Assembly: GCF_018476525.1 (NCBI RefSeq)
Contig: NZ_JAHCST010000069.1
Span: 1-48,329, forward strand
DNA from: Acrocarpospora catenulata
GTDB taxonomy: Bacteria; Actinomycetota; Actinomycetes; Streptosporangiales; Streptosporangiaceae
Direction: 5' to 3'
Length of the DNA stretch: 48,329 bases
Position numbers and translations under genes: made by a program. Position 1 is the first letter of the stretch. Each line of letters begins with the position of its first letter. Of this stretch, positions 1-48,329 are shown piece after piece. The notes beneath the pieces are model-generated. The model was not told where the DNA came from, made no database searches, and saw only the letters and a program-made list of their open reading frames with translations.

Positions 1-649
1 TGAGCTTCAGCGGCTGCATGATCGACACCGGCGGGGTGGCGGCGTCGGCCAGGCCGTACAGGGTGCCGGAGCCGACCCTGGTCACCGGGCGGATGACCGA
101 GCCCACGTTCACGACCAGGGTGCCGCCACTCGCGGGGGTGCCGCTCCACCGCTGGTTGGCCTGCCCGTTGCAGGTCCACAGGATGACCGAGGTGCCGTTG
201 GCCGTGCCCGCCAGGTTCACATCCAGGCACAGATTGGACTGCAGGCCGGTGATGGAGCCGTCGGCGTTCTGCCGCCACTTCTGGTTGTTCTGCCCGTTAC
301 AGGTCCAGATGATCACCTGGGTGCCGGGTGAGGTCTGGTTGTTGTAGGCGTCCAGGCAGCGCGTACCGTTGAACGTCCGCAGCTCGCCTGCCGCCGTGAA
401 CTCGAACGCCTGGTTGGCCTGGCCGTTGCAGTCCCAGATGTTCAGCGGCGTGCCCTGGGCGTTGTTGTTGCCCGCGACGTCCAGGCAGCGTCCGGAGGAG
501 GCGCTGACCAGTGGCGCGGGCGCGGCCCAGGCCGGCGTGGCCCAGGTGATCGCGGAGGCCAGGAGGGTCACGAGCGCCGTCGCCACGCTCGTGACCACGG
601 CCCCCGGCGATCGTCGCCGAACCGGTAAACGGACGGATGAATCGTGCAT
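1..649 (-). CDS. Secreted ricin-type lectin-domain enzyme, C-terminal part outside window
   Basis: The reading frame starts at ATG 649 and runs off the left edge (216 codons visible). GAGGAG lies 8 bases before the start. Residues 1-43 form a signal peptide: Arg-rich n-region, hydrophobic core and an A-W-A cleavage site. Residues 45-165 are a ricin B-type beta-trefoil with three QxW repeats (GQANQAF, GQNNQKW, GQANQRW) and paired Cys in SGRCLD/WDC, TRCLD/WTC and NLCLD/WTC. After it comes a linker and a segment including GTLYGLADAATPP, which to my memory resembles the start of a beta/alpha-barrel glycoside hydrolase (GH39/arabinofuranosidase-like), with the lectin as N-terminal carbohydrate-binding module. 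The catalytic family is inference because the domain is cut off. The gene has its own promoter and operator-like palindrome, which suits an inducible secreted polysaccharide hydrolase. Confidence 0.85.
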   Translation of the reverse strand, partial: MHDSSVRLPVRRRSPGAVVTSVATALVTLLASAITWATPAWAAPAPLVSASSGRCLDVAGNNNAQGTPLNIWDCNGQANQAFEFTAAGELRTFNGTRCLDAYNNQTSPGTQVIIWTCNGQNNQKWRQNADGSITGLQSNLCLDVNLAGTANGTSVILWTCNGQANQRWSGTPASGGTLVVNVGSVIRPVTRVGSGTLYGLADAATPPVSIMQPLKL

Positions 650-720
650 GGTGATGTCTCCTCGGGTGGAGAGGGGGCGGTCGCGCCCTGCGGGCCTCGA
701 TGGTCGGGAGAGGCCGGGTG

Positions 721-734
721 TGTTATCGGTAACA
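721..734. promoter_or_regulatory. Operator-like palindrome over the lectin-gene start point
   Basis: TGTTATCGGTAACA has perfect 5-base arms TGTTA/TAACA around a CG-containing centre, a form typical of LacI-family sites for polysaccharide-degradation genes in actinomycetes. It sits directly downstream of the predicted -10 of the lectin-enzyme gene. No regulator gene for it is visible nearby. Confidence 0.5.
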
Positions 735-738
735 TCAG

Positions 739-767
739 GATTTAGAACCTCTGTGGCACCCTGTCAA
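739..767 (-). promoter_or_regulatory. Promoter of the lectin-enzyme gene
   Basis: On the minus strand a perfect -35 TTGACA (762-767) is followed after 17 bases by TAAATC (739-744). The predicted start point near 732 falls inside the palindrome at 721-734, the usual arrangement for repression. The -10 match is only partial. Confidence 0.5.
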
Positions 768-874
768 TCCTCGCCACCGGCAACCGCAGGTCCGATCCGT
801 CACTCCCAGGCGTTAGCGCTGTTCACAGCTGCCAGGAAGGAATGAAAGATGCATCAGCTGCCGACGACGGCGGG

Positions 875-888
875 TGTTATCGCAAACA
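875..888. promoter_or_regulatory. Second copy of the TGTTATCG palindrome
   Basis: TGTTATCGCAAACA shares its first eight bases with the site at 721-734 and keeps TGTT/AACA symmetry. The centres lie 154 bases apart. It could be an auxiliary operator for looping, or act on the rightward nucleotidyltransferase promoter. The intergenic stretch 650-1030 otherwise holds only promoters. Confidence 0.35.
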
Positions 889-917
889 CTCAAGAAACCT
901 GATCGGAACAGCGGCGC

Positions 918-947
918 TTGACACACCCGCGCCGTCTCGCCGAATCT
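918..947 (+). promoter_or_regulatory. Candidate promoter of the nucleotidyltransferase gene
   Basis: TTGACA at 918-923 is followed after 18 bases by GAATCT (942-947), a weak -10. It lies 84 bases before the chosen start at 1031 in otherwise non-coding DNA. Confidence 0.3.
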
Positions 948-1030
948 CGCAGGAACAGGTGTCGCGACCTCGGCGGCCAACAGGGGCTGTGCGGGCTGAA
1001 ACGTCGACTCTTCACGAAGGGATGACGTGG

Positions 1031-1780
1031 ATGCACCCCATGCTGCGACGGCTGGACGACCTCGCCGCCCACCTGGCCACCCGCGGTGACGCTCTCGCCG
1101 TCCTCGGCCTCGGCTCGGCCGGGCTGGAGCACGACCGCCTCGACGAACACTCCGACCTGGACTTCTTCGTCATCGTCGAGGACGACGCGAAACCCCGCTA
1201 CCTGGAGTCCATCGACTGGTTACAGGCGCCCTGCCCGGTGGCCTACAGCTTCGTCAACGACCGCAACGGCCGCAAGGCGCTCTACGCCGACGGAATCTTC
1301 GTCGAATACGCCGTCTTCACCCTCGCGGAACTGCCCCGGATCCCCTTCCAGGGCGCCCGCGTCGTCTGGCGCCGCGACGACGCCCCCGCCACCCTCGCGG
1401 CCTCCGGCACCCCACCCACCGCCCCGTCCGACGACACGATCGAGTTCCACCTCAACGAGGCCCTCACCAACCTCTACGTCGGCCTCCACCGCGACCTCCG
1501 CGGCGAACGCCTGACCGCCTCCCGCTTCATCCAGTCCTTCGCCATCGACCGAATAATCGCCCTCCTCCGCCTCACCTCCCCCCAGACACACCACCGCCGC
1601 GACCCATTCGAGCCAACCCGCCGCGTGGAACAGGCGTACACCCCAGCCGAACTCCCGCTGGCCGAGATGATCCCCGGCTACGAACACAACAGACAGGCCG
1701 CCACAACCACCCTCACCTGGCTGGAAAAACACTTCCCCGTCGACCCCGTGATCGCCGCCGCCATCCGCCAACTTCTGTAG
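1031..1780 (+). CDS. Nucleotidyltransferase-fold protein
   Basis: 249 residues. ATG 1031 is preferred because GAAGGG (1016-1021) is then about 9 bases upstream; the in-frame ATG at 1022 abuts that site, and the longer frame from 842 runs through the promoter. Residues 20-40 hold the nucleotidyltransferase signature: GLGSAG followed by DLDFF, i.e. the GS...DxD metal- and nucleotide-binding motif of the aminoglycoside-adenylyltransferase/DUF4037 superfamily. The rest is helical and probably substrate-binding. The family transfers a nucleotide to a small molecule or protein; which one cannot be told, and a resistance role is not shown. One Leu codon is TTA (1220-1222), rare in this DNA. It converges on the sigma-factor gene. 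Confidence 0.75.
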   Translation: MHPMLRRLDDLAAHLATRGDALAVLGLGSAGLEHDRLDEHSDLDFFVIVEDDAKPRYLESIDWLQAPCPVAYSFVNDRNGRKALYADGIFVEYAVFTLAELPRIPFQGARVVWRRDDAPATLAASGTPPTAPSDDTIEFHLNEALTNLYVGLHRDLRGERLTASRFIQSFAIDRIIALLRLTSPQTHHRRDPFEPTRRVEQAYTPAELPLAEMIPGYEHNRQAATTTLTWLEKHFPVDPVIAAAIRQLL

Positions 1781-1783
1781 CGG

Positions 1784-3007
1784 TCACCCGGCCGAAGCGG
1801 CGGCTGCTCGTTCCATGAGGAGGGTGCGTTCGCGGGTTGTGGGGGCCAGGGCGGCCGCGCGTTCCAGTTCCTCGGCTGCCTCGGTGTGGCGGCCCAGGCG
1901 GAGGAGGATGTCGCCGCGCACCGCGCCGAGGAGGTGGTAGCGGGCCATCCGGGGGTCGTTGCGGATGGTGTCGATTGCCTGGAGGGCGGTTTGGGGGCCG
2001 TCCGCATGGAGGAGGGCGACCGCGCGGTTGAGGTCGACGATGGGCGAGGGGGCGAGCTGGGCGAGGGCGTCGTAGAGGGCGACGATGGCCTCCCAGTCGG
2101 TGTCCTCGAAGCGACGGGCGCGGGCGTGGCAGGCGGCGATGGCCGCCTGCACCGTGTACGGCCCGAGCGGCTTGCCCATGCGCCTGGCCCGGGCGAGGGC
2201 GGCCAGGCCATGGGCGCTCAGCGTACGGTCCCAGCGCGAACGGTCCTGGTCCTGGAGCAGGACGGGCTCGCCGTCCGGGCCGGTCCGGGCACGGAACCGG
2301 GACGCCTGGATCTCCATCAGCGCCACCAGCCCGTGCACCTCGGGCTCACGCGGCATCAGACCGGCGAGGATACGGCCGAAGCGCATGGCGTCCTGCGCCA
2401 GATCCCAGCGGACCCACTCCTCGCTGGACGTGCCCGCGTACCCCTCGTTGAAGATGAGGTAGACGACCTCCAGCACAGCGGACAGGCGGGCGGGCAGTTC
2501 CTCGTCCCTGGGCACCTCGAAGGGCACCTGCGCCTCGGCCAGGGTGCGTTTGGCCCGGCTGATGCGCTGGCCCATGGTGGCGGAGGGCACCAGGAACGCG
2601 CGGGCGATCTCCTCGGTGGTGAGCCCGCAGACCAGGCGCAGCGCCAGGGCCGCGCGTGACTCCCGGGACAGGACCGGGTGGCAGGCGACGAAGACCAGGG
2701 ACAGCAGTTCCGCGTCGCCGGCCTCCGGACCAGGGGCCCGGAGGTCGGCGGCCACCTCGGCGTACTTCTCGTCCCGCATGCGCTCGCGGCGGATCAGGTC
2801 GATCGCGCGGCGTTTGGCCGTGGTGGTCAGCCAGGCGCCGGGATTGTCGGGGATGCCTTGTCGCGGCCACTGTTCCAGCGCGCTCGCGAACGCCTCCTGC
2901 GCGATCTCCTCGGCCAGTCCGACGTCCTGGATCACCCGGGCCAGGAAGGCCACCAGGCGCGCGGACTCCATCCGCCACACCGCTTCGACCGTACGCCGCG
3001 CGTCCAT
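1784..3007 (-). CDS. ECF42-type RNA polymerase sigma factor
   Basis: 407 residues, far longer than a normal ECF sigma factor (about 180). Residues 10-75 are sigma region 2, with the AEEIAQEAFASALEQWP helix and DLIRRER. Region 4 lies around residues 105-160 (RLVCGLTTEEIARAFL...QRISRAKRTL). The remaining 240 residues are helical and TPR-like, containing the NEGY and DLNRAVA motifs seen in ECF42 C-terminal extensions. ECF42 factors have no anti-sigma factor and are normally encoded beside a DGPF/YCII protein, as here, where that gene ends 7 bases upstream. The pair is probably one transcript. The signal sensed is unknown; the family has been linked to antibiotic and stress responses. Confidence 0.93.
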   Translation of the reverse strand: MDARRTVEAVWRMESARLVAFLARVIQDVGLAEEIAQEAFASALEQWPRQGIPDNPGAWLTTTAKRRAIDLIRRERMRDEKYAEVAADLRAPGPEAGDAELLSLVFVACHPVLSRESRAALALRLVCGLTTEEIARAFLVPSATMGQRISRAKRTLAEAQVPFEVPRDEELPARLSAVLEVVYLIFNEGYAGTSSEEWVRWDLAQDAMRFGRILAGLMPREPEVHGLVALMEIQASRFRARTGPDGEPVLLQDQDRSRWDRTLSAHGLAALARARRMGKPLGPYTVQAAIAACHARARRFEDTDWEAIVALYDALAQLAPSPIVDLNRAVALLHADGPQTALQAIDTIRNDPRMARYHLLGAVRGDILLRLGRHTEAAEELERAAALAPTTRERTLLMERAAAASAG

Positions 3008-3014
3008 CGCAGCC

Positions 3015-3395
3015 TCAGCCCTGCGCGCTCAGGTGCGCGAAGTCCGCCTCCTCGTAGTACGGGCGAATCTCCAGGATCTCCCGCGTCCCGGCCGGGTCGT
3101 GGGGGCACTGCCGGGCCCACTCGACGGCCTCTTCCATCGAGCTGACCTGCCAGATCCAGTAGCCGGCGATGATCTCCTTGGACTCGGTGAACGGGCCGTC
3201 CACGACCGAGGTGGTGCCGCCCTCGAAGACGACCTGGGCGCCCGCGGAGCTCGGCTTGAGGCCCTCGCCGTCGAGCATGATGCCCGCTTTGAGCAACTTC
3301 TCGTTGTAGGCCCCCATGATCGCCATCATCTCCGGATTCGGGGCGACCTTGTCCTCGCTCGCGCCGTCGACCTTGATCGTGACCATGACCTTCAT
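3015..3395 (-). CDS. DGPF/YCII-domain protein, ECF42 partner
   Basis: 126 residues. ATG 3395 follows a strong ribosome site (AAGGAG, 5-6 bases away), so the longer frame from 3452 is rejected. The protein is a ferredoxin-like YCII fold: MKVMVTIK at the start and the diagnostic DGPF motif in VVDGPFTESKE near residue 70, then the GYWIWQV strand and a C-terminal RPYYE strand. DGPF proteins accompany ECF41/42 sigma factors and may sense or modify a small molecule; their biochemical role is not settled. First gene of the two-gene unit with the sigma factor. The 86 bases before it contain a perfect GGCGGGCCCGCC palindrome (3410-3421), which may be chance in such GC-rich DNA. Confidence 0.92.
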   Translation of the reverse strand: MKVMVTIKVDGASEDKVAPNPEMMAIMGAYNEKLLKAGIMLDGEGLKPSSAGAQVVFEGGTTSVVDGPFTESKEIIAGYWIWQVSSMEEAVEWARQCPHDPAGTREILEIRPYYEEADFAHLSAQG

Positions 3396-3481
3396 GTTGT
3401 CTCCTTCTTCGGCGGGCCCGCCCGGCCATTCTGTCCGAGCGGGCGTTGTCATCTGGACGTCGAACGGGGGAGCGGCGTTTT

Positions 3482-5671
3482 CTACATGCCTTGGTCGGAG
3501 AAAATGGAACGCAGGTCAGGCCAGTGCCGGGCCGCGCAGAGCACCGGTGGCCGGTCCAGCGGCGCGGGGAGGGTGAGGGTCCTGCCTCCTTCCAGGGTGG
3601 TTTCCGTCCATACGTCGACCCACTGCCCGGCGGGCAGATAAGCCTCGATCTGGCTGGCGCCGGGCTCGGTGACGGGGATGACGAGCAACGCGTCGCCGAG
3701 TTTGTACTGCAGGGGGTGCGCCCAGATGTTCGGATCGTCGGGATAGTCGAAGAACAGTCCGCGCATCAGGGGCGCTCCGCCGCGCACGGCCTTCGCCGCC
3801 TCTCCCTCCAGGTACGGCACGAGCCGCTCCCGCACCCGCACGAAGCGCCGGAACACCGGCACGACGGCGGCGTCGCCGGTCCGCTCGGAGATGTTCCAGG
3901 GCGTGCGGTCGCGCAGCGGCCTGCGGTGGTGGTTGAACTCCGAGTGGTACTGCATGATCGGCATGAACGCCGAGGTGCCCGCGGCGCGCAGGTAGAGCTC
4001 GGCGGTGGGGATCTCGCCGGAGAATCCGGCCAGGTCCCACCCCCAGTAGACGATCCCGCAGGCCGAGGCGGTGATCCCGGCCCGGATCGAGGAGCGGAAC
4101 GCATCCCAGGTGGAGTCCTCGTCGCCCGCCCAGAAGGCGCCGTGCGGCTGCGATCCGGCGAACCCCGCCCGGCTGAAGGTGACGGGCGCCTTCCCGCAGG
4201 AGCGCAGCAGGTCGCCGAAGGCCCGCGCGTAGTGGACCGGGAACCGGTTGTTGCCGTCGGCGCCCCGGGTGCCGTCGGCGTAGCGCAGGTCGTGGCCCCA
4301 GGCGTGCTCGCCGCCGTCGGTCTTGAACCCGTCGATCCCGATCTCCTCGACCAGGTAACGCCGCTTGGCCGTCCACCAGTCGCGTACCTCGGTCGAGGAC
4401 AGGTCGGGCATCAGCGCGAGCGGGAACCACCACCCCCGGTTCCGGTACGGCCTGCCGTCGGCTTCCCGCACGCCGTACCCGTGCTCGACCAGTTGGCGGG
4501 CGTCCACGGCGGCCTGGTGGCGCGGGTGGGGGCGCATCTTCTGGAGCGGAATCTGCCACAGCAGCACCTTGACGCCGCGCTCGTGCAGTTCGTCGACCAT
4601 GCCTTTGGGGTCAGGCCAGGGGCCGTCGGCCGGGAAGGTGTAGTCGCCCAGCCGGTGTGGCTCCTCCGACGGCGTGTACTCGGCGCCGCGGAAGGCGGTG
4701 AAGGTGGTCTCGTCGCTCCAGGCCTCGATGACCAGGGCGCCGACCGGGATGTCGAGGTCGCGGTGCCGGTCCAGCTCGGCCATCACCCGCTGCTGGGTGT
4801 TCCACTCGTTGCCGCTGGCCCACAGCCGGAACACCCAGCCCGGCAGCTCGACGGGCCTGCCGACCTCGTCGAGGAAGGCGTTGAGGATCTCGGCGGGGGT
4901 CCCGTCGTACAGGCGGAGGTCGAGTTCCGCCTCCGGCCCGACCTCGGCCTCGATTCGCAGGCGGTCCCCGAGGCGGTACCAGGTGCGCCGCGAGGTGGCC
5001 AGGTGCAGCCCCCAGGCCCGTGGCCCGCCGACGACCAGGGCGAACGGCATGGGCAGGTAGGTGCGGCCGTGTTCGCCCTGCGCCTTGTACTGCTCGAAGA
5101 CCACCGCGTCGAGTTCGCGCCCACGCTGGTCGACCGCGTCGAACCGCTCCCCGAACCCGACCACGTGCTCCTCGGGCAGCAGCGCGAGCTCGAACCGGAC
5201 GCGCAGGACCCCCTCCCCGTCGGCGAGCCAGCGAACGCTTCCTGGCACCACCCGGTCCACGCCCGACACGGTGAACTTCCCGCCGGTCTCGCCCCAGGTG
5301 GCCGCCGTCACCTTGAACCACCTGCCGGCACGGCCTCCGCCGGCGAAACGGTAGGCGTAACGGTGGCCGGCGCGTAGAACCGGGCTGCGCACCTGCCAGG
5401 ATCCCGCGGCCGCGCGGGCGGCCTTGGCCTGGGCGGCGGCGAGGTGCCCGCCGTCGGCCGGCCCCGCCTCGGCCTCATCACGGGCGGGGACAAGAGGCAG
5501 CAGGATCGGCGGATCGTCGTCCTCGACCCACTCGCAGACCACCGATTCGACGGCAGTCGAAGCGCGGACCCGCAGTTCCACGCTCTCCCCATCGAGCGGC
5601 AGCGCCGGTACGCGCTGGTCCTCGGTGGTGGCGTAGGGATGCCCGCTGCCGAACGGCCGGTGGCGGATCAT
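3482..5671 (-). CDS. Glycoside hydrolase family 31 (alpha-glucosidase/alpha-xylosidase)
   Basis: 729 residues, no signal peptide, so cytoplasmic. ATG 5671 forms an ATGA overlap with the stop of the preceding GH15-like gene, giving translational coupling; longer frames are read-through of that gene in another phase. An N-terminal beta-sandwich (about 1-280) precedes the catalytic barrel. The GH31 nucleophile is Asp452 in GFKTDGGEH; the acid/base is expected at Asp517 in FWAGDEDSTW. Retaining GH31 enzymes release alpha-linked glucose or xylose from chain ends. As last gene of a six-gene ABC-import operon it probably trims the imported oligosaccharide. Whether the substrate carries glucose or xylose is not resolved. 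Confidence 0.93.
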   Translation of the reverse strand: MIRHRPFGSGHPYATTEDQRVPALPLDGESVELRVRASTAVESVVCEWVEDDDPPILLPLVPARDEAEAGPADGGHLAAAQAKAARAAAGSWQVRSPVLRAGHRYAYRFAGGGRAGRWFKVTAATWGETGGKFTVSGVDRVVPGSVRWLADGEGVLRVRFELALLPEEHVVGFGERFDAVDQRGRELDAVVFEQYKAQGEHGRTYLPMPFALVVGGPRAWGLHLATSRRTWYRLGDRLRIEAEVGPEAELDLRLYDGTPAEILNAFLDEVGRPVELPGWVFRLWASGNEWNTQQRVMAELDRHRDLDIPVGALVIEAWSDETTFTAFRGAEYTPSEEPHRLGDYTFPADGPWPDPKGMVDELHERGVKVLLWQIPLQKMRPHPRHQAAVDARQLVEHGYGVREADGRPYRNRGWWFPLALMPDLSSTEVRDWWTAKRRYLVEEIGIDGFKTDGGEHAWGHDLRYADGTRGADGNNRFPVHYARAFGDLLRSCGKAPVTFSRAGFAGSQPHGAFWAGDEDSTWDAFRSSIRAGITASACGIVYWGWDLAGFSGEIPTAELYLRAAGTSAFMPIMQYHSEFNHHRRPLRDRTPWNISERTGDAAVVPVFRRFVRVRERLVPYLEGEAAKAVRGGAPLMRGLFFDYPDDPNIWAHPLQYKLGDALLVIPVTEPGASQIEAYLPAGQWVDVWTETTLEGGRTLTLPAPLDRPPVLCAARHWPDLRSIFSDQGM

Positions 5672-6837
5672 GACATGACTCCAAGTTCGTCGGCGAGGAT
5701 CAGATACATGCCGTGGGACCACAGCAGCGGAGTCGCGACCGGTCCCCAGCGTTCCAGCCATTCGCCCAGCCGGTCGGGTGCGAGCAGCACGTCGGACACC
5801 TGTTCCGGCAGTTCCCCCGCCGGGGTCGCCTGCGCGGCCATCCAGTCCAGGTGCCGCAGCGCCTCCTCGCGCCGCCCCGCCGCCGCGTGGTTCAGGCCCA
5901 GCAGGCCGGCGAGCAGGATCCACCTGCCCCCGCCGTAGAAGGTGTCGGCCAGGTAGCGGTGCACGCCGTACCCGCGGGCGAGCTGGTCCTGGACGGCGGC
6001 CACGGTCGCGGTCGCCACCGGGTGCCCGGGCGGGTACAGGCCGAACGGGTACACGCAGGCCAGCAGGCTCGCGTCCACGGCATCGCCGGGCACCTCGGCG
6101 GTGTGGAAGACGGCGGGAGCGGTGGCCGGATCCGCTGTGGGACGGCCGTCGTCCAGCCATTTGCGCAGATGTCCGGCGGGGGCCACGCCGTAGCCGGCGA
6201 CCAGGGCCGTGACCCCGGCCACCGCCACCTGCGCGGCGTGCGCGTCCGCCCGGTCGAGCACGCCGAGCGCGAGCGCGGCACGCAGCCCGGCGTGGATCGC
6301 GCCGAGCGTCGAGACGTGCCGCCGGTCGACGTGCTCCTCCCACCAGTCGTAGCAGGGCCGGTCCCAGAACCGGGACAGATACCGCACCGCCACCGCCACG
6401 GCGGGGCCGGGAACGGGAGCGCCGTGGCGGACGGCGTGCCGCTCCAGCGCCCACAGCCAGATGCCGTAGCCGTCCAGCTGGTGGTCCCACCACTGGTCGG
6501 CCCCGTCCGCACCGTCGAGGGTGAAGCGGGTCGGCAGCATGTCGGCCAGGGCGAGCTCCTGCCCGGCGTCCGCGCGGGCGATCAGGGCGTCCACCTGCGC
6601 GGCGCGAACGCCGATCACCTCCGCGCACCAGGCGTGGAAGGCGGTCGCGCTGTCCGCCTGGCCCGCGCGGCTCATGCCTTCGGCGATGAAGGCGCCGTCG
6701 CGCAGCCAGGCGTAGCCGCGGTAGGCGGAGAAGGTGGGCGAAGCCGGGTAGGCCCCCGAGGGCGACTGATGCGTGCTGATCAGCTCGATGCTGCGCGAGA
6801 CGAGCAGGGCCCGCGTCAGCTCGCTTCCTACGGTCAC
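5668..6837 (-). CDS. GH15-like glucoamylase-fold (six-hairpin) enzyme
   Basis: 389 residues starting at GTG 6837, 22 bases after the binding-protein gene, with AGGAG about 11 bases upstream. GYAWLRDGAF (41-50) matches the GH15 substrate-binding Trp-Arg-Asp region and CYDWWEEH (162-169) matches the conserved segment carrying the catalytic acid Glu. A run of alternating helices agrees with an (alpha/alpha)6 barrel. It lacks the N-terminal beta domain of typical bacterial GH15 proteins (600+ residues), so it is a short catalytic version. No signal peptide is seen. With the downstream GH31 it should degrade the imported sugar, perhaps an isomaltose- or trehalose-like glucoside. Exact activity is inference. 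Confidence 0.8.
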   Translation of the reverse strand: MTVGSELTRALLVSRSIELISTHQSPSGAYPASPTFSAYRGYAWLRDGAFIAEGMSRAGQADSATAFHAWCAEVIGVRAAQVDALIARADAGQELALADMLPTRFTLDGADGADQWWDHQLDGYGIWLWALERHAVRHGAPVPGPAVAVAVRYLSRFWDRPCYDWWEEHVDRRHVSTLGAIHAGLRAALALGVLDRADAHAAQVAVAGVTALVAGYGVAPAGHLRKWLDDGRPTADPATAPAVFHTAEVPGDAVDASLLACVYPFGLYPPGHPVATATVAAVQDQLARGYGVHRYLADTFYGGGRWILLAGLLGLNHAAAGRREEALRHLDWMAAQATPAGELPEQVSDVLLAPDRLGEWLERWGPVATPLLWSHGMYLILADELGVMS

Positions 6838-6859
6838 TTCGTCAGATCTCCTGTTGCTC

Positions 6860-8131
6860 TCAGCCGAGCAGCGCGTCGACCTTGGCGGCGGCGTCCGCCA
6901 GGGCCTGCTCGACTGTCTTGCGGCCCGCGGCGGCGCTGGTCAGCTCCTGGGTCACCGCGTCCTGCATCTCCTGCTGCCGCTTGATGACCGGGGGCAGCGC
7001 GATCGCGTTCAGCGAGTCGAAGACCGCCTGCCGGTTGGCGGGCTTGGGGTCCTTGAGGTACCCGGCGAGGACCGCCTGGTCGGAGACGGGCGGGAGCTCC
7101 CAGGAAGACTGGATGCGCGTGGTGGCCGCCACCGGGGAGGAGCTCAGGAACTTGGCCCAGGCGTAGGCCTGCTTGCCGACCTTGGTGGTGGCCGACGCGG
7201 CGACCGCGTTGTGGAAGACGGCGCTGGCCTTCGAGGTGTCGCCGGGCTCGACCACGATGTCCCAGTTGAACGGCACGTCCTTGAGCCCGGCGAACTGCCA
7301 GATGCCGTTGTGCCACATGGCGAGCTTGCCGGACTTGAAGAGGTTGGTGTCGTAGTCGGCGGTGCCGCCGATCTCCGCCTCGGTCGGCATGGTCTTGCCG
7401 ACCTTGGAGACCAGCCAGGTGGTGGCCTTGATCCCGGCGGGGCTGTTGAACGCGGTCTTGGTGCCGTCGGCGGTCAGGAACTCCCCGCCCGCCTGCTTGA
7501 GCGTCTTGTAGAACTCGAAGAACTGCACCGGCTGGAAGTCGCCGTACACCCCGGCCTTCTTGTCGGTGAGCTTCTCGGCGGCGGCCTGCTCCTCGGCCCA
7601 GGTCCAGTCGGCGGTCGGGGCGGGGATGCCCGCCTTGTCGAACAGGTCCTTGTTGTACAGGAGCACCACGGTGGAGAAGGAGGCCGGCAGGGCGAACTGC
7701 TTGCCGTCGTGCTTGAAGGCGTTCAGCGACTCGGCGGCCAGGCCCGCGGCGGGCTCGTCACCGGCGACCGAACCCAGGTCCAGCAGCGAACCGGCGGAGG
7801 CGTAGGTGACGAAGTTCTCGTAGTTCAGCTCGAAGGTGTCCGGGGCGGTGCCCCCGGCGAGGCTGGTCTGCAGCTTGGTGAAGTACTGGTCGTAGGGGGC
7901 CGTCTCGACGACCACGTCGACGTCCGGGTTCTCCTTCTCGAACGCCGCGACGATCGTGTCGAGATCCTTCACGTGGTCGGGGGCGGCGGAGAAGGTGAAG
8001 TAGCGGACCGTCACCTTGCCGCTCTCGGCGGACGGGGCCTTGGTGGCCGAGCCCTGGGCGCAGGCCGTGGCGAGCAACGCGGTGGCCAGGACGGCGGCGG
8101 CGAACCTCTTGGCCGGGAGTTCTTTGGGCAT
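6860..8131 (-). CDS. Sugar ABC transporter substrate-binding lipoprotein
   Basis: 423 residues, ATG 8131 with AAAGGA 8-9 bases upstream; longer frames read through the permease gene. Residues 1-28 are a lipoprotein signal ending in LLATAC, so the mature N-terminal Cys is lipid-anchored on the outer face of the membrane. The body is a family 1 (MalE-like) binding protein: FEKENPDVDV near residue 70, PAPTADWTWAEE near 190 and the conserved gating segments. It delivers a captured oligosaccharide to the two permeases just upstream. No ATPase gene is in the operon, so a shared MsiK-type ATPase elsewhere probably energises it, as is usual in actinomycetes. Confidence 0.93.
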   Translation of the reverse strand: MPKELPAKRFAAAVLATALLATACAQGSATKAPSAESGKVTVRYFTFSAAPDHVKDLDTIVAAFEKENPDVDVVVETAPYDQYFTKLQTSLAGGTAPDTFELNYENFVTYASAGSLLDLGSVAGDEPAAGLAAESLNAFKHDGKQFALPASFSTVVLLYNKDLFDKAGIPAPTADWTWAEEQAAAEKLTDKKAGVYGDFQPVQFFEFYKTLKQAGGEFLTADGTKTAFNSPAGIKATTWLVSKVGKTMPTEAEIGGTADYDTNLFKSGKLAMWHNGIWQFAGLKDVPFNWDIVVEPGDTSKASAVFHNAVAASATTKVGKQAYAWAKFLSSSPVAATTRIQSSWELPPVSDQAVLAGYLKDPKPANRQAVFDSLNAIALPPVIKRQQEMQDAVTQELTSAAAGRKTVEQALADAAAKVDALLG

Positions 8132-8151
8132 GGGGGTGTTCCTTTTGCTGG

Positions 8152-8949
8152 TTACTTGAGCCCGGACTGGGCGACGGAGGCGATGACCTGCTTCTGGGCG
8201 ATGAGGTAGAGGACGATGATCGGCAGCACGCTGACCACCGACCCGGCCATCACGACGTTCCACTCGGTGGTGAAGCGGCCGTGCAGTTCGGCCAGGCCCA
8301 GCGGGAGCGTCATGAACTCGGGCGACTTGATGATCACCAGCGGCCACAGGTAGCTGTTCCAACTGGCCATGAAGGCGAAGATGGCGAACGTGGCGAGGGC
8401 GGGCCGAATCAACGGCACCACAATGAAGACAAAAATCCGGAAATGTCCGGCACCGTCGAGTACGGCGGCCTCGTCGAACTCCTTCGGCACCTGGGCGATG
8501 GCCTGCCGCAGCAGGAACACCCCGAACGCGGAGGCGACCGTGGGCGCCAGCACCGCGAAGTAGGTGTCGATCAGGTTGACGGTGCGCATCTCGATGAACA
8601 GCGGCACGATCAGCACCTGGAGCGGCACCATCAGCGTGGCCAGGTAGACCGCGAACAGCGCGCCCCGCCCGGGGAAGGGCAGCCGGGCGAAGGCGTAGGC
8701 GGCCATCGCGCTGGTGACCAGCTGCAGGATCGTGGACGCCACGCCGATCCACAGGCTGTTGAGCAGGATCCGCCAGAACGGCATCGTGTCCAGCAGCCGG
8801 CGGTACGCATCCAGGTTGGCGCCGTCGGGCGTGAAGTCCGGCGGGGTGGCCAGCACCGAACCGGCGGGCGTGATCGAGGTGATCACCATCCAGGCGAACG
8901 GGAACAGCATCACCAGCGCGCCCAGGACCAGCAGAACCCGTCTAGCCAT
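8152..8949 (-). CDS. Sugar ABC transporter permease, MalG type
   Basis: 265 residues with six membrane segments. The EAA loop that contacts the ATPase is visible as EFDEAAVLDGAG followed by PLIRPAL, in the second half of the protein. ATG 8949 overlaps the end of the MalF-type gene by eight bases, indicating coupled translation. CUT1 family, paired with the MalF-type permease and the binding protein on either side. Confidence 0.93.
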   Translation of the reverse strand: MARRVLLVLGALVMLFPFAWMVITSITPAGSVLATPPDFTPDGANLDAYRRLLDTMPFWRILLNSLWIGVASTILQLVTSAMAAYAFARLPFPGRGALFAVYLATLMVPLQVLIVPLFIEMRTVNLIDTYFAVLAPTVASAFGVFLLRQAIAQVPKEFDEAAVLDGAGHFRIFVFIVVPLIRPALATFAIFAFMASWNSYLWPLVIIKSPEFMTLPLGLAELHGRFTTEWNVVMAGSVVSVLPIIVLYLIAQKQVIASVAQSGLK

Positions 8950-9877
8950 AGTTCACCCACCGGCGCTGCGCGCGGATCTGGACCAGGGTCACCAGCAGGA
9001 CGACCGCGAACAGCAGCCAGGACAGCGCCGAGGCGGCGCCCGCCCTGCCGTACCTGAAGGTGAGGTTGTAGATCTGCTCGACGACCACCTGCGTGCTCCC
9101 GGCGGGGCCGCCGCCGGTCATCACGTGCACCTGGTCGAAGACCTGGAAGCCGTTGATCAGGGAGATCACGATGACGAAGAACGTCGAGGGGGACAGCAGC
9201 GGCAGCGTGATCGACCGGAACCGCTGCCAGGCCGAGGCGCCGTCCACGCGGGCCGCCTCGTGGTACTCCTTCGGGATGGCCTGCAGCCCGGCGAGCAGGA
9301 TGATCATGACGAAGCCGAGATCCTTCCAGGCCGAGGCGAGGATGATCGACGGCATCGCCCACGACGGGTCGGTCCACCAGCCGGGACCCTCGACGCCGAG
9401 CAGGCCCAGCGTCCAGTTGACGATCCCGGCCGCCGGGTTGAGCAGCCACTTCCACATCAGCGCCACCACCACCCAGCTGGTGACCACGGGCAGGAAGTAG
9501 ACCGCGCGCAGCACGTCGCGCCCGCGCATCGCCCGGTTGAGCGCCATCGCCAGGCCGAGTCCGCCCGCGTACACCAGGGGGAGGTATCCAGCGATGAAGT
9601 ACAGGGTGTGCAGGAACGCCGCGTGCGTCTCGGGGTCGGCCAGCAGCGTCAGGTAGTTGTCCAGGCCCACCCAGCGCATGGGGGTGATCAGGTCCCACTC
9701 GTGCAGGCTGGTCCACAGCGAACCGGCCATCGGGACCAGCGTGAACAGCGTCAGCGGGATCGCGCTGGGCAGCAGGAACACCGCCACGGTCAGGGCGTGG
9801 CGCCATCGCCGGCCGCGGGGTCGCGGCACCGGCGAGCCCTGGGACCGCCGGCCCTGCCGGGTCGCGGTGAGCGTCAT
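8942..9877 (-). CDS. Sugar ABC transporter permease, MalF type
   Basis: 311 residues from ATG 9877, which forms an ATGA overlap with the stop of the ROK gene. An Arg-rich cytoplasmic N-terminus (about 30 residues) precedes the first membrane helix; the EAA loop is EYHEAARVDGASAW with TLPLLSPS behind it. Longer in-phase frames extend through the ROK gene and are not real. Forms the heterodimeric CUT1 channel with the MalG-type protein. Confidence 0.93.
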   Translation of the reverse strand: MTLTATRQGRRSQGSPVPRPRGRRWRHALTVAVFLLPSAIPLTLFTLVPMAGSLWTSLHEWDLITPMRWVGLDNYLTLLADPETHAAFLHTLYFIAGYLPLVYAGGLGLAMALNRAMRGRDVLRAVYFLPVVTSWVVVALMWKWLLNPAAGIVNWTLGLLGVEGPGWWTDPSWAMPSIILASAWKDLGFVMIILLAGLQAIPKEYHEAARVDGASAWQRFRSITLPLLSPSTFFVIVISLINGFQVFDQVHVMTGGGPAGSTQVVVEQIYNLTFRYGRAGAASALSWLLFAVVLLVTLVQIRAQRRWVNYG

Positions 9878-11070
9878 GGCGCCGTTCCGATCAGGCGGGC
9901 GCGGACCAGGCGGCCCTGCTCGCCCGCCGCGCCCGCCGCGTCGAACGGCGTGGCCAGCACCAGCGCCGCCGCGCCCTGCGCCCAGCCGGTCTCGTCCCAG
10001 GACTCCACCTCGATCGGGATGTCCTTGCGGCCCGGCATCAGCTGGGCGCGGACCGCCCGGTCGAATCCGGCCTGCCAGAACGGCCAGTGCGCCACGCCCT
10101 CGCCGAGCACCACCACGACCTCGGGGTCGATCACGTTGATCAGCCCGGCCGCGGCCCGGCCGAGGATGGCGCCGGCCTGGTGGAAGACGTCCAGCGCCCG
10201 CCGATCCCCGTTCCCCGCGGCCTCGCCGAGGGCGTTCACGTCGGGGCAGTCGAGCCCGGCGGCCCCGGCGGCGGCCACCAGACCGTCCGCGCCGACGAAG
10301 GCCTCCAGGCATCCCCGCGCGCCGCACCCGCAGGCCGGGCCGTCCGCGCCCACCGGGACATGGCCGAACTCGCCGGCCCCGCCCCGCGCTCCCCGGTAGA
10401 CCCGGCCGTCGGAGACGATCGCCGCGCCGACGCCGCGCCCGATGGTCAGCACCAGGAAGTCCCGGTGCGTGCGCCCCCGGCCGTACAGGCGCTCGGCCGC
10501 CGCCAGCGCGTTGACGTCGTTCTCCACCAGCACCGGGAGCCGCAGGCGGCGGCGGAGCCGCTCGCCGACCGGCATGGCGGGCCACCGCAGGGTGGGCGCG
10601 TTGACCGTGCCGACCGCCTGGTCGTCCACGCTGCCCGGCACGCCGACCCCGACCCCGAGCAGCGGCGGGTGGTCCTGCTCGGCCCGGGAGGTGACCTGCT
10701 CCACCGCGTCGGCCAGCTCGTCGAGCGCGCTCAGGGAGGCCGGGTCGAAGGAGCGTTCCCAGCAGCCGAGCACCTCGCCGTCCAGCCGCACCTCGACGAT
10801 GACCAGATGGTCGGCGGTCACCTTCACCCCGACCGCCCGGCCCGCGCTGCCCACCAGCCCGAGCCGCTGCGCCGGGCGCCCGCCCCTGGACGGCCGCAGG
10901 TCAAGCTCTTCGAGCATCCCCGCGGCGATCAGCGCGCGGGTCAGCTGGGTGACGGTGGCGGGGCTGAGGTCCAGCTCCCGCGCGATCTCGGTACGGCTGA
11001 GCGGGCCCACCGTACCCAGCAGGGCGAGGATGGCTGTCCTGGTCAGGTCGCCGCGATCTGTGGCTGGCAT
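9874..11070 (-). CDS. ROK-family transcriptional repressor
   Basis: 398 residues. ATG 11070 is chosen over the upstream in-frame start at 11121 because the extension would cross the -10 region and the operator. Residues 6-60 form a winged helix (LSRTEIARELDLSPATVTQLTRAL). The ROK sugar-kinase-like fold follows, with VGVKVTADHL, the ENDVNALAAAE active-site region, GAGEFGH and the zinc-binding CGCGARGCLEA motif. As first gene of the import/degradation operon it is expected to repress itself and the genes behind it until the imported sugar or its phosphate binds. The inverted repeat at 11080-11109 is its likely site. Confidence 0.92.
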   Translation of the reverse strand: MPATDRGDLTRTAILALLGTVGPLSRTEIARELDLSPATVTQLTRALIAAGMLEELDLRPSRGGRPAQRLGLVGSAGRAVGVKVTADHLVIVEVRLDGEVLGCWERSFDPASLSALDELADAVEQVTSRAEQDHPPLLGVGVGVPGSVDDQAVGTVNAPTLRWPAMPVGERLRRRLRLPVLVENDVNALAAAERLYGRGRTHRDFLVLTIGRGVGAAIVSDGRVYRGARGGAGEFGHVPVGADGPACGCGARGCLEAFVGADGLVAAAGAAGLDCPDVNALGEAAGNGDRRALDVFHQAGAILGRAAAGLINVIDPEVVVVLGEGVAHWPFWQAGFDRAVRAQLMPGRKDIPIEVESWDETGWAQGAAALVLATPFDAAGAAGEQGRLVRARLIGTAP

Positions 11071-11079
11071 GAACCGACT

Positions 11080-11109
11080 TTCTTCATCAATAAAGTTAGT
11101 GATGAAGAA
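11080..11109. promoter_or_regulatory. ROK operator: 10-base inverted repeat
   Basis: Perfect arms TTCTTCATCA (11080-11089) and TGATGAAGAA (11100-11109) are separated by 10 bases. An overlapping imperfect palindrome with ACTTT/AAAGT ends spans 11077-11096. The site begins where the predicted -10 ends and stops 10 bases before the ROK start codon. AT-rich arms with a central AAAG are typical of ROK sites. It is a strong AT-rich island in GC-rich DNA. Confidence 0.75.
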
Positions 11110-11137
11110 TATGAGGACCACGGATCCCCGCTGTCAA
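11109..11137 (-). promoter_or_regulatory. Promoter of the ROK sugar operon
   Basis: Minus-strand TTGACA (11132-11137), a 17-base spacer and TCATAT (11109-11114). The operator lies immediately downstream, over the predicted start point, so repressor binding would block initiation. Confidence 0.6.
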
Positions 11138-11178
11138 GAGTCCGAAACCCATCCGTAACCCAGGAGCGCGGCGGAAGG

Positions 11179-11194
11179 TCCCCCTTTTGGGGGA
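11179..11194. promoter_or_regulatory. TCCCCC-N4-GGGGGA palindrome upstream of the kinase gene
   Basis: TCCCCCTTTTGGGGGA has perfect six-base arms. Its centre lies about 42 bases before the presumed leaderless GTG start at 11229, the position of a class II activator site. The same palindrome with a different centre occurs at 16791-16806 near the export operon, so the adjacent NarL-type regulator is the likely ligand. Confidence 0.55.
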
Positions 11195-11228
11195 GGAGGG
11201 GTTGGGTTCTGGGGGTTACTCTGCGGTT

Positions 11229-12674
11229 GTGGGGCTCAGGCGCCGGATGGCCGCTTCGTATGTGCTGGTTACGGCGGCGGCGGTGCTGGTGGTCGAAACC
11301 GTGCTGCTCGGTGTGTACGTGCCGACGATCATCAGCGACTCCGATCTGAGGAATCGCGTCCAGGAGCTGGCCAACCGGGACGCGAAGGTGCTCAGCCTCG
11401 CTGTCAGCACCGTCGACGACGCCGCTCCCGGCACCGGATCCTTACTCGACACGGCACAGCGGGCGGCACGGGATGACCTCTCACTCGGGGGCTCCGAAGG
11501 GGGGCAGCGCGAGGTGGTGCCGATCGCCTTCACCGAGGGCGAAGCTAAGAACCAGCCTGTCGAGGTTCTGACGGATGCCGGCGGGGTCGTCGTCACCAGT
11601 TCCGCCTTGGGGTCGTATCCGAGGGGCGGGCGGTTGGACGTGCGGCTGCTTCCGGGCGGCGGGGGGACCACGAAGACGCGGACGGGGGCGGTGTCGTGGT
11701 GGTCCAGTCCGGTTCTGGTCCAGCCGAGGGATCCACAGGACCGGTCCAAGACGATCGTCGGATATGTCTACGTCCAGGCGCCCGTCGGCTACGCGGGGGC
11801 GTCGCCGGACCATGTACGCAACCTGCTCACGTCCGGCGCCCTGATCCTGCTGCTGGTCATCCCGGTGGGCCTGGTGTTCGGGCTGCTGAGCACCCGACGC
11901 CTGATCGGCCGGGTCCGGCACCTGGCGAGCATCACCGGCCGGGTCGCCCGGGGCGACTTCCGGCCCAGGGTCCGGGTGACGGCGGGGGACGAGGTCGGGC
12001 AGCTGGAGGAGTCGTTCAACCGCATGACCGAGCGGCTGGAGTCGGCCTTGACCGCCGAGCGGATGGCGGGGCAGGTGGAGGCCCGGCAGGCGGAGCGGGT
12101 GCGAATCGCCCGCGAGCTGCATGACTCGATCTCCCAGGACCTGTTCTCGCTGAGCCTGCTGGCGGCGGGGATGCGGCGGGCCGCGCCGGACGGGCTCCAG
12201 CGGGAGGCGGAGGCGATGGAGCGGACGGCGACCCGGGCGATGCGGGAGATGCAGGCACTGCTGCTGGAGTTGCGGCCGGTCGCGCTGGAGGATGCCGGGC
12301 TGCTGCCCGCGATCGAGGAACTCTGCCGGGCGTACGAGGCCAGGCTGGGCCTGCGGGTGCAGGCCAGGCTGGAAGAGGTCCCGCTGGGCCCGGCCACCGA
12401 GCACGCGGTGCTGCGCCTGGTCCAGGAGGCGCTCGGCAACGCGGTCAAGCACGCCGATCCCAGCCTGGTGGAGGTGCGGCTCTGCCTGGCGGGGGAGGCC
12501 GCCCGGGTGGAGATCCGCGACGACGGCACGGGCTTCGACCCGTCGGCGGCGGCCGTCAACCACGGGATGGGGTTGCGGCTCATGCGGGAACGCGTCGAGG
12601 AACTGGGCGGCACCTTCGAACTCGACTCGGCGCCCGGCCGGGGGACGACGGTCGCCGCGCTGGTGCCCGCATGA
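11229..12674 (+). CDS. NarL-type sensor histidine kinase
   Basis: 481 residues from GTG 11229. A TTG at 11187 would lie inside the palindrome, and no ribosome site precedes 11229. TACTCT at 11217-11222 is a possible -10 seven bases before it, suggesting a leaderless message. One membrane helix at about 8-30, an extracellular domain to about 195, and a second helix (LILLLVIPVGLVFGLL) precede HAMP. HisKA_3 dimerisation follows with His298 in RIARELHDSISQD; the HATPase has EALGNAVKHAD, DDGTGFDP and GMGL. An ATGA overlap couples it to the regulator. One TTA codon at 11442-11444. The convergent export operon suggests an envelope or antibiotic signal, as inference. Confidence 0.92.
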   Translation: MGLRRRMAASYVLVTAAAVLVVETVLLGVYVPTIISDSDLRNRVQELANRDAKVLSLAVSTVDDAAPGTGSLLDTAQRAARDDLSLGGSEGGQREVVPIAFTEGEAKNQPVEVLTDAGGVVVTSSALGSYPRGGRLDVRLLPGGGGTTKTRTGAVSWWSSPVLVQPRDPQDRSKTIVGYVYVQAPVGYAGASPDHVRNLLTSGALILLLVIPVGLVFGLLSTRRLIGRVRHLASITGRVARGDFRPRVRVTAGDEVGQLEESFNRMTERLESALTAERMAGQVEARQAERVRIARELHDSISQDLFSLSLLAAGMRRAAPDGLQREAEAMERTATRAMREMQALLLELRPVALEDAGLLPAIEELCRAYEARLGLRVQARLEEVPLGPATEHAVLRLVQEALGNAVKHADPSLVEVRLCLAGEAARVEIRDDGTGFDPSAAAVNHGMGLRLMRERVEELGGTFELDSAPGRGTTVAALVPA

Positions 12675-13324
12675 TCAGCGTGCTGATCGTGGACGACCAC
12701 GACGTGGTGCGCCAGGGCCTGCGTTTCGTGCTCGGCCAGGAGGACGACATCGAGGTGGTCGGCGAGTGCGCGGACGGAGCCCGGGTGCTGGCCGCGATTG
12801 CGGCGCTCCGGCCGGACGTGGTGCTGCTCGACATGGTCATGCCGGGCAAGGACGGTCTGGCCGTACTCAGGGAACTGGGCGCGGAGCCCGAGGGGCCCGC
12901 CGTGATCGTGCTGGCCTCGCTGGTCGAGGACGAGCAGGTGATCGAGGCCATCCGGTTGGGCGCGCTGTCCTACCTGGCCAAGACCACGGCGGTGGACCGG
13001 GTGGTGGCGGCGGTGCGGGCCGCCGCCGTGGGGGACAGCGTGCTGGAGCCCGGCACGGCGGCTCTGCTCGTCCAGCGCGTACGGCGGAACCGCCGCAGGA
13101 ACCCGATCGACCTGCTGACCCCGCGTGAGCTCCAGGTGCTCACCGAGATCACCCGGGGCCGCGCCAACGCCGAGATCGCCCGCGCGCTGGGCATGGGCCG
13201 GGAGACGGTCAAGACCCACGTGTCGAGCGTGCTGGCCAAGCTCGGCCTGGCGGATCGCACCCAGGCGGCCATCTTCGGGTTGCAGCAGGGCCTCGTCCGG
13301 CTGGACGAGGCCCTCGACACGTAG
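12671..13324 (+). CDS. NarL/FixJ response regulator
   Basis: 217 residues. Receiver domain 1-120 with Asp8/Asp9 and phospho-acceptor Asp54 (VVLLDMVMPGKDG). The LuxR-type helix-turn-helix spans about 148-200 (LTPRELQVLTEI, GRETVKTHVSSVLAKL). The conserved Thr of the receiver switch is replaced around VLASLVEDEQ, where Ala-Ser is seen. The protein ends two bases before the stop of the oppositely oriented permease gene. Likely binds TCCCCC-N4-GGGGGA upstream of its own operon and the export operon. Confidence 0.93.
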   Translation: MISVLIVDDHDVVRQGLRFVLGQEDDIEVVGECADGARVLAAIAALRPDVVLLDMVMPGKDGLAVLRELGAEPEGPAVIVLASLVEDEQVIEAIRLGALSYLAKTTAVDRVVAAVRAAAVGDSVLEPGTAALLVQRVRRNRRRNPIDLLTPRELQVLTEITRGRANAEIARALGMGRETVKTHVSSVLAKLGLADRTQAAIFGLQQGLVRLDEALDT

Positions 13325-13325
13325 C

Positions 13326-14519
13326 TCAGCTTGAGCGCAGGGCCACGGTCGGCGCCAGGCGGGCGGCGCGCAACGCGGGGTACAGGCCCGCGATCCCCCC
13401 GACGACCACCGCGACCAGCGGCCCGCCCCAGAGGGTTTCCACCGGGATCAGGACGGCCCAGCCCTGCAGCCGCGCCACGCTCACCGTGGCCAGGCTGCCC
13501 GCCAGCACACCCGCGGCCCCGCCCAACGCGCCGAGCAGCAGGGATTCGGCCAGGAACTGCCCCGCCACCTGCCGCCGGGTCGCGCCGAGCGCCCGCCGCA
13601 GCCCGATCTCGCCGCGCCGTTCCAGCACCGAGACGACCATGATGTTGCCGATCCCGATACCGCCCACGAGCAGCGCGATCGCGCCCAGGCCGAGGAACAG
13701 CACGGCCGCCGACTCGGCCACCGCGATGCGCGCCGTGAGCGCGTCGGAGGGCCGGGTCACTTCCACCTGGTCGGGACTGGCCGGGTTCGCGGTCGCGCTG
13801 AGCAGCTCCGCCACCTCGCTCACGCGGTCCTGCTGGGCGCGTACGTACAGGAGGCTCGGCTGGCCTAGGTACCCGAACACGGACGAGGCGGCGGGAAAGC
13901 CGATCAGGGCTGAGCTGTCCATTTCCGGGGCGAACGGGAACGGGTCGAGAATGCCCGCGACGGTGAACCACCGCCCGCCGAGCCATACCCGGGTGCCGGG
14001 GTCGACGGCGGCGATGCCGAGCGCGACGGCGGCGTCGTGGCCGAGCACGGTGACCGGGTAGGCGGCGGTGGCCGCGTCCAGGAACCGGCCCTGCCTTATC
14101 CGGCCGTCGAGGGCGGCCGGCAGGGAGACGTCGACGGCGCGCACGGCCAGGCCGCCGGTCTGCCCGGCGGGCACCAGCTGGTTGCGGTACACGCTCTTGC
14201 CGGCCAGCATCGCGGTCGGCGCCACGGCGAGCACCCCGTCGACCCGCCGCAGCATGCCGGTCGCCGAGGCGGGCAACTCCCGTTCCGCGCCGGAGAAGCC
14301 GGCGCCGCCGGAGACGGTGAGCAGATTGGTGCCGAGCCGGTCGATCTGGGCGAGCAGGGCCGACTGGCTGGACCGGGTGACCCCGGCCACGGCGACGATC
14401 GCGGCGATGCCGATCGCGATGCCGAGGCCGGACAGCACCGCCCGGGCTCGGCGCGTGCGCAGGCCCAGGGCGCCGGTGGCCAGCAGGTCCACGGCCCGCA
14501 CGCGGGAGGCGGGGGTCAC
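13326..14519 (-). CDS. MacB-like ABC transporter permease (FtsX family)
   Basis: 397 residues, GTG 14519 overlapping the ATPase stop by four bases. One N-terminal membrane helix ([20 protein letters not shown]) is followed by a long extracellular MacB-type core domain (about 50-265) and three C-terminal helices of the FtsX domain, with [16 protein letters not shown] and the closing [12 protein letters not shown]. With the ATPase, adaptor and lipoprotein it forms a tripartite-like export or mechanotransmission complex adapted to a Gram-positive envelope. Substrate unknown. Confidence 0.92.
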
Positions 14520-15184
14520 GGGACCACCTTCCCGTCGCGGAGTTCGATCCGGCGCGTGCAGGCGGCCGCCACGTCCGGATCGTGGGTGACGATCACCAGC
14601 GTGGTTCCCCGGCCGTTGAGCTCACGCAGGAGTTCGATGATCTCCGCGCTGTTGCCGGAGTCCAGGTTGCCGGTCGGCTCGTCGGCGAAGACGATCGCGG
14701 GGTCGCCCACCAGGGCGCGGGCGATGGCGACCCGCTGGCGTTCCCCGCCGGACAGCCACCCGGCGCGGTGGCCCGCCCGGTGGGCCAGGCCGACCCTGTC
14801 CAGCGCGAGCGCCGCCCGTCGCCGCCGGATCCTGCCCGGCACCGCCCGGTAGAGCAGGCCGGCGGCGACGTTCTCCAGCGCCGTCAGGGCGTCCAGCAGG
14901 AAGAACTGCTGGAAGACCACGCCGACGTGGTGGGCGCGCAGGCCCGCCAGACCGGCGTCGCCCAACTCGTGCACGGCGTGCCCGGCCAGCCGTACCGAAC
15001 CGGAGGTGGGCCGGTCGAGGGCGGCCATGAGGTGGAGCAGCGTGGACTTGCCCGATCCCGAGGGCCCGAGGATCGCCGTCATCTCGCCCGCTTCGACGGT
15101 CAGGCCGATGCCCCGCACCGATTCCACCGGCGGCCGTCCCGGGTAGATCTTCCACACGTCGCGCAGTTCCAGGACGCCGCTCAT
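14516..15184 (-). CDS. MacB/LolD-type ABC transporter ATPase
   Basis: 222 residues from ATG 15184, in an ATGA overlap with the adaptor stop. Walker [10 protein letters not shown] (about residue 40), Q-loop VFQQFF, signature LSGGERQR, Walker [14 protein letters not shown] and switch His in VTHDP are all intact. Typical 220-residue LolD-like unit energising the downstream FtsX-type permease. Longer frames read back through the adaptor gene and are not used. Confidence 0.95.
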
Positions 15185-16203
15185 TGGGTGGGAACCTCCA
15201 CGCGGGTGCCCTCGGCCACGCCGGTGACCTCGACCAGGCCCGTCGTCTCGTCGAACAGGCCGACCTCGACGGGGACCAGGCCCGCGGGGGTGGTGACGGC
15301 GAACTTCCCGCCGGGCCGGGCCAGCAGGGCGACGATGGGTACGGCGAGCACGTCCTTCCGCTCTTCCGTGGTGAGGGCGATCTGCACCAGCGCCTGGTCG
15401 AGCGTGCGCCGCGGTTTGCCGGAGAGCCGGATGGCGACGGGCACCGTGGACCGCGCGTCCGGGCCCGTGGTGGTGGTCGCCACCGGGCTGACCCTCGCGA
15501 CCCGGCCGTTCTTCCGGCCGCCATCGGGCAGGGTGACGACCACCCGGTCGCCCGCCCGCACGCCGGGGGCCTGGGCGGGGTCGAGCTGTACCGAGACGAT
15601 CGGGGTGGTGCCGGTGCCGTGCAGCACCGGTCCCGCGGTGGCGGCGCCGAGGGTCGTGTCGTAGCCGGTGACCCGGAGGGCTTCGGGGAGGAACACGACC
15701 TGGCCCAGGGGGACGCTGCCGGTGACGGGCAGGCGCGCGTCGCGCTGCCAAGCCCGTACGGCGTGGTACGTCGCGAGCGAGAAGTGCCGGTCCACCGTGA
15801 TCCCGGTGTGGCCGAGCGCGCGCAGGTTGGCCTCCAGTTGCTGGACATCCGGGCCATCGGGCACCCCGAGCGCGAGCGTGCGCCAGGCCGGGCGGGAGCC
15901 GTACAGCAGGGGGACCCGTCGGCCGTCGGCCTCGTAGAGGGCCTGGCCCCGCTTGATCGTGGCGCCGATGGCGGGCAGCCGGGTGATCCGGGCGCCCGTG
16001 CCGAGCACCCGGTAGTCGCCCTCGTACGCGAGGGTGCCGTTGACCTGCTGCCGCTGGGCGATGTCGGTACGGATCACCTCGGCAGTGGATGTGGCCACCG
16101 GCGGGGCCGGCGCGGCCGGGGGATCGGTGCGCAGGACCGCCCAGGCCCCGCCCGCGACCGCCAGCACCAGGACCCCGGCCAGGGCCATGATCGTGCGGCT
16201 CAT
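15181..16203 (-). CDS. Membrane-anchored efflux adaptor with peptidoglycan-binding domain
   Basis: 340 residues from ATG 16203 (ATGA overlap with the lipoprotein stop); the longer start at 16263 lies inside that gene. Residues 1-24 are a membrane anchor ([20 protein letters not shown]). HlyD/RND-type lipoyl halves flank an inserted peptidoglycan-binding domain near 115-175 ([14 protein letters not shown], then [13 protein letters not shown]). Barrel segments such as [14 protein letters not shown] and a C-terminal [15 protein letters not shown] follow. It probably links the permease complex to the cell wall, replacing the outer-membrane connection of Gram-negative tripartite pumps. Confidence 0.88.
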
Positions 16204-16709
16204 CCGCCGGCGCCAGACGCCGGCACGATCGCCAGGCCCCTGCCCACGAAGTACTGCCGGCACGCGGGCATCTGGTCACGCCACCCGCGCTTGCCCAGGT
16301 CCATCAGGCGTTTGGGCAACGGGAACTCGCCATCCGCGTTGGGGTCGGGCCAGTCGGGGATGCCGTTGTCCCGGAAGCATTGGGCGAGCTTTCTGAGCTG
16401 GGCCAGCTCGGCGGCGGTGTACTGGGCCCGTTCCTGCCCCGGCAGCCGGTCCGCGATGGCCTTGCAGGCCGTCAGGGCCGCCGCGGGAACCTCCTGGTCG
16501 GTGTTCACCTCGATCTTCCCGTCCGCCCCCACGACAGGGTCGGGGAAGTTGGGCGCGCCGTGCTGCCGGATGCACGCGGTGAGCTCCCGGTACACCGCGA
16601 GCTCCGACGAGGGACTCGGGCTGCCCGCCGTGCCGGGCGGCCCGGCGGCCCCGCACGCGGTCAGCAGCGGCAGGGCCAGCAACAGCCCCGCCCGGTGCAT
16701 ACTCCTCAT
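16200..16709 (-). CDS. Lipoprotein with duplicated Cys/HGxPxFPDP motif
   Basis: 169 residues from ATG 16709 with GGAGG about 7 bases upstream. Lipobox LLTAC gives a lipidated Cys near residue 19. The mature part contains two copies of one module: [14 protein letters not shown] (about 46-59) followed by [11 protein letters not shown], and [14 protein letters not shown] (about 110-123) followed by PACRQYF. Each module has two Cys, so two disulfides are likely outside the cell. It resembles uncharacterised actinomycete lipoproteins found beside MacB-like exporters. First gene of the export operon, with all four genes translationally coupled. Function unknown; a substrate-binding or sensing role is a guess. 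Confidence 0.85.
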
Positions 16710-16790
16710 TGAACGACCTCCGCGACAGTGGATTCCTTCACCTTCGCGGCGGCTCCCACCTGGCACATCGCGCCCGGGTGGGCCAGGTGA

Positions 16791-16806
16791 TCCCCCGTTC
16801 GGGGGA
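16791..16806. promoter_or_regulatory. Second TCCCCC-N4-GGGGGA palindrome
   Basis: TCCCCCGTTCGGGGGA has perfect seven-base arms with a TT centre. It lies 82 bases upstream of the lipoprotein start (minus strand) and 92 bases before the reductase-like gene (plus strand), so its target is ambiguous. Identity of arms with 11179-11194 suggests one regulator serves both. Confidence 0.5.
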
Positions 16807-16898
16807 GCCGGGAAAAACTTCTCGGCGGGGATGTAGAGGATCCGCTGACGGCTCCGACTCAGGGATGTACCAACCGCCCACGGCAAACGGAGAGCGTC

Positions 16899-17468
16899 AT
16901 GCGGAAGATCATCTACTGGATTCACACCTCCATCGACGGCTTCATCACCGGCCCCGGCGGGGCCTTCGACTGGCCGGTCATGGGGCCGGAACTCTCCGCG
17001 TACTCCACGGAGCTCGACGACCGGGCCGACACGTTCCTGTACGGCAGGATCGTGTTCCAGGGCATGGCGAGCTACTGGCCCACCGCCGACCAGGTGTCGG
17101 ACCACCCGCACGACCTCAAGTTCGCCGAGGTCTGGCGGCGCACCCCGAAGATCGTCGTCTCCAACACGCTGAAAGAGGCCGAGTGGGCCACGCGCGTGAT
17201 CAACGGGACCGCGCTGGCCGAGGAGATCACCGCGCTCAAGCGCGAGCCCGGCAAGGACCTCCTGCTCACCGGCGGCAACGGCCTGGCGGTCAGCCTGACC
17301 GAACTCGGCCTGGTCGACGAGTACCACATCGCCGTCCACCCGGTCCTGCTCACCGGCGGCACCCCGCTCATGAGCACCCTCAAGGACCGGGTCACCTTCC
17401 GGCTCCTGGAGACCCGCACGCTGGACGGCGCGGTGGTCGTCCACCGCTACGAGCGGTCCGGTGGCTAG
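16899..17468 (+). CDS. Dihydrofolate reductase-family (RibD C-terminal fold) protein
   Basis: 189 residues, ATG 16899 with GGAG 6-8 bases upstream. MRKIIYWIHTSIDGFITGPGG is the family start (xxxxSLDGxIA type); DTFLYGRIVFQGM, KIVVSNTL and LLLTGGNGLAVSL are the NADPH-binding segments; the C-terminal FRLLETRTLDGAVVVHRYE strand closes the fold. Such stand-alone proteins reduce unknown pterin-, flavin- or small-molecule substrates and are not proven dihydrofolate reductases. No operon partner: the upstream gene is divergent and the next one lies 178 bases away. Confidence 0.9.
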   Translation: MRKIIYWIHTSIDGFITGPGGAFDWPVMGPELSAYSTELDDRADTFLYGRIVFQGMASYWPTADQVSDHPHDLKFAEVWRRTPKIVVSNTLKEAEWATRVINGTALAEEITALKREPGKDLLLTGGNGLAVSLTELGLVDEYHIAVHPVLLTGGTPLMSTLKDRVTFRLLETRTLDGAVVVHRYERSGG

Positions 17469-17573
17469 AGTCTCGAGACGGGTCAGAAGACGGGCAATGT
17501 CGTGATCAGGATCGAGCACCCGGCCGCGCCGGAGAGCCAGGGGTAGCCCTCACAGCGGCATACCGTCCATCGT

Positions 17574-17591
17574 TGGTAGGGTCTGCTACCA
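17574..17591. promoter_or_regulatory. Inverted repeat before the CBS gene
   Basis: TGGTAG and CTACCA, six-base perfect arms with a six-base centre, 55 bases before the CBS start. It may be an operator or a small hairpin in the leader. A DosR-like sequence GGGTCAGAAGACGG (17480-17493, 6 of 8 fixed bases) lies further upstream. Nothing else was found in 17469-17646. Confidence 0.3.
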
Positions 17592-17646
17592 GGTGAGCCG
17601 GGAAGCCTGGTCGGCGACGTTATCAGCGATCTTCGAAGGCGGAGTC

Positions 17647-18090
17647 ATGCGTGCTCGCGATCTTCTCGTCGACTTCCCCACCGTCAGCCTGGACACCCCC
17701 ATCCTGGAGGCGGCGCGGCTGCTGGCCGCGCGGCACCTGCCGGGGCTGATCGTCCTGAACCTGGTGGGAGCGCCCCTCACCATACTGCCGGGCACCCAGG
17801 TGCTCCGCCTGGCCGTCCCCGGCTACTGCCAGGAGGATCCGGCCCTGGCCCGCGTCATCGACGAGGCGCATGCCGATCGGATCTTCAGCGATCTGGCGGG
17901 CAGGACCGTCCGTGACGCCCTGCCCGCCGAACGCCGCGAGCTGCCCATCACCGACCCGGGTGCGACGGTGCTGGAGATCGCGGCGCTGATGGCGCGGACG
18001 CGCAGCCCGCTGGTCGCGGTGGTGGAAGGCGGGCGGCTGCTGGGCGCGGTCACCCTGCAGGGGCTGCTGGAGAGGGTCACCGCCGCGTGA
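17647..18090 (+). CDS. CBS-domain protein
   Basis: 147 residues from ATG 17647 (AAGG seven bases upstream); the in-frame GTG at 17593 would add a segment unlike a CBS domain. Two CBS motifs are seen: MRARDLLVDFPTVSLDTPILEAARLLAARHLPGLIVLN and RTVRDALP...DPGATVLEIAALMARTRSPLVAVVEGG, the first with a degenerate second half. CBS pairs bind adenine nucleotides and gate partner proteins. The stop overlaps the GTG of the transporter (GTGA), so it is probably a nucleotide-sensing subunit or regulator of that transporter. Confidence 0.85.
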   Translation: MRARDLLVDFPTVSLDTPILEAARLLAARHLPGLIVLNLVGAPLTILPGTQVLRLAVPGYCQEDPALARVIDEAHADRIFSDLAGRTVRDALPAERRELPITDPGATVLEIAALMARTRSPLVAVVEGGRLLGAVTLQGLLERVTAA

Positions 18091-19379
18091 GCGTGCTTGC
18101 CTGGCTGACGGTCGCGATCTTCCTCGGCGCGTACGCGCTGATCGCCACCGAGCGCATCCACCGGGTGGCCGCCGCGCTGGGCGGCGCCGGGCTGATGCTC
18201 CTGATCCGCGCCACCGACGCCGGGTCGGCCTTCTTCTCCGAGGAGACCGGGGTCGACTGGAACGTCGTGCTGCTGCTGCTCGGCATGATGGTCATCGTCG
18301 GGGTGCTCAAGCGGACCGGTGTGTTCGAGTACCTGGCGATCTGGGCCGCCAAGCGGGCGCGGGGCAGGCCGTACCGGCTGATGGTGCTGCTGGTGGTGAT
18401 TACGGCGGTCGCCTCGGCGATGCTCGACAACGTCACCACCGTGCTGCTCGTCGCGCCGGTCACCTTCCTGGTGTGCGAGCGGCTGGCGCTGCCCGTGGTG
18501 CCGTACCTGATCGCGGAGGCGATGGCCTCCAACATCGGCGGCACGGCCACCCTGGTCGGCGATCCGCCGAACATCATCATCGCCAGCCGGGGCGGGCTCA
18601 CCTTCAACGACTTCCTGGTGCACATGGCGCCCATGGTGGTCGTGCTGGTGGTGGCCTTCCTCTGGCTCTGCCGGCTGCTGTTCCGCAAGGTGTTCGTCTA
18701 CGATCCCGAGCGGGCGGCGGAGATCATGCGCCTGGACGAGCGGGAGGCCATTACCGACCGGCTCCTGCTCTGGCAGAGCATGGGCGTGCTGGTCCTGGTC
18801 ATGGCCGCCTTCGTGCTGCATCCCGTGCTCCACTACGAGCCCTCGGTGGTGGCAATCCTGGGGGCGGGCATCCTGGTCGCGGCCACCAAGGTGACCACCG
18901 AGCAGGCCCTGCAGGAGGTGGAGTGGGAGACGCTGGCGTTCTTCATGGGCCTGTTCGTCATGGTCGGCTCGCTGGTCGAGACCGGCGTCATCGGGAAGGT
19001 CTCCCAGCTGGCCGTGGAGGCCACCGCCGGTCACCTGGGGCTGACCGTGGGGGTGCTGCTCTGGGCCTCGGCCGGGCTGTCGGCCATCGTGGACAACATC
19101 CCGTACGTGGCGACGATGAGCCCCATCGTGTCCGAGCTGGTCACCGCCAACGGGGGCGCAGAACACGGCCAGGTGCTCTGGTGGGCGCTGGCGTTCGGCG
19201 CCGACCTGGGCGGCAACGCCACCGCGGTGGGCGCGGCGGCCAACGTGGTGGTGCTGGGCATCGCCGCCCGCAACGGCCACCCGATCAGCTTCTGGCAGTT
19301 CACCAGGTACGGACTGGTCGTCACGCTGGTCACGGTCGCCCTGGTGACGCCGTACCTGTGGCTGCGCTACCTGATGTGA
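18087..19379 (+). CDS. ArsB/NhaD-superfamily ion transporter
   Basis: 430 residues from GTG 18087, about 11-12 membrane helices. Two inverted-topology signatures typical of the IT superfamily (ArsB, NhaD, P-protein) are present: VASAMLDNVTTVLLVAP and, in the second half, GLSAIVDNIPYVATMSP; the re-entrant loops show GGTATLVGDPPNI and LGGNATAVGAAANVV. The family moves Na+/H+, arsenite or dicarboxylates; the Asp-Asn pairs fit cation or anion exchange, and the substrate cannot be named. Coupled to the CBS gene, it ends immediately before the hydrogenase promoter. An ion-homeostasis role in energy-limited cells is inferred from context. Confidence 0.85.
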   Translation: MSVLAWLTVAIFLGAYALIATERIHRVAAALGGAGLMLLIRATDAGSAFFSEETGVDWNVVLLLLGMMVIVGVLKRTGVFEYLAIWAAKRARGRPYRLMVLLVVITAVASAMLDNVTTVLLVAPVTFLVCERLALPVVPYLIAEAMASNIGGTATLVGDPPNIIIASRGGLTFNDFLVHMAPMVVVLVVAFLWLCRLLFRKVFVYDPERAAEIMRLDEREAITDRLLLWQSMGVLVLVMAAFVLHPVLHYEPSVVAILGAGILVAATKVTTEQALQEVEWETLAFFMGLFVMVGSLVETGVIGKVSQLAVEATAGHLGLTVGVLLWASAGLSAIVDNIPYVATMSPIVSELVTANGGAEHGQVLWWALAFGADLGGNATAVGAAANVVVLGIAARNGHPISFWQFTRYGLVVTLVTVALVTPYLWLRYLM

Positions 19380-19417
19380 GGGGCCGTTCGCCCTTCCGGT
19401 AAAGGGCCTTTGGCGGT
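19380..19417. promoter_or_regulatory. Pair of DosR/DevR-like boxes before the hydrogenase operon
   Basis: Compared with GGGNCNNNNGNCCC, 19380-19393 (GGGGCCGTTCGCCC) matches 7 of 8 fixed bases and 19404-19417 (GGGCCTTTGGCGGT) matches a left half plus centre (5 of 8). They lie 17-54 bases upstream of the predicted -35, the location of an activator. Chance matches are frequent in 70% GC DNA, so support rests mainly on position and gene content. Confidence 0.4.
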
Positions 19418-19433
19418 GTTTCCGGTTGCGCTC

Positions 19434-19462
19434 GGAGTCGTACCTTCGGGAGAGGGTATAAC
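19434..19462 (+). promoter_or_regulatory. Hydrogenase operon promoter
   Basis: TATAAC (19457-19462) is a good -10; 17 bases upstream the -35 position reads GGAGTC, which is weak, as expected for an activator-dependent promoter. The predicted start near 19469 is followed by a perfect GCCGGA-TATG-TCCGGC hairpin (19470-19485) in the leader, which ends 30 bases before the first codon. Confidence 0.5.
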
Positions 19463-19515
19463 GCTGGTCGCCGGATATGTCCGGCTTCCCCCGACCTGCG
19501 GCAGAGGGGGATGCC

Positions 19516-20586
19516 ATGGACACTGCGGTGGCGGATTCGCTGGATCCGCTGATCGCCGAGTTGCGCTCGCGCGGGTTCGCCGTGGTCGGGCCGACCGTCC
19601 GGGACAGGGCCATCCGGTTCGCCGAGATCACCGGCGCCGCCGAGCTGCCCGCGGGCCAGGGGGACGAGCAGGACCCCGGCCACTATCGCGTGGTCGAGCG
19701 GGACGACGAGCTGATGTTCGGGTTCGCCGCGAGCCCCGACTCGGCCAAGCGCTACACCCAGCCGCCCCGGCAGGCGCTGTTCCGGATGCGCGAGGGCACG
19801 GTGGAAGAGGCCGAGCAGGAGGCGCCGCGCGTGGCCCTGCTGGGGGTGCGAGCCTGCGACCTGGCGGCCATCGCCGTCCAGGACCGGGTCTTCCTGGGCA
19901 GGCATCCCGACCCGGCCTACCGGAAGCGGCGCGAGGCGCTGTTCCTGGTCGCGGTGAACTGCGCGGTGCCCGGCGGCACCTGCTTCTGCGTCTCCATGGG
20001 CACCGGGCCGAAGGCCACCGCCGGGTTCGACCTGGCGCTCACCGAGCTGACCGAGCCGCACCGGTTCCTGGTCGAGACCGGGAGCGAGCGGGGCGCGGAC
20101 GTCCTCGCGGGGATCCCGCACCGCCCGGCGAGCGCGGCGGACGTCGCCGCCGCCGAGGAGGTCTCGCGGGTCGCCGCCACCCGGATGGGCCGCGAGGTCG
20201 ACACCGAGAACATCCAGGAAAGCCTGGCCGCCGCGCACGACTCGCCCCGCTGGGCCGAGGTCGCCGGCCGCTGCCTGGCCTGCACCAACTGCACGATGGC
20301 CTGCCCCACCTGCTTCTGCACCACCGTCGAGGACGCCACCGACTTCACCGGGAGCCTCGCCGAGCGCACCGAGGTGTGGGACTCCTGCTTCACGCTCGCC
20401 TACTCCGAGGTCGGCGGCTCTCCCGTACGCGGCTCGGGGCCCGCCCGCTACCGGCAATGGCTCACCCACAAGTTCTCCACCTGGTACGACCAGTTCGGCG
20501 TGTCCGGCTGCGTGGGCTGCGGCCGGTGCATCACCTGGTGCCCGACCGGTATCGACGTCACCGAGGAACTGCGATGCATCCGATGA
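19516..20586 (+). CDS. [NiFe]-hydrogenase beta subunit (iron-sulfur, group 3b type)
   Basis: 356 residues from ATG 19516, with GAGGGGG 6-8 bases upstream. N-terminal HydB-like domain with [18 protein letters not shown] (about 112-130). Two [4Fe-4S] ferredoxin motifs: [12 protein letters not shown] near 253 and [12 protein letters not shown] near 332, plus Cys in [10 protein letters not shown] and TCFCTT. The subunit relays electrons between the hydrogenase small subunit and the FAD/NAD(P)-binding gamma subunit. First gene of a five-gene operon with overlapping junctions. Cytoplasmic. Confidence 0.92.
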
Positions 20587-21392
20587 CGCCGGCGCCGTAC
20601 CGGGTGAGCTCGCGCCGGGTGGACCGGGCCGACACCGTGACCCTGACCCTGAGGCCGATGGGCGGCCCGTGCCCGCCGTTCCGGCCTGGGCAGTTCACGA
20701 TGATCTACGCTCCGGGCGTCGGCGAGATCCCGGTTTCGATCAGCGGCCGGGCTCGGGCCGGGGGATACGCCCAGACGATCCGCGCGGTGGGCGCGGTCAG
20801 CCGCGCGCTCTGCCAGACCCGCCGCGGCGACGTCGTGGGCGTTCGCGGACCCTACGGCACGGCCTGGGATGTGCAGGCGGCGGCCGGGCTGGACGTGGTG
20901 GTGGCCGCGGGTGGACTCGGCCTGGCGGCGCTGCGGCCGGTCATCCGCGAGCTGGCCGCGCACGGCTCCCGGTACGGGCGGATCAGCCTGATCGTCGGCA
21001 CCCGCACCCCCGCCACCCTGATCTACCATCGCGAGCTGGCCCGCTGGCGCGACGTGCACGGCATCGACGTGCAGGTGACCGTGGACCACCCCGACCACGC
21101 CTGGAAAGGCCCCGTCGGGCTGGTGACCAGGCTGCTCGACCGCATCGTCTTCGAACCCCGGCGGACCTTCGCCTTCGTCTGCGGCCCCGAGGCCATGATG
21201 CGCGCGGTCGCCGACGACCTGGTCCGCCGGGGCGTCGCCGCCGGACGGGTGCTGCTCTCGGTGGAGCGCAACATGAAGTGCGGGGTCGGACGCTGCGGTC
21301 ACTGCCAGCTCGGACCGCTGTTCACCTGCCTGGACGGCCCCGTGCTCAGCTACGCGCGGGCGGCCGGGCTGCTGGCCGTGCCGGAGCTGTGA
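20574..21392 (+). CDS. [NiFe]-hydrogenase gamma subunit (FAD/NAD(P)-binding)
   Basis: 272 residues. ATG 20574 is chosen over 20583 because GAGGAA precedes it by 6 bases; it overlaps the beta-subunit gene by 13 bases. Ferredoxin-reductase-like: a flavin barrel with [10 protein letters not shown], an NAD(P)-binding half with [20 protein letters not shown] and [13 protein letters not shown], and a C-terminal [2Fe-2S] site with Cys in [19 protein letters not shown]. It exchanges electrons with NAD(P)H. Group 3b enzymes are cytoplasmic, usually reversible and NADP-linked. Confidence 0.92.
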
Positions 21393-22195
21393 TGGCCGGC
21401 CCCGCCTCGCGCCGTCCGAAGCTGGCCGTGTGGAAGTTCGCGTCCTGCGACGGCTGCCAGCTGACCCTGCTGGACTGCGAGGACGAGCTGCCGGCCGTGG
21501 CGGGCGCGGTGGATATCGCGCACTTCACCGAGGCGTCCAGCGCCGACGGGCCGGGGCCGTACGATCTGTCGCTGGTGGAGGGTTCCATCACCACCCCGGA
21601 CGACCTGCGCCGCATCCAGCACGTGCGGCGGGTGTCCAAACGCCTGGTGACGATCGGGGCCTGCGCCACCGCGGGCGGCATCCAGGCGCTGCGCGACTTC
21701 GCCGACGTGCGCGAGTACGCCTCCGTGGTCTACGCCCGGCCCGAGTACGTCGCCACGCTGGCGCGCTCCACTCCGATCTCGGCCCACGTGCCGGTGGACT
21801 TCGAGCTGCGCGGCTGCCCGATCGACAAGCGGCAGCTGCTGGAGGTCATCGCGGCCTTCCTGGCCGGGCGGCGGCCCTGCGTGCCCGCGCACAGCGTGTG
21901 CGTGGAGTGCAAGGCCAGGGGCAACGTCTGCGTCCTGGTCGCGCACGGCACCCCCTGCCTCGGACCGGTCACCCAGGCCGGGTGCGGGGCCCTGTGCCCG
22001 GCGTTCAACCGGGGCTGCTACGGCTGCTTCGGCCCGATGGAGAGCCCCAACGCGCGGGCGCTCAACGCGCGGCTGCGCGAGCTCGGGATGAGCACCCCCG
22101 AACTGGTCCGGATCTACCGGACCTTCAACGCGACCGAGGAGCCGTTCCGGCAGGCGGCCGAGCAGGCCGAACAGTCCGAGGAGGCCGATGGATGA
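21392..22195 (+). CDS. [NiFe]-hydrogenase small (delta) subunit
   Basis: 267 residues, ATG 21392 sharing one base with the previous stop (TGATG). The proximal [4Fe-4S] ligands are CDGCQ near residue 18, [11 protein letters not shown] near 88 and GCPID near 136; a second cluster set is [11 protein letters not shown], then [15 protein letters not shown] and GCYGCFGP toward residue 220. No twin-arginine signal, so the enzyme is cytoplasmic. Electron conduit from the NiFe site in the large subunit to the beta subunit. Confidence 0.93.
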
Positions 22196-23478
22196 CCCAC
22201 AAGTCGATCAGGATCGGTGGTCTGGCCCGCGTCGAGGGCCAGGGTTCCCTGCTGGTACGGGCCAGGGCCGGCCAGATCACCGGTCTGGAGCTGAACATCT
22301 ACGAGCCGCCCCGGTTCTTCGAGGCGCTGCTGCGCGGCAGGGCCCACACCGAACCGCCCGACATCACCGCGCGCATCTGCGGGATCTGCCCGGTGGCGTA
22401 CCAGATGAGCGCCTGCCAGGCGATCGAGGCGGCCTGCGGGGTGGAGGTCACCGGGCCGCTGCGGGACCTGCGGCTGCTCATGTACTACGGGGAGTGGATC
22501 GAGTCGCACGCCCTGCACATCTACCTGCTGCACGCCCCCGACTTCCTCGGCTACGACAGCGGTGTGGCCATGGCGGCCGACCACCGCCCCCACCTGGAGC
22601 GCGGCCTGGCGCTGAAGAAGGCGGGCAACGAGGTGGTGGCCACTCTCGGCGGCCGGGCCATCCACCCGGTGAACGTGCGGGTGGGCGGCTTCCACCGGGT
22701 GCCCGCCCGGGCCGAGCTGGCCCCGCTCGCGGAGCGGCTGCGCCGGGCGCTGGACCAGGCGCTGGCCACGGTGGAATGGGTGGCCGGCTTCGAGGCGCCC
22801 GAAGTGGAGCACGGCTACCGGTTCCTGGCGCTGCGCCATCCGCAGGAGTACGCGATCCTGTCCGGCTCGGTCGCGGTCAGCGATGGCACCGAGTTTTCGG
22901 CGGCCGACTGGCCCGTCCACGTGGTGGAGGAGCAGGTGCCGCACTCCACGGCCCTGCACGCGCGGCTCGACGGAGCCACCGGTTACCTGGTGGGCGCGCT
23001 GGCGCGCTACGCGCTCAACGGGGCGCTGCTCAATCCCGTGGCGCGTTCGGCGGCCGAGGCGGCCGGGCTCCCGCCGGTGTGCCGCAATCCCTTTCGCAGC
23101 ATCGTGGTCCGGGCCGTGGAGATCGTGCACGCCTGCGCCGAGGCGCTGCGCGTCATCGAGGGGTACGCCGAGCCGGACGTCCCGTATGTACCGGTCGAGC
23201 CCCGCGCGGGGGTGGGGCACGGGATCTCGGAGGCCCCGCGCGGCACGCTCTACCACCGCTACCGCCTGGACGGGGCGGGGCTGGTCGCGGAGGCCGCCAT
23301 CGTGCCGCCCACCTCGCAGAACCAGGCCCGCATCGAGATGGACCTGCGCGATCTCATCCAGCCCCGCCTGGGCCTGCCGGAGGCGGAGCTGGCGGCGCTC
23401 TGCGAGCGCGCGGTGCGCAACCACGACCCCTGCATCTCCTGCGCCGCCCACTTCCTCGACCTTCACCTGGACCGGTGA
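22192..23478 (+). CDS. [NiFe]-hydrogenase large (alpha) subunit, catalytic
   Basis: 428 residues from ATG 22192 (ATGA overlap). NiFe-site Cys pairs are intact: RICGICP near residue 62 and DPCISCAAH near 413-421. L1 continues PVAYQ, so the His (or Thr) usual at the tenth motif position is Tyr. Only eight residues (FLDLHLDR) follow the last motif His, a short tail for the maturation protease to remove. [11 protein letters not shown] near the start is the L0 motif. The heterodimer with the small subunit activates H2; with beta and gamma it exchanges electrons with NAD(P). HypA-F maturation genes are absent from the window. Confidence 0.93.
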
Positions 23479-23966
23479 GCGTGTCCAGTGTGGTCATCGG
23501 GATCGGCAACGACCTGCGCGGGGACGACGCGGCCGGGCTGGCGGCGGCCCGCCGGCTGCGCGGCGCGCTCCCGGACGGGGTGCGGCTGATCGAGAGCGGG
23601 GGCGACCTGGCCGGGCTGATCGAGGCGTGGTCGGGCGCGGACCTCGCGGTCGTGATCGACACGGTGGTCTCCGGCGCGCCGGCGGGCACCGTGCGCCGGC
23701 ACACCCCACTGGCGACCCCGGCGGAGATCCCGTGGCCCTCCCTGACCGCCCGGCATGGCAGCTCCCACGCGCTGGGCGTGGCCGACGCGATCGCGCTCGG
23801 CCGGGCACTCGGCCGACTGCCGCGGGAACTCGTGCTGTACACCGTCGAGGCCGCCGACCTCGGCCTCGGCGCGCCGCTCACCCCCGCGGTACGGCGGGGC
23901 GTGGCCCGGATCGCCGTAGCCGTGGCCCAACTCCTGCGCGACCAGAAAAATCACCCATTCGGGTGA
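23475..23966 (+). CDS. Hydrogenase maturation protease (HycI/HyaD family)
   Basis: 163 residues from GTG 23475, with a GTGA overlap. The Ni-probing Asp/Glu of the family is in GIGNDLRGDDAAG (about 8-20; Asp18 is the usual metal ligand) and His in TARHGSSHALGVADAI. It clips the C-terminus of the large subunit after Ni insertion. TCACCC-ATTC-GGGTGA overlaps its stop codon (23951-23966) and could form a small hairpin, but the following A-run is not a plus-strand terminator. Confidence 0.92.
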   Translation: MSVSSVVIGIGNDLRGDDAAGLAAARRLRGALPDGVRLIESGGDLAGLIEAWSGADLAVVIDTVVSGAPAGTVRRHTPLATPAEIPWPSLTARHGSSHALGVADAIALGRALGRLPRELVLYTVEAADLGLGAPLTPAVRRGVARIAVAVAQLLRDQKNHPFG

Positions 23967-24023
23967 AAAATCCCCAAGTTTGCAGGGAATGGAACCGGGA
24001 GAACGAACTCGGAGGCGGTGTCG

Positions 24024-25514
24024 ATGAGACCGTGGGCGCAGATCAAGGAAACGCACACCGCTGCTGTGATCTTTCTCGGTGACCGCGTTTTCAAGATCAA
24101 GAAGCCGGTGGATCTCGGCTTCCTGGACTTCACCACGCTCCAGGCCCGGCGTACCGGCTGCCAGGAGGAGGTGGCGCTCAACCGGCGGCTCGCCCCCGAC
24201 GTCTACGAGGGCGTCGCCGACGTGGTCGGCCCGGACGGCCAGGTCTGCGACCACCTGGTGGTGATGCGGCGCATGCCGGACGACCGCCGCCTCGCCGAAC
24301 TGGTCCACTCAGGAAAACCGGTCGAGGAACACCTGCGCCGCATCGCCCGCCTGCTCGCCAACATGCACGCCCACTCCCCGCACCGTCCGGAGATCGACGA
24401 ACAGGGCGGACGGCAGGCGCTGCGCGCCCGGTGGACGGCGAGCTTCGACCAGGTACGCGCGCTCCCCGGCGCGCTGGACAAGGACGTCCTCGACGAGATC
24501 GAACGCCTGGTGCTCCGATTCCTGGACGGCCGCGAGTCCCTGTTCGAGCTCCGCGTCGAGGAGGGCCGCATCGTGGACGGCCACGGCGACCTGCTGGCCG
24601 AGGACGTCTTCTGCCTGGAGGACGGCCCCCGGATCCTGGACTGCCTGGAGTTCGACGAGCGGCTGCGCTTCGTGGACGGCCTGGACGACGCGGCCTTCCT
24701 GGCCATGGACCTGGAGCGGCTGGGCGCGCCCCGGCTGTCGGAGCTGTTCCTCGGCTGGTACGCCGAGTTCTCCGGCGACTTCGCCCCGCCCGCGCTCTGG
24801 CACCACTACCTCGCCTACCGGGCCTTCGTCCGCGCCAAGGTCGCCTGCCTGCGGCAGCGGCAGGGGGACCCCGGCGCCGGCGGGCAGGCCCGTGAGCTCG
24901 CCGACCTCACCCTGCGCCACCTGCGGGCCGGCGCGGTCACGCTGGTCCTGGTCGGTGGCCCGCCCGGCACCGGCAAGTCGACGCTGGCCGCCGAACTCGC
25001 CGACCGGCTGGGCTACGTGCTGCTGAGCAGCGACCGGACCAGGAAGGAGCTGGCCGGCCTCGCCCCGGAGGAGTCCGCGGCCGCGCCCTTCGAGGAGGGC
25101 GTGTACAGCAGGGAGTGGACCGAGCGCACCTACGCCGAGCTGCTGGCCAGGGCCGAGCTGCTGTGCGGGCACGGCGAGCCGGTCATCCTCGACGCGTCCT
25201 GGACCGACCCCGCCCACCGGGCGGCCGCCGAACGGCTCGCCGAGCGCGCCCGCGCCGACCTGGTGGCCCTGCGGTGCACCGCGCCGCCGCAGGTCGTGGC
25301 CGAGCGCCTGGCCCGCCGTACGGGCGGGGTCTCCGACGCCGACCAGGCGGTCGCCACGGCCATGGCGGCGCGGACGGCGCCCTGGCAGGGCGGGGTCGAG
25401 ATCGACACCGGCGCGTGCCCGCCGCGGCCGGTGGAACGGGCGCTGGCGGCGGTCCACGCCCGCTGGGCCACGGCTCCCCGGCGGTTCCGGCGCCCTCAGA
25501 TGGAGCCGGGCTGA
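24024..25514 (+). CDS. Bifunctional phosphotransferase-like/ATP-binding protein (Rv2004c type)
   Basis: 496 residues. ATG 24024 has GGAGG eight bases upstream; GTG 24018 would be too close. The N-terminal half (about 1-300) is an aminoglycoside-phosphotransferase-like kinase fold: FKIKKPVDLGFLDF, the catalytic-loop motif DGHGDLLAEDVF near 190 (HGDL) and ILDCLEFDERLRFVD. The C-terminal half is a P-loop kinase with GGPPGTGKST near 315, then LSSDRTRKEL. The two-domain arrangement is that of mycobacterial Rv2004c, a DosR-regulon protein. Substrate unknown. It follows the protease gene by 57 bases, in the same direction, so co-transcription with the hydrogenase is possible. Confidence 0.85.
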   Translation: MRPWAQIKETHTAAVIFLGDRVFKIKKPVDLGFLDFTTLQARRTGCQEEVALNRRLAPDVYEGVADVVGPDGQVCDHLVVMRRMPDDRRLAELVHSGKPVEEHLRRIARLLANMHAHSPHRPEIDEQGGRQALRARWTASFDQVRALPGALDKDVLDEIERLVLRFLDGRESLFELRVEEGRIVDGHGDLLAEDVFCLEDGPRILDCLEFDERLRFVDGLDDAAFLAMDLERLGAPRLSELFLGWYAEFSGDFAPPALWHHYLAYRAFVRAKVACLRQRQGDPGAGGQARELADLTLRHLRAGAVTLVLVGGPPGTGKSTLAAELADRLGYVLLSSDRTRKELAGLAPEESAAAPFEEGVYSREWTERTYAELLARAELLCGHGEPVILDASWTDPAHRAAAERLAERARADLVALRCTAPPQVVAERLARRTGGVSDADQAVATAMAARTAPWQGGVEIDTGACPPRPVERALAAVHARWATAPRRFRRPQMEPG

Positions 25515-25534
25515 TTCAGCGTTGGGAGGGGCTG

Positions 25535-26197
25535 ATGCATACCACTGTCGAACAGGTGATGAGCCGGCAGGTGATCGCGGTGACCGAGGACACCTGCTTC
25601 AAGGACATCGCCGCCACACTCATCACCCACGGGGTCAGCGCCGTGCCGGTGCTGGCGAAGGACGGCCGGGTGGTCGGCATCGTCTCCGAGGCCGACCTGA
25701 CCCGTGCCGAGGAGTGCCGGGAGCTGTTCCGCGGCGAGGGCTACCAGGCGCCGGTGCACGGCGACGGCCGGGACCGGGCAGGCAGCACGGTGGCCGGCGA
25801 GCTGATGACCACCCCAGCGGTCACCGTCACGCCGGAGACCCCCGTGACGGTCGCCAGCCGCATGATGGACGAGCACGGCGTCAAACGCCTGCCGGTGGTG
25901 ACCGGTGACGGTCGCCTCGCGGGCATCGTCAGCCGCCGCGACGTGCTGAAGGTGTTCGTCCGCTCCGACCAGGACCTCGAACACGAGATCAAGGTGGACA
26001 TCCTGAGCCGCTCCCTCTGGATGGACACCGCGCGGGTGCACGTCGCGGTCGCCGACGGCGTGGTGACCATCACCGGCCGGATGGGGCTGCGCCGCGACAC
26101 CGAAGTCACGGTGTGGATGGTCCGGCAGGTCGACGGGGTGGTCGAGGTACGCGACCAGCTGGGCTGGGACCGCGACGACACACCGGTCGGCGGCTGA
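25535..26197 (+). CDS. CBS-CBS-BON domain protein (Hrp1-like)
   Basis: 220 residues, ATG 25535 with GGGAGGGG upstream, 20 bases after the kinase gene. Two CBS motifs: VEQVMSRQVIAV...GVSAVPVLAKDGRVVGIVSEADL (1-60) and VAGELMTTPAVTV...HGVKRLPVVTGDGRLAGIVSRRDVL (87-140). A BON domain follows (about 150-215; VHVAVADGVVTITGRM). CBS pairs bind AMP/ATP; BON is membrane- or ligand-binding. It is the usual stress-type CBS protein of actinomycetes; mycobacterial Hrp1 (Rv2626c) of the DosR regulon is a shorter relative. It ends next to the oppositely oriented membrane protein gene. Confidence 0.9.
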   Translation: MHTTVEQVMSRQVIAVTEDTCFKDIAATLITHGVSAVPVLAKDGRVVGIVSEADLTRAEECRELFRGEGYQAPVHGDGRDRAGSTVAGELMTTPAVTVTPETPVTVASRMMDEHGVKRLPVVTGDGRLAGIVSRRDVLKVFVRSDQDLEHEIKVDILSRSLWMDTARVHVAVADGVVTITGRMGLRRDTEVTVWMVRQVDGVVEVRDQLGWDRDDTPVGG

Positions 26198-26614
26198 TCA
26201 GTGGTGGGCGTGGGTGTACTCGTCCCGCCGCCGCAGCATGACCGCCAGCATGAGCGGGAACATCGCCACGTGCGCCACCATCATCAGGGCCATCCCGTCG
26301 ATCACGTCCAGCCACAGGAGCGGGAACAGCGGCACGATCGGGGCGAACATGGCGCCGCACATCTCCAGCGTCGGGGCCCAGGCGTGGCCGCGCACGCGCA
26401 TCCAGGCGGCCATGCCCACGGACATGTCGAAGGCCATCAGCAGGTAGGCGAGCTCCGGGTCGCGGGCGTAGGAGAGGTCGATCCCGAAGGCGGACCAGAG
26501 CAGGTCGAGCGCGAACATCCCGGCGAACATGGCGATGATCATCTCGACGTAGTGCAGCGCGAACCGTCCCCAGCGCCGCGCCTGGGACCGGGTGCCGGCC
26601 ATGGTCTGAGTCAT
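26198..26614 (-). CDS. Small four-helix membrane protein, unknown function
   Basis: 138 residues from ATG 26614; stop is adjacent to that of the CBS-BON gene. Four hydrophobic helices (about 23-45, 54-76, 84-104, 108-128) are rich in Met (MIIAMFAGMFAL, DGMALMMVAHVAMFPLM), and the tail ends DEYTHAHH. Met- and His-rich composition could mean metal binding, but nothing proves it. Similar proteins are widely but loosely labelled as flagellar FliP-like; the flagellar assignment makes no sense here. Divergent from the GlxA-type regulator, with which it shares 98 bases of regulatory DNA. Confidence 0.65.
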   Translation of the reverse strand: MTQTMAGTRSQARRWGRFALHYVEMIIAMFAGMFALDLLWSAFGIDLSYARDPELAYLLMAFDMSVGMAAWMRVRGHAWAPTLEMCGAMFAPIVPLFPLLWLDVIDGMALMMVAHVAMFPLMLAVMLRRRDEYTHAHH

Positions 26615-26667
26615 GGTCCAACTGTCCGGGTGGCCGCGGGCGGTGCCAAGGACGGCGGCCGAGACAG

Positions 26668-26699
26668 GTCAGAAAACTTGGGGTCCCCGTCCTTCTGAC
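26668..26699. promoter_or_regulatory. Inverted repeat between membrane-protein and GlxA-type genes
   Basis: GTCAGAA (26668-26674) and TTCTGAC (26693-26699) enclose a central GGGGTCCCC (26680-26688). It lies 13 bases before the regulator ATG and 54 before the membrane-protein start, so it could control both. A site for the AraC/GlxA-type regulator itself is the simplest idea. Confidence 0.4.
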
Positions 26700-26712
26700 A
26701 TAGCCTCGAGCC

Positions 26713-27690
26713 ATGACCGGGCGGAGGGTGGTCGTGGTCGGGTACCACGCGGCGGAACTGCTCGACATCGCCTGCGTGACGTCGACCCTGATCGCGGCGA
26801 ACGTACAGGGCGGCGCCCCGCTCTACGACGCGTGCCTGGCCACGCCGTCGGGCCGGCCCATCACCTGTGCCAGCGGGCTGACCCTCCAGGGGCAGCGGTC
26901 CCTCCAGCGTGTCACAGGACCGCTGGACACGCTGATCGTGTCGGGGGGAATCGGGCACGAGGACGCGGCCGAGGACCGGCTGATCGTCGCCCACGTCCGC
27001 CGCCTGGCCCGGGAGAGCCGCCGCGTCGCCTCGGTGTGCACCGGCGCGGCGGTGCTGGCCGCCGCGGGCCTGCTCGACGGCCGGCGCGCCACCACCCACT
27101 GGCAGTACGCGCCCGTGCTCGCCGCCCGCCATCCGGAGATCGTCGTCGACGCCGACCCGATCTTCATCCGGGAGGGCAAGGTCGCCACGGCCGCCGGCGT
27201 CACCAGCGCCCTGGACCTGACCCTCGCCTTCATCGAGGAGGACCACGGCCCCGCCCTCGCCCGGAAGGTGGCCCGCAACCTGGTGACCTACCTGCAACGG
27301 CCCGGCAACCAGGCGCAGATGAGCATGTTCACCGAGGGCCCGCCACCCGGCAACCACCTGGTCAGGCAGGTGGTCGACCACATCACCTGCCACCTGGAGG
27401 CCGACCTGTCCACGGCCGCCCTGGCGGCCGGCGCGGGCGTCAGCGAGCGCCACCTGACCCGGCTGTTCCTCCGGCACCTGGGCCAGACCCCGGGCCGTTT
27501 CGTCCGCCGGGCCCGTACCGAGGCCGCCGCCCACCTGCTGGCCGCCACCTCCCTGCCCATGGCCGCGATCGCGACCCAGTGCGGCTTCGGCACGGCCGAG
27601 ACCCTCCGCCAGGCCTTCGTCGACCGTTACGGCATCCCGCCCTCGCGCTACCGCCTGACCCAGGGCGGTAACGGGTCCTTCGTCACCTGA
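26713..27690 (+). CDS. GlxA-family AraC-type transcriptional regulator
   Basis: 325 residues. The N-terminal 190 residues are a DJ-1/PfpI fold: VVVVGYHAAELLDIA at the start and the nucleophile-elbow region ASVCTGAAVLAAAGLLDGRRATTHW, with Cys near residue 114. The C-terminal AraC DNA-binding domain (about 215-315) has two helix-turn-helix units, VSERHLTRLFLRHLG and PMAAIATQCGFGTAETLRQAF, ending in GIPPSRYR. Such regulators control amine, quaternary ammonium or stress genes. No ribosome site is obvious, and the start may be leaderless. Its 3' end overlaps a DosR-like box for the next gene. Confidence 0.92.
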   Translation: MTGRRVVVVGYHAAELLDIACVTSTLIAANVQGGAPLYDACLATPSGRPITCASGLTLQGQRSLQRVTGPLDTLIVSGGIGHEDAAEDRLIVAHVRRLARESRRVASVCTGAAVLAAAGLLDGRRATTHWQYAPVLAARHPEIVVDADPIFIREGKVATAAGVTSALDLTLAFIEEDHGPALARKVARNLVTYLQRPGNQAQMSMFTEGPPPGNHLVRQVVDHITCHLEADLSTAALAAGAGVSERHLTRLFLRHLGQTPGRFVRRARTEAAAHLLAATSLPMAAIATQCGFGTAETLRQAFVDRYGIPPSRYRLTQGGNGSFVT

Positions 27691-27708
27691 TTCCAGGCCC
27701 GACGTCCC
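27673..27708. promoter_or_regulatory. Two DosR/DevR-like boxes 22 bases apart, before the GH65 gene
   Basis: GGGTCCTTCGTCAC (27673-27686) and AGGCCCGACGTCCC (27695-27708) each match GGGNCNNNNGNCCC at 7 of 8 fixed bases. The registers differ by exactly 22 bases, about two helical turns, the usual tandem spacing of DosR sites. The first sits in the last codons of the regulator gene; the second ends 38 bases before the GH65 start. Confidence 0.4.
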
Positions 27709-27746
27709 TCCGGCGAGCGCCCAGGGCAGGCGTAGCGTCGCAAGAG

Positions 27747-30113
27747 GTGAACCCCTGGAAGCTTGTCTACGACGGATTCGACCCGGCAGGGGAAGGCGTG
27801 CGCGAAGCCCTCTGCACGCTGGGCAACGGCTACTTCGCCACCCGGGGGGCCGCGCCGGACGCCGTCGCCGACGAGGTGCACTACCCCGGCACCTATTTCG
27901 CGGGCTGCTACGACCGTCTCACCTCGGCCGTCGCCGGGCGGACGGTGACCGACGAGTCGATGGTCAACGCGCCCAACTGGCTGCCGCTGACCTTCGCCAC
28001 CCCGGACTCCGACTGGTTCGCCACCAGCAGGGCCGACCTGCTCGGTTACCGCCAGGAGCTGGATCTGCGGCACGGGCTGCTCGACCGGAGCCTGCTCGTC
28101 CGCGACGCCTACGGCCGCCGCACCGCCGTCCGGCAGCGCCGCCTGGTCTCCATGGCCGATCCGCACCTGGCCGCCCTGGAGACGACCTTCACCGCCGAGA
28201 ACTGGTCGGGGACCGTACGGGTGCGCTCGGCACTCGACGGCCGGGTGCGCAACGGCGGCGTGCCACGCTACCGCGACCTGCGCGGCGACCACCTGGTCGA
28301 CCACGCCGTCGGCCAGGCCGCGGACGCCACCTGGCTACGCGCCCGCACCCGGTCCTCGGAGATCACGATCGCCCTGGCCGCCCGGGTGGAGCCCGGCGAC
28401 GGCGCGGGTGCGGCGCTTCAGGAGCCGGGCTGGATCGAGGAGCACCGCGACCTCCACCTGGAACCGGGCGTGCCCCGGACGATCGTCAAGACGGTGGCGC
28501 TCGCCACCTCCCGCGACCACGCCACCGCCGACGCCCGCTCCACCGCCCTCCGCCTGGTACGGCTGGCACCGCGGTTCCCCGTCCTGCTGGCCCGCCACCG
28601 CCTGGCCTGGGACCGCCTGTGGACGCGGGCCCGCCTCGACCTGGGCGACCCGGCGGACGCGCACCACCTCCACCTGCACACCTTCCATCTCCTGCAGACC
28701 CTCTCCCCGCACAGCGCCGACCTCGACGCAGGGGTCCCGGCGCGCGGGCTGCACGGCGAGGCCTACCGGGGGCACGTGTTCTGGGATGAACTGTTCGTCC
28801 TGCCCTGGCTGAACGTGCGGTTCCCCGAGATCAGCCGCGCCGTGCTCCGCTACCGCCACCGCCGCCTGCCCGAAGCCCGGGCCGCCGCGCGCGACCTCGG
28901 CCTGCCCGGCGCCCTGTTCCCCTGGCAGAGCGGCAGCGACGGGCGGGAGGAGACGCCGCTGCTCCACCTGAACCCCCGCTCGGGCCACTGGCTGCCGGAC
29001 AACTCCCGCCTCCAGCGGCACGTCGGTCTGGCCGTCGGCTACAACGTCTGGCAGCACTACGCGGCCACCGGAGACCTGGAGTTCCTCACCGGGTTCGGCG
29101 GGGAGCTCCTGATCGAGACCGCCAGGTTCGCCGCCGCGCTGGCCCGGCTGGAACCCGCCTCAGGACGGTACGAGATCCGCGGCGTCATGGGCCCGGACGA
29201 GTACCACGACGCCTACCCCGGCGCGGACCGCCCCGGGCTGGACAACAACGCCTACACCAACGTCATGACCGTCTGGCTGCTGCGGCGCGCCCGCGAGACC
29301 CTCCGCCTGCTGCCCCGGCGGGAACGCGAGGAGCTGACGGCGCGGCTCGCGCTCACCGGCGAGGAGCTGGCCCGCTGGGAGAAGATCGTCCGCCGGATGC
29401 GGGTGGACTTCCACGACGGGGTGATCAGCCAGTTCACCGGGTACGCCGACCTGCCGGAACTGGACTGGGACCGCCACCGGGGCGTGCGCAGGCTGGACCG
29501 CGCGCTGGAGTCGCGGGGCGACAGCCCCAACCGGTACCGGGCCGCCAAGCAGGCCGACGTGCTCATGCTGTTCTACCTGCTCACCGCGGAGGAACTGCGG
29601 GAGATCCTGGAAGGGCTCGGATACGCGCTCCCACCCGAGATGGTCCGCGAGACCGTCCGCTACTACCTCGCGCGAACCTGCCACGGGTCCACGCTGAGCG
29701 CCATCGTGCACGCCTGGGTGCTGTCCCGGTCGGACCGCTCCCGGTCGTGGCGCTTCTTCACCGAGGCGCTGGGCGGCGACCTCACCGACGTCCAGCGCGG
29801 CACCACCGCCGAGGGCATCCACCTGGGCGCGATGGCCGGCACCCTGGACCTGGTCCAGCGCTGCTACCTCGGCCTGGAGGTCCGGCACGGCGAACTCCAC
29901 CTGAACCCGCTCCTGCCCGACCGGTTCGCCCTGCTCTCCCTGCCGATCCGGGTGCGCGGCGCCACCGTGTCCATCGACATCGACCACGACAAGGCCAGGA
30001 TCGCCCGCGCCGACGACGGCCCCGCGTACCTGCGGGTGACCGTGCAGGGCCGGCCCGTCGAACTCCGCCGCGACGCCGAGCACACCTTCTCCCTCCGGCC
30101 CCGCCCCGGATAA
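27747..30113 (+). CDS. Glycoside hydrolase/phosphorylase family 65
   Basis: 788 residues from GTG 27747; only a weak GAG precedes it. N-terminal super-sandwich (about 1-260, NPWKLVYDGF...LGNGYFATRG), linker, then an (alpha/alpha)6 barrel with WDELFVLPWLN (about 348) and the general acid Glu485 in MGPDEYHDAYPG; phosphate-binding region near CHGSTLSAIVHAWV. Family members are trehalose, kojibiose or maltose phosphorylases and some hydrolases. The domain also forms the C-terminal half of mycobacterial Rv2006 (OtsB1), a DosR-regulon protein. Here it stands alone without the phosphatase half. Trehalose or kojibiose turnover in resting cells is inference. Confidence 0.9.
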   Translation: MNPWKLVYDGFDPAGEGVREALCTLGNGYFATRGAAPDAVADEVHYPGTYFAGCYDRLTSAVAGRTVTDESMVNAPNWLPLTFATPDSDWFATSRADLLGYRQELDLRHGLLDRSLLVRDAYGRRTAVRQRRLVSMADPHLAALETTFTAENWSGTVRVRSALDGRVRNGGVPRYRDLRGDHLVDHAVGQAADATWLRARTRSSEITIALAARVEPGDGAGAALQEPGWIEEHRDLHLEPGVPRTIVKTVALATSRDHATADARSTALRLVRLAPRFPVLLARHRLAWDRLWTRARLDLGDPADAHHLHLHTFHLLQTLSPHSADLDAGVPARGLHGEAYRGHVFWDELFVLPWLNVRFPEISRAVLRYRHRRLPEARAAARDLGLPGALFPWQSGSDGREETPLLHLNPRSGHWLPDNSRLQRHVGLAVGYNVWQHYAATGDLEFLTGFGGELLIETARFAAALARLEPASGRYEIRGVMGPDEYHDAYPGADRPGLDNNAYTNVMTVWLLRRARETLRLLPRREREELTARLALTGEELARWEKIVRRMRVDFHDGVISQFTGYADLPELDWDRHRGVRRLDRALESRGDSPNRYRAAKQADVLMLFYLLTAEELREILEGLGYALPPEMVRETVRYYLARTCHGSTLSAIVHAWVLSRSDRSRSWRFFTEALGGDLTDVQRGTTAEGIHLGAMAGTLDLVQRCYLGLEVRHGELHLNPLLPDRFALLSLPIRVRGATVSIDIDHDKARIARADDGPAYLRVTVQGRPVELRRDAEHTFSLRPRPG

Positions 30114-30149
30114 CGGCCCAATGGCCGCCCCGCCAGGGACCTATGGCCC
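30114..30149. promoter_or_regulatory. Tandem DosR/DevR-like boxes before the nitroreductase gene
   Basis: GGGACCTATGGCCC (30136-30149) matches the DosR core GGGNCNNNNGNCCC at all 8 fixed bases. CGGCCCAATGGCCG (30114-30127), a perfect palindrome, matches 6 of 8 and lies exactly 22 bases upstream. The pair fills the gap between the GH65 stop and the nitroreductase leader. About 0.7 perfect core match is expected by chance in the intergenic DNA of this window, so the pairing and context matter more than the match. Confidence 0.5.
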
Positions 30150-30200
30150 GCGTCGGTTCACGCTCTCCGGGGCAGGGTGAGCGTGTCAGGAGGTGACGGA

Positions 30201-31208
30201 GTGTCGACACGAGAAGAACTTCAGACTGTGGTGGAGGCGGCGGTCTGGGCGCCGTCGGTGCACAACAGCCAGCCGTGGTCGTTCGCCATCGCCGGGGAGG
30301 AGATCAGCCTCCGCGCCGACACCGACCGGCGGCTCCGCGTGGGCGACCCGGAGGGACGGCAACTGCTGCTCAGCTGTGGGGCGGCGCTGTTCAACATGCG
30401 TACGGCGGTGCGCGCCATGGGCCACGTGCCGGTGGTGCGCGTGCTGCCCGACCCGGACCGCCCCGCCCTGCTGGCCACGGTACGGATCGGCGCCGCGGAG
30501 CCGGTCGAGGAGCGCGTCGAGGCGATCCGCGCGGAGATCCCCCGGCGTCGGACCCACCGGGCGGGCTTCACCGACCGCCCGATCCCCGAACGGGTGCTGG
30601 AGGCGCTGGTGAAGGAGGCCAACCGGGAGGGCGCCCTGCTCACCCCGGTCAGATCACCGGCCGCGGTGCGCATCCTGTCGGCGCTCACCACGGCGGCCCA
30701 GCATGTGGAGGCGGAAGACCAGGCGTTCGGCCTGGAGATGATCCGCTGGGGCCGCCGGCCGGGAAACAGCCGCAGGGACGGCGTGCCCGCGGAGTCCTAC
30801 CCCCGGCAGACCGGGCAGACCTCCCCGGACTTCCCCCAGCGCGACTACGCGCACGGCCAGGGCTGGGGCAGCCCCGACGACCAGTCGATGGCGACGGAAA
30901 CCGGCGTGGTCGCCCTGCTCACCACCCGGACCGACACCCGCATGGACTGGCTCCACGCCGGACAGGCCCTGCAGGCCGTACTGCTGCACGCCGCCACCCA
31001 CGGGATCGGCGCCGCCTTCCACACCCAGTTGCTGGAATACGAGCACCTGCGCGCCTTCGTCGCCGAGGAACTCTGCTCGGGCCAGTTCCCGCAGATGGTG
31101 ATGCGTCTCGGCTACCCACCCGACCGGGGCGAGGGCGTACGCCGCCCCCTGGGCGAGGTCGTCACCGAGGGGCAGTCCCCTATCGGGCACACAATGGGTT
31201 TGACATGA
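30201..31208 (+). CDS. Acg-like FMN-binding nitroreductase-family protein
   Basis: 335 residues. GTG 30201 is fixed by AGGAGG seven bases upstream; GTGs at 30177 and 30183 lack one. WAPSVHNSQPWSF near residue 14 is the typical flavin-binding start of Acg proteins; a second half-domain begins near 165, and HAGQALQAVLLHAATHGIGAAFH near 255 closes the fused two-lobe fold. The long loop 185-235 (RQTGQTSPDFPQRD) covers the flavin site, as in Acg, which sequesters FMN rather than reducing nitro compounds. Mycobacterial relatives Rv2032, Rv3127 and Rv3131 belong to the DosR regulon. Tandem DosR-like boxes precede it. Confidence 0.88.
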   Translation: MSTREELQTVVEAAVWAPSVHNSQPWSFAIAGEEISLRADTDRRLRVGDPEGRQLLLSCGAALFNMRTAVRAMGHVPVVRVLPDPDRPALLATVRIGAAEPVEERVEAIRAEIPRRRTHRAGFTDRPIPERVLEALVKEANREGALLTPVRSPAAVRILSALTTAAQHVEAEDQAFGLEMIRWGRRPGNSRRDGVPAESYPRQTGQTSPDFPQRDYAHGQGWGSPDDQSMATETGVVALLTTRTDTRMDWLHAGQALQAVLLHAATHGIGAAFHTQLLEYEHLRAFVAEELCSGQFPQMVMRLGYPPDRGEGVRRPLGEVVTEGQSPIGHTMGLT

Positions 31209-31256
31209 TTTGACAGACGATGTTGAAATGTCCTGTTTCGTGGGCAGGGTCGTGAT

Positions 31257-31925
31257 ATGCGATCTTCTTCGAACCCGGAGAACCCGGAACGGGCGGAGGA
31301 AGTTCAGGTGCCTGCGGACATGGTGCGGCTGCCGGGGACGCTGGTGCGGCCCGGGGAGACGGGCGGGATCGTGGTGTTCGTGCACGGCAGCGGCAGCAGC
31401 CGGCACAGCCCGCGCAACCGCTACGTGGCCCGGGAACTCCAGCGGGCCGGTCTTGGCACGCTCCTGTTCGACCTGCTGACCGCCGTCGAGGAGACCGACC
31501 GCCGCAAGGTGTTCGACATCGCACTGCTCGCCGGGCGGCTGCGCCAGGTCACCGAATGGCTGCGCGGGCGCATGCCCACGGCCAGGATCGGCTACTTCGG
31601 CGCCAGCACCGGCGCGGCGGCCGCCCTCTGGGCCGCGGCCCTGGAGAAGGACATCGGCGCGGTGGTCTCCAGGGGTGGTAGGCCTGATCTGGCCGGACCC
31701 TGGCTGGCCGCCGTCACCGCCCCCACCCTGCTCATCGTGGGGGAACGCGACCCGCAGGTCCTGGCGCTCAACCTTGACGCGCAGCGGAGGCTGCACGGGG
31801 AGAGCCACCTGGAGGTCGTGCCCGGCGCCACCCACCTCTTCGAGGAGGCGGGCGCCCTGGAACGCGTGGCCGACCTGGCCCGCGACTGGTTCACCCGCCA
31901 CCTCACCGCCGTGACCGCCACCTGA
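31257..31925 (+). CDS. Alpha/beta hydrolase (dienelactone hydrolase-like)
   Basis: 222 residues from ATG 31257 (AGGG seven bases upstream); an in-frame GTG at 31308 with GGAGGA six bases upstream is an equally good start and would remove a hydrophilic 17-residue leader. Oxyanion region VVFVHGSGSSRHS, nucleophile elbow GYFGASTGAAAAL (Ser in GAST), Asp in LIVGERDPQVL and His in PGATHLFEEAG complete a catalytic triad. The fold resembles the hydrolase part of mycobacterial Rv0571c, another DosR-regulon protein, without its phosphoribosyltransferase part. Substrate unknown. Stands 48 bases after the nitroreductase gene. Confidence 0.88.
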   Translation: MRSSSNPENPERAEEVQVPADMVRLPGTLVRPGETGGIVVFVHGSGSSRHSPRNRYVARELQRAGLGTLLFDLLTAVEETDRRKVFDIALLAGRLRQVTEWLRGRMPTARIGYFGASTGAAAALWAAALEKDIGAVVSRGGRPDLAGPWLAAVTAPTLLIVGERDPQVLALNLDAQRRLHGESHLEVVPGATHLFEEAGALERVADLARDWFTRHLTAVTAT

Positions 31926-32000
31926 TACCGATGGTTGCGCTCCACGCTTGGTGAATTACCCTCTGTTACGATCATGGCGGTCGTGCACGAGGAGGTACCG

Positions 32001-32414
32001 GTGAGGCCGTGGACGCGGGCGATTGTGGTTTGCGCCGTCGCCTGGGGGGCGGCGCTGGGGAGCGCCGTCGCCTGGGCTGAGGAGGCGCCGCCGGAGACCC
32101 CGGACAACTCCGAGCTTTCCCGGCTGGTCGGGGCCGATCTCGGGAGCGTGGTCCGCATGTTGCCGGGGGTGTTGTGCGGCTACCGGCTGGTCAGTTACAA
32201 CTCGCCGGTCACCAACTCACCGGTGATCTGCGTCAACGGGCCGATCGCCAGCGGCAACTCGACCCACAGCGGGAACTACGTCAGCCACGGTAACCCGGTG
32301 AACAGCGGGAACTTCTCGAACACCAACGGGTCGACCGGGAGCGCCAACGCGTCGAACAGCGGCAACGCCGCCAACGGGCGCCAGGAGAACAGGGTCAAGG
32401 AGATCGCGCGATGA
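32001..32414 (+). CDS. Small secreted Asn/Ser/Gly-repeat protein A
   Basis: 137 residues from GTG 32001, fixed by GAGGAGG six bases upstream; the longer frame from 31935 lacks one. Residues 1-27 are a signal peptide (IVVCAVAWGAALGSAVAWA). The mature protein has a helical start (SELSRLVGADLG), a pair of Cys (VLCGY...VICVN) with SPVTNSPV between them, then about 50 residues of degenerate SGN repeats (SGNST, HSGNY, VSHGN, NSGNF) and a basic tail ANGRQENRVKEIAR. Such low-complexity strands could form a beta-solenoid or amyloid-like surface layer, somewhat as chaplins do, but it is not a recognisable chaplin. The stop overlaps gene B by ATGA. Confidence 0.75.
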   Translation: MRPWTRAIVVCAVAWGAALGSAVAWAEEAPPETPDNSELSRLVGADLGSVVRMLPGVLCGYRLVSYNSPVTNSPVICVNGPIASGNSTHSGNYVSHGNPVNSGNFSNTNGSTGSANASNSGNAANGRQENRVKEIAR

Positions 32415-32695
32415 TGATTGTGACGTCGGTCGCCGCGCTTGCCATCGCGCCGATCATCGCCACCGGGGTTGACCCGAAGGACAGCTCCAACACCAACACC
32501 AGCGGTGACACCTACAACACCGGCAACAGCGAAAACAGCGGCAACTTCCGCAGCGAAAGCACCGCGATCAACAGCGGCAACTTCGGCAACGCCAACGGCG
32601 GGACCAACAGCAACAACGCCGCGATCAGCACGAACCTGGCCGACGGCCGGCAGAAGATCATCGTGATCAAGCGTCTCATCAAGCGGAAGTGCTGA
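32411..32695 (+). CDS. Small secreted Asn/Ser/Gly-repeat protein B
   Basis: 94 residues from ATG 32411, translationally coupled to A. A short hydrophobic leader (VTSVAALAIAPIIATG) probably exports it. Residues 28-75 consist of NSGNF-type repeats (TGNSENSGNFRSES, INSGNFGNANGGT). The stretch NSGNFGNANGG to DGRQ aligns with NSGNFSNTNGS to NGRQ of protein A, 18 of 28 residues identical by eye, so the genes are tandem duplicates. It differs in lacking the Cys pair and in its strongly basic hydrophobic tail (IIVIKRLIKRKC), which may bind membrane or wall. No known family recognised. Confidence 0.72.
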   Translation: MMIVTSVAALAIAPIIATGVDPKDSSNTNTSGDTYNTGNSENSGNFRSESTAINSGNFGNANGGTNSNNAAISTNLADGRQKIIVIKRLIKRKC

Positions 32696-32723
32696 CCGAG
32701 GACGCGCGTTCCCCGGCCGGCAC

Positions 32724-34094
32724 TCACCCCGCGGGCGGGACGTTCTGGTTCAGGTGGAAGAGGTTGGCCGGATCCCACTTCCGCTTGAGCTCGGCCAGAC
32801 GGGCGTAGTTGCCGCCGTACGCGCGGCGGATCCCGTCCCGTCCCTCGTCGGCGAGATGGTTGATCTCGGCGCCGGTGGACCAGGGGAGGGTGGCCGACCA
32901 GAGAGTGTCGGCCCAGTCGATATGGCGCCGGGGGTCCTCGTCGGTCTCCGGCCAGGAGGCCGCGATCTCCAGGCAGTAGGCCGCGTCGCGGTGGTGGAAG
33001 GCGGTCGCGTCCGGGGCGACGGCGGCGGTGGCGCCACCCATGGGGAGGAGCAGGATCAGGTTGCCGGGGGAACTGGGCCTGGCGCCGTGGTCCAGGATGG
33101 TGTCGATCAGCTCGTCGGTGATCGGGCCGCCCAGGTGCGCCCGCATCCGGTACGGCGTGGGCGCGGCCTGCGCGTCGAAGAAGTGCTGGAGCACCTCGAA
33201 CGTGGTGGGCCCGACCAGGTCGGCGAGCGGCTTGCGGAACTCCCGGAGCGGAGCCAGTTCGGGTACGCCGCCGGCCCCGACGTAGCAGACGGCCAGCGCC
33301 AGCACCGGCTTGCCGTGGAGTTCCTCGGGAACGAAGGGCGCGGGCGGGGCGGCGAGGATCGCGGGAGCGACGTTGACCTCGTCGGGGGCCTTCTGTCCGT
33401 AGTCGGCGACGTGGCGGAGCACGTCGCGGGCGTCCTCAAGGCGGTACATGAGCATGCCGCCGAGGAGGTCCGCCACGGGGTGCAGCCGGAGAGTGAACTC
33501 CAGGACGATGCCGAGGTTGCCGCCGCCGCCCCGCAGCCCCCAGTAGAGGTCCGGGTTCTCCGCGGCACTGGCCCTGACGATCTCGCCGGACGCGGTGAGC
33601 ACGTCGGCGGCGACCAGGTTGTCGCAGGCCAGGCCGTACATACGGGCCAGCCAGCCGTTGCCGCCGCCGAGGGTGAGGCCGGCGACGCCGACGTCGGCGA
33701 CATGCCCGCCGACCGGGGCGAGGCCGTAGCCGGCGGCGGCCGCGGTGAGCTCGCCCCACCGTACGCCGGGGCCGACCTTGGCGGTGCGCTCCAGCAGGTC
33801 GATGACGATCCGCTTCATCGGCCCGAGGTCGAGGACGAGGCCGCCGTCGGTGGTGGAGAAGCCGGGGAAGCTGTGGCCGCCGCCGCGTACCGCCACCTCC
33901 AGGCCGGCGTCCCGGGCGACGGCGAGCGCGGCGACGGCGTCCGCCCGGGTATGACATCGGGCGATCGCGGCGGGTTTGCGGTCGACACGCCGGTTCCACA
34001 CCCGGCGGGCGGACTCGTAGGCGGCGTCCTCGGGCAGGATCACCTCCCCGTCGAAGCTCTCCAGCAGCTTCCGCAGGGCGCTATCGGGATACAC
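32724..34094 (-). CDS. Berberine-bridge-type FAD oxidoreductase
   Basis: 456 residues, GTG 34094 with GGAGG seven bases upstream, overlapping the methyltransferase stop by 14 bases. PCMH-type FAD domain: RGGGHSFPGFS places His74 and GLACDNL places Cys157 for two covalent flavin bonds, the hallmark of bicovalent BBE-like enzymes; GGGNGWLARMYG and the PDLYWGLRGGGGNLGIV segment bind FAD. The C-terminal BBE motif is NYARLAELKRKWDPANLFHLNQNV. These O2-dependent oxidases act late in many natural-product pathways (C-N/C-C coupling, alcohol oxidation). Last gene of the tryptophan operon, so it probably oxidises the methylated product. Confidence 0.92.
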   Translation of the reverse strand: MYPDSALRKLLESFDGEVILPEDAAYESARRVWNRRVDRKPAAIARCHTRADAVAALAVARDAGLEVAVRGGGHSFPGFSTTDGGLVLDLGPMKRIVIDLLERTAKVGPGVRWGELTAAAAGYGLAPVGGHVADVGVAGLTLGGGNGWLARMYGLACDNLVAADVLTASGEIVRASAAENPDLYWGLRGGGGNLGIVLEFTLRLHPVADLLGGMLMYRLEDARDVLRHVADYGQKAPDEVNVAPAILAAPPAPFVPEELHGKPVLALAVCYVGAGGVPELAPLREFRKPLADLVGPTTFEVLQHFFDAQAAPTPYRMRAHLGGPITDELIDTILDHGARPSSPGNLILLLPMGGATAAVAPDATAFHHRDAAYCLEIAASWPETDEDPRRHIDWADTLWSATLPWSTGAEINHLADEGRDGIRRAYGGNYARLAELKRKWDPANLFHLNQNVPPAG

Positions 34095-35115
34095 GTGTTT
34101 CCTCCGAAGTCGATTTGGTGGCGACGATCAGTTCCACGGGCCCCGGAAGCACCGTGATGTCGGCGAAGCCGCTCCCCTGAAGCAGCCGCTCATAGTGCGA
34201 AATGGCGTACAACCTGCTGACACAGGCGTCCACGCCCATCAGGAAGTACGACCAGAAGAACTGCGCGGCCAGCCGCTCGGGTGTACGGAACTCCTCGCAG
34301 ATCAGGACCCGCCCGCCGACCGGCAGGGCCTGGTACGCCTTCCGCAGCAACATCCGCGCGGTGGGAATCGGCCAGTCATGCAGAACCCGTACGAACGACA
34401 TCGCGTCGTACCCGCCCGGCAACGGCTCACCGAGGAAGTCACCCCCGACAAACCCCAGCCGATCGCCATGCGGCCGCTCCGCGCGGGTGCGCGCGACCAG
34501 CGGCTCCGCCTCGGGAAGGTTGTAGACGTCCACCACCAGCGACGGCGCGTGCCCGAGCAACTCGGCCGCGAGGGTGCCGTTCCCGCCGCCCACATCAAGG
34601 AGCCGCAGGCCCGGTGCACCCCAGAGCGTCGGCGCGTGGTCGGCGAACGTCGTGACGAAGGGCGCCAGCCCCGCGGCCATGCTGCTCTCGAACCCCTCCA
34701 GCTGCGCCGCGCTCGGCGGCCAGGCGAACGCGCTCTCCGGCATCGACACCGTGCCCCGCAACACCTCCGGCAGGTTGCCGTGCAGCGACCGCCACGGATA
34801 CCGGTCGCGATCGAGCTCCAGCGACCCCGGCCCGGCGACCGCCACGGCCGCGTCCCGCAGCCCGGGGACCGCCAGGTACCGGGTCAGCGTGAAGTCATCC
34901 CCGATCGCCTCACCGCGTACCAGACCCAGGCTTTCCAGGCAGTCCAGCAGCTTGTACAACCGCCCGGGCACCACCTCGAACTTGGCGCTCAGCGTGGCCA
35001 CGTCGGCGGCCTCGGCCTCCAGGGCGTCGAGCAGGCCCAGGTCCAGCGCGGTGCGGACGACGTCCATGGCCTTGGTGCCGTTGGCGAGCAGGCTCAGCAG
35101 CGCTCGGGGAGTCAT
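34081..35115 (-). CDS. SAM-dependent O- or C-methyltransferase (acetylserotonin type)
   Basis: 344 residues from ATG 35115, ATGA overlap with the kynureninase stop. N-terminal dimerisation helices (about 1-100), then a Rossmann methyltransferase with LLDVGGGNGTLA (about 170) and GYDAMSFVRVLHDWP (about 232-246), where His is the catalytic base of plant-like O-methyltransferases; YFLMGVDACVSRLYAISHYERLL lines the acceptor pocket. Homologues methylate aromatic hydroxyls; some (SibL-like) methylate ring carbon of 3-hydroxykynurenine. In this operon the acceptor is probably a kynurenine- or anthranilate-derived ring. Confidence 0.9.
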   Translation of the reverse strand: MTPRALLSLLANGTKAMDVVRTALDLGLLDALEAEAADVATLSAKFEVVPGRLYKLLDCLESLGLVRGEAIGDDFTLTRYLAVPGLRDAAVAVAGPGSLELDRDRYPWRSLHGNLPEVLRGTVSMPESAFAWPPSAAQLEGFESSMAAGLAPFVTTFADHAPTLWGAPGLRLLDVGGGNGTLAAELLGHAPSLVVDVYNLPEAEPLVARTRAERPHGDRLGFVGGDFLGEPLPGGYDAMSFVRVLHDWPIPTARMLLRKAYQALPVGGRVLICEEFRTPERLAAQFFWSYFLMGVDACVSRLYAISHYERLLQGSGFADITVLPGPVELIVATKSTSEETRVSR

Positions 35116-36239
35116 GTGGTGGCCGGCTTCCGTTCGATTTCGAGGGCGTCCATGAAGGCGTCCACCTCGCCGAGGGTGTTGTAGATGTGCGGGGCCACCC
35201 GCAGCGCGCCGCGCCAGCTGCAGACCACGCCCCGGGCGGCCAGCGCCTTCTTCACCCGCTCCGCGCCGGGGAAGCGCAGGCTGACGACCCCGCCGCGCCG
35301 GTCAGGATCGCGCGGCGTGAGCACCTCTAGGCCGAGCTCGTCGGCGCGTTCCAGGATGCGGCCGGTGCAGGCCAGCGAGTGCCGCCGGATCTCCTCGATG
35401 CCCACCAGGGTGAGCAGGTCGAGACCGACCCGGGAGATCATCGGGCCGAGCGGCAGGGGAGTGCCCCCGGCCAGGCGGCGGGCGTCGGACGCCAGGGTGG
35501 TGGCCGGGCCGAAACTGGTCGGGTCCTCGCCGGCCAGCCAGCCGGTCGCCGCCGGGCGCAACTCCGGCAACAGATCGGGGCGCACGTAGAGGAAGGCCGT
35601 GGCGGCACCGCACATCCACTTGTGCGCGCCGCCGAGCAGGAAGTCGACGCCGAGCGCGGTGACGTCGATGGGCACCGCGCCGACGGTCTGGTAGGCGTCC
35701 ACGATCACGTACGCGCCGACCTCGTGCGCCCGGGCGATGACGGGTGCCAGGTCGAGCACGGCCCCGGTGGCGTACGCGCCGTGCGAGAGGCAGACGCACC
35801 GGGTGCGCTCGTCGATGGCGTCCACCAGCGCGGACACGTCGTGGTTCGTCAGGCGCACGACGTCCAGGACCGCGCCGTACCGGGTGAACCCCCGCCAGAG
35901 GAGCGGAACCGTGGGGAACTCCAGATCGCTGGTGATCACCTTGTCCCGGCGGTCGTCGAAGTCGAGGCAGGTCGCGACCCGGGCGAGCAGCGTGCTCAGG
36001 TTGAGGTCGGTGACGATCGAGCCGGGCGGCGCGCCGATGAACCGGCCCAGCGCGTGGGTGTAGGCCCGGGTCTGGTCGAGCCAGCCGTCCCAGACCTCGT
36101 CCCGCCAGGCGGTCAGCGTCTGCCAGTACCGGTTCAGCACGGTTTCCACCCCTCGGGGGATCGCCCCGGTGGAGTTGCTGTTCAGGTACAGACAGGTGTC
36201 GAGCAGCGGGAACTCGGCCCGGAGGGTCGCGTGGTCCAT
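35112..36239 (-). CDS. Kynureninase-like PLP enzyme (class V aminotransferase fold)
   Basis: 375 residues from ATG 36239, sharing one base with the dioxygenase stop (TGATG). PLP Lys207 is in LLGGAHKWMCG; the cofactor Asp is in VIVDAYQTVGAV and aromatic stacking near LSHGAYATGAV. The fold equals kynureninase or cysteine-desulfurase-like lyases. It is slightly short for kynureninase (about 410). The dioxygenase partner makes kynurenine cleavage to anthranilate plus alanine the best guess. No kynurenine formamidase or 3-monooxygenase gene lies in the window, so formamide hydrolysis would be spontaneous or by a distant enzyme. Confidence 0.85.
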   Translation of the reverse strand: MDHATLRAEFPLLDTCLYLNSNSTGAIPRGVETVLNRYWQTLTAWRDEVWDGWLDQTRAYTHALGRFIGAPPGSIVTDLNLSTLLARVATCLDFDDRRDKVITSDLEFPTVPLLWRGFTRYGAVLDVVRLTNHDVSALVDAIDERTRCVCLSHGAYATGAVLDLAPVIARAHEVGAYVIVDAYQTVGAVPIDVTALGVDFLLGGAHKWMCGAATAFLYVRPDLLPELRPAATGWLAGEDPTSFGPATTLASDARRLAGGTPLPLGPMISRVGLDLLTLVGIEEIRRHSLACTGRILERADELGLEVLTPRDPDRRGGVVSLRFPGAERVKKALAARGVVCSWRGALRVAPHIYNTLGEVDAFMDALEIERKPATT

Positions 36240-37051
36240 CACGTCTCCGGTCTGCCGGTTCTGGCCGCGCCCGGCGCGTAGCCGCCGCTGCCGTTCCAGG
36301 TCGCGGTCATCTGCTCGCGGACCTTCCAGAGCTGCCGGAACAGCGGCTGGGTCATGCGCCCGGTGAGCACCTGGGTGGACACCCCGTCCAGCGCCGCCGT
36401 GCCCCGGCTGACGCCGATCGTCCGGCGTACCAGCATGAAGTGGGTGAACAGCCAGGTCTGGTACGCCTCGTCGACGTCGACCAGGCACTCCAGCACCCGG
36501 CGCAGGTCGGCGGTGCCCGGGCCGGGCACGGCGTACACGTCGTAGACCGTGGTGCCGCGCCGGTCGACCAGCCGGTCCAGAGTGCCGGAGACGTACTCGG
36601 CGGCGACCCGGACCCGGTTGTAGCCAGGGGACTCCTGGCCGCTGCCCTTGCCGAGGTGGCGGCGGATCGTCTGGTACGTCTCGGGGGTGAGCGTTTCGAG
36701 CACCCGGATCTCGCCGGACAGGCAGTGGCCGATCCTGACGATGCGCTCCAGGCGGGCGGACGCCTCCCAGAGCGCGTCGTCGTCCAGTTCCCCGACCAGC
36801 TCGGTCAGCTCGTGGGTGAGCAGTTTGAGCCACAGCTCCTGGACCTGGTGCACGATCTGGAACATCAGCTCCTCGGAGCAGATGAGTTCCTCGGTGGGCG
36901 ATTGCAGGGTGAAGAGTTCCGAGGTGCTCAGGTACCGCTCGTAGTCGAGCTTTCCTTCGCCGACGAAAGTCTTCAGCACCGGATTGAAAATCGGCCTCGA
37001 TACCGCGTGTCTGAGTTCGTCCACGGCGAGGCTCGCGGTCTTCGTGTTCAC
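36239..37051 (-). CDS. Tryptophan 2,3-dioxygenase
   Basis: 270 residues from GTG 37051 with only weak GAGAG upstream. LDYERYLSTSELFTLQ (35-50) and MFQIVHQVQELWLKL (63-77) form the substrate pocket; His68 corresponds to the active-site base, and His204 in WLFTHFMLVRRTIG is the heme ligand. VYDVYAVPGPG and the YNRV region match the family; length is normal for bacterial TDO. It opens L-tryptophan to N-formylkynurenine with O2. First gene of a four-gene operon with every junction overlapping, so it likely feeds a dedicated product rather than general catabolism. Confidence 0.9.
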   Translation of the reverse strand: MNTKTASLAVDELRHAVSRPIFNPVLKTFVGEGKLDYERYLSTSELFTLQSPTEELICSEELMFQIVHQVQELWLKLLTHELTELVGELDDDALWEASARLERIVRIGHCLSGEIRVLETLTPETYQTIRRHLGKGSGQESPGYNRVRVAAEYVSGTLDRLVDRRGTTVYDVYAVPGPGTADLRRVLECLVDVDEAYQTWLFTHFMLVRRTIGVSRGTAALDGVSTQVLTGRMTQPLFRQLWKVREQMTATWNGSGGYAPGAARTGRPET

Positions 37052-37270
37052 TGTCTCTCATCTCGTGTATGGGAGGGAGGACGCCGGAGGCGATCTGGGT
37101 GGGCCTCCGGGGTTTGACCAGGCAAGCGTTGGGTCCGGTCGGGGCACTCGCGGAGGAAATGGCGCCGCTTTGCTCCCTCTATTTCTTCCATCGGACGGTG
37201 CTCGGCGGACAGGGCCAGTAGTCAATAAGAAACTCCGGCAAGTGGTCCGCACGGGTCCATCTGAAAATTA

Positions 37271-37289
37271 ATGTCTGACATAAATGTCA
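37271..37289. promoter_or_regulatory. Nested palindromes in the TDO-pentapeptide intergenic region
   Basis: ATGTCTGACAT (37271-37281) and TGACATAAATGTCA (37276-37289) overlap, giving three alternating TGACAT half-sites. The second overlaps a minus-strand TTGACA (37285-37290), a possible -35 of the dioxygenase operon. AT-rich in very GC-rich surroundings. A TetR- or MarR-type site is plausible. The rest of 37052-37369 shows no gene. Confidence 0.45.
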
Positions 37290-37369
37290 AATTCTGATTT
37301 TTCCGGTTGCCCGCAGTGGCGGCCGGGCCCTTCGCCGAACTGTCGGTGCGGGTGCGTACGGTGGGGGCT

Positions 37370-37987
37370 GTGGCGAAACGAGGGCACGGCGGGATCCCGC
37401 CGGAGACGCACAGGTCCGTACGGTCGGCCGACTGGGACGGGGAGGACCTGTCCGGTCAGGAGCACCACCAGGTCGAGTTCGTCGACGTGGACCTGACCGA
37501 GGCCACCAGCACCCGCGCGCTCTTCTCCGAATGCGTCTTCCGCGGCGTGCGCTTCAACGTCTCCACGCACACCGAGACCGCTTTCCTCAACTGCGTCTTC
37601 GTGCGCTGTTCCTTCTTCGACGCCACCTTCACCGGCTGCAAACTGGTCGGCAGCGTCTTCAACGACTGCGAGTTCCCCCTGCTCAAGGTGGCGGGCGGTG
37701 ACTGGTCCTACGTCTCGCTCCGCACCGCCGACCTCGGCGGCGCCTCCTTCGAGGGAGTGCGCCTCCGCGAGGCCGACCTCACCGCGGCCCGCTGCCAGCG
37801 GGCCGTCCTCCGGCAGGTGGACCTGTCCGGCGCCACCCTGGACCGCGCCGACCTCACCGGCTGCGACCTACGCGGCAGCGACCTGTCCGCCCTGGACCCC
37901 CGCCAGGTCACCCTGAAAGCCGCCAAAATCGACTACATGCAGGCGGTAACCCTCGCCACCGCCCTCGGCCTGGAGGTGTCCCCCTGA
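37370..37987 (+). CDS. Pentapeptide-repeat protein
   Basis: 205 residues from GTG 37370 (GGGGG a few bases upstream); frames starting at the TTG at 37307 would cover promoter DNA. Repeats of the A(D/N)LXX type begin at about residue 18 (DWDGEDLSGQ) and run to 190, including CVFRGVRF, CSFFDATF, CKLVGSVF, ADLGGASF, ADLTAARC, VDLSGATL, ADLTGCDL and SDLSAL. They form a right-handed quadrilateral beta-helix. Some such proteins protect DNA gyrase from fluoroquinolones (Qnr, MfpA); this one has no proof of that. Several Cys occupy the repeat core. Stands alone. Confidence 0.85.
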   Translation: MAKRGHGGIPPETHRSVRSADWDGEDLSGQEHHQVEFVDVDLTEATSTRALFSECVFRGVRFNVSTHTETAFLNCVFVRCSFFDATFTGCKLVGSVFNDCEFPLLKVAGGDWSYVSLRTADLGGASFEGVRLREADLTAARCQRAVLRQVDLSGATLDRADLTGCDLRGSDLSALDPRQVTLKAAKIDYMQAVTLATALGLEVSP

Positions 37988-38034
37988 TCGAGCCGGACCG
38001 GCGGGGGACATGGCGGGCGATACTCTGAGTCGTG

Positions 38035-39081
38035 ATGTACCGACTGCTTTTTTCCCGAGTGCTGAGCCGCACTGACGCGGAGGCGATCCATCACCTGACC
38101 GTCCGGCTGCTTCGGATTCTGGCGATCCTGCCGATCGTCCGGCGGATCCTCCACGGCTGGCTGGCCCCGCGTGACGAGGCGCTTCAGGTGACCGCGTTCG
38201 GCCTGCGGTTCCCTTCCCCGTTCGGTCTCGCGGCCGGGTTCGACAAGGACGCGGCCTGCGCGCCGGCGCTGTCCGCGCTCGGCTTCGGTCATGTCGAGGT
38301 CGGCACCATCACCGCGCACGCCCAGCCCGGCAACGCCCGCCCCCGGCTGTTCCGGCTGCCGGCCGAGCGGGCGATCATCAACCGGATGGGCTTCAACAAC
38401 GCCGGGGCCGCCCGCGCGGCGCGACGCCTGAGCGGGCCCCGTCAGGGCGTGGTCGGGGTGAACATCGGCAAGACCAAGGTGGTGCCGGAGGAGGAGGCCA
38501 CCCGCGACTACGTGGCCAGCGCCCGGCAGCTGGCGCCGCTCGCCGACTACCTGGTGGTCAACGTGAGCTCACCCAACACTCCGGGCCTGCGCGACCTGCA
38601 GGCGGTGGATCGCCTGCGGCCGCTGCTGGCCGCCGTCCAGGAGGCGGCGGGCAGCACGCCGCTGCTGGTCAAGATCGCCCCCGACCTGGCGGACGAGGAC
38701 GTGGACGGCGTGGCCCAGCTGGCCGTGGACCTCGGGCTGGCCGGGATCATCGCCACCAACACCACGATCAGCCGGGAGGGCGTGTCCAGCACGGAGGCCG
38801 GCGGCCTGTCCGGGCGCCCGCTGAAGGCGCGCTCGCTGGAGGTGCTCCGGCGGCTGCACGCCAAGGTCGGCGGGCGGCTGGCGCTGGTCTCGGTGGGCGG
38901 GGTCGAGGACGTGGACGACGTCTGGGAGCGGCTGCTGGCCGGTGCAACCCTGGTCCAGGGTTACACCGGCCTGATCTACGGCGGGCCACTGTGGCCGTAC
39001 CGTATCCACCGGCAGTTGTCCCGCCGGCTCCGCCGCCATGGCTACGCGTCGGTGGCCGAGGTCGTCGGCCGCGCCGCCTAG
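38035..39081 (+). CDS. pyrD: Dihydroorotate dehydrogenase, class 2
   Basis: 348 residues from ATG 38035; GTG 38032 is an alternative. No ribosome site precedes it, but TACTCT at 38021-38026 may be the -10 of a leaderless message. The N-terminal helices ([21 protein letters not shown]) bind membrane quinone, as in class 2. FMN site: [26 protein letters not shown] region ([10 protein letters not shown]), [23 protein letters not shown] and SVGGV. Oxidises dihydroorotate to orotate in pyrimidine synthesis. Its stop overlaps the stop of the convergent permease gene by three bases. Confidence 0.95.
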
Positions 39082-39929
39082 CCCTTCTCGGAGCCCTCGT
39101 TGGCCCCCCGGACGAAGTACCGTTGGAAAACCAGGAAGATGATCGCCACCGGGATGGTGGCCAGCACCGCCGCGCCCAGCTTCAGCGGGTACTGCGTACC
39201 CACCCCCAGTGACCCGGAGACCAGGTCGGCCAGGCCCCTGGGCAGGGTGAACAGGGCTGGGTCCTGCACCGCGACGAGGCTGTGCGGGAACTCGTTCCAG
39301 GTGCCCTGGAAGGCGATGATGGTGAGCGTGAGCAGGGCCGGTCTGGCCATCGGCAGCACCACCGACCAGTAGGTGCGGAACACCCCGGCCCCGTCGATCC
39401 TGGCGGCCTCCTCCACGCTCACCGGGATCGACTCGAAGAACTGTTTCATGATGAACACGCCGGCCGCGTCCACGATCACGGGCAGGATCAGCGCGGTGTA
39501 GCTGTTGTAGATCCCGAGCTGGTTGAGCACCAGGAACTTCGGGATGAACAGCACCACGCCGGGCACCGCCATGACCGCGATGAGAGCCGAGAAGATCGCC
39601 TTGCGGCCGCCGAACCTCAGACGGGCGAGAGCGTAGCCCGCCATCGAGTTGAGCAGCACCCGGGCCACCGTGACGACGATCGTCACCAGCACCGAGTTCC
39701 CCAGCCAGATGGGCAGGTCGGTGCCGAGGAACACCCGCTCGTACGCGCTGGTGGAGAACACCTCGGGAACCGGCGAGAGCGGGTTGGCCGCCGCGTCCGG
39801 CTCGGTCTTGAAGGAGTTGCCGATCTGGATGACGAACGGGTACAGGAACACCAGCGCGAAGAAGACCAGCACGAAGTAGCCGAGGAAAGTCGACGCCAGC
39901 GTGCGGGCCTGGCTGCGGTCACGGGCCAT
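39078..39929 (-). CDS. Sugar ABC transporter permease, MalG type (second system)
   Basis: 283 residues from ATG 39929, one base after the MalF-type stop. Six membrane helices; EAA loop [46 protein letters not shown] is the periplasmic segment after helix 1. Last gene of the LacI-headed operon. Confidence 0.93.
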
Positions 39930-39930
39930 C

Positions 39931-41037
39931 TCACACCTCCCGCTGCGCCGCGGCGGCCCGGCTGCGGCCCGGTGCGCCGCGGTCGCGCATGATCCAGCGC
40001 TGCGCCAGCGTCATGATCACGATGATGGCGAACAGTACGAACGAGATCGCCGTCCCCGGGCCGTACTCGAAGTTCCGGAACGCCGTCCGGTACGACAGGT
40101 ACGCCGGGGTCAGCGTGGTCTTGGCAGGGTTGCCCTGGCTCATCACGTACACCTGGTCGAAGACCATCCAGGTGGCGATCATGCCGAGGGTCAGCACCAG
40201 GAACAGGGTGGGCTTCAGCATCGGCAGCGTGACGTGCCGGAAGACCCGCTTCCGGTCGGCGCCGTCGATCATCGCCGCCTCCGAGAGGCTGGCCGGGATG
40301 TCCTGGAGCGCAGCCAGGAACATCAGCATGAAGGTGCCCGAGGAGGTCCAGATGACCAGGATGATGATGGTCATCATGCCCACGCTCGGCCCCGACAGCC
40401 ATTCCCACCAGGACAGGCCGAACGGACCGCCGGACAGCAGCGCCGCGGGCGGGTTGTCGATGTCCCACAGGCCGACCGCGCTGAGCAGCAGGTGGAGCGT
40501 GCCGCGCGCGTCGGAGAACCACTGCGGTCCCTCGATGCCGAACAGCCCGAGCAGCCCGTTCACCGCGCCGGAGTTGGCGAAGATGAACAGGAAGACCACG
40601 CTGATCGCCACCGAGCTGGTGACCGAGGGGAAGAAGAACGCCCCCCGGAAGAACGTCTTGCCCTTCAGCACCCGGCTGTTGACCACGATGGCCAGCCCCA
40701 GCGCCAGCACCGTCTGGGCCGGGACCACGATGACCACGTAGTAGAAGTTGTTCCTGAGGCTGGTCATGAAGTCCTGGCGGGCCAGGCCTTCATCGGTGAA
40801 CAGCTTGGTGTAGTTGTCCAGACCGGCCATCGGCACGGTCGACTTGAACGGGCTGCCCTGGCCGTTCCAGTCGGTGAAGCTCACCCAGAGCGCCATCAGG
40901 ATGGGCAGCAGCATGAACAGGCCGAGGATGATGACCACGGGTGCCACGAACAGCCAGCCGGCGATGTTCTCCTTGGCCCGGGCGGACAGCCCCCGGCGGG
41001 ACGGCGGATGAGCCGCCGGGTGGGTTGTCGCGGCCAT
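39931..41037 (-). CDS. Sugar ABC transporter permease, MalF type (second system)
   Basis: 368 residues from ATG 41037, with AAGGAGG 5-6 bases upstream; the longer in-frame start at 41067 is rejected. About eight membrane segments with an extra loop (LLSAVGLWDIDNPPAALLSGGPFGLSW, about 185-215) that is longer than in the first system. EAA loop SLSEAAMIDGADRKRVFRHVTLPMLKP. A strong stem-loop lies between its start and the binding-protein gene. Confidence 0.93.
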   Translation of the reverse strand: MAATTHPAAHPPSRRGLSARAKENIAGWLFVAPVVIILGLFMLLPILMALWVSFTDWNGQGSPFKSTVPMAGLDNYTKLFTDEGLARQDFMTSLRNNFYYVVIVVPAQTVLALGLAIVVNSRVLKGKTFFRGAFFFPSVTSSVAISVVFLFIFANSGAVNGLLGLFGIEGPQWFSDARGTLHLLLSAVGLWDIDNPPAALLSGGPFGLSWWEWLSGPSVGMMTIIILVIWTSSGTFMLMFLAALQDIPASLSEAAMIDGADRKRVFRHVTLPMLKPTLFLVLTLGMIATWMVFDQVYVMSQGNPAKTTLTPAYLSYRTAFRNFEYGPGTAISFVLFAIIVIMTLAQRWIMRDRGAPGRSRAAAAQREV

Positions 41038-41057
41038 GACCGGCCTCCTTTCTGCCG

Positions 41058-41101
41058 GGTACGGCACCCGCCCCCGATGCGTTCCGAGCGGGTGCCGTAC
41101 C
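41058..41101 (-). other. Stem-loop between binding-protein and permease genes
   Basis: Perfect 14-base arms GGTACGGCACCCGC (41058-41071) and its complement (41088-41101) are separated by 16 bases. No U-run follows. Such stem-loops after the binding-protein gene stop 3' decay or partly terminate transcription, giving more binding protein than permease. Confidence 0.7.
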
Positions 41102-41110
41102 GCGGTCAGG

Positions 41111-42373
41111 TCAGTTGCCGAGCGCCGCCTGGACGTTCTTCTGCACCCGCGCCAGCAGGGCCTTGGTGTCGGTGCTGGCCAGCTGCTGGATACCGGTGTC
41201 GAAGTCGGCCAGCACGCTGTCCATCTTCGGAGCGTTGACCGGGCCGTGCGCGTACTCGGCGCCGTTCACGAAGGGGGCGTCGTCGGGGAAGGCCGCGGTG
41301 TAGGCGTCCTTGGCCGACTGGCGGGAGGGCATGACGCCGAACGCCTGGGCGAAGGCCATCTGCTGCTCGGCCGTGGTCATCGCCTCCACGAAGCTGATGG
41401 CCTGGTCCTTGAACTTGCTCTTGGCGGCGATGCCCCAGCAGTTGGTGAAGGAGAGGGTGCCCTTGCCCTTGGGGCCGGCCGGCATCTCGTGCACCGTGTA
41501 CTTCACGTCGGGGAAGTCGTTCTTCAGGGCGCCCTTGATCCAGTTGCCCTCCACGGTCATCGCGGCCTTGCCCTTGCCGAAGGCCTCACCGGCCCAGCCG
41601 GCGTCCAGTTGCTTGGGCGTCTGGGCGTACTTGTCCTTCATCAGGCCCTTGACGTAGTCCAGCGCGGTCAGGTTCTCCGGGCTGTCGGCGGTGGCGGTCT
41701 TGCCGTCCGGGCTGATCAGCCAGCCGCCGGCCTCGACCATGAACGCGCCCACCCGGTCCCGGGTGTCGCCGAGCGCCAGCGGGGTGATGTCCTTGGCCTT
41801 GAGCTTCTCGCTCACCGCGGTGAGCTGGTCCCAGGTGGTGGGCACGTCGGCGTCGGTGAGCCCGGCCTTGGACCACAGGTCGGAGTTGATCACCAGGGCG
41901 AGGGTGGAGAAGTCCTTGGGGGCGCAGTAGTACTGGCCGTTGTAGGTGAAGGTGTCCCGCAGGCTCTGGTAGAAGTCGGTCGAGTTGGAGATCTTGTCCC
42001 CGTACGGCTCCAGCGCGCCCACGCTCGCGTAGTCGGCGAACCGGGAGGCGTCCACGTAGAACACGTCGGGCGGGCTGTCCCCGGCGAAGGCCTGGCCGAG
42101 CTGCTGGCCGAGGTCCTGGGCGGGCGTCACGGTGGCGGTGTTGCCGGTCTTGGACGCCCAGGCGTCGGCGGCGGCCTTGACCGCGTTGGTCTCGGCGTCC
42201 CCCGAGGAGCCGATCATGATCTGCAGGTCCGCCTTGGTGGCGGGGGCCTGGCTGGCCGACTCGCTGGACTGGGCGTTGGGCTCTTCGAAGCCGCTGCCGC
42301 AGGCGGCCGTGGAGAGCAGGGCCGCGGAAGTGGCGGCCCCCAGGGCTGCTTTCCAGAGGTTGCTGCGCTTCAT
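41111..42373 (-). CDS. Sugar ABC transporter substrate-binding lipoprotein (second system)
   Basis: 420 residues from ATG 42373, with AGGAAA 6-8 bases upstream. Lipobox LLSTAAC near residue 25. Family 1 binding protein: VKAAADAWASKTGN, PDVFYVDASRFADYAS, FGKGKAAMTVEGNWI and the closing hinge with PSRQSAKDAY. Sequence differs clearly from the binding protein at 6860-8131, so the two operons import different sugars. Sits 44 bases behind the LacI-type gene. Confidence 0.93.
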   Translation of the reverse strand: MKRSNLWKAALGAATSAALLSTAACGSGFEEPNAQSSESASQAPATKADLQIMIGSSGDAETNAVKAAADAWASKTGNTATVTPAQDLGQQLGQAFAGDSPPDVFYVDASRFADYASVGALEPYGDKISNSTDFYQSLRDTFTYNGQYYCAPKDFSTLALVINSDLWSKAGLTDADVPTTWDQLTAVSEKLKAKDITPLALGDTRDRVGAFMVEAGGWLISPDGKTATADSPENLTALDYVKGLMKDKYAQTPKQLDAGWAGEAFGKGKAAMTVEGNWIKGALKNDFPDVKYTVHEMPAGPKGKGTLSFTNCWGIAAKSKFKDQAISFVEAMTTAEQQMAFAQAFGVMPSRQSAKDAYTAAFPDDAPFVNGAEYAHGPVNAPKMDSVLADFDTGIQQLASTDTKALLARVQKNVQAALGN

Positions 42374-42417
42374 CGGATATTTCCTAACTTTCCGGGGGGG
42401 TTGTGCGATCACTGGGG

Positions 42418-43434
42418 TCAGGCCGACTGCCGGACCACCAGCGAGGGTTGGAGCAGGGCGTGGCCGGGCGGCTGTCCCTCGAACAGGCGGGCAAGCAGGG
42501 CGACGCAGTTCACCGCGGCCTCGGCCAGCGGCTGGTGCACGCTGGTCAGGCCGATGGCCTTGGCCACGGCGGTGTCGTCGAAGCCGGTGACCGCGACGAA
42601 GCCGCCGGCGTCGGCGCGCCAGGCGGGGCTGGGCTCGCGGGCCACGTGCAGCGCGCCGAGGGCGAGCGAGTCGCTGGCGCAGACCAGGGCGGTGATGGCG
42701 GGGTCGGCGGCCAGCAGGTCGCGGGCGGCGGCCTCCCCGTCGGCGATGCCGTCGGTGGTGGCCCGGCTGAGGCCGGTGGCGTCCAGACCGGCCCGGTCCA
42801 GCGCCCGCAGCCAGCCCTGCCTGCGGTCGTCGCCGACGCCGGACCCGTCCGGCCAGCCGATGAAGCCGATGCGGCGGTGGCCCTTGGCGATCAGGTGGCT
42901 GGTGGCCGCGTCGGTCCCGGCGGCGCCGTCCACGTCCACCCAGGGGTGGGGGAGCGCCGGTAATTCGCTCCACGGGCGGCCGAAGGTGACGAACGGCAGG
43001 CCCTGCTCCAGCAGCCAGGAGGTGCGCCGGTCCTTGTGGTGGGTGCTGGTGAGCACGAAGGCGTCCGGCTCGTACGCGCCGAGCAGGTCCTCGAAGGCGG
43101 CGATCTCGCGGTCGTCCCCGTCGGCCGTGTAGACCAGCAGCCGGTACCCGGCCTGCACGGCGGACTCGGTGAGCGCGTGCAGGAACCGGTCCAGTACCGA
43201 CCCGTTGATGCCGTCGTGCTCCGGGTCCACCCGGATCGCGATCAGACCGGACCGTCCGGTCCGCATCCGCCGCGCCGCCTGGTTGACCCGGTAGCCGAGC
43301 TCCTCCACCGCGTCGAGCACCCGCTGCCGGGTCTCCTCGCGGACGACCTCGGGAGTGTTGAGGACGTTGGACACGGTCTGACGGGAAACGCCCGCGGCAC
43401 GGGCGACGTCGGCGATCGTCACCTTATCCGCCAT
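42418..43434 (-). CDS. LacI-family transcriptional regulator
   Basis: 338 residues from ATG 43434. Helix-turn-helix VTIADVARAAGVSRQTVSNVLN (5-26) and hinge AARRMRTGRSGLIAIRV (about 53-69) precede a periplasmic-binding-protein-like core with VTGFDDTAVAKAIGLTSVHQP. It heads the operon and should bind the two TTGA-N4-TCAA sites at 43472-43513, thereby repressing its own operon and the divergent debranching-enzyme gene until sugar appears. Confidence 0.93.
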   Translation of the reverse strand: MADKVTIADVARAAGVSRQTVSNVLNTPEVVREETRQRVLDAVEELGYRVNQAARRMRTGRSGLIAIRVDPEHDGINGSVLDRFLHALTESAVQAGYRLLVYTADGDDREIAAFEDLLGAYEPDAFVLTSTHHKDRRTSWLLEQGLPFVTFGRPWSELPALPHPWVDVDGAAGTDAATSHLIAKGHRRIGFIGWPDGSGVGDDRRQGWLRALDRAGLDATGLSRATTDGIADGEAAARDLLAADPAITALVCASDSLALGALHVAREPSPAWRADAGGFVAVTGFDDTAVAKAIGLTSVHQPLAEAAVNCVALLARLFEGQPPGHALLQPSLVVRQSA

Positions 43435-43471
43435 AAAGGCACCTTTCGGACATTTCGCGAGGTCTGGGGGC

Positions 43472-43513
43472 TTGAACGTTCAAACCGAGGTAAGGCATGA
43501 TTTGATCGTTCAA
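43472..43513. promoter_or_regulatory. Two LacI operators, centres 30 bases apart
   Basis: TTGAACGTTCAA (43472-43483) is a perfect 12-base palindrome and TTGATCGTTCAA (43502-43513) differs by one base. Centre-to-centre distance is 30 bases, about three helical turns, so two dimers could bind on one face. They lie between the divergent lacI and debranching-enzyme genes, downstream of the predicted lacI promoter. Confidence 0.75.
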
Positions 43514-43531
43514 GTGAAGGAATTGTTACGA

Positions 43532-43560
43532 AATCTGCACCCCATGGAGCCGTCTGTCAA
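43532..43560 (-). promoter_or_regulatory. Promoter of the LacI-headed operon
   Basis: Minus-strand TTGACA (43555-43560), 17-base spacer, CAGATT (43532-43537; modest -10). Start point near 43525, followed by both operators. Confidence 0.45.
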
Positions 43561-43589
43561 GGCGGGGCCAGGTAACGAAAGGGGCAACT

Positions 43590-45860
43590 GTGTTCGCCGC
43601 GGTCACGCCCGAACCGCAGAGCGGCCGGGACGACTATCGCCTGCAACCGTTGCTGCATGATCTGATCAGCACTGTGCTGGCGCCCACCAGCGCGCTCAGC
43701 GGCGCCGACGGGCAGATCCGCCCGCACGGCGTGCAGGGTCTCTTCCACGCCGACAGCCGGGCCCTGTCCCAGGCCCTGCTCCTGGTCGACGGGGCCGAAC
43801 CCGAGGCCGTCGGGTACGCCCCGGCCGGCACCGGCCGTAGCCGCTTCACCTCGCTCGCCCGCCATCTCGGCGACCGCCATCCGGACCCGACCGTCCGGCT
43901 GGACCGCTGGCGCGAGGTCAGCCCGTACGGCATGAGCGAGCGGGTGGAGGTCGCCTCCACCGCCACGATGCCCGTGACCACCACCGTGAGCATCGAGTTG
44001 GGCTGCGACTTCGCCCCCATCGAGGTGGTCAAGTCGGGCGGCGACACCGCCGCCGCCGAACCGGTCAGGACCGGTCCCGGGCAGCTCTCCTGGCGCTCGG
44101 GCGACATCCGGGTGACCGCCACCGGCGAGGGGGCCACGATCACCGGCGGCAACCGGCTGGAGTGGACAGTCACGCTGCTCCCGCGCAGCCGGGTCACGCT
44201 GTCCTGGGACGTCACCGTGGCGGACCCCGACGCGGTGGTGGCCGCGCCGCCCGGGCCGCTGGAGTGGAGCATCCCGCAGGTCACCGCCGACGACCGGCGA
44301 CTCATCCGGCTCTTCGACCAGGCCATGGACGACCTACGCGGACTCCGGCTGACCGAGTCCACCCGACCGGAAGCCTCATCGACCTCGGGGGCGTCGGGCT
44401 CGGGTTTGTCGAGTTCTGGTACGTCGAGTTCTGGTTTGTCGGGCTCTGGTTTGTCGGGCTCTGGGCTGTCGGGCTCTGGGCTGTCGGGCTCTGGGCTGTC
44501 TGGCTCGTTGGGCTCCGGCTCGTTGGGCTCGTCTGGTTTGTCGGGCTCGGGGGACACCTTCCTGGGCGCTGGTGTGCCCTGGTTCCTCACCCTGTTCGGC
44601 CGGGACAGCCTGTGGGCGGCGAGCATGATGCTCCCGCTCGGCACCACGCTGGCCGCGGGCACCCTGCGCACCCTCGCCCGCCGCCAGGGAACCAAACTGG
44701 ACCCCGCCACCGGCGAGGCCCCCGGAAAGATCATGCACGAGCTCCGCAGGAACGAGTTCGTGGACGCGCTCAGCAACGTGTACCTGCCCGCCGCCTACTA
44801 CGGCACCATCGACGCCACCCCGCTCTGGATCACCCTGCTCCACGACGCCTGGCGCTGGGGCCTGCCGGAGGCCGAGGTGGCCGCGCTGCTGCCCAGCCTG
44901 GAGGCGGCCCTCGGCTGGCTGGGCGACCACGCCGACCCCGACGGGGACGGCTTCGTCGAGTACATCGACGCCAGCGGGCGCGGCCTGGCCAACCAGGGCT
45001 GGAAGGACTCCGGGGACTCCGTCCGGTTCCACCACGGCGGCCAGGCCGAACCCCCCATCGCGCTGGTCGAGGTCCAGGGGTACGCCCACGAGGCGGCCCT
45101 GGCCGGAGCCGCGCTGCTGGAGGCGTTCGGCCGTCCCGGCGCGGAGTCCTGGCGGGAGTACGCCGCCGCGCTGGCCGAACGCTTCCGCGCCCAGTTCTGG
45201 GTGGACGGGCCACTCGGGCGGTATCCGGCCCTCGCCCTGGACCGGGACAAGCGGCCGGTGGACGCGCTGACCAGCAACATCGGGCATCTGCTCGGCACCG
45301 GGCTGCTCTCGCCCGAGGAGTCGGCACAGGTGGCGGGACTGCTCGGGGGTCCCGCACTGGCCGGCGGCTTCGGGCTGCGGACTATGTCGGCGCTGGACGG
45401 CGGGTTCAGCCCGCTCTCCTACCACTGCGGCTCCATCTGGCCGCACGACACCGCCATCGTGATCGCCCGGCTGGCCCGCGAAGGCTTCGGCGCGCAGGCC
45501 GCGACCCTGGCCGAAGGGCTGCTCGGCGCGGGGGAGAGCTTCGGGTACCGGCTGCCCGAACTGTTCGCCGGGGACGACCGCGAGGCCGTGTTCCGGCCCG
45601 TGCCCTACCCGGCGGCCTGCCGGCCCCAGGCATGGTCGGCCGCGGCGGCCGTGACCATCGCCCACGCCGCCGTCGGGCTCTACCCGGACGTGCCGGAGGG
45701 CCGGGTCACCCTGCTGCCAATGGCAGGCGCCCCGCTCGGCGCCGTCGCGGCACGCGGCCTCCGGGTGGGATCCGCCTCGGTGGACGTCCACGTCGACCAC
45801 ACCGGCAAGGCCACAGTGACCGGCTTGCCTTCCGGCATGTCACTCAGCCCAGGCGGCTGA
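43590..45860 (+). CDS. Glycogen-debranching-enzyme-like amylo-alpha-1,6-glucosidase
   Basis: 756 residues from GTG 43590 with GAAAGGGG five bases upstream. N-terminal beta domain (about 15-220: LLHDLISTVLAPTSALSGADGQI, then the HADSRALSQALL motif). (alpha/alpha)6 barrel from about 325: GVPWFLTLFGRDSLWA (catalytic-site Arg-Asp), HELRRNEF, NQGWKDSGDSVRF, PLSYHCGSIWPHDTAI. Homologues lack the Gly/Ser-Leu stretch at about 262-325, which is encoded by a minisatellite inserted just before the GRDSLW segment. No signal peptide. Possibly debranches or hydrolyses imported glucan in concert with the divergent LacI-controlled transporter; true substrate unproven. Confidence 0.88.
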   Translation: MFAAVTPEPQSGRDDYRLQPLLHDLISTVLAPTSALSGADGQIRPHGVQGLFHADSRALSQALLLVDGAEPEAVGYAPAGTGRSRFTSLARHLGDRHPDPTVRLDRWREVSPYGMSERVEVASTATMPVTTTVSIELGCDFAPIEVVKSGGDTAAAEPVRTGPGQLSWRSGDIRVTATGEGATITGGNRLEWTVTLLPRSRVTLSWDVTVADPDAVVAAPPGPLEWSIPQVTADDRRLIRLFDQAMDDLRGLRLTESTRPEASSTSGASGSGLSSSGTSSSGLSGSGLSGSGLSGSGLSGSGLSGSLGSGSLGSSGLSGSGDTFLGAGVPWFLTLFGRDSLWAASMMLPLGTTLAAGTLRTLARRQGTKLDPATGEAPGKIMHELRRNEFVDALSNVYLPAAYYGTIDATPLWITLLHDAWRWGLPEAEVAALLPSLEAALGWLGDHADPDGDGFVEYIDASGRGLANQGWKDSGDSVRFHHGGQAEPPIALVEVQGYAHEAALAGAALLEAFGRPGAESWREYAAALAERFRAQFWVDGPLGRYPALALDRDKRPVDALTSNIGHLLGTGLLSPEESAQVAGLLGGPALAGGFGLRTMSALDGGFSPLSYHCGSIWPHDTAIVIARLAREGFGAQAATLAEGLLGAGESFGYRLPELFAGDDREAVFRPVPYPAACRPQAWSAAAAVTIAHAAVGLYPDVPEGRVTLLPMAGAPLGAVAARGLRVGSASVDVHVDHTGKATVTGLPSGMSLSPGG
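44390..44552 (+). repeat. 15-base coding minisatellite (GSGLS units) in the debranching-enzyme gene
   Basis: About ten degenerate copies of a 15-base unit close to TCGGGCTCTGGGCTG, reading Gly-Ser-Gly-Leu-Ser in frame. Some copies are identical, some vary by T/G (GGTTTG, GGGCTG), and two shorter GSLGS units interrupt the array. Codon use is G/T-rich, unlike the C-rich surrounding gene, which suggests recent slippage-driven growth. Confidence 0.85.
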
Positions 45861-45880
45861 CCCTCTAACGGTCAGCCGCC
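45852..45880 (+). terminator. Hairpin over the debranching-enzyme stop
   Basis: Perfect 11-base arms GGCGGCTGACC (45852-45862) and GGTCAGCCGCC (45870-45880) with a seven-base loop, spanning the TGA stop. No U-run, as for many actinomycete terminators. Between convergent genes, so it may act for both strands. Confidence 0.65.
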
Positions 45881-45939
45881 GGCCGGTATACCTGACGCGA
45901 GTGGCCGCGCTGGGCGGTGCAGTTCCTGACACGGGCGGC

Positions 45940-46179
45940 GCTGGGTGGTGGGGCTTGCTCTGCGGTCATGCTGGGCGGTGGGCTTGCTCTGCGGCTCGCG
46001 CTGGGTGGTGGGGCTTGCTCTGCGGTCATGCTGGGCGGTGGGCTTGCTCTGCGGCTCGCGCTGGTGGTGGGGCTTGCTCTGCGGTCATGCTGGGCGGTGG
46101 GCTTGCTCTGCGGCTCGCGCTGGGTGGTGGGGCTTGCTCCGCGGCCATGCTGGCCGGTGGGACTTGCTCTGCGGCTCGC
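45940..46179. repeat. Four tandem copies of a 60-base minisatellite
   Basis: Units at 45940-45999, 46000-46059, 46060-46118 and 46119-46179. Each is two related 30-base halves, starting GCTGGGTGGTGGGGCTTGCT and GCTGGGCGGTGGGCTTGCTC. Units 1 and 2 are identical; unit 3 has lost one G, unit 4 has a few changes. It fills most of the 349 bases between the convergent debranching and GH20 genes; apart from the hairpin at 45852-45880, nothing else is seen in 45861-46209. Long frames across it are repeat artefacts. Confidence 0.95.
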
Positions 46180-46209
46180 GCACTGAGGCCGGGGCGAGCC
46201 GTGACGTGG

Positions 46210-47913
46210 TCAGACGCTTGGACGCGTGGAGTCCGCCGCGTGGGTCAGCTCGTCCAGGTGGGCCGTCACGTCGCGGACCGAGAGCATGCCGGGGCGGTGG
46301 GCCCGCCAGCCGCCCCCGCGCTGCCACGGGCGCGGGCCGTTCAGCGGGCGGTACTCGACGCCGAGCGCGTCCAGCCGTGGCAGGTGCGCGGCCAGCCGGG
46401 CGGCGAAGCCCTGGGTGGGGATGTCCTGAGTGAGACTGTCCTGGGCGGGGGTGTCCTGAGTTGGATTGTCCTGGGCGGGGGGGTTCTGGGCGGGGGCGCC
46501 GGTCCAGGCGATTTCGGCGACCGCGCAGCCGCGGGGCCAGGCGCGGTAGTCGAGGGTTCGGGCGTCGGGGATGCGCTCGCTCCAGAGCTGGAACTGCACG
46601 CCCGCGACCCGCTCCCGCTCCGCCGCGTCCCACCCCTCGGGAACGGGCGCGAACCCGGCCACGTCGGACACGGTGATCGCCTCGCCGATGGCCAGCGGCT
46701 CCTCCGCCGAGCCCGCCTCCGCATAGTCGAAGTAGAGCGGGAACACCGGCGTCAGCACCACCTGGTGCCCCGCGGCGACCGCCCGCCGGGCCACGTTCAT
46801 GCCCCGCCACGGCATGACCACGGTGTCCTCCCGGAGCCTGCCGCTGACGAACGCCTCGTCCCAGACCACCGCGCGCACGCCCCGGTCGGCGAGCACGTCG
46901 GCCAGCCGGCGCAGGAACCACGCGTGCAGGTCACCGGGCGTCGCCAGCCCAAGGTCGTTCTGGTGGGCCGCGATGTCCTCGGACGCCGCCCAGTCGTCGA
47001 GCACGCACTCGTCCCCGCCGATGTGGAAGAACGGCACCACCCCCAGGGCGTCGATGATCTCGTCGAAGACCGTGGTCAGGAAGTTCACCGTAGCGGGGAG
47101 GGGCGACAGAATCGCGGAGGAGATGCCCCAGCGGTCGAGCACCTCGTACCGTTCGCCGGGCTTGGCGCCGAGCTCCGGATAGGCGGCCAGGATCGCGGAG
47201 GCATGGCCGGGAACATCGATCTCGGGAACCACGGTGACCGCACGCTCCCTCGCGTACGCCGAAATTTCCGACAAATCATCCAGCGTGTAGTGGCCCCCAT
47301 GCGGGATGCCGTCGTAGGCCAGATCCTCACGGTAGTAGCTGGTGGTGGTCCGGGACCGGTGGGATCCGATCTCGTGCAGCCTCGGGTACGCACGGCTCTC
47401 CACCCGCCAGCCCTGGTCGTCCACCAGGTGCAGATGCAGCATGTTCAGCTTGTGCACGCCCATCAGATCGATCATCCGCAATACTTCCCGCTTCGGCAGG
47501 AAATGCCGTGACACATCCAGATGCACCCCACGCCAGGGCACCGCCGGACCGTCCTCCACCCGCCCGCAGGGCACCACCCATGCCGCCCGCGGAAGACGCA
47601 CCGACCGGTAGGCATCGACCGGAAGCAACTGCCGTATCGTCTGCGCCGCGTAGAAGGCACCCGCCACCCCTCCGGCGACGATCCGGATCCCGTCCTCAGC
47701 GATCTCCAACGTGTAGGCCTCCGACCCGAGCGCCGGATCCTCAACAACCTGAACCACGGCGTTCCCGGCCGCCTCGCGAAGGTCAAGAACGGCCAGCGCC
47801 AGCCGTACCGCCCGGGTCAGCGGTTCAGGCCCGGCGATCAGATCGCCCGGCGAGAAGGTGAAATATCCAGATGCGGGAACGGCCACTCGGGGGCTCGGCA
47901 GCAGATGCTCCAT
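46210..47913 (-). CDS. Glycoside hydrolase family 20 beta-N-acetylhexosaminidase
   Basis: 567 residues from ATG 47913, AGGGC just upstream. N-terminal GH20b domain (about 10-120), then the barrel: WRGVHLDVSRHF (substrate Arg), LNMLHLHLVDDQGWR, VPEIDVPGHA, catalytic pair Asp-Glu in FFHIGGDEC (about 299-307). No signal peptide is visible, so it is cytoplasmic and acts on imported chitooligosaccharides or GlcNAc-glycosides. Near residues 473-498 an in-frame repeat (QD/PTQDTPAQD type) is inserted, with no counterpart in the family; it is encoded by the 30-base repeat at 46422-46496. Confidence 0.93.
   Translation of the reverse strand: MEHLLPSPRVAVPASGYFTFSPGDLIAGPEPLTRAVRLALAVLDLREAAGNAVVQVVEDPALGSEAYTLEIAEDGIRIVAGGVAGAFYAAQTIRQLLPVDAYRSVRLPRAAWVVPCGRVEDGPAVPWRGVHLDVSRHFLPKREVLRMIDLMGVHKLNMLHLHLVDDQGWRVESRAYPRLHEIGSHRSRTTTSYYREDLAYDGIPHGGHYTLDDLSEISAYARERAVTVVPEIDVPGHASAILAAYPELGAKPGERYEVLDRWGISSAILSPLPATVNFLTTVFDEIIDALGVVPFFHIGGDECVLDDWAASEDIAAHQNDLGLATPGDLHAWFLRRLADVLADRGVRAVVWDEAFVSGRLREDTVVMPWRGMNVARRAVAAGHQVVLTPVFPLYFDYAEAGSAEEPLAIGEAITVSDVAGFAPVPEGWDAAERERVAGVQFQLWSERIPDARTLDYRAWPRGCAVAEIAWTGAPAQNPPAQDNPTQDTPAQDSLTQDIPTQGFAARLAAHLPRLDALGVEYRPLNGPRPWQRGGGWRAHRPGMLSVRDVTAHLDELTHAADSTRPSV
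46422..46496 (-). repeat. 30-base coding repeat inside the GH20 gene
   Basis: Two 30-base copies (46422-46451 and 46452-46481) differ at four positions and are followed by a half unit to about 46496. On the coding strand they read five-residue units such as PTQDT, PAQDS and LTQDI. The insertion lies C-terminal to the catalytic barrel. Confidence 0.85.
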
Positions 47914-48239
47914 GCCCTAGAGCATGCCAAACGCATCCAAAACTTCGTCCCGATCCCCCCATTTCCCCCGATGGCGAGTGCGGCCGGGCCCAGGCCCGGA
48001 CCTGGAGGCTCATTCTCCTCCGGGCCGTCCGACATCCCAGGATGGATGAGACAGGACAGCCCTGCTGCGGGATGGTGGCGCCGACGCCTGACCTCGAGCT
48101 CGTGACGGTCGGCGTGGGGGCGCGGGATTTTCAGCGAGATCTGGCGTGGAACCCTGGGCGTTTGCGCCCGGGAGGAAACGACAGCGCGGGAGGGCCTCCA
48201 GGCCGAGCGGTGCCGTGACAGGTGGTCCGCCTGAGTAGC
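47914..48239. other. Intergenic DNA between GH20 and the transposase fragment
   Basis: No convincing gene. An imperfect hairpin CCTGGGCG-TTTG-CGCCCGGG (48153-48172), about 70 bases from the transposase stop, and GGCCT-CC-AGGCC (48194-48205) could be the folded end of an IS200/IS605 element, which such transposases recognise as single-stranded hairpins. Element end is not defined. Confidence 0.35.
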
Positions 48240-48329
48240 TCAGCCGGGCCGTTTCTGGTTCTCGATGTACTCCTTGATGATCGAGAGTGGGGCTCCGCCG
48301 CAGGAGGCGGCGAAGTAGGACGGGGACCA
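48240..48329 (-). CDS. tnpA: IS200/IS605-family transposase TnpA, C-terminal fragment
   Basis: Minus-strand frame entering from the right edge and ending at TGA 48240-48242; 29 codons visible, beginning WSPSYFAASCGG and ending EYIENQKRPG. The W-S-x-x-Y-F plus IIKEYIENQ pattern is the C-terminal alphaD region of Y1-type TnpA; its catalytic Tyr is on the Tyr-containing helix (probably Y in KEYIENQ). The rest, and any TnpB, would lie outside the window. Confidence 0.75.
   Translation of the reverse strand, partial: WSPSYFAASCGGAPLSIIKEYIENQKRPG

Follow-up and report, generated by a model that had tools for sequence, protein, structure and literature searches.

Two described regulons stand closest to the locus considered here. 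In Mycobacterium smegmatis, the hydrogenase (hyh) genes msmeg_3931-3927 abut, by locus number, a devR-bearing cluster (msmeg_3932-3955), and their expression rises 7.6- to 67-fold at 0.6% O2 (PMC2799521). Hyh, Hhy, and Acg are reported to belong to the Dos regulon of this species; carbon monoxide induces part of the regulon but not Hyh (PMC8125079). In Streptomyces coelicolor, OsdR is a DevR orthologue with the same kind of box, AGGGCCGATCGGCCCT, and Usp, nitroreductase, and nitrate reductase genes are among the OsdR-OsdK targets located near osdR; no word starting with "hydrogenase" appears in the main text of the paper (PMC5069765). DosR control of Hyh is already known in M. smegmatis, and the newer point is its recurrence in other actinomycete families.

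The locus described here shares the Hyh and Acg gene kinds with the DosR regulon of M. smegmatis as presented in those sources, but its hyh genes lie off the DosR contigs, beside GH65, kinase, and CBS-BON genes and behind a weak box. Compared with the OsdR regulon as far as it is described there, the gene set adds a group 3b-like hydrogenase, a GH65 enzyme, and a kinase. The source organism, Acrocarpospora catenulata, is a soil actinomycete. The window is the whole analyzed stretch of 48,329 nt (NZ_JAHCST010000069.1, assembly GCF_018476525.1), and the gene region under study spans positions 17647-31925. Its hydrogenase, flavoprotein, and sugar-enzyme genes are of types that mycobacteria induce upon oxygen exhaustion. 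In our opinion, this Streptosporangium-like actinomycete probably, though with appreciable room for doubt, has a low-oxygen regulon of the DosR/DevR (OsdR) type that is dispersed over the genome, and the stretch is one part of it.

Gene families were assigned by Pfam (some queries being over-long open reading frames), NCBIfam, and comparison with PDB chains. Every gene named in the initial annotation was found on the plus strand, approximately where it had been placed, and its gene list is borne out by these matches (Table 1). One small membrane gene, encoded on the minus strand, breaks the run; that list did not contain it, and neither Pfam nor NCBIfam gave a match.

Table 1. Genes and DosR-type boxes of the region, in window coordinates
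Feature	Position	Strand	Basis
CBS-domain protein	17593..18090 (start 17593 or 17647)	+	Pfam CBS 40 bits
CitMHS/ArsB-type ion transporter	18087..19379	+	Pfam CitMHS 313 bits; ArsB 87, NhaB 44 weaker
Borderline DosR-like box upstream of hyh	19379..19396	+	18-mer AGGGGCCGTTCGCCCTTC; 7.9 bits with second matrix, 11.0 with first
Hydrogenase beta (Fe-S) subunit	19516..20586	+	NCBIfam sulfhydrogenase beta 162 bits, under cut-off
Hydrogenase gamma (FAD/NAD) subunit	20574..21392	+	Pfam NAD_binding_1, DHODB_Fe-S_bind; NCBIfam under cut-offs
Hydrogenase delta (small) subunit	21389..22195	+	Pfam Oxidored_q6; NCBIfam sulfhydrogenase delta 166 bits, under cut-off
Hydrogenase alpha (NiFe large) subunit	22192..23478	+	Pfam NiFeSe_Hases; RICGIC and DPCISC motifs
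Hydrogenase maturation protease	23475..23966	+	Pfam HycI; TIGR00072 104.8 bits (cut-off 47.45)
Two-domain kinase	24018..25514	+	Pfam AAA_33 99 bits, C half
CBS-CBS-BON protein	25556..26197	+	Pfam CBS 105.7 bits, BON 27.4 bits (query: longer ORF 25115-26197)
Small membrane-like protein	26198..26614	-	
GlxA-type DJ-1/PfpI-AraC regulator	26713..27690	+	Pfam HTH_18, DJ-1_PfpI
Two weak tandem DosR-like boxes upstream of GH65	27671..27710	+	10.6 bits at 27671, 7.9 at 27693
GH65 enzyme, complete	27747..30113	+	Pfam GH65 N, middle, and C domains
DosR/OsdR-type box upstream of Acg-like gene	30134..30151	+	14.4 bits; core GGGACCTATGGCCC at 30136-30149
Acg-family FMN-binding oxidoreductase	30177..31208	+	NCBIfam NF047509 302 bits (cut-off 199); Pfam Nitroreductase
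Alpha/beta hydrolase	31257..31925	+	Weak Pfam abhydrolase matches

The claim of a complete group 3b-like hydrogenase also held: the alpha, beta, gamma, and delta subunits are all present, the NCBIfam matches to the subunits falling under the curated cut-offs; the gamma subunit is NAD-binding, and a maturation protease follows. For the beta subunit the Pfam searches made gave no separate match, and its name comes from NCBIfam sulfhydrogenase-beta models. The solved chain nearest to the large subunit is "Sulfhydrogenase 1 subunit alpha" (E 3e-65), as would suit a group 3b-like [NiFe] hydrogenase. The four-subunit layout is common to this set and to group 3b sulfhydrogenase 1, a Pyrococcus enzyme, whereas the present proteins are distant from it in sequence and have a protease gene attached.

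Among the remaining genes, the kinase has no match in PDB; its two-domain form, N-terminal half included, would correspond to that of Rv2004c. The best PDB match of the GH65 enzyme is a trehalose-6-phosphate hydrolase (9lb6, E 3e-133), followed by kojibiose phosphorylase, and the Acg-like protein matches Acg itself (2ymv, E 8e-18). The alpha/beta hydrolase, which presumably resembles Rv0571c, is 60-62% identical to hyh-adjacent hydrolases in 3 of the 22 mycobacterial loci that fall within the best 80 of 576 hyh loci. In one of the three (L072) the counterpart is fused to a half with the look, judged by eye, of a phosphoribosyltransferase, but the remaining two loci have no full-length half of that kind open upstream. 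The CBS gene and the transporter gene overlap by 4 bp.

The initial annotation had made its case depend on a DosR/DevR homolog in the genome. Two DosR-DosS modules are present (C35 and C156), on contigs other than that of hyh, so a genome without DosR is not the case here. DosR aligns with DevR at E 1e-80 across 211 residues, and the second copy is 84% identical to the first. The GAF domain of DosS aligns with that of DevS at E 5e-50 and retains the His of the HPPM motif, which we take, counting along the chain, to be the haem His149. Strict DosR boxes lie upstream of both dosR genes. Further boxes in this genome precede cydA/adh, phosphoketolase, Usp, and second Acg genes, as well as a CBS-type gene, a P-type ATPase, and a PFL/GAPDH pair (19.9 bits); adh, GAPDH, and this CBS-type gene were named by eye. 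Twenty regions of the genome were examined, 15 because they contain a strict box and 5 because of a Usp gene. Among the 15, the box on which the choice was based stands before a DosR-type gene in five, before another gene in five, and within a gene or remote from gene starts in five. The strict box is not enriched genome-wide (116 matches vs 246 for the reversed pattern).

The box pattern used was the 14-base form; a form with six-N spacing gave 66 matches vs 86 expected and was abandoned. The palindrome relaxed by one mismatch was rarer in the window than expected (74 vs 157), and for this reason a weight matrix with permuted-column controls was used. The first matrix was built from eight boxes of this genome; seven of these precede DosR-type genes, and the remaining one a DUF2267-like gene identified by eye. 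Twelve boxes of this genome and 8 from congeners, selected with the first matrix, made up the second; none of them lies in the window or at any hyh, kinase, or GH65 promoter under test, while one paralogous Acg promoter was included. Over the window, motif hits are no more numerous than under permutation (5 vs 8.2 at 7 bits). Among island promoters, three of nine reach 7.8 bits, a threshold set after the scores had been seen, against a permuted mean of 0.30, with 6 of 400 permutations reaching three; outside the island 1 of 19 window promoters does so.

The Acg-like gene has the strongest box of the island, and in two congener loci (L118 and L119) a box stands at almost the same spacing from the gene. 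GH65 is preceded by weak tandem boxes 22 bp apart, the first of them in overlap with the 3' end of GlxA. For comparison with the score of the hyh box, permuted matrices attain 8 bits at roughly 5% of hyh promoters (3.68 of 78). A decayed box suspected by eye at the canonical place before hyh (~19440) scored below -5 bits and was dropped. The other six island promoters are without a box, including those of the kinase (2.0 bits), CBS-BON protein (-6.2), membrane gene (-3.1), and hydrolase (-5.4); the kinase, CBS-BON, and hydrolase genes could be read through from upstream genes.

Proximity was surveyed in 120 genomes of the family with a 40-kb limit; chance figures assume 7.5 Mb per genome and ignore contig breaks. 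Of the 53 genomes that have Acg and DosR, 26 place them within this distance of each other (~0.9 expected). With the A. catenulata genome excluded, the kinase is close to Acg in 11/25 and to DosR in 6/27, and hyh is close to Acg in 6/23 and to DosR in 4/23, where about 0.3-0.5 would be expected for each pair. GH65 is near the kinase in 6 of 17 genomes and near DosR in 7 of 40, counts that carry no chance figure. The hyh and kinase genes are near one another in 1 of 10 other genomes with both, and hyh and GH65 in 2 of 16. Within the best 80 of 576 hyh loci, 20 of the 22 mycobacterial loci have an Acg-like match nearby. This recurrent proximity supports the view that the gene types would form a set beyond chance, though not as a 14-kb unit. 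The neighbourhood comparison proposed earlier came out in part as anticipated: Acg, hyh, kinase, and GH65 are recurrently close to DosR or to one another, but their 14-kb order is not conserved.

Promoters of relatives provide a further line of evidence. Boxes of at least 10 bits precede Acg in 14 of 29 best-matching loci (permuted mean 0.35), hyh in 27 of 78 (1.68), and the kinase in 5 of 26 (0.47; 10 of 26 at 8 bits), in each case equalled by 0 of 60 permutations. For GH65 the count is 3 of 28 best-matching loci (permuted mean 0.42), and its 4 of 28 at 8 bits is equalled by 2 of 60 permutations. When operons are taken into account, 14 of 21 Streptosporangiaceae-like hyh loci have an 8-bit box, a count made without a permuted control, and in 7 none was found. 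It should be noted that, with the first matrix, 10 bits are also reached at 233 of the 1358 gene starts (17%) found across the 80 hyh loci (best 80 of 576), compared with 28 of 77 for hyh (36%); therefore, hyh stands only about twofold above its own neighbours. The high neighbour rate may reflect DosR-rich surroundings or a loose motif. Of the DosR-type hypoxia gene set suggested in the initial annotation, the positional ties among Acg, kinase, GH65, hyh, and DosR in relatives stand, as do the Acg, hyh, and kinase boxes in relatives and the Acg box here, while the hyh box here is borderline.

The same annotation went further and described a single hypoxia/redox island with its own GlxA-type regulator and an ion transporter. 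The region is indeed compact, with 14 kb and every gene but one on the same strand, and the CBS-transporter pair adjoins hyh in one genome (G031) and sits shortly after Acg in another (G005). Yet none of the 33 genomes having both places the transporter within 40 kb of DosR, it is near hyh in 1 of 7 others, and its pair is preceded by a box neither here (-3.7 bits) nor in any of 20 promoters from best-matching loci in relatives. It was rejected as a regulon member on these counts; the CBS gene and the transporter are probably bystanders. So, most likely, is the GlxA regulator, which has no DosR box upstream (-1.2 bits) and which, like the small membrane gene, is present in 0 of 80 hyh loci (the best 80 of 576 confirmed, with flanks of up to 10 kb per side, often shorter). 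The 14-kb gene order likewise occurs in 0 of these 80. Because the transporter is unassociated, GlxA is box-less, and the order is not kept, the region does not appear to be one island with its own regulator, a reading we consider highly improbable. At the thresholds applied, hyh, kinase, and GH65 were all without a match in three sampled congeners, of which all have DosR and two also Acg; this further weakens the single island and would suit a horizontally acquired package in which these three arrived together. Such a package is unlikely, if not to the same degree: scans of the window for tRNA and Rfam families were empty, mean third-position GC is 0.938 in 14 island genes and 0.937 in 24 genes outside, and related genera hold the same genes in other orders, so that loss is as likely as acquisition.

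It is also conceivable, although we think it rather doubtful, that DosR controls no gene of the region except the Acg-like one and perhaps the hydrolase, and that hyh, kinase, and GH65 are expressed independently and became neighbours via a scrambled stress region. In that event hyh would perhaps be read through from the transporter unit, whose end lies 136 bp before it on the same strand, or have its own promoter. The Acg box is alone in being both strong and present in congeners, and the borderline hyh box has no counterpart before hyh of the closest relative, S. canum (L037); these points are what such limited control would predict. The boxes at many relatives' hyh and kinase promoters, and the three island promoters that jointly outscore permuted motifs, argue instead for the dispersed DosR-type regulon.

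If the locus is a piece of such a regulon, we infer the following course for induction, its signal, the enzyme directions, and DosR control of hyh in this genome. A DosS-type haem kinase acting with DosR, both encoded on other contigs, would most likely sense NO or the loss of O2. Phosphorylated DosR would then bind the box before the Acg-like gene, probably the tandem boxes of GH65, and possibly the weak hyh box. The Acg product would hold flavin, GH65 would free a sugar or sugar phosphate from a disaccharide, and Hyh would pass surplus NAD(P)H electrons to protons, yielding H2.

A broader reading, which we offer tentatively, is that DosR governs a full fermentative programme in filamentous actinomycetes, which are regarded as aerobes, and that Hyh, instead of being peculiar to mycobacteria, is an ancient DosR target that recurs throughout Actinomycetota. 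In such a programme GH65 and phosphoketolase would supply sugar phosphate, PFL and GAPDH would carry carbon, cytochrome bd would scavenge oxygen, and Hyh would vent electrons as H2. The box scores make single promoters testable individually. If this reading is true, the oxygen-loss switch of mycobacteria and Streptomyces would also govern H2-evolving metabolism in several soil actinomycete families, which would then serve as safe models of the dormancy regulon and point to a testable origin of the H2 formed in hypoxic soil.

The gene types that the initial annotation had named were found by Pfam and NCBIfam family searches in the island listed in the table. The hydrogenase subunits are matched by Pfam models and by NCBIfam models, the latter below their cut-offs, and the nearest solved chain to the large subunit is sulfhydrogenase 1. 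The Acg-like protein, an FMN-binding oxidoreductase, passes the curated family cut-off. The nearest match of the GH65 enzyme is a trehalose-6-phosphate hydrolase. In base composition the island genes equal the remainder of the window. Downstream lie two small genes whose products look secreted, are rich in Asn, Ser and Gly and have no Pfam match, and a possible kynurenine-derived metabolite cluster (FAD oxidase with BBE domain, O-methyltransferase, kynureninase-like and, by eye, tryptophan dioxygenase genes).

Island genes, predicted DosR-type boxes and other loci discussed (window positions unless a contig or stretch is named)
Feature	Position	Strand
Island, by family searches	17.6–31.9 kb	+ except one gene
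Four-subunit [NiFe] hydrogenase (hyh) with own protease	19516–23966	+
Two-domain AAA_33 kinase	island	+
CBS-CBS-BON protein	island	+
DJ-1/PfpI-AraC (GlxA-type) regulator	island	+
GH65 enzyme, complete	island	+
Acg-family flavoprotein	30177–31208	+
Alpha/beta hydrolase	island	+
Small membrane-like protein	island	− (sole gene so oriented)
CBS protein and CitMHS/ArsB-type transporter within the island, 4-bp overlap		+
Predicted box, hyh	19379–19396	
Predicted boxes, GH65	27671; 27693	
Predicted box, Acg	30134–30151	
Two small genes, 4-bp overlap	31935–32695	
Kynurenine-type genes	32724–37051	−
DosR-like regulators	C35:12286; C156:31600	
PFL/GAPDH pair (C156)	L167:9306–12766	
sel-like genes (C160)	L023:13449–17454	
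hypD, second hydrogenase (C108)	L258:2749–12530	
Compact locus, Thermoactinospora rubra	L039:1–6700	

The kinds of gene, their positions in relatives and, in part, their promoter boxes indicate, on balance, that the island genes belong to a DosR/OsdR-type low-oxygen regulon spread over several contigs. The proposed hypoxia/redox gene set survives in this form and is not supported as a single unit, the gene order of the window occurring in none of the best 80 of 576 hyh loci. A DosR-type system outside mycobacteria is described for OsdR of S. coelicolor (PMC5069765). In M. smegmatis, hyh lies directly beside a cluster that contains devR, and its genes are induced 7.6- to 67-fold at 0.6% oxygen (PMC2799521); later work counts Hyh in the Dos regulon, yet CO gives no induction of it (PMC8125079). 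The available part of a 2026 paper on Rhodococcus equi describes a 3b hydrogenase and mentions neither DosR nor DevR (PMC13332983). A literature search found no paper joining Streptosporangium, DosR and hydrogenase, and among the open-licence papers listed in further searches no title or abstract opening describes DosR control of hyh in an organism other than a mycobacterium.

Absence of a DosR-like regulator, which the initial annotation would have counted against its reading, was looked for, and two such regulators lie above the threshold used. The C35 regulator matches DevR (E 1e-80 across 211 residues), and the stretch EKTVKNYVS, which we take to be the recognition helix, is identical. The GAF domain of its adjoining kinase matches that of DevS (E 5e-50), with the histidine of the HPPM motif conserved; the kinase adjoining the C156 regulator is 76% identical to the C35 kinase (tblastn). 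Strict boxes precede both dosR-like genes. Other boxes in the genome stand before cydA/adh, phosphoketolase, Usp, a second Acg-like gene, a CBS-type gene and a P-type ATPase, and at a divergent pyruvate formate-lyase (PFL)/GAPDH pair; the strict pattern is not enriched genome-wide (116 matches vs 246 for the reversed pattern). A hypD gene lies on contig C108, beside hypC-, E-, F- and A-like genes (by eye). The same stretch holds a second, by eye Hhy-like hydrogenase with a 598-aa large subunit, and no DosR-type box of at least 8 bits.

Nine island promoters were scored using a matrix whose training boxes all lie outside this stretch, and 400 permuted matrices served as control. The predicted boxes reached 14.4 bits at Acg, 10.6 bits at GH65 (a second site 22 bp away, 7.9 bits) and 7.9 bits at hyh; the kinase promoter scored 2.0 bits and the remaining five below 0. 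At 7.8 bits or more, a threshold set after the scores were seen, 3/9 island promoters qualified against a permuted mean of 0.30, three being reached in 6/400 permutations, and 1/19 promoters qualified in the window outside the island. The top island score was reached by 9/400 permuted matrices, and total motif matches across the whole window did not exceed permutation. The Acg box starts 43 bp ahead of its gene here; in the two congeners that carry Acg the distances are 41 and 45 bp. The third congener sampled gave no match for Acg, and none of the three gave one for hyh, kinase or GH65 (E 1e-100, 1e-60 and 1e-150, respectively).

In relatives, boxes of at least 10 bits precede Acg in 14/29 promoters and GH65 in 3/28 (best-matching loci; permuted means 0.35 and 0.42), hyh in 27/78 (best 80 of 576 loci; 1.68) and the kinase in 5/26 (0.47). 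At 8 bits the kinase gives 10/26 (0.78) and GH65 4/28 (1.08). With the first matrix, built from eight own-genome boxes, the best 80 of 576 hyh loci gave 28/77 promoters against 1.9 permuted, and 1/80 control stretches inside the large-subunit gene; hyh neighbours are also box-rich, since 233/1358 gene starts there score. A box of at least 8 bits occurs in 14/21 Streptosporangiaceae-like hyh operons, counting operon-head genes such as CBS-BON before hyh. S. canum, whose hyh is closest among the matches listed (85%), has no box there. DosR control of Acg is well supported and that of GH65 probable; control of hyh is possible in this genome and would be common elsewhere.

The suggested conserved-neighbourhood analysis, which fails for gene order, bears out proximity. 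Among 120 family genomes, taking those with both genes and pairs within 40 kb, Acg lies near DosR in 26/53 (about 0.9 expected; A. catenulata is counted and not near). With this genome left out, the kinase is near Acg in 11/25 and DosR in 6/27, and hyh is near Acg in 6/23, DosR in 4/23 and the kinase in only 1/10. GH65 is near the kinase in 6/17, DosR in 7/40, Acg in 6/34 and hyh in 2/16. Within the DNA compared, 22 mycobacterial hyh loci include an Acg-like match in 20, the hydrolase in 3, GH65 in 3 and the kinase in 1. In Thermoactinospora rubra, DosR, three CBS-type genes and hyh are consecutive, with a 21-bit box ahead of the first CBS gene; this arrangement is a compact form of the regulon. 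The CBS-transporter pair, proposed as an added member, is near DosR in 0/33 genomes and has a box at 0/20 promoters (best-matching loci), and the GlxA-type gene, proposed as the island's own regulator, has a promoter below 0 bits; both are best taken as bystanders.

By eye, selD-, selA- and selB-like genes adjoin phosphoketolase and Usp on C160, which hints that the genome encodes a selenoprotein, for example formate dehydrogenase. On C156, a 19.9-bit DosR-type box lies between the diverging PFL (PFL-like 710 bits, glycine radical 118 bits) and GAPDH (by eye) genes. GH65 and phosphoketolase could plausibly feed into PFL, and surplus NAD(P)H might be vented as H2 by Hyh. The predicted PFL/GAPDH box may point to fermentation driven by DosR in an actinomycete that is regarded as an aerobe.
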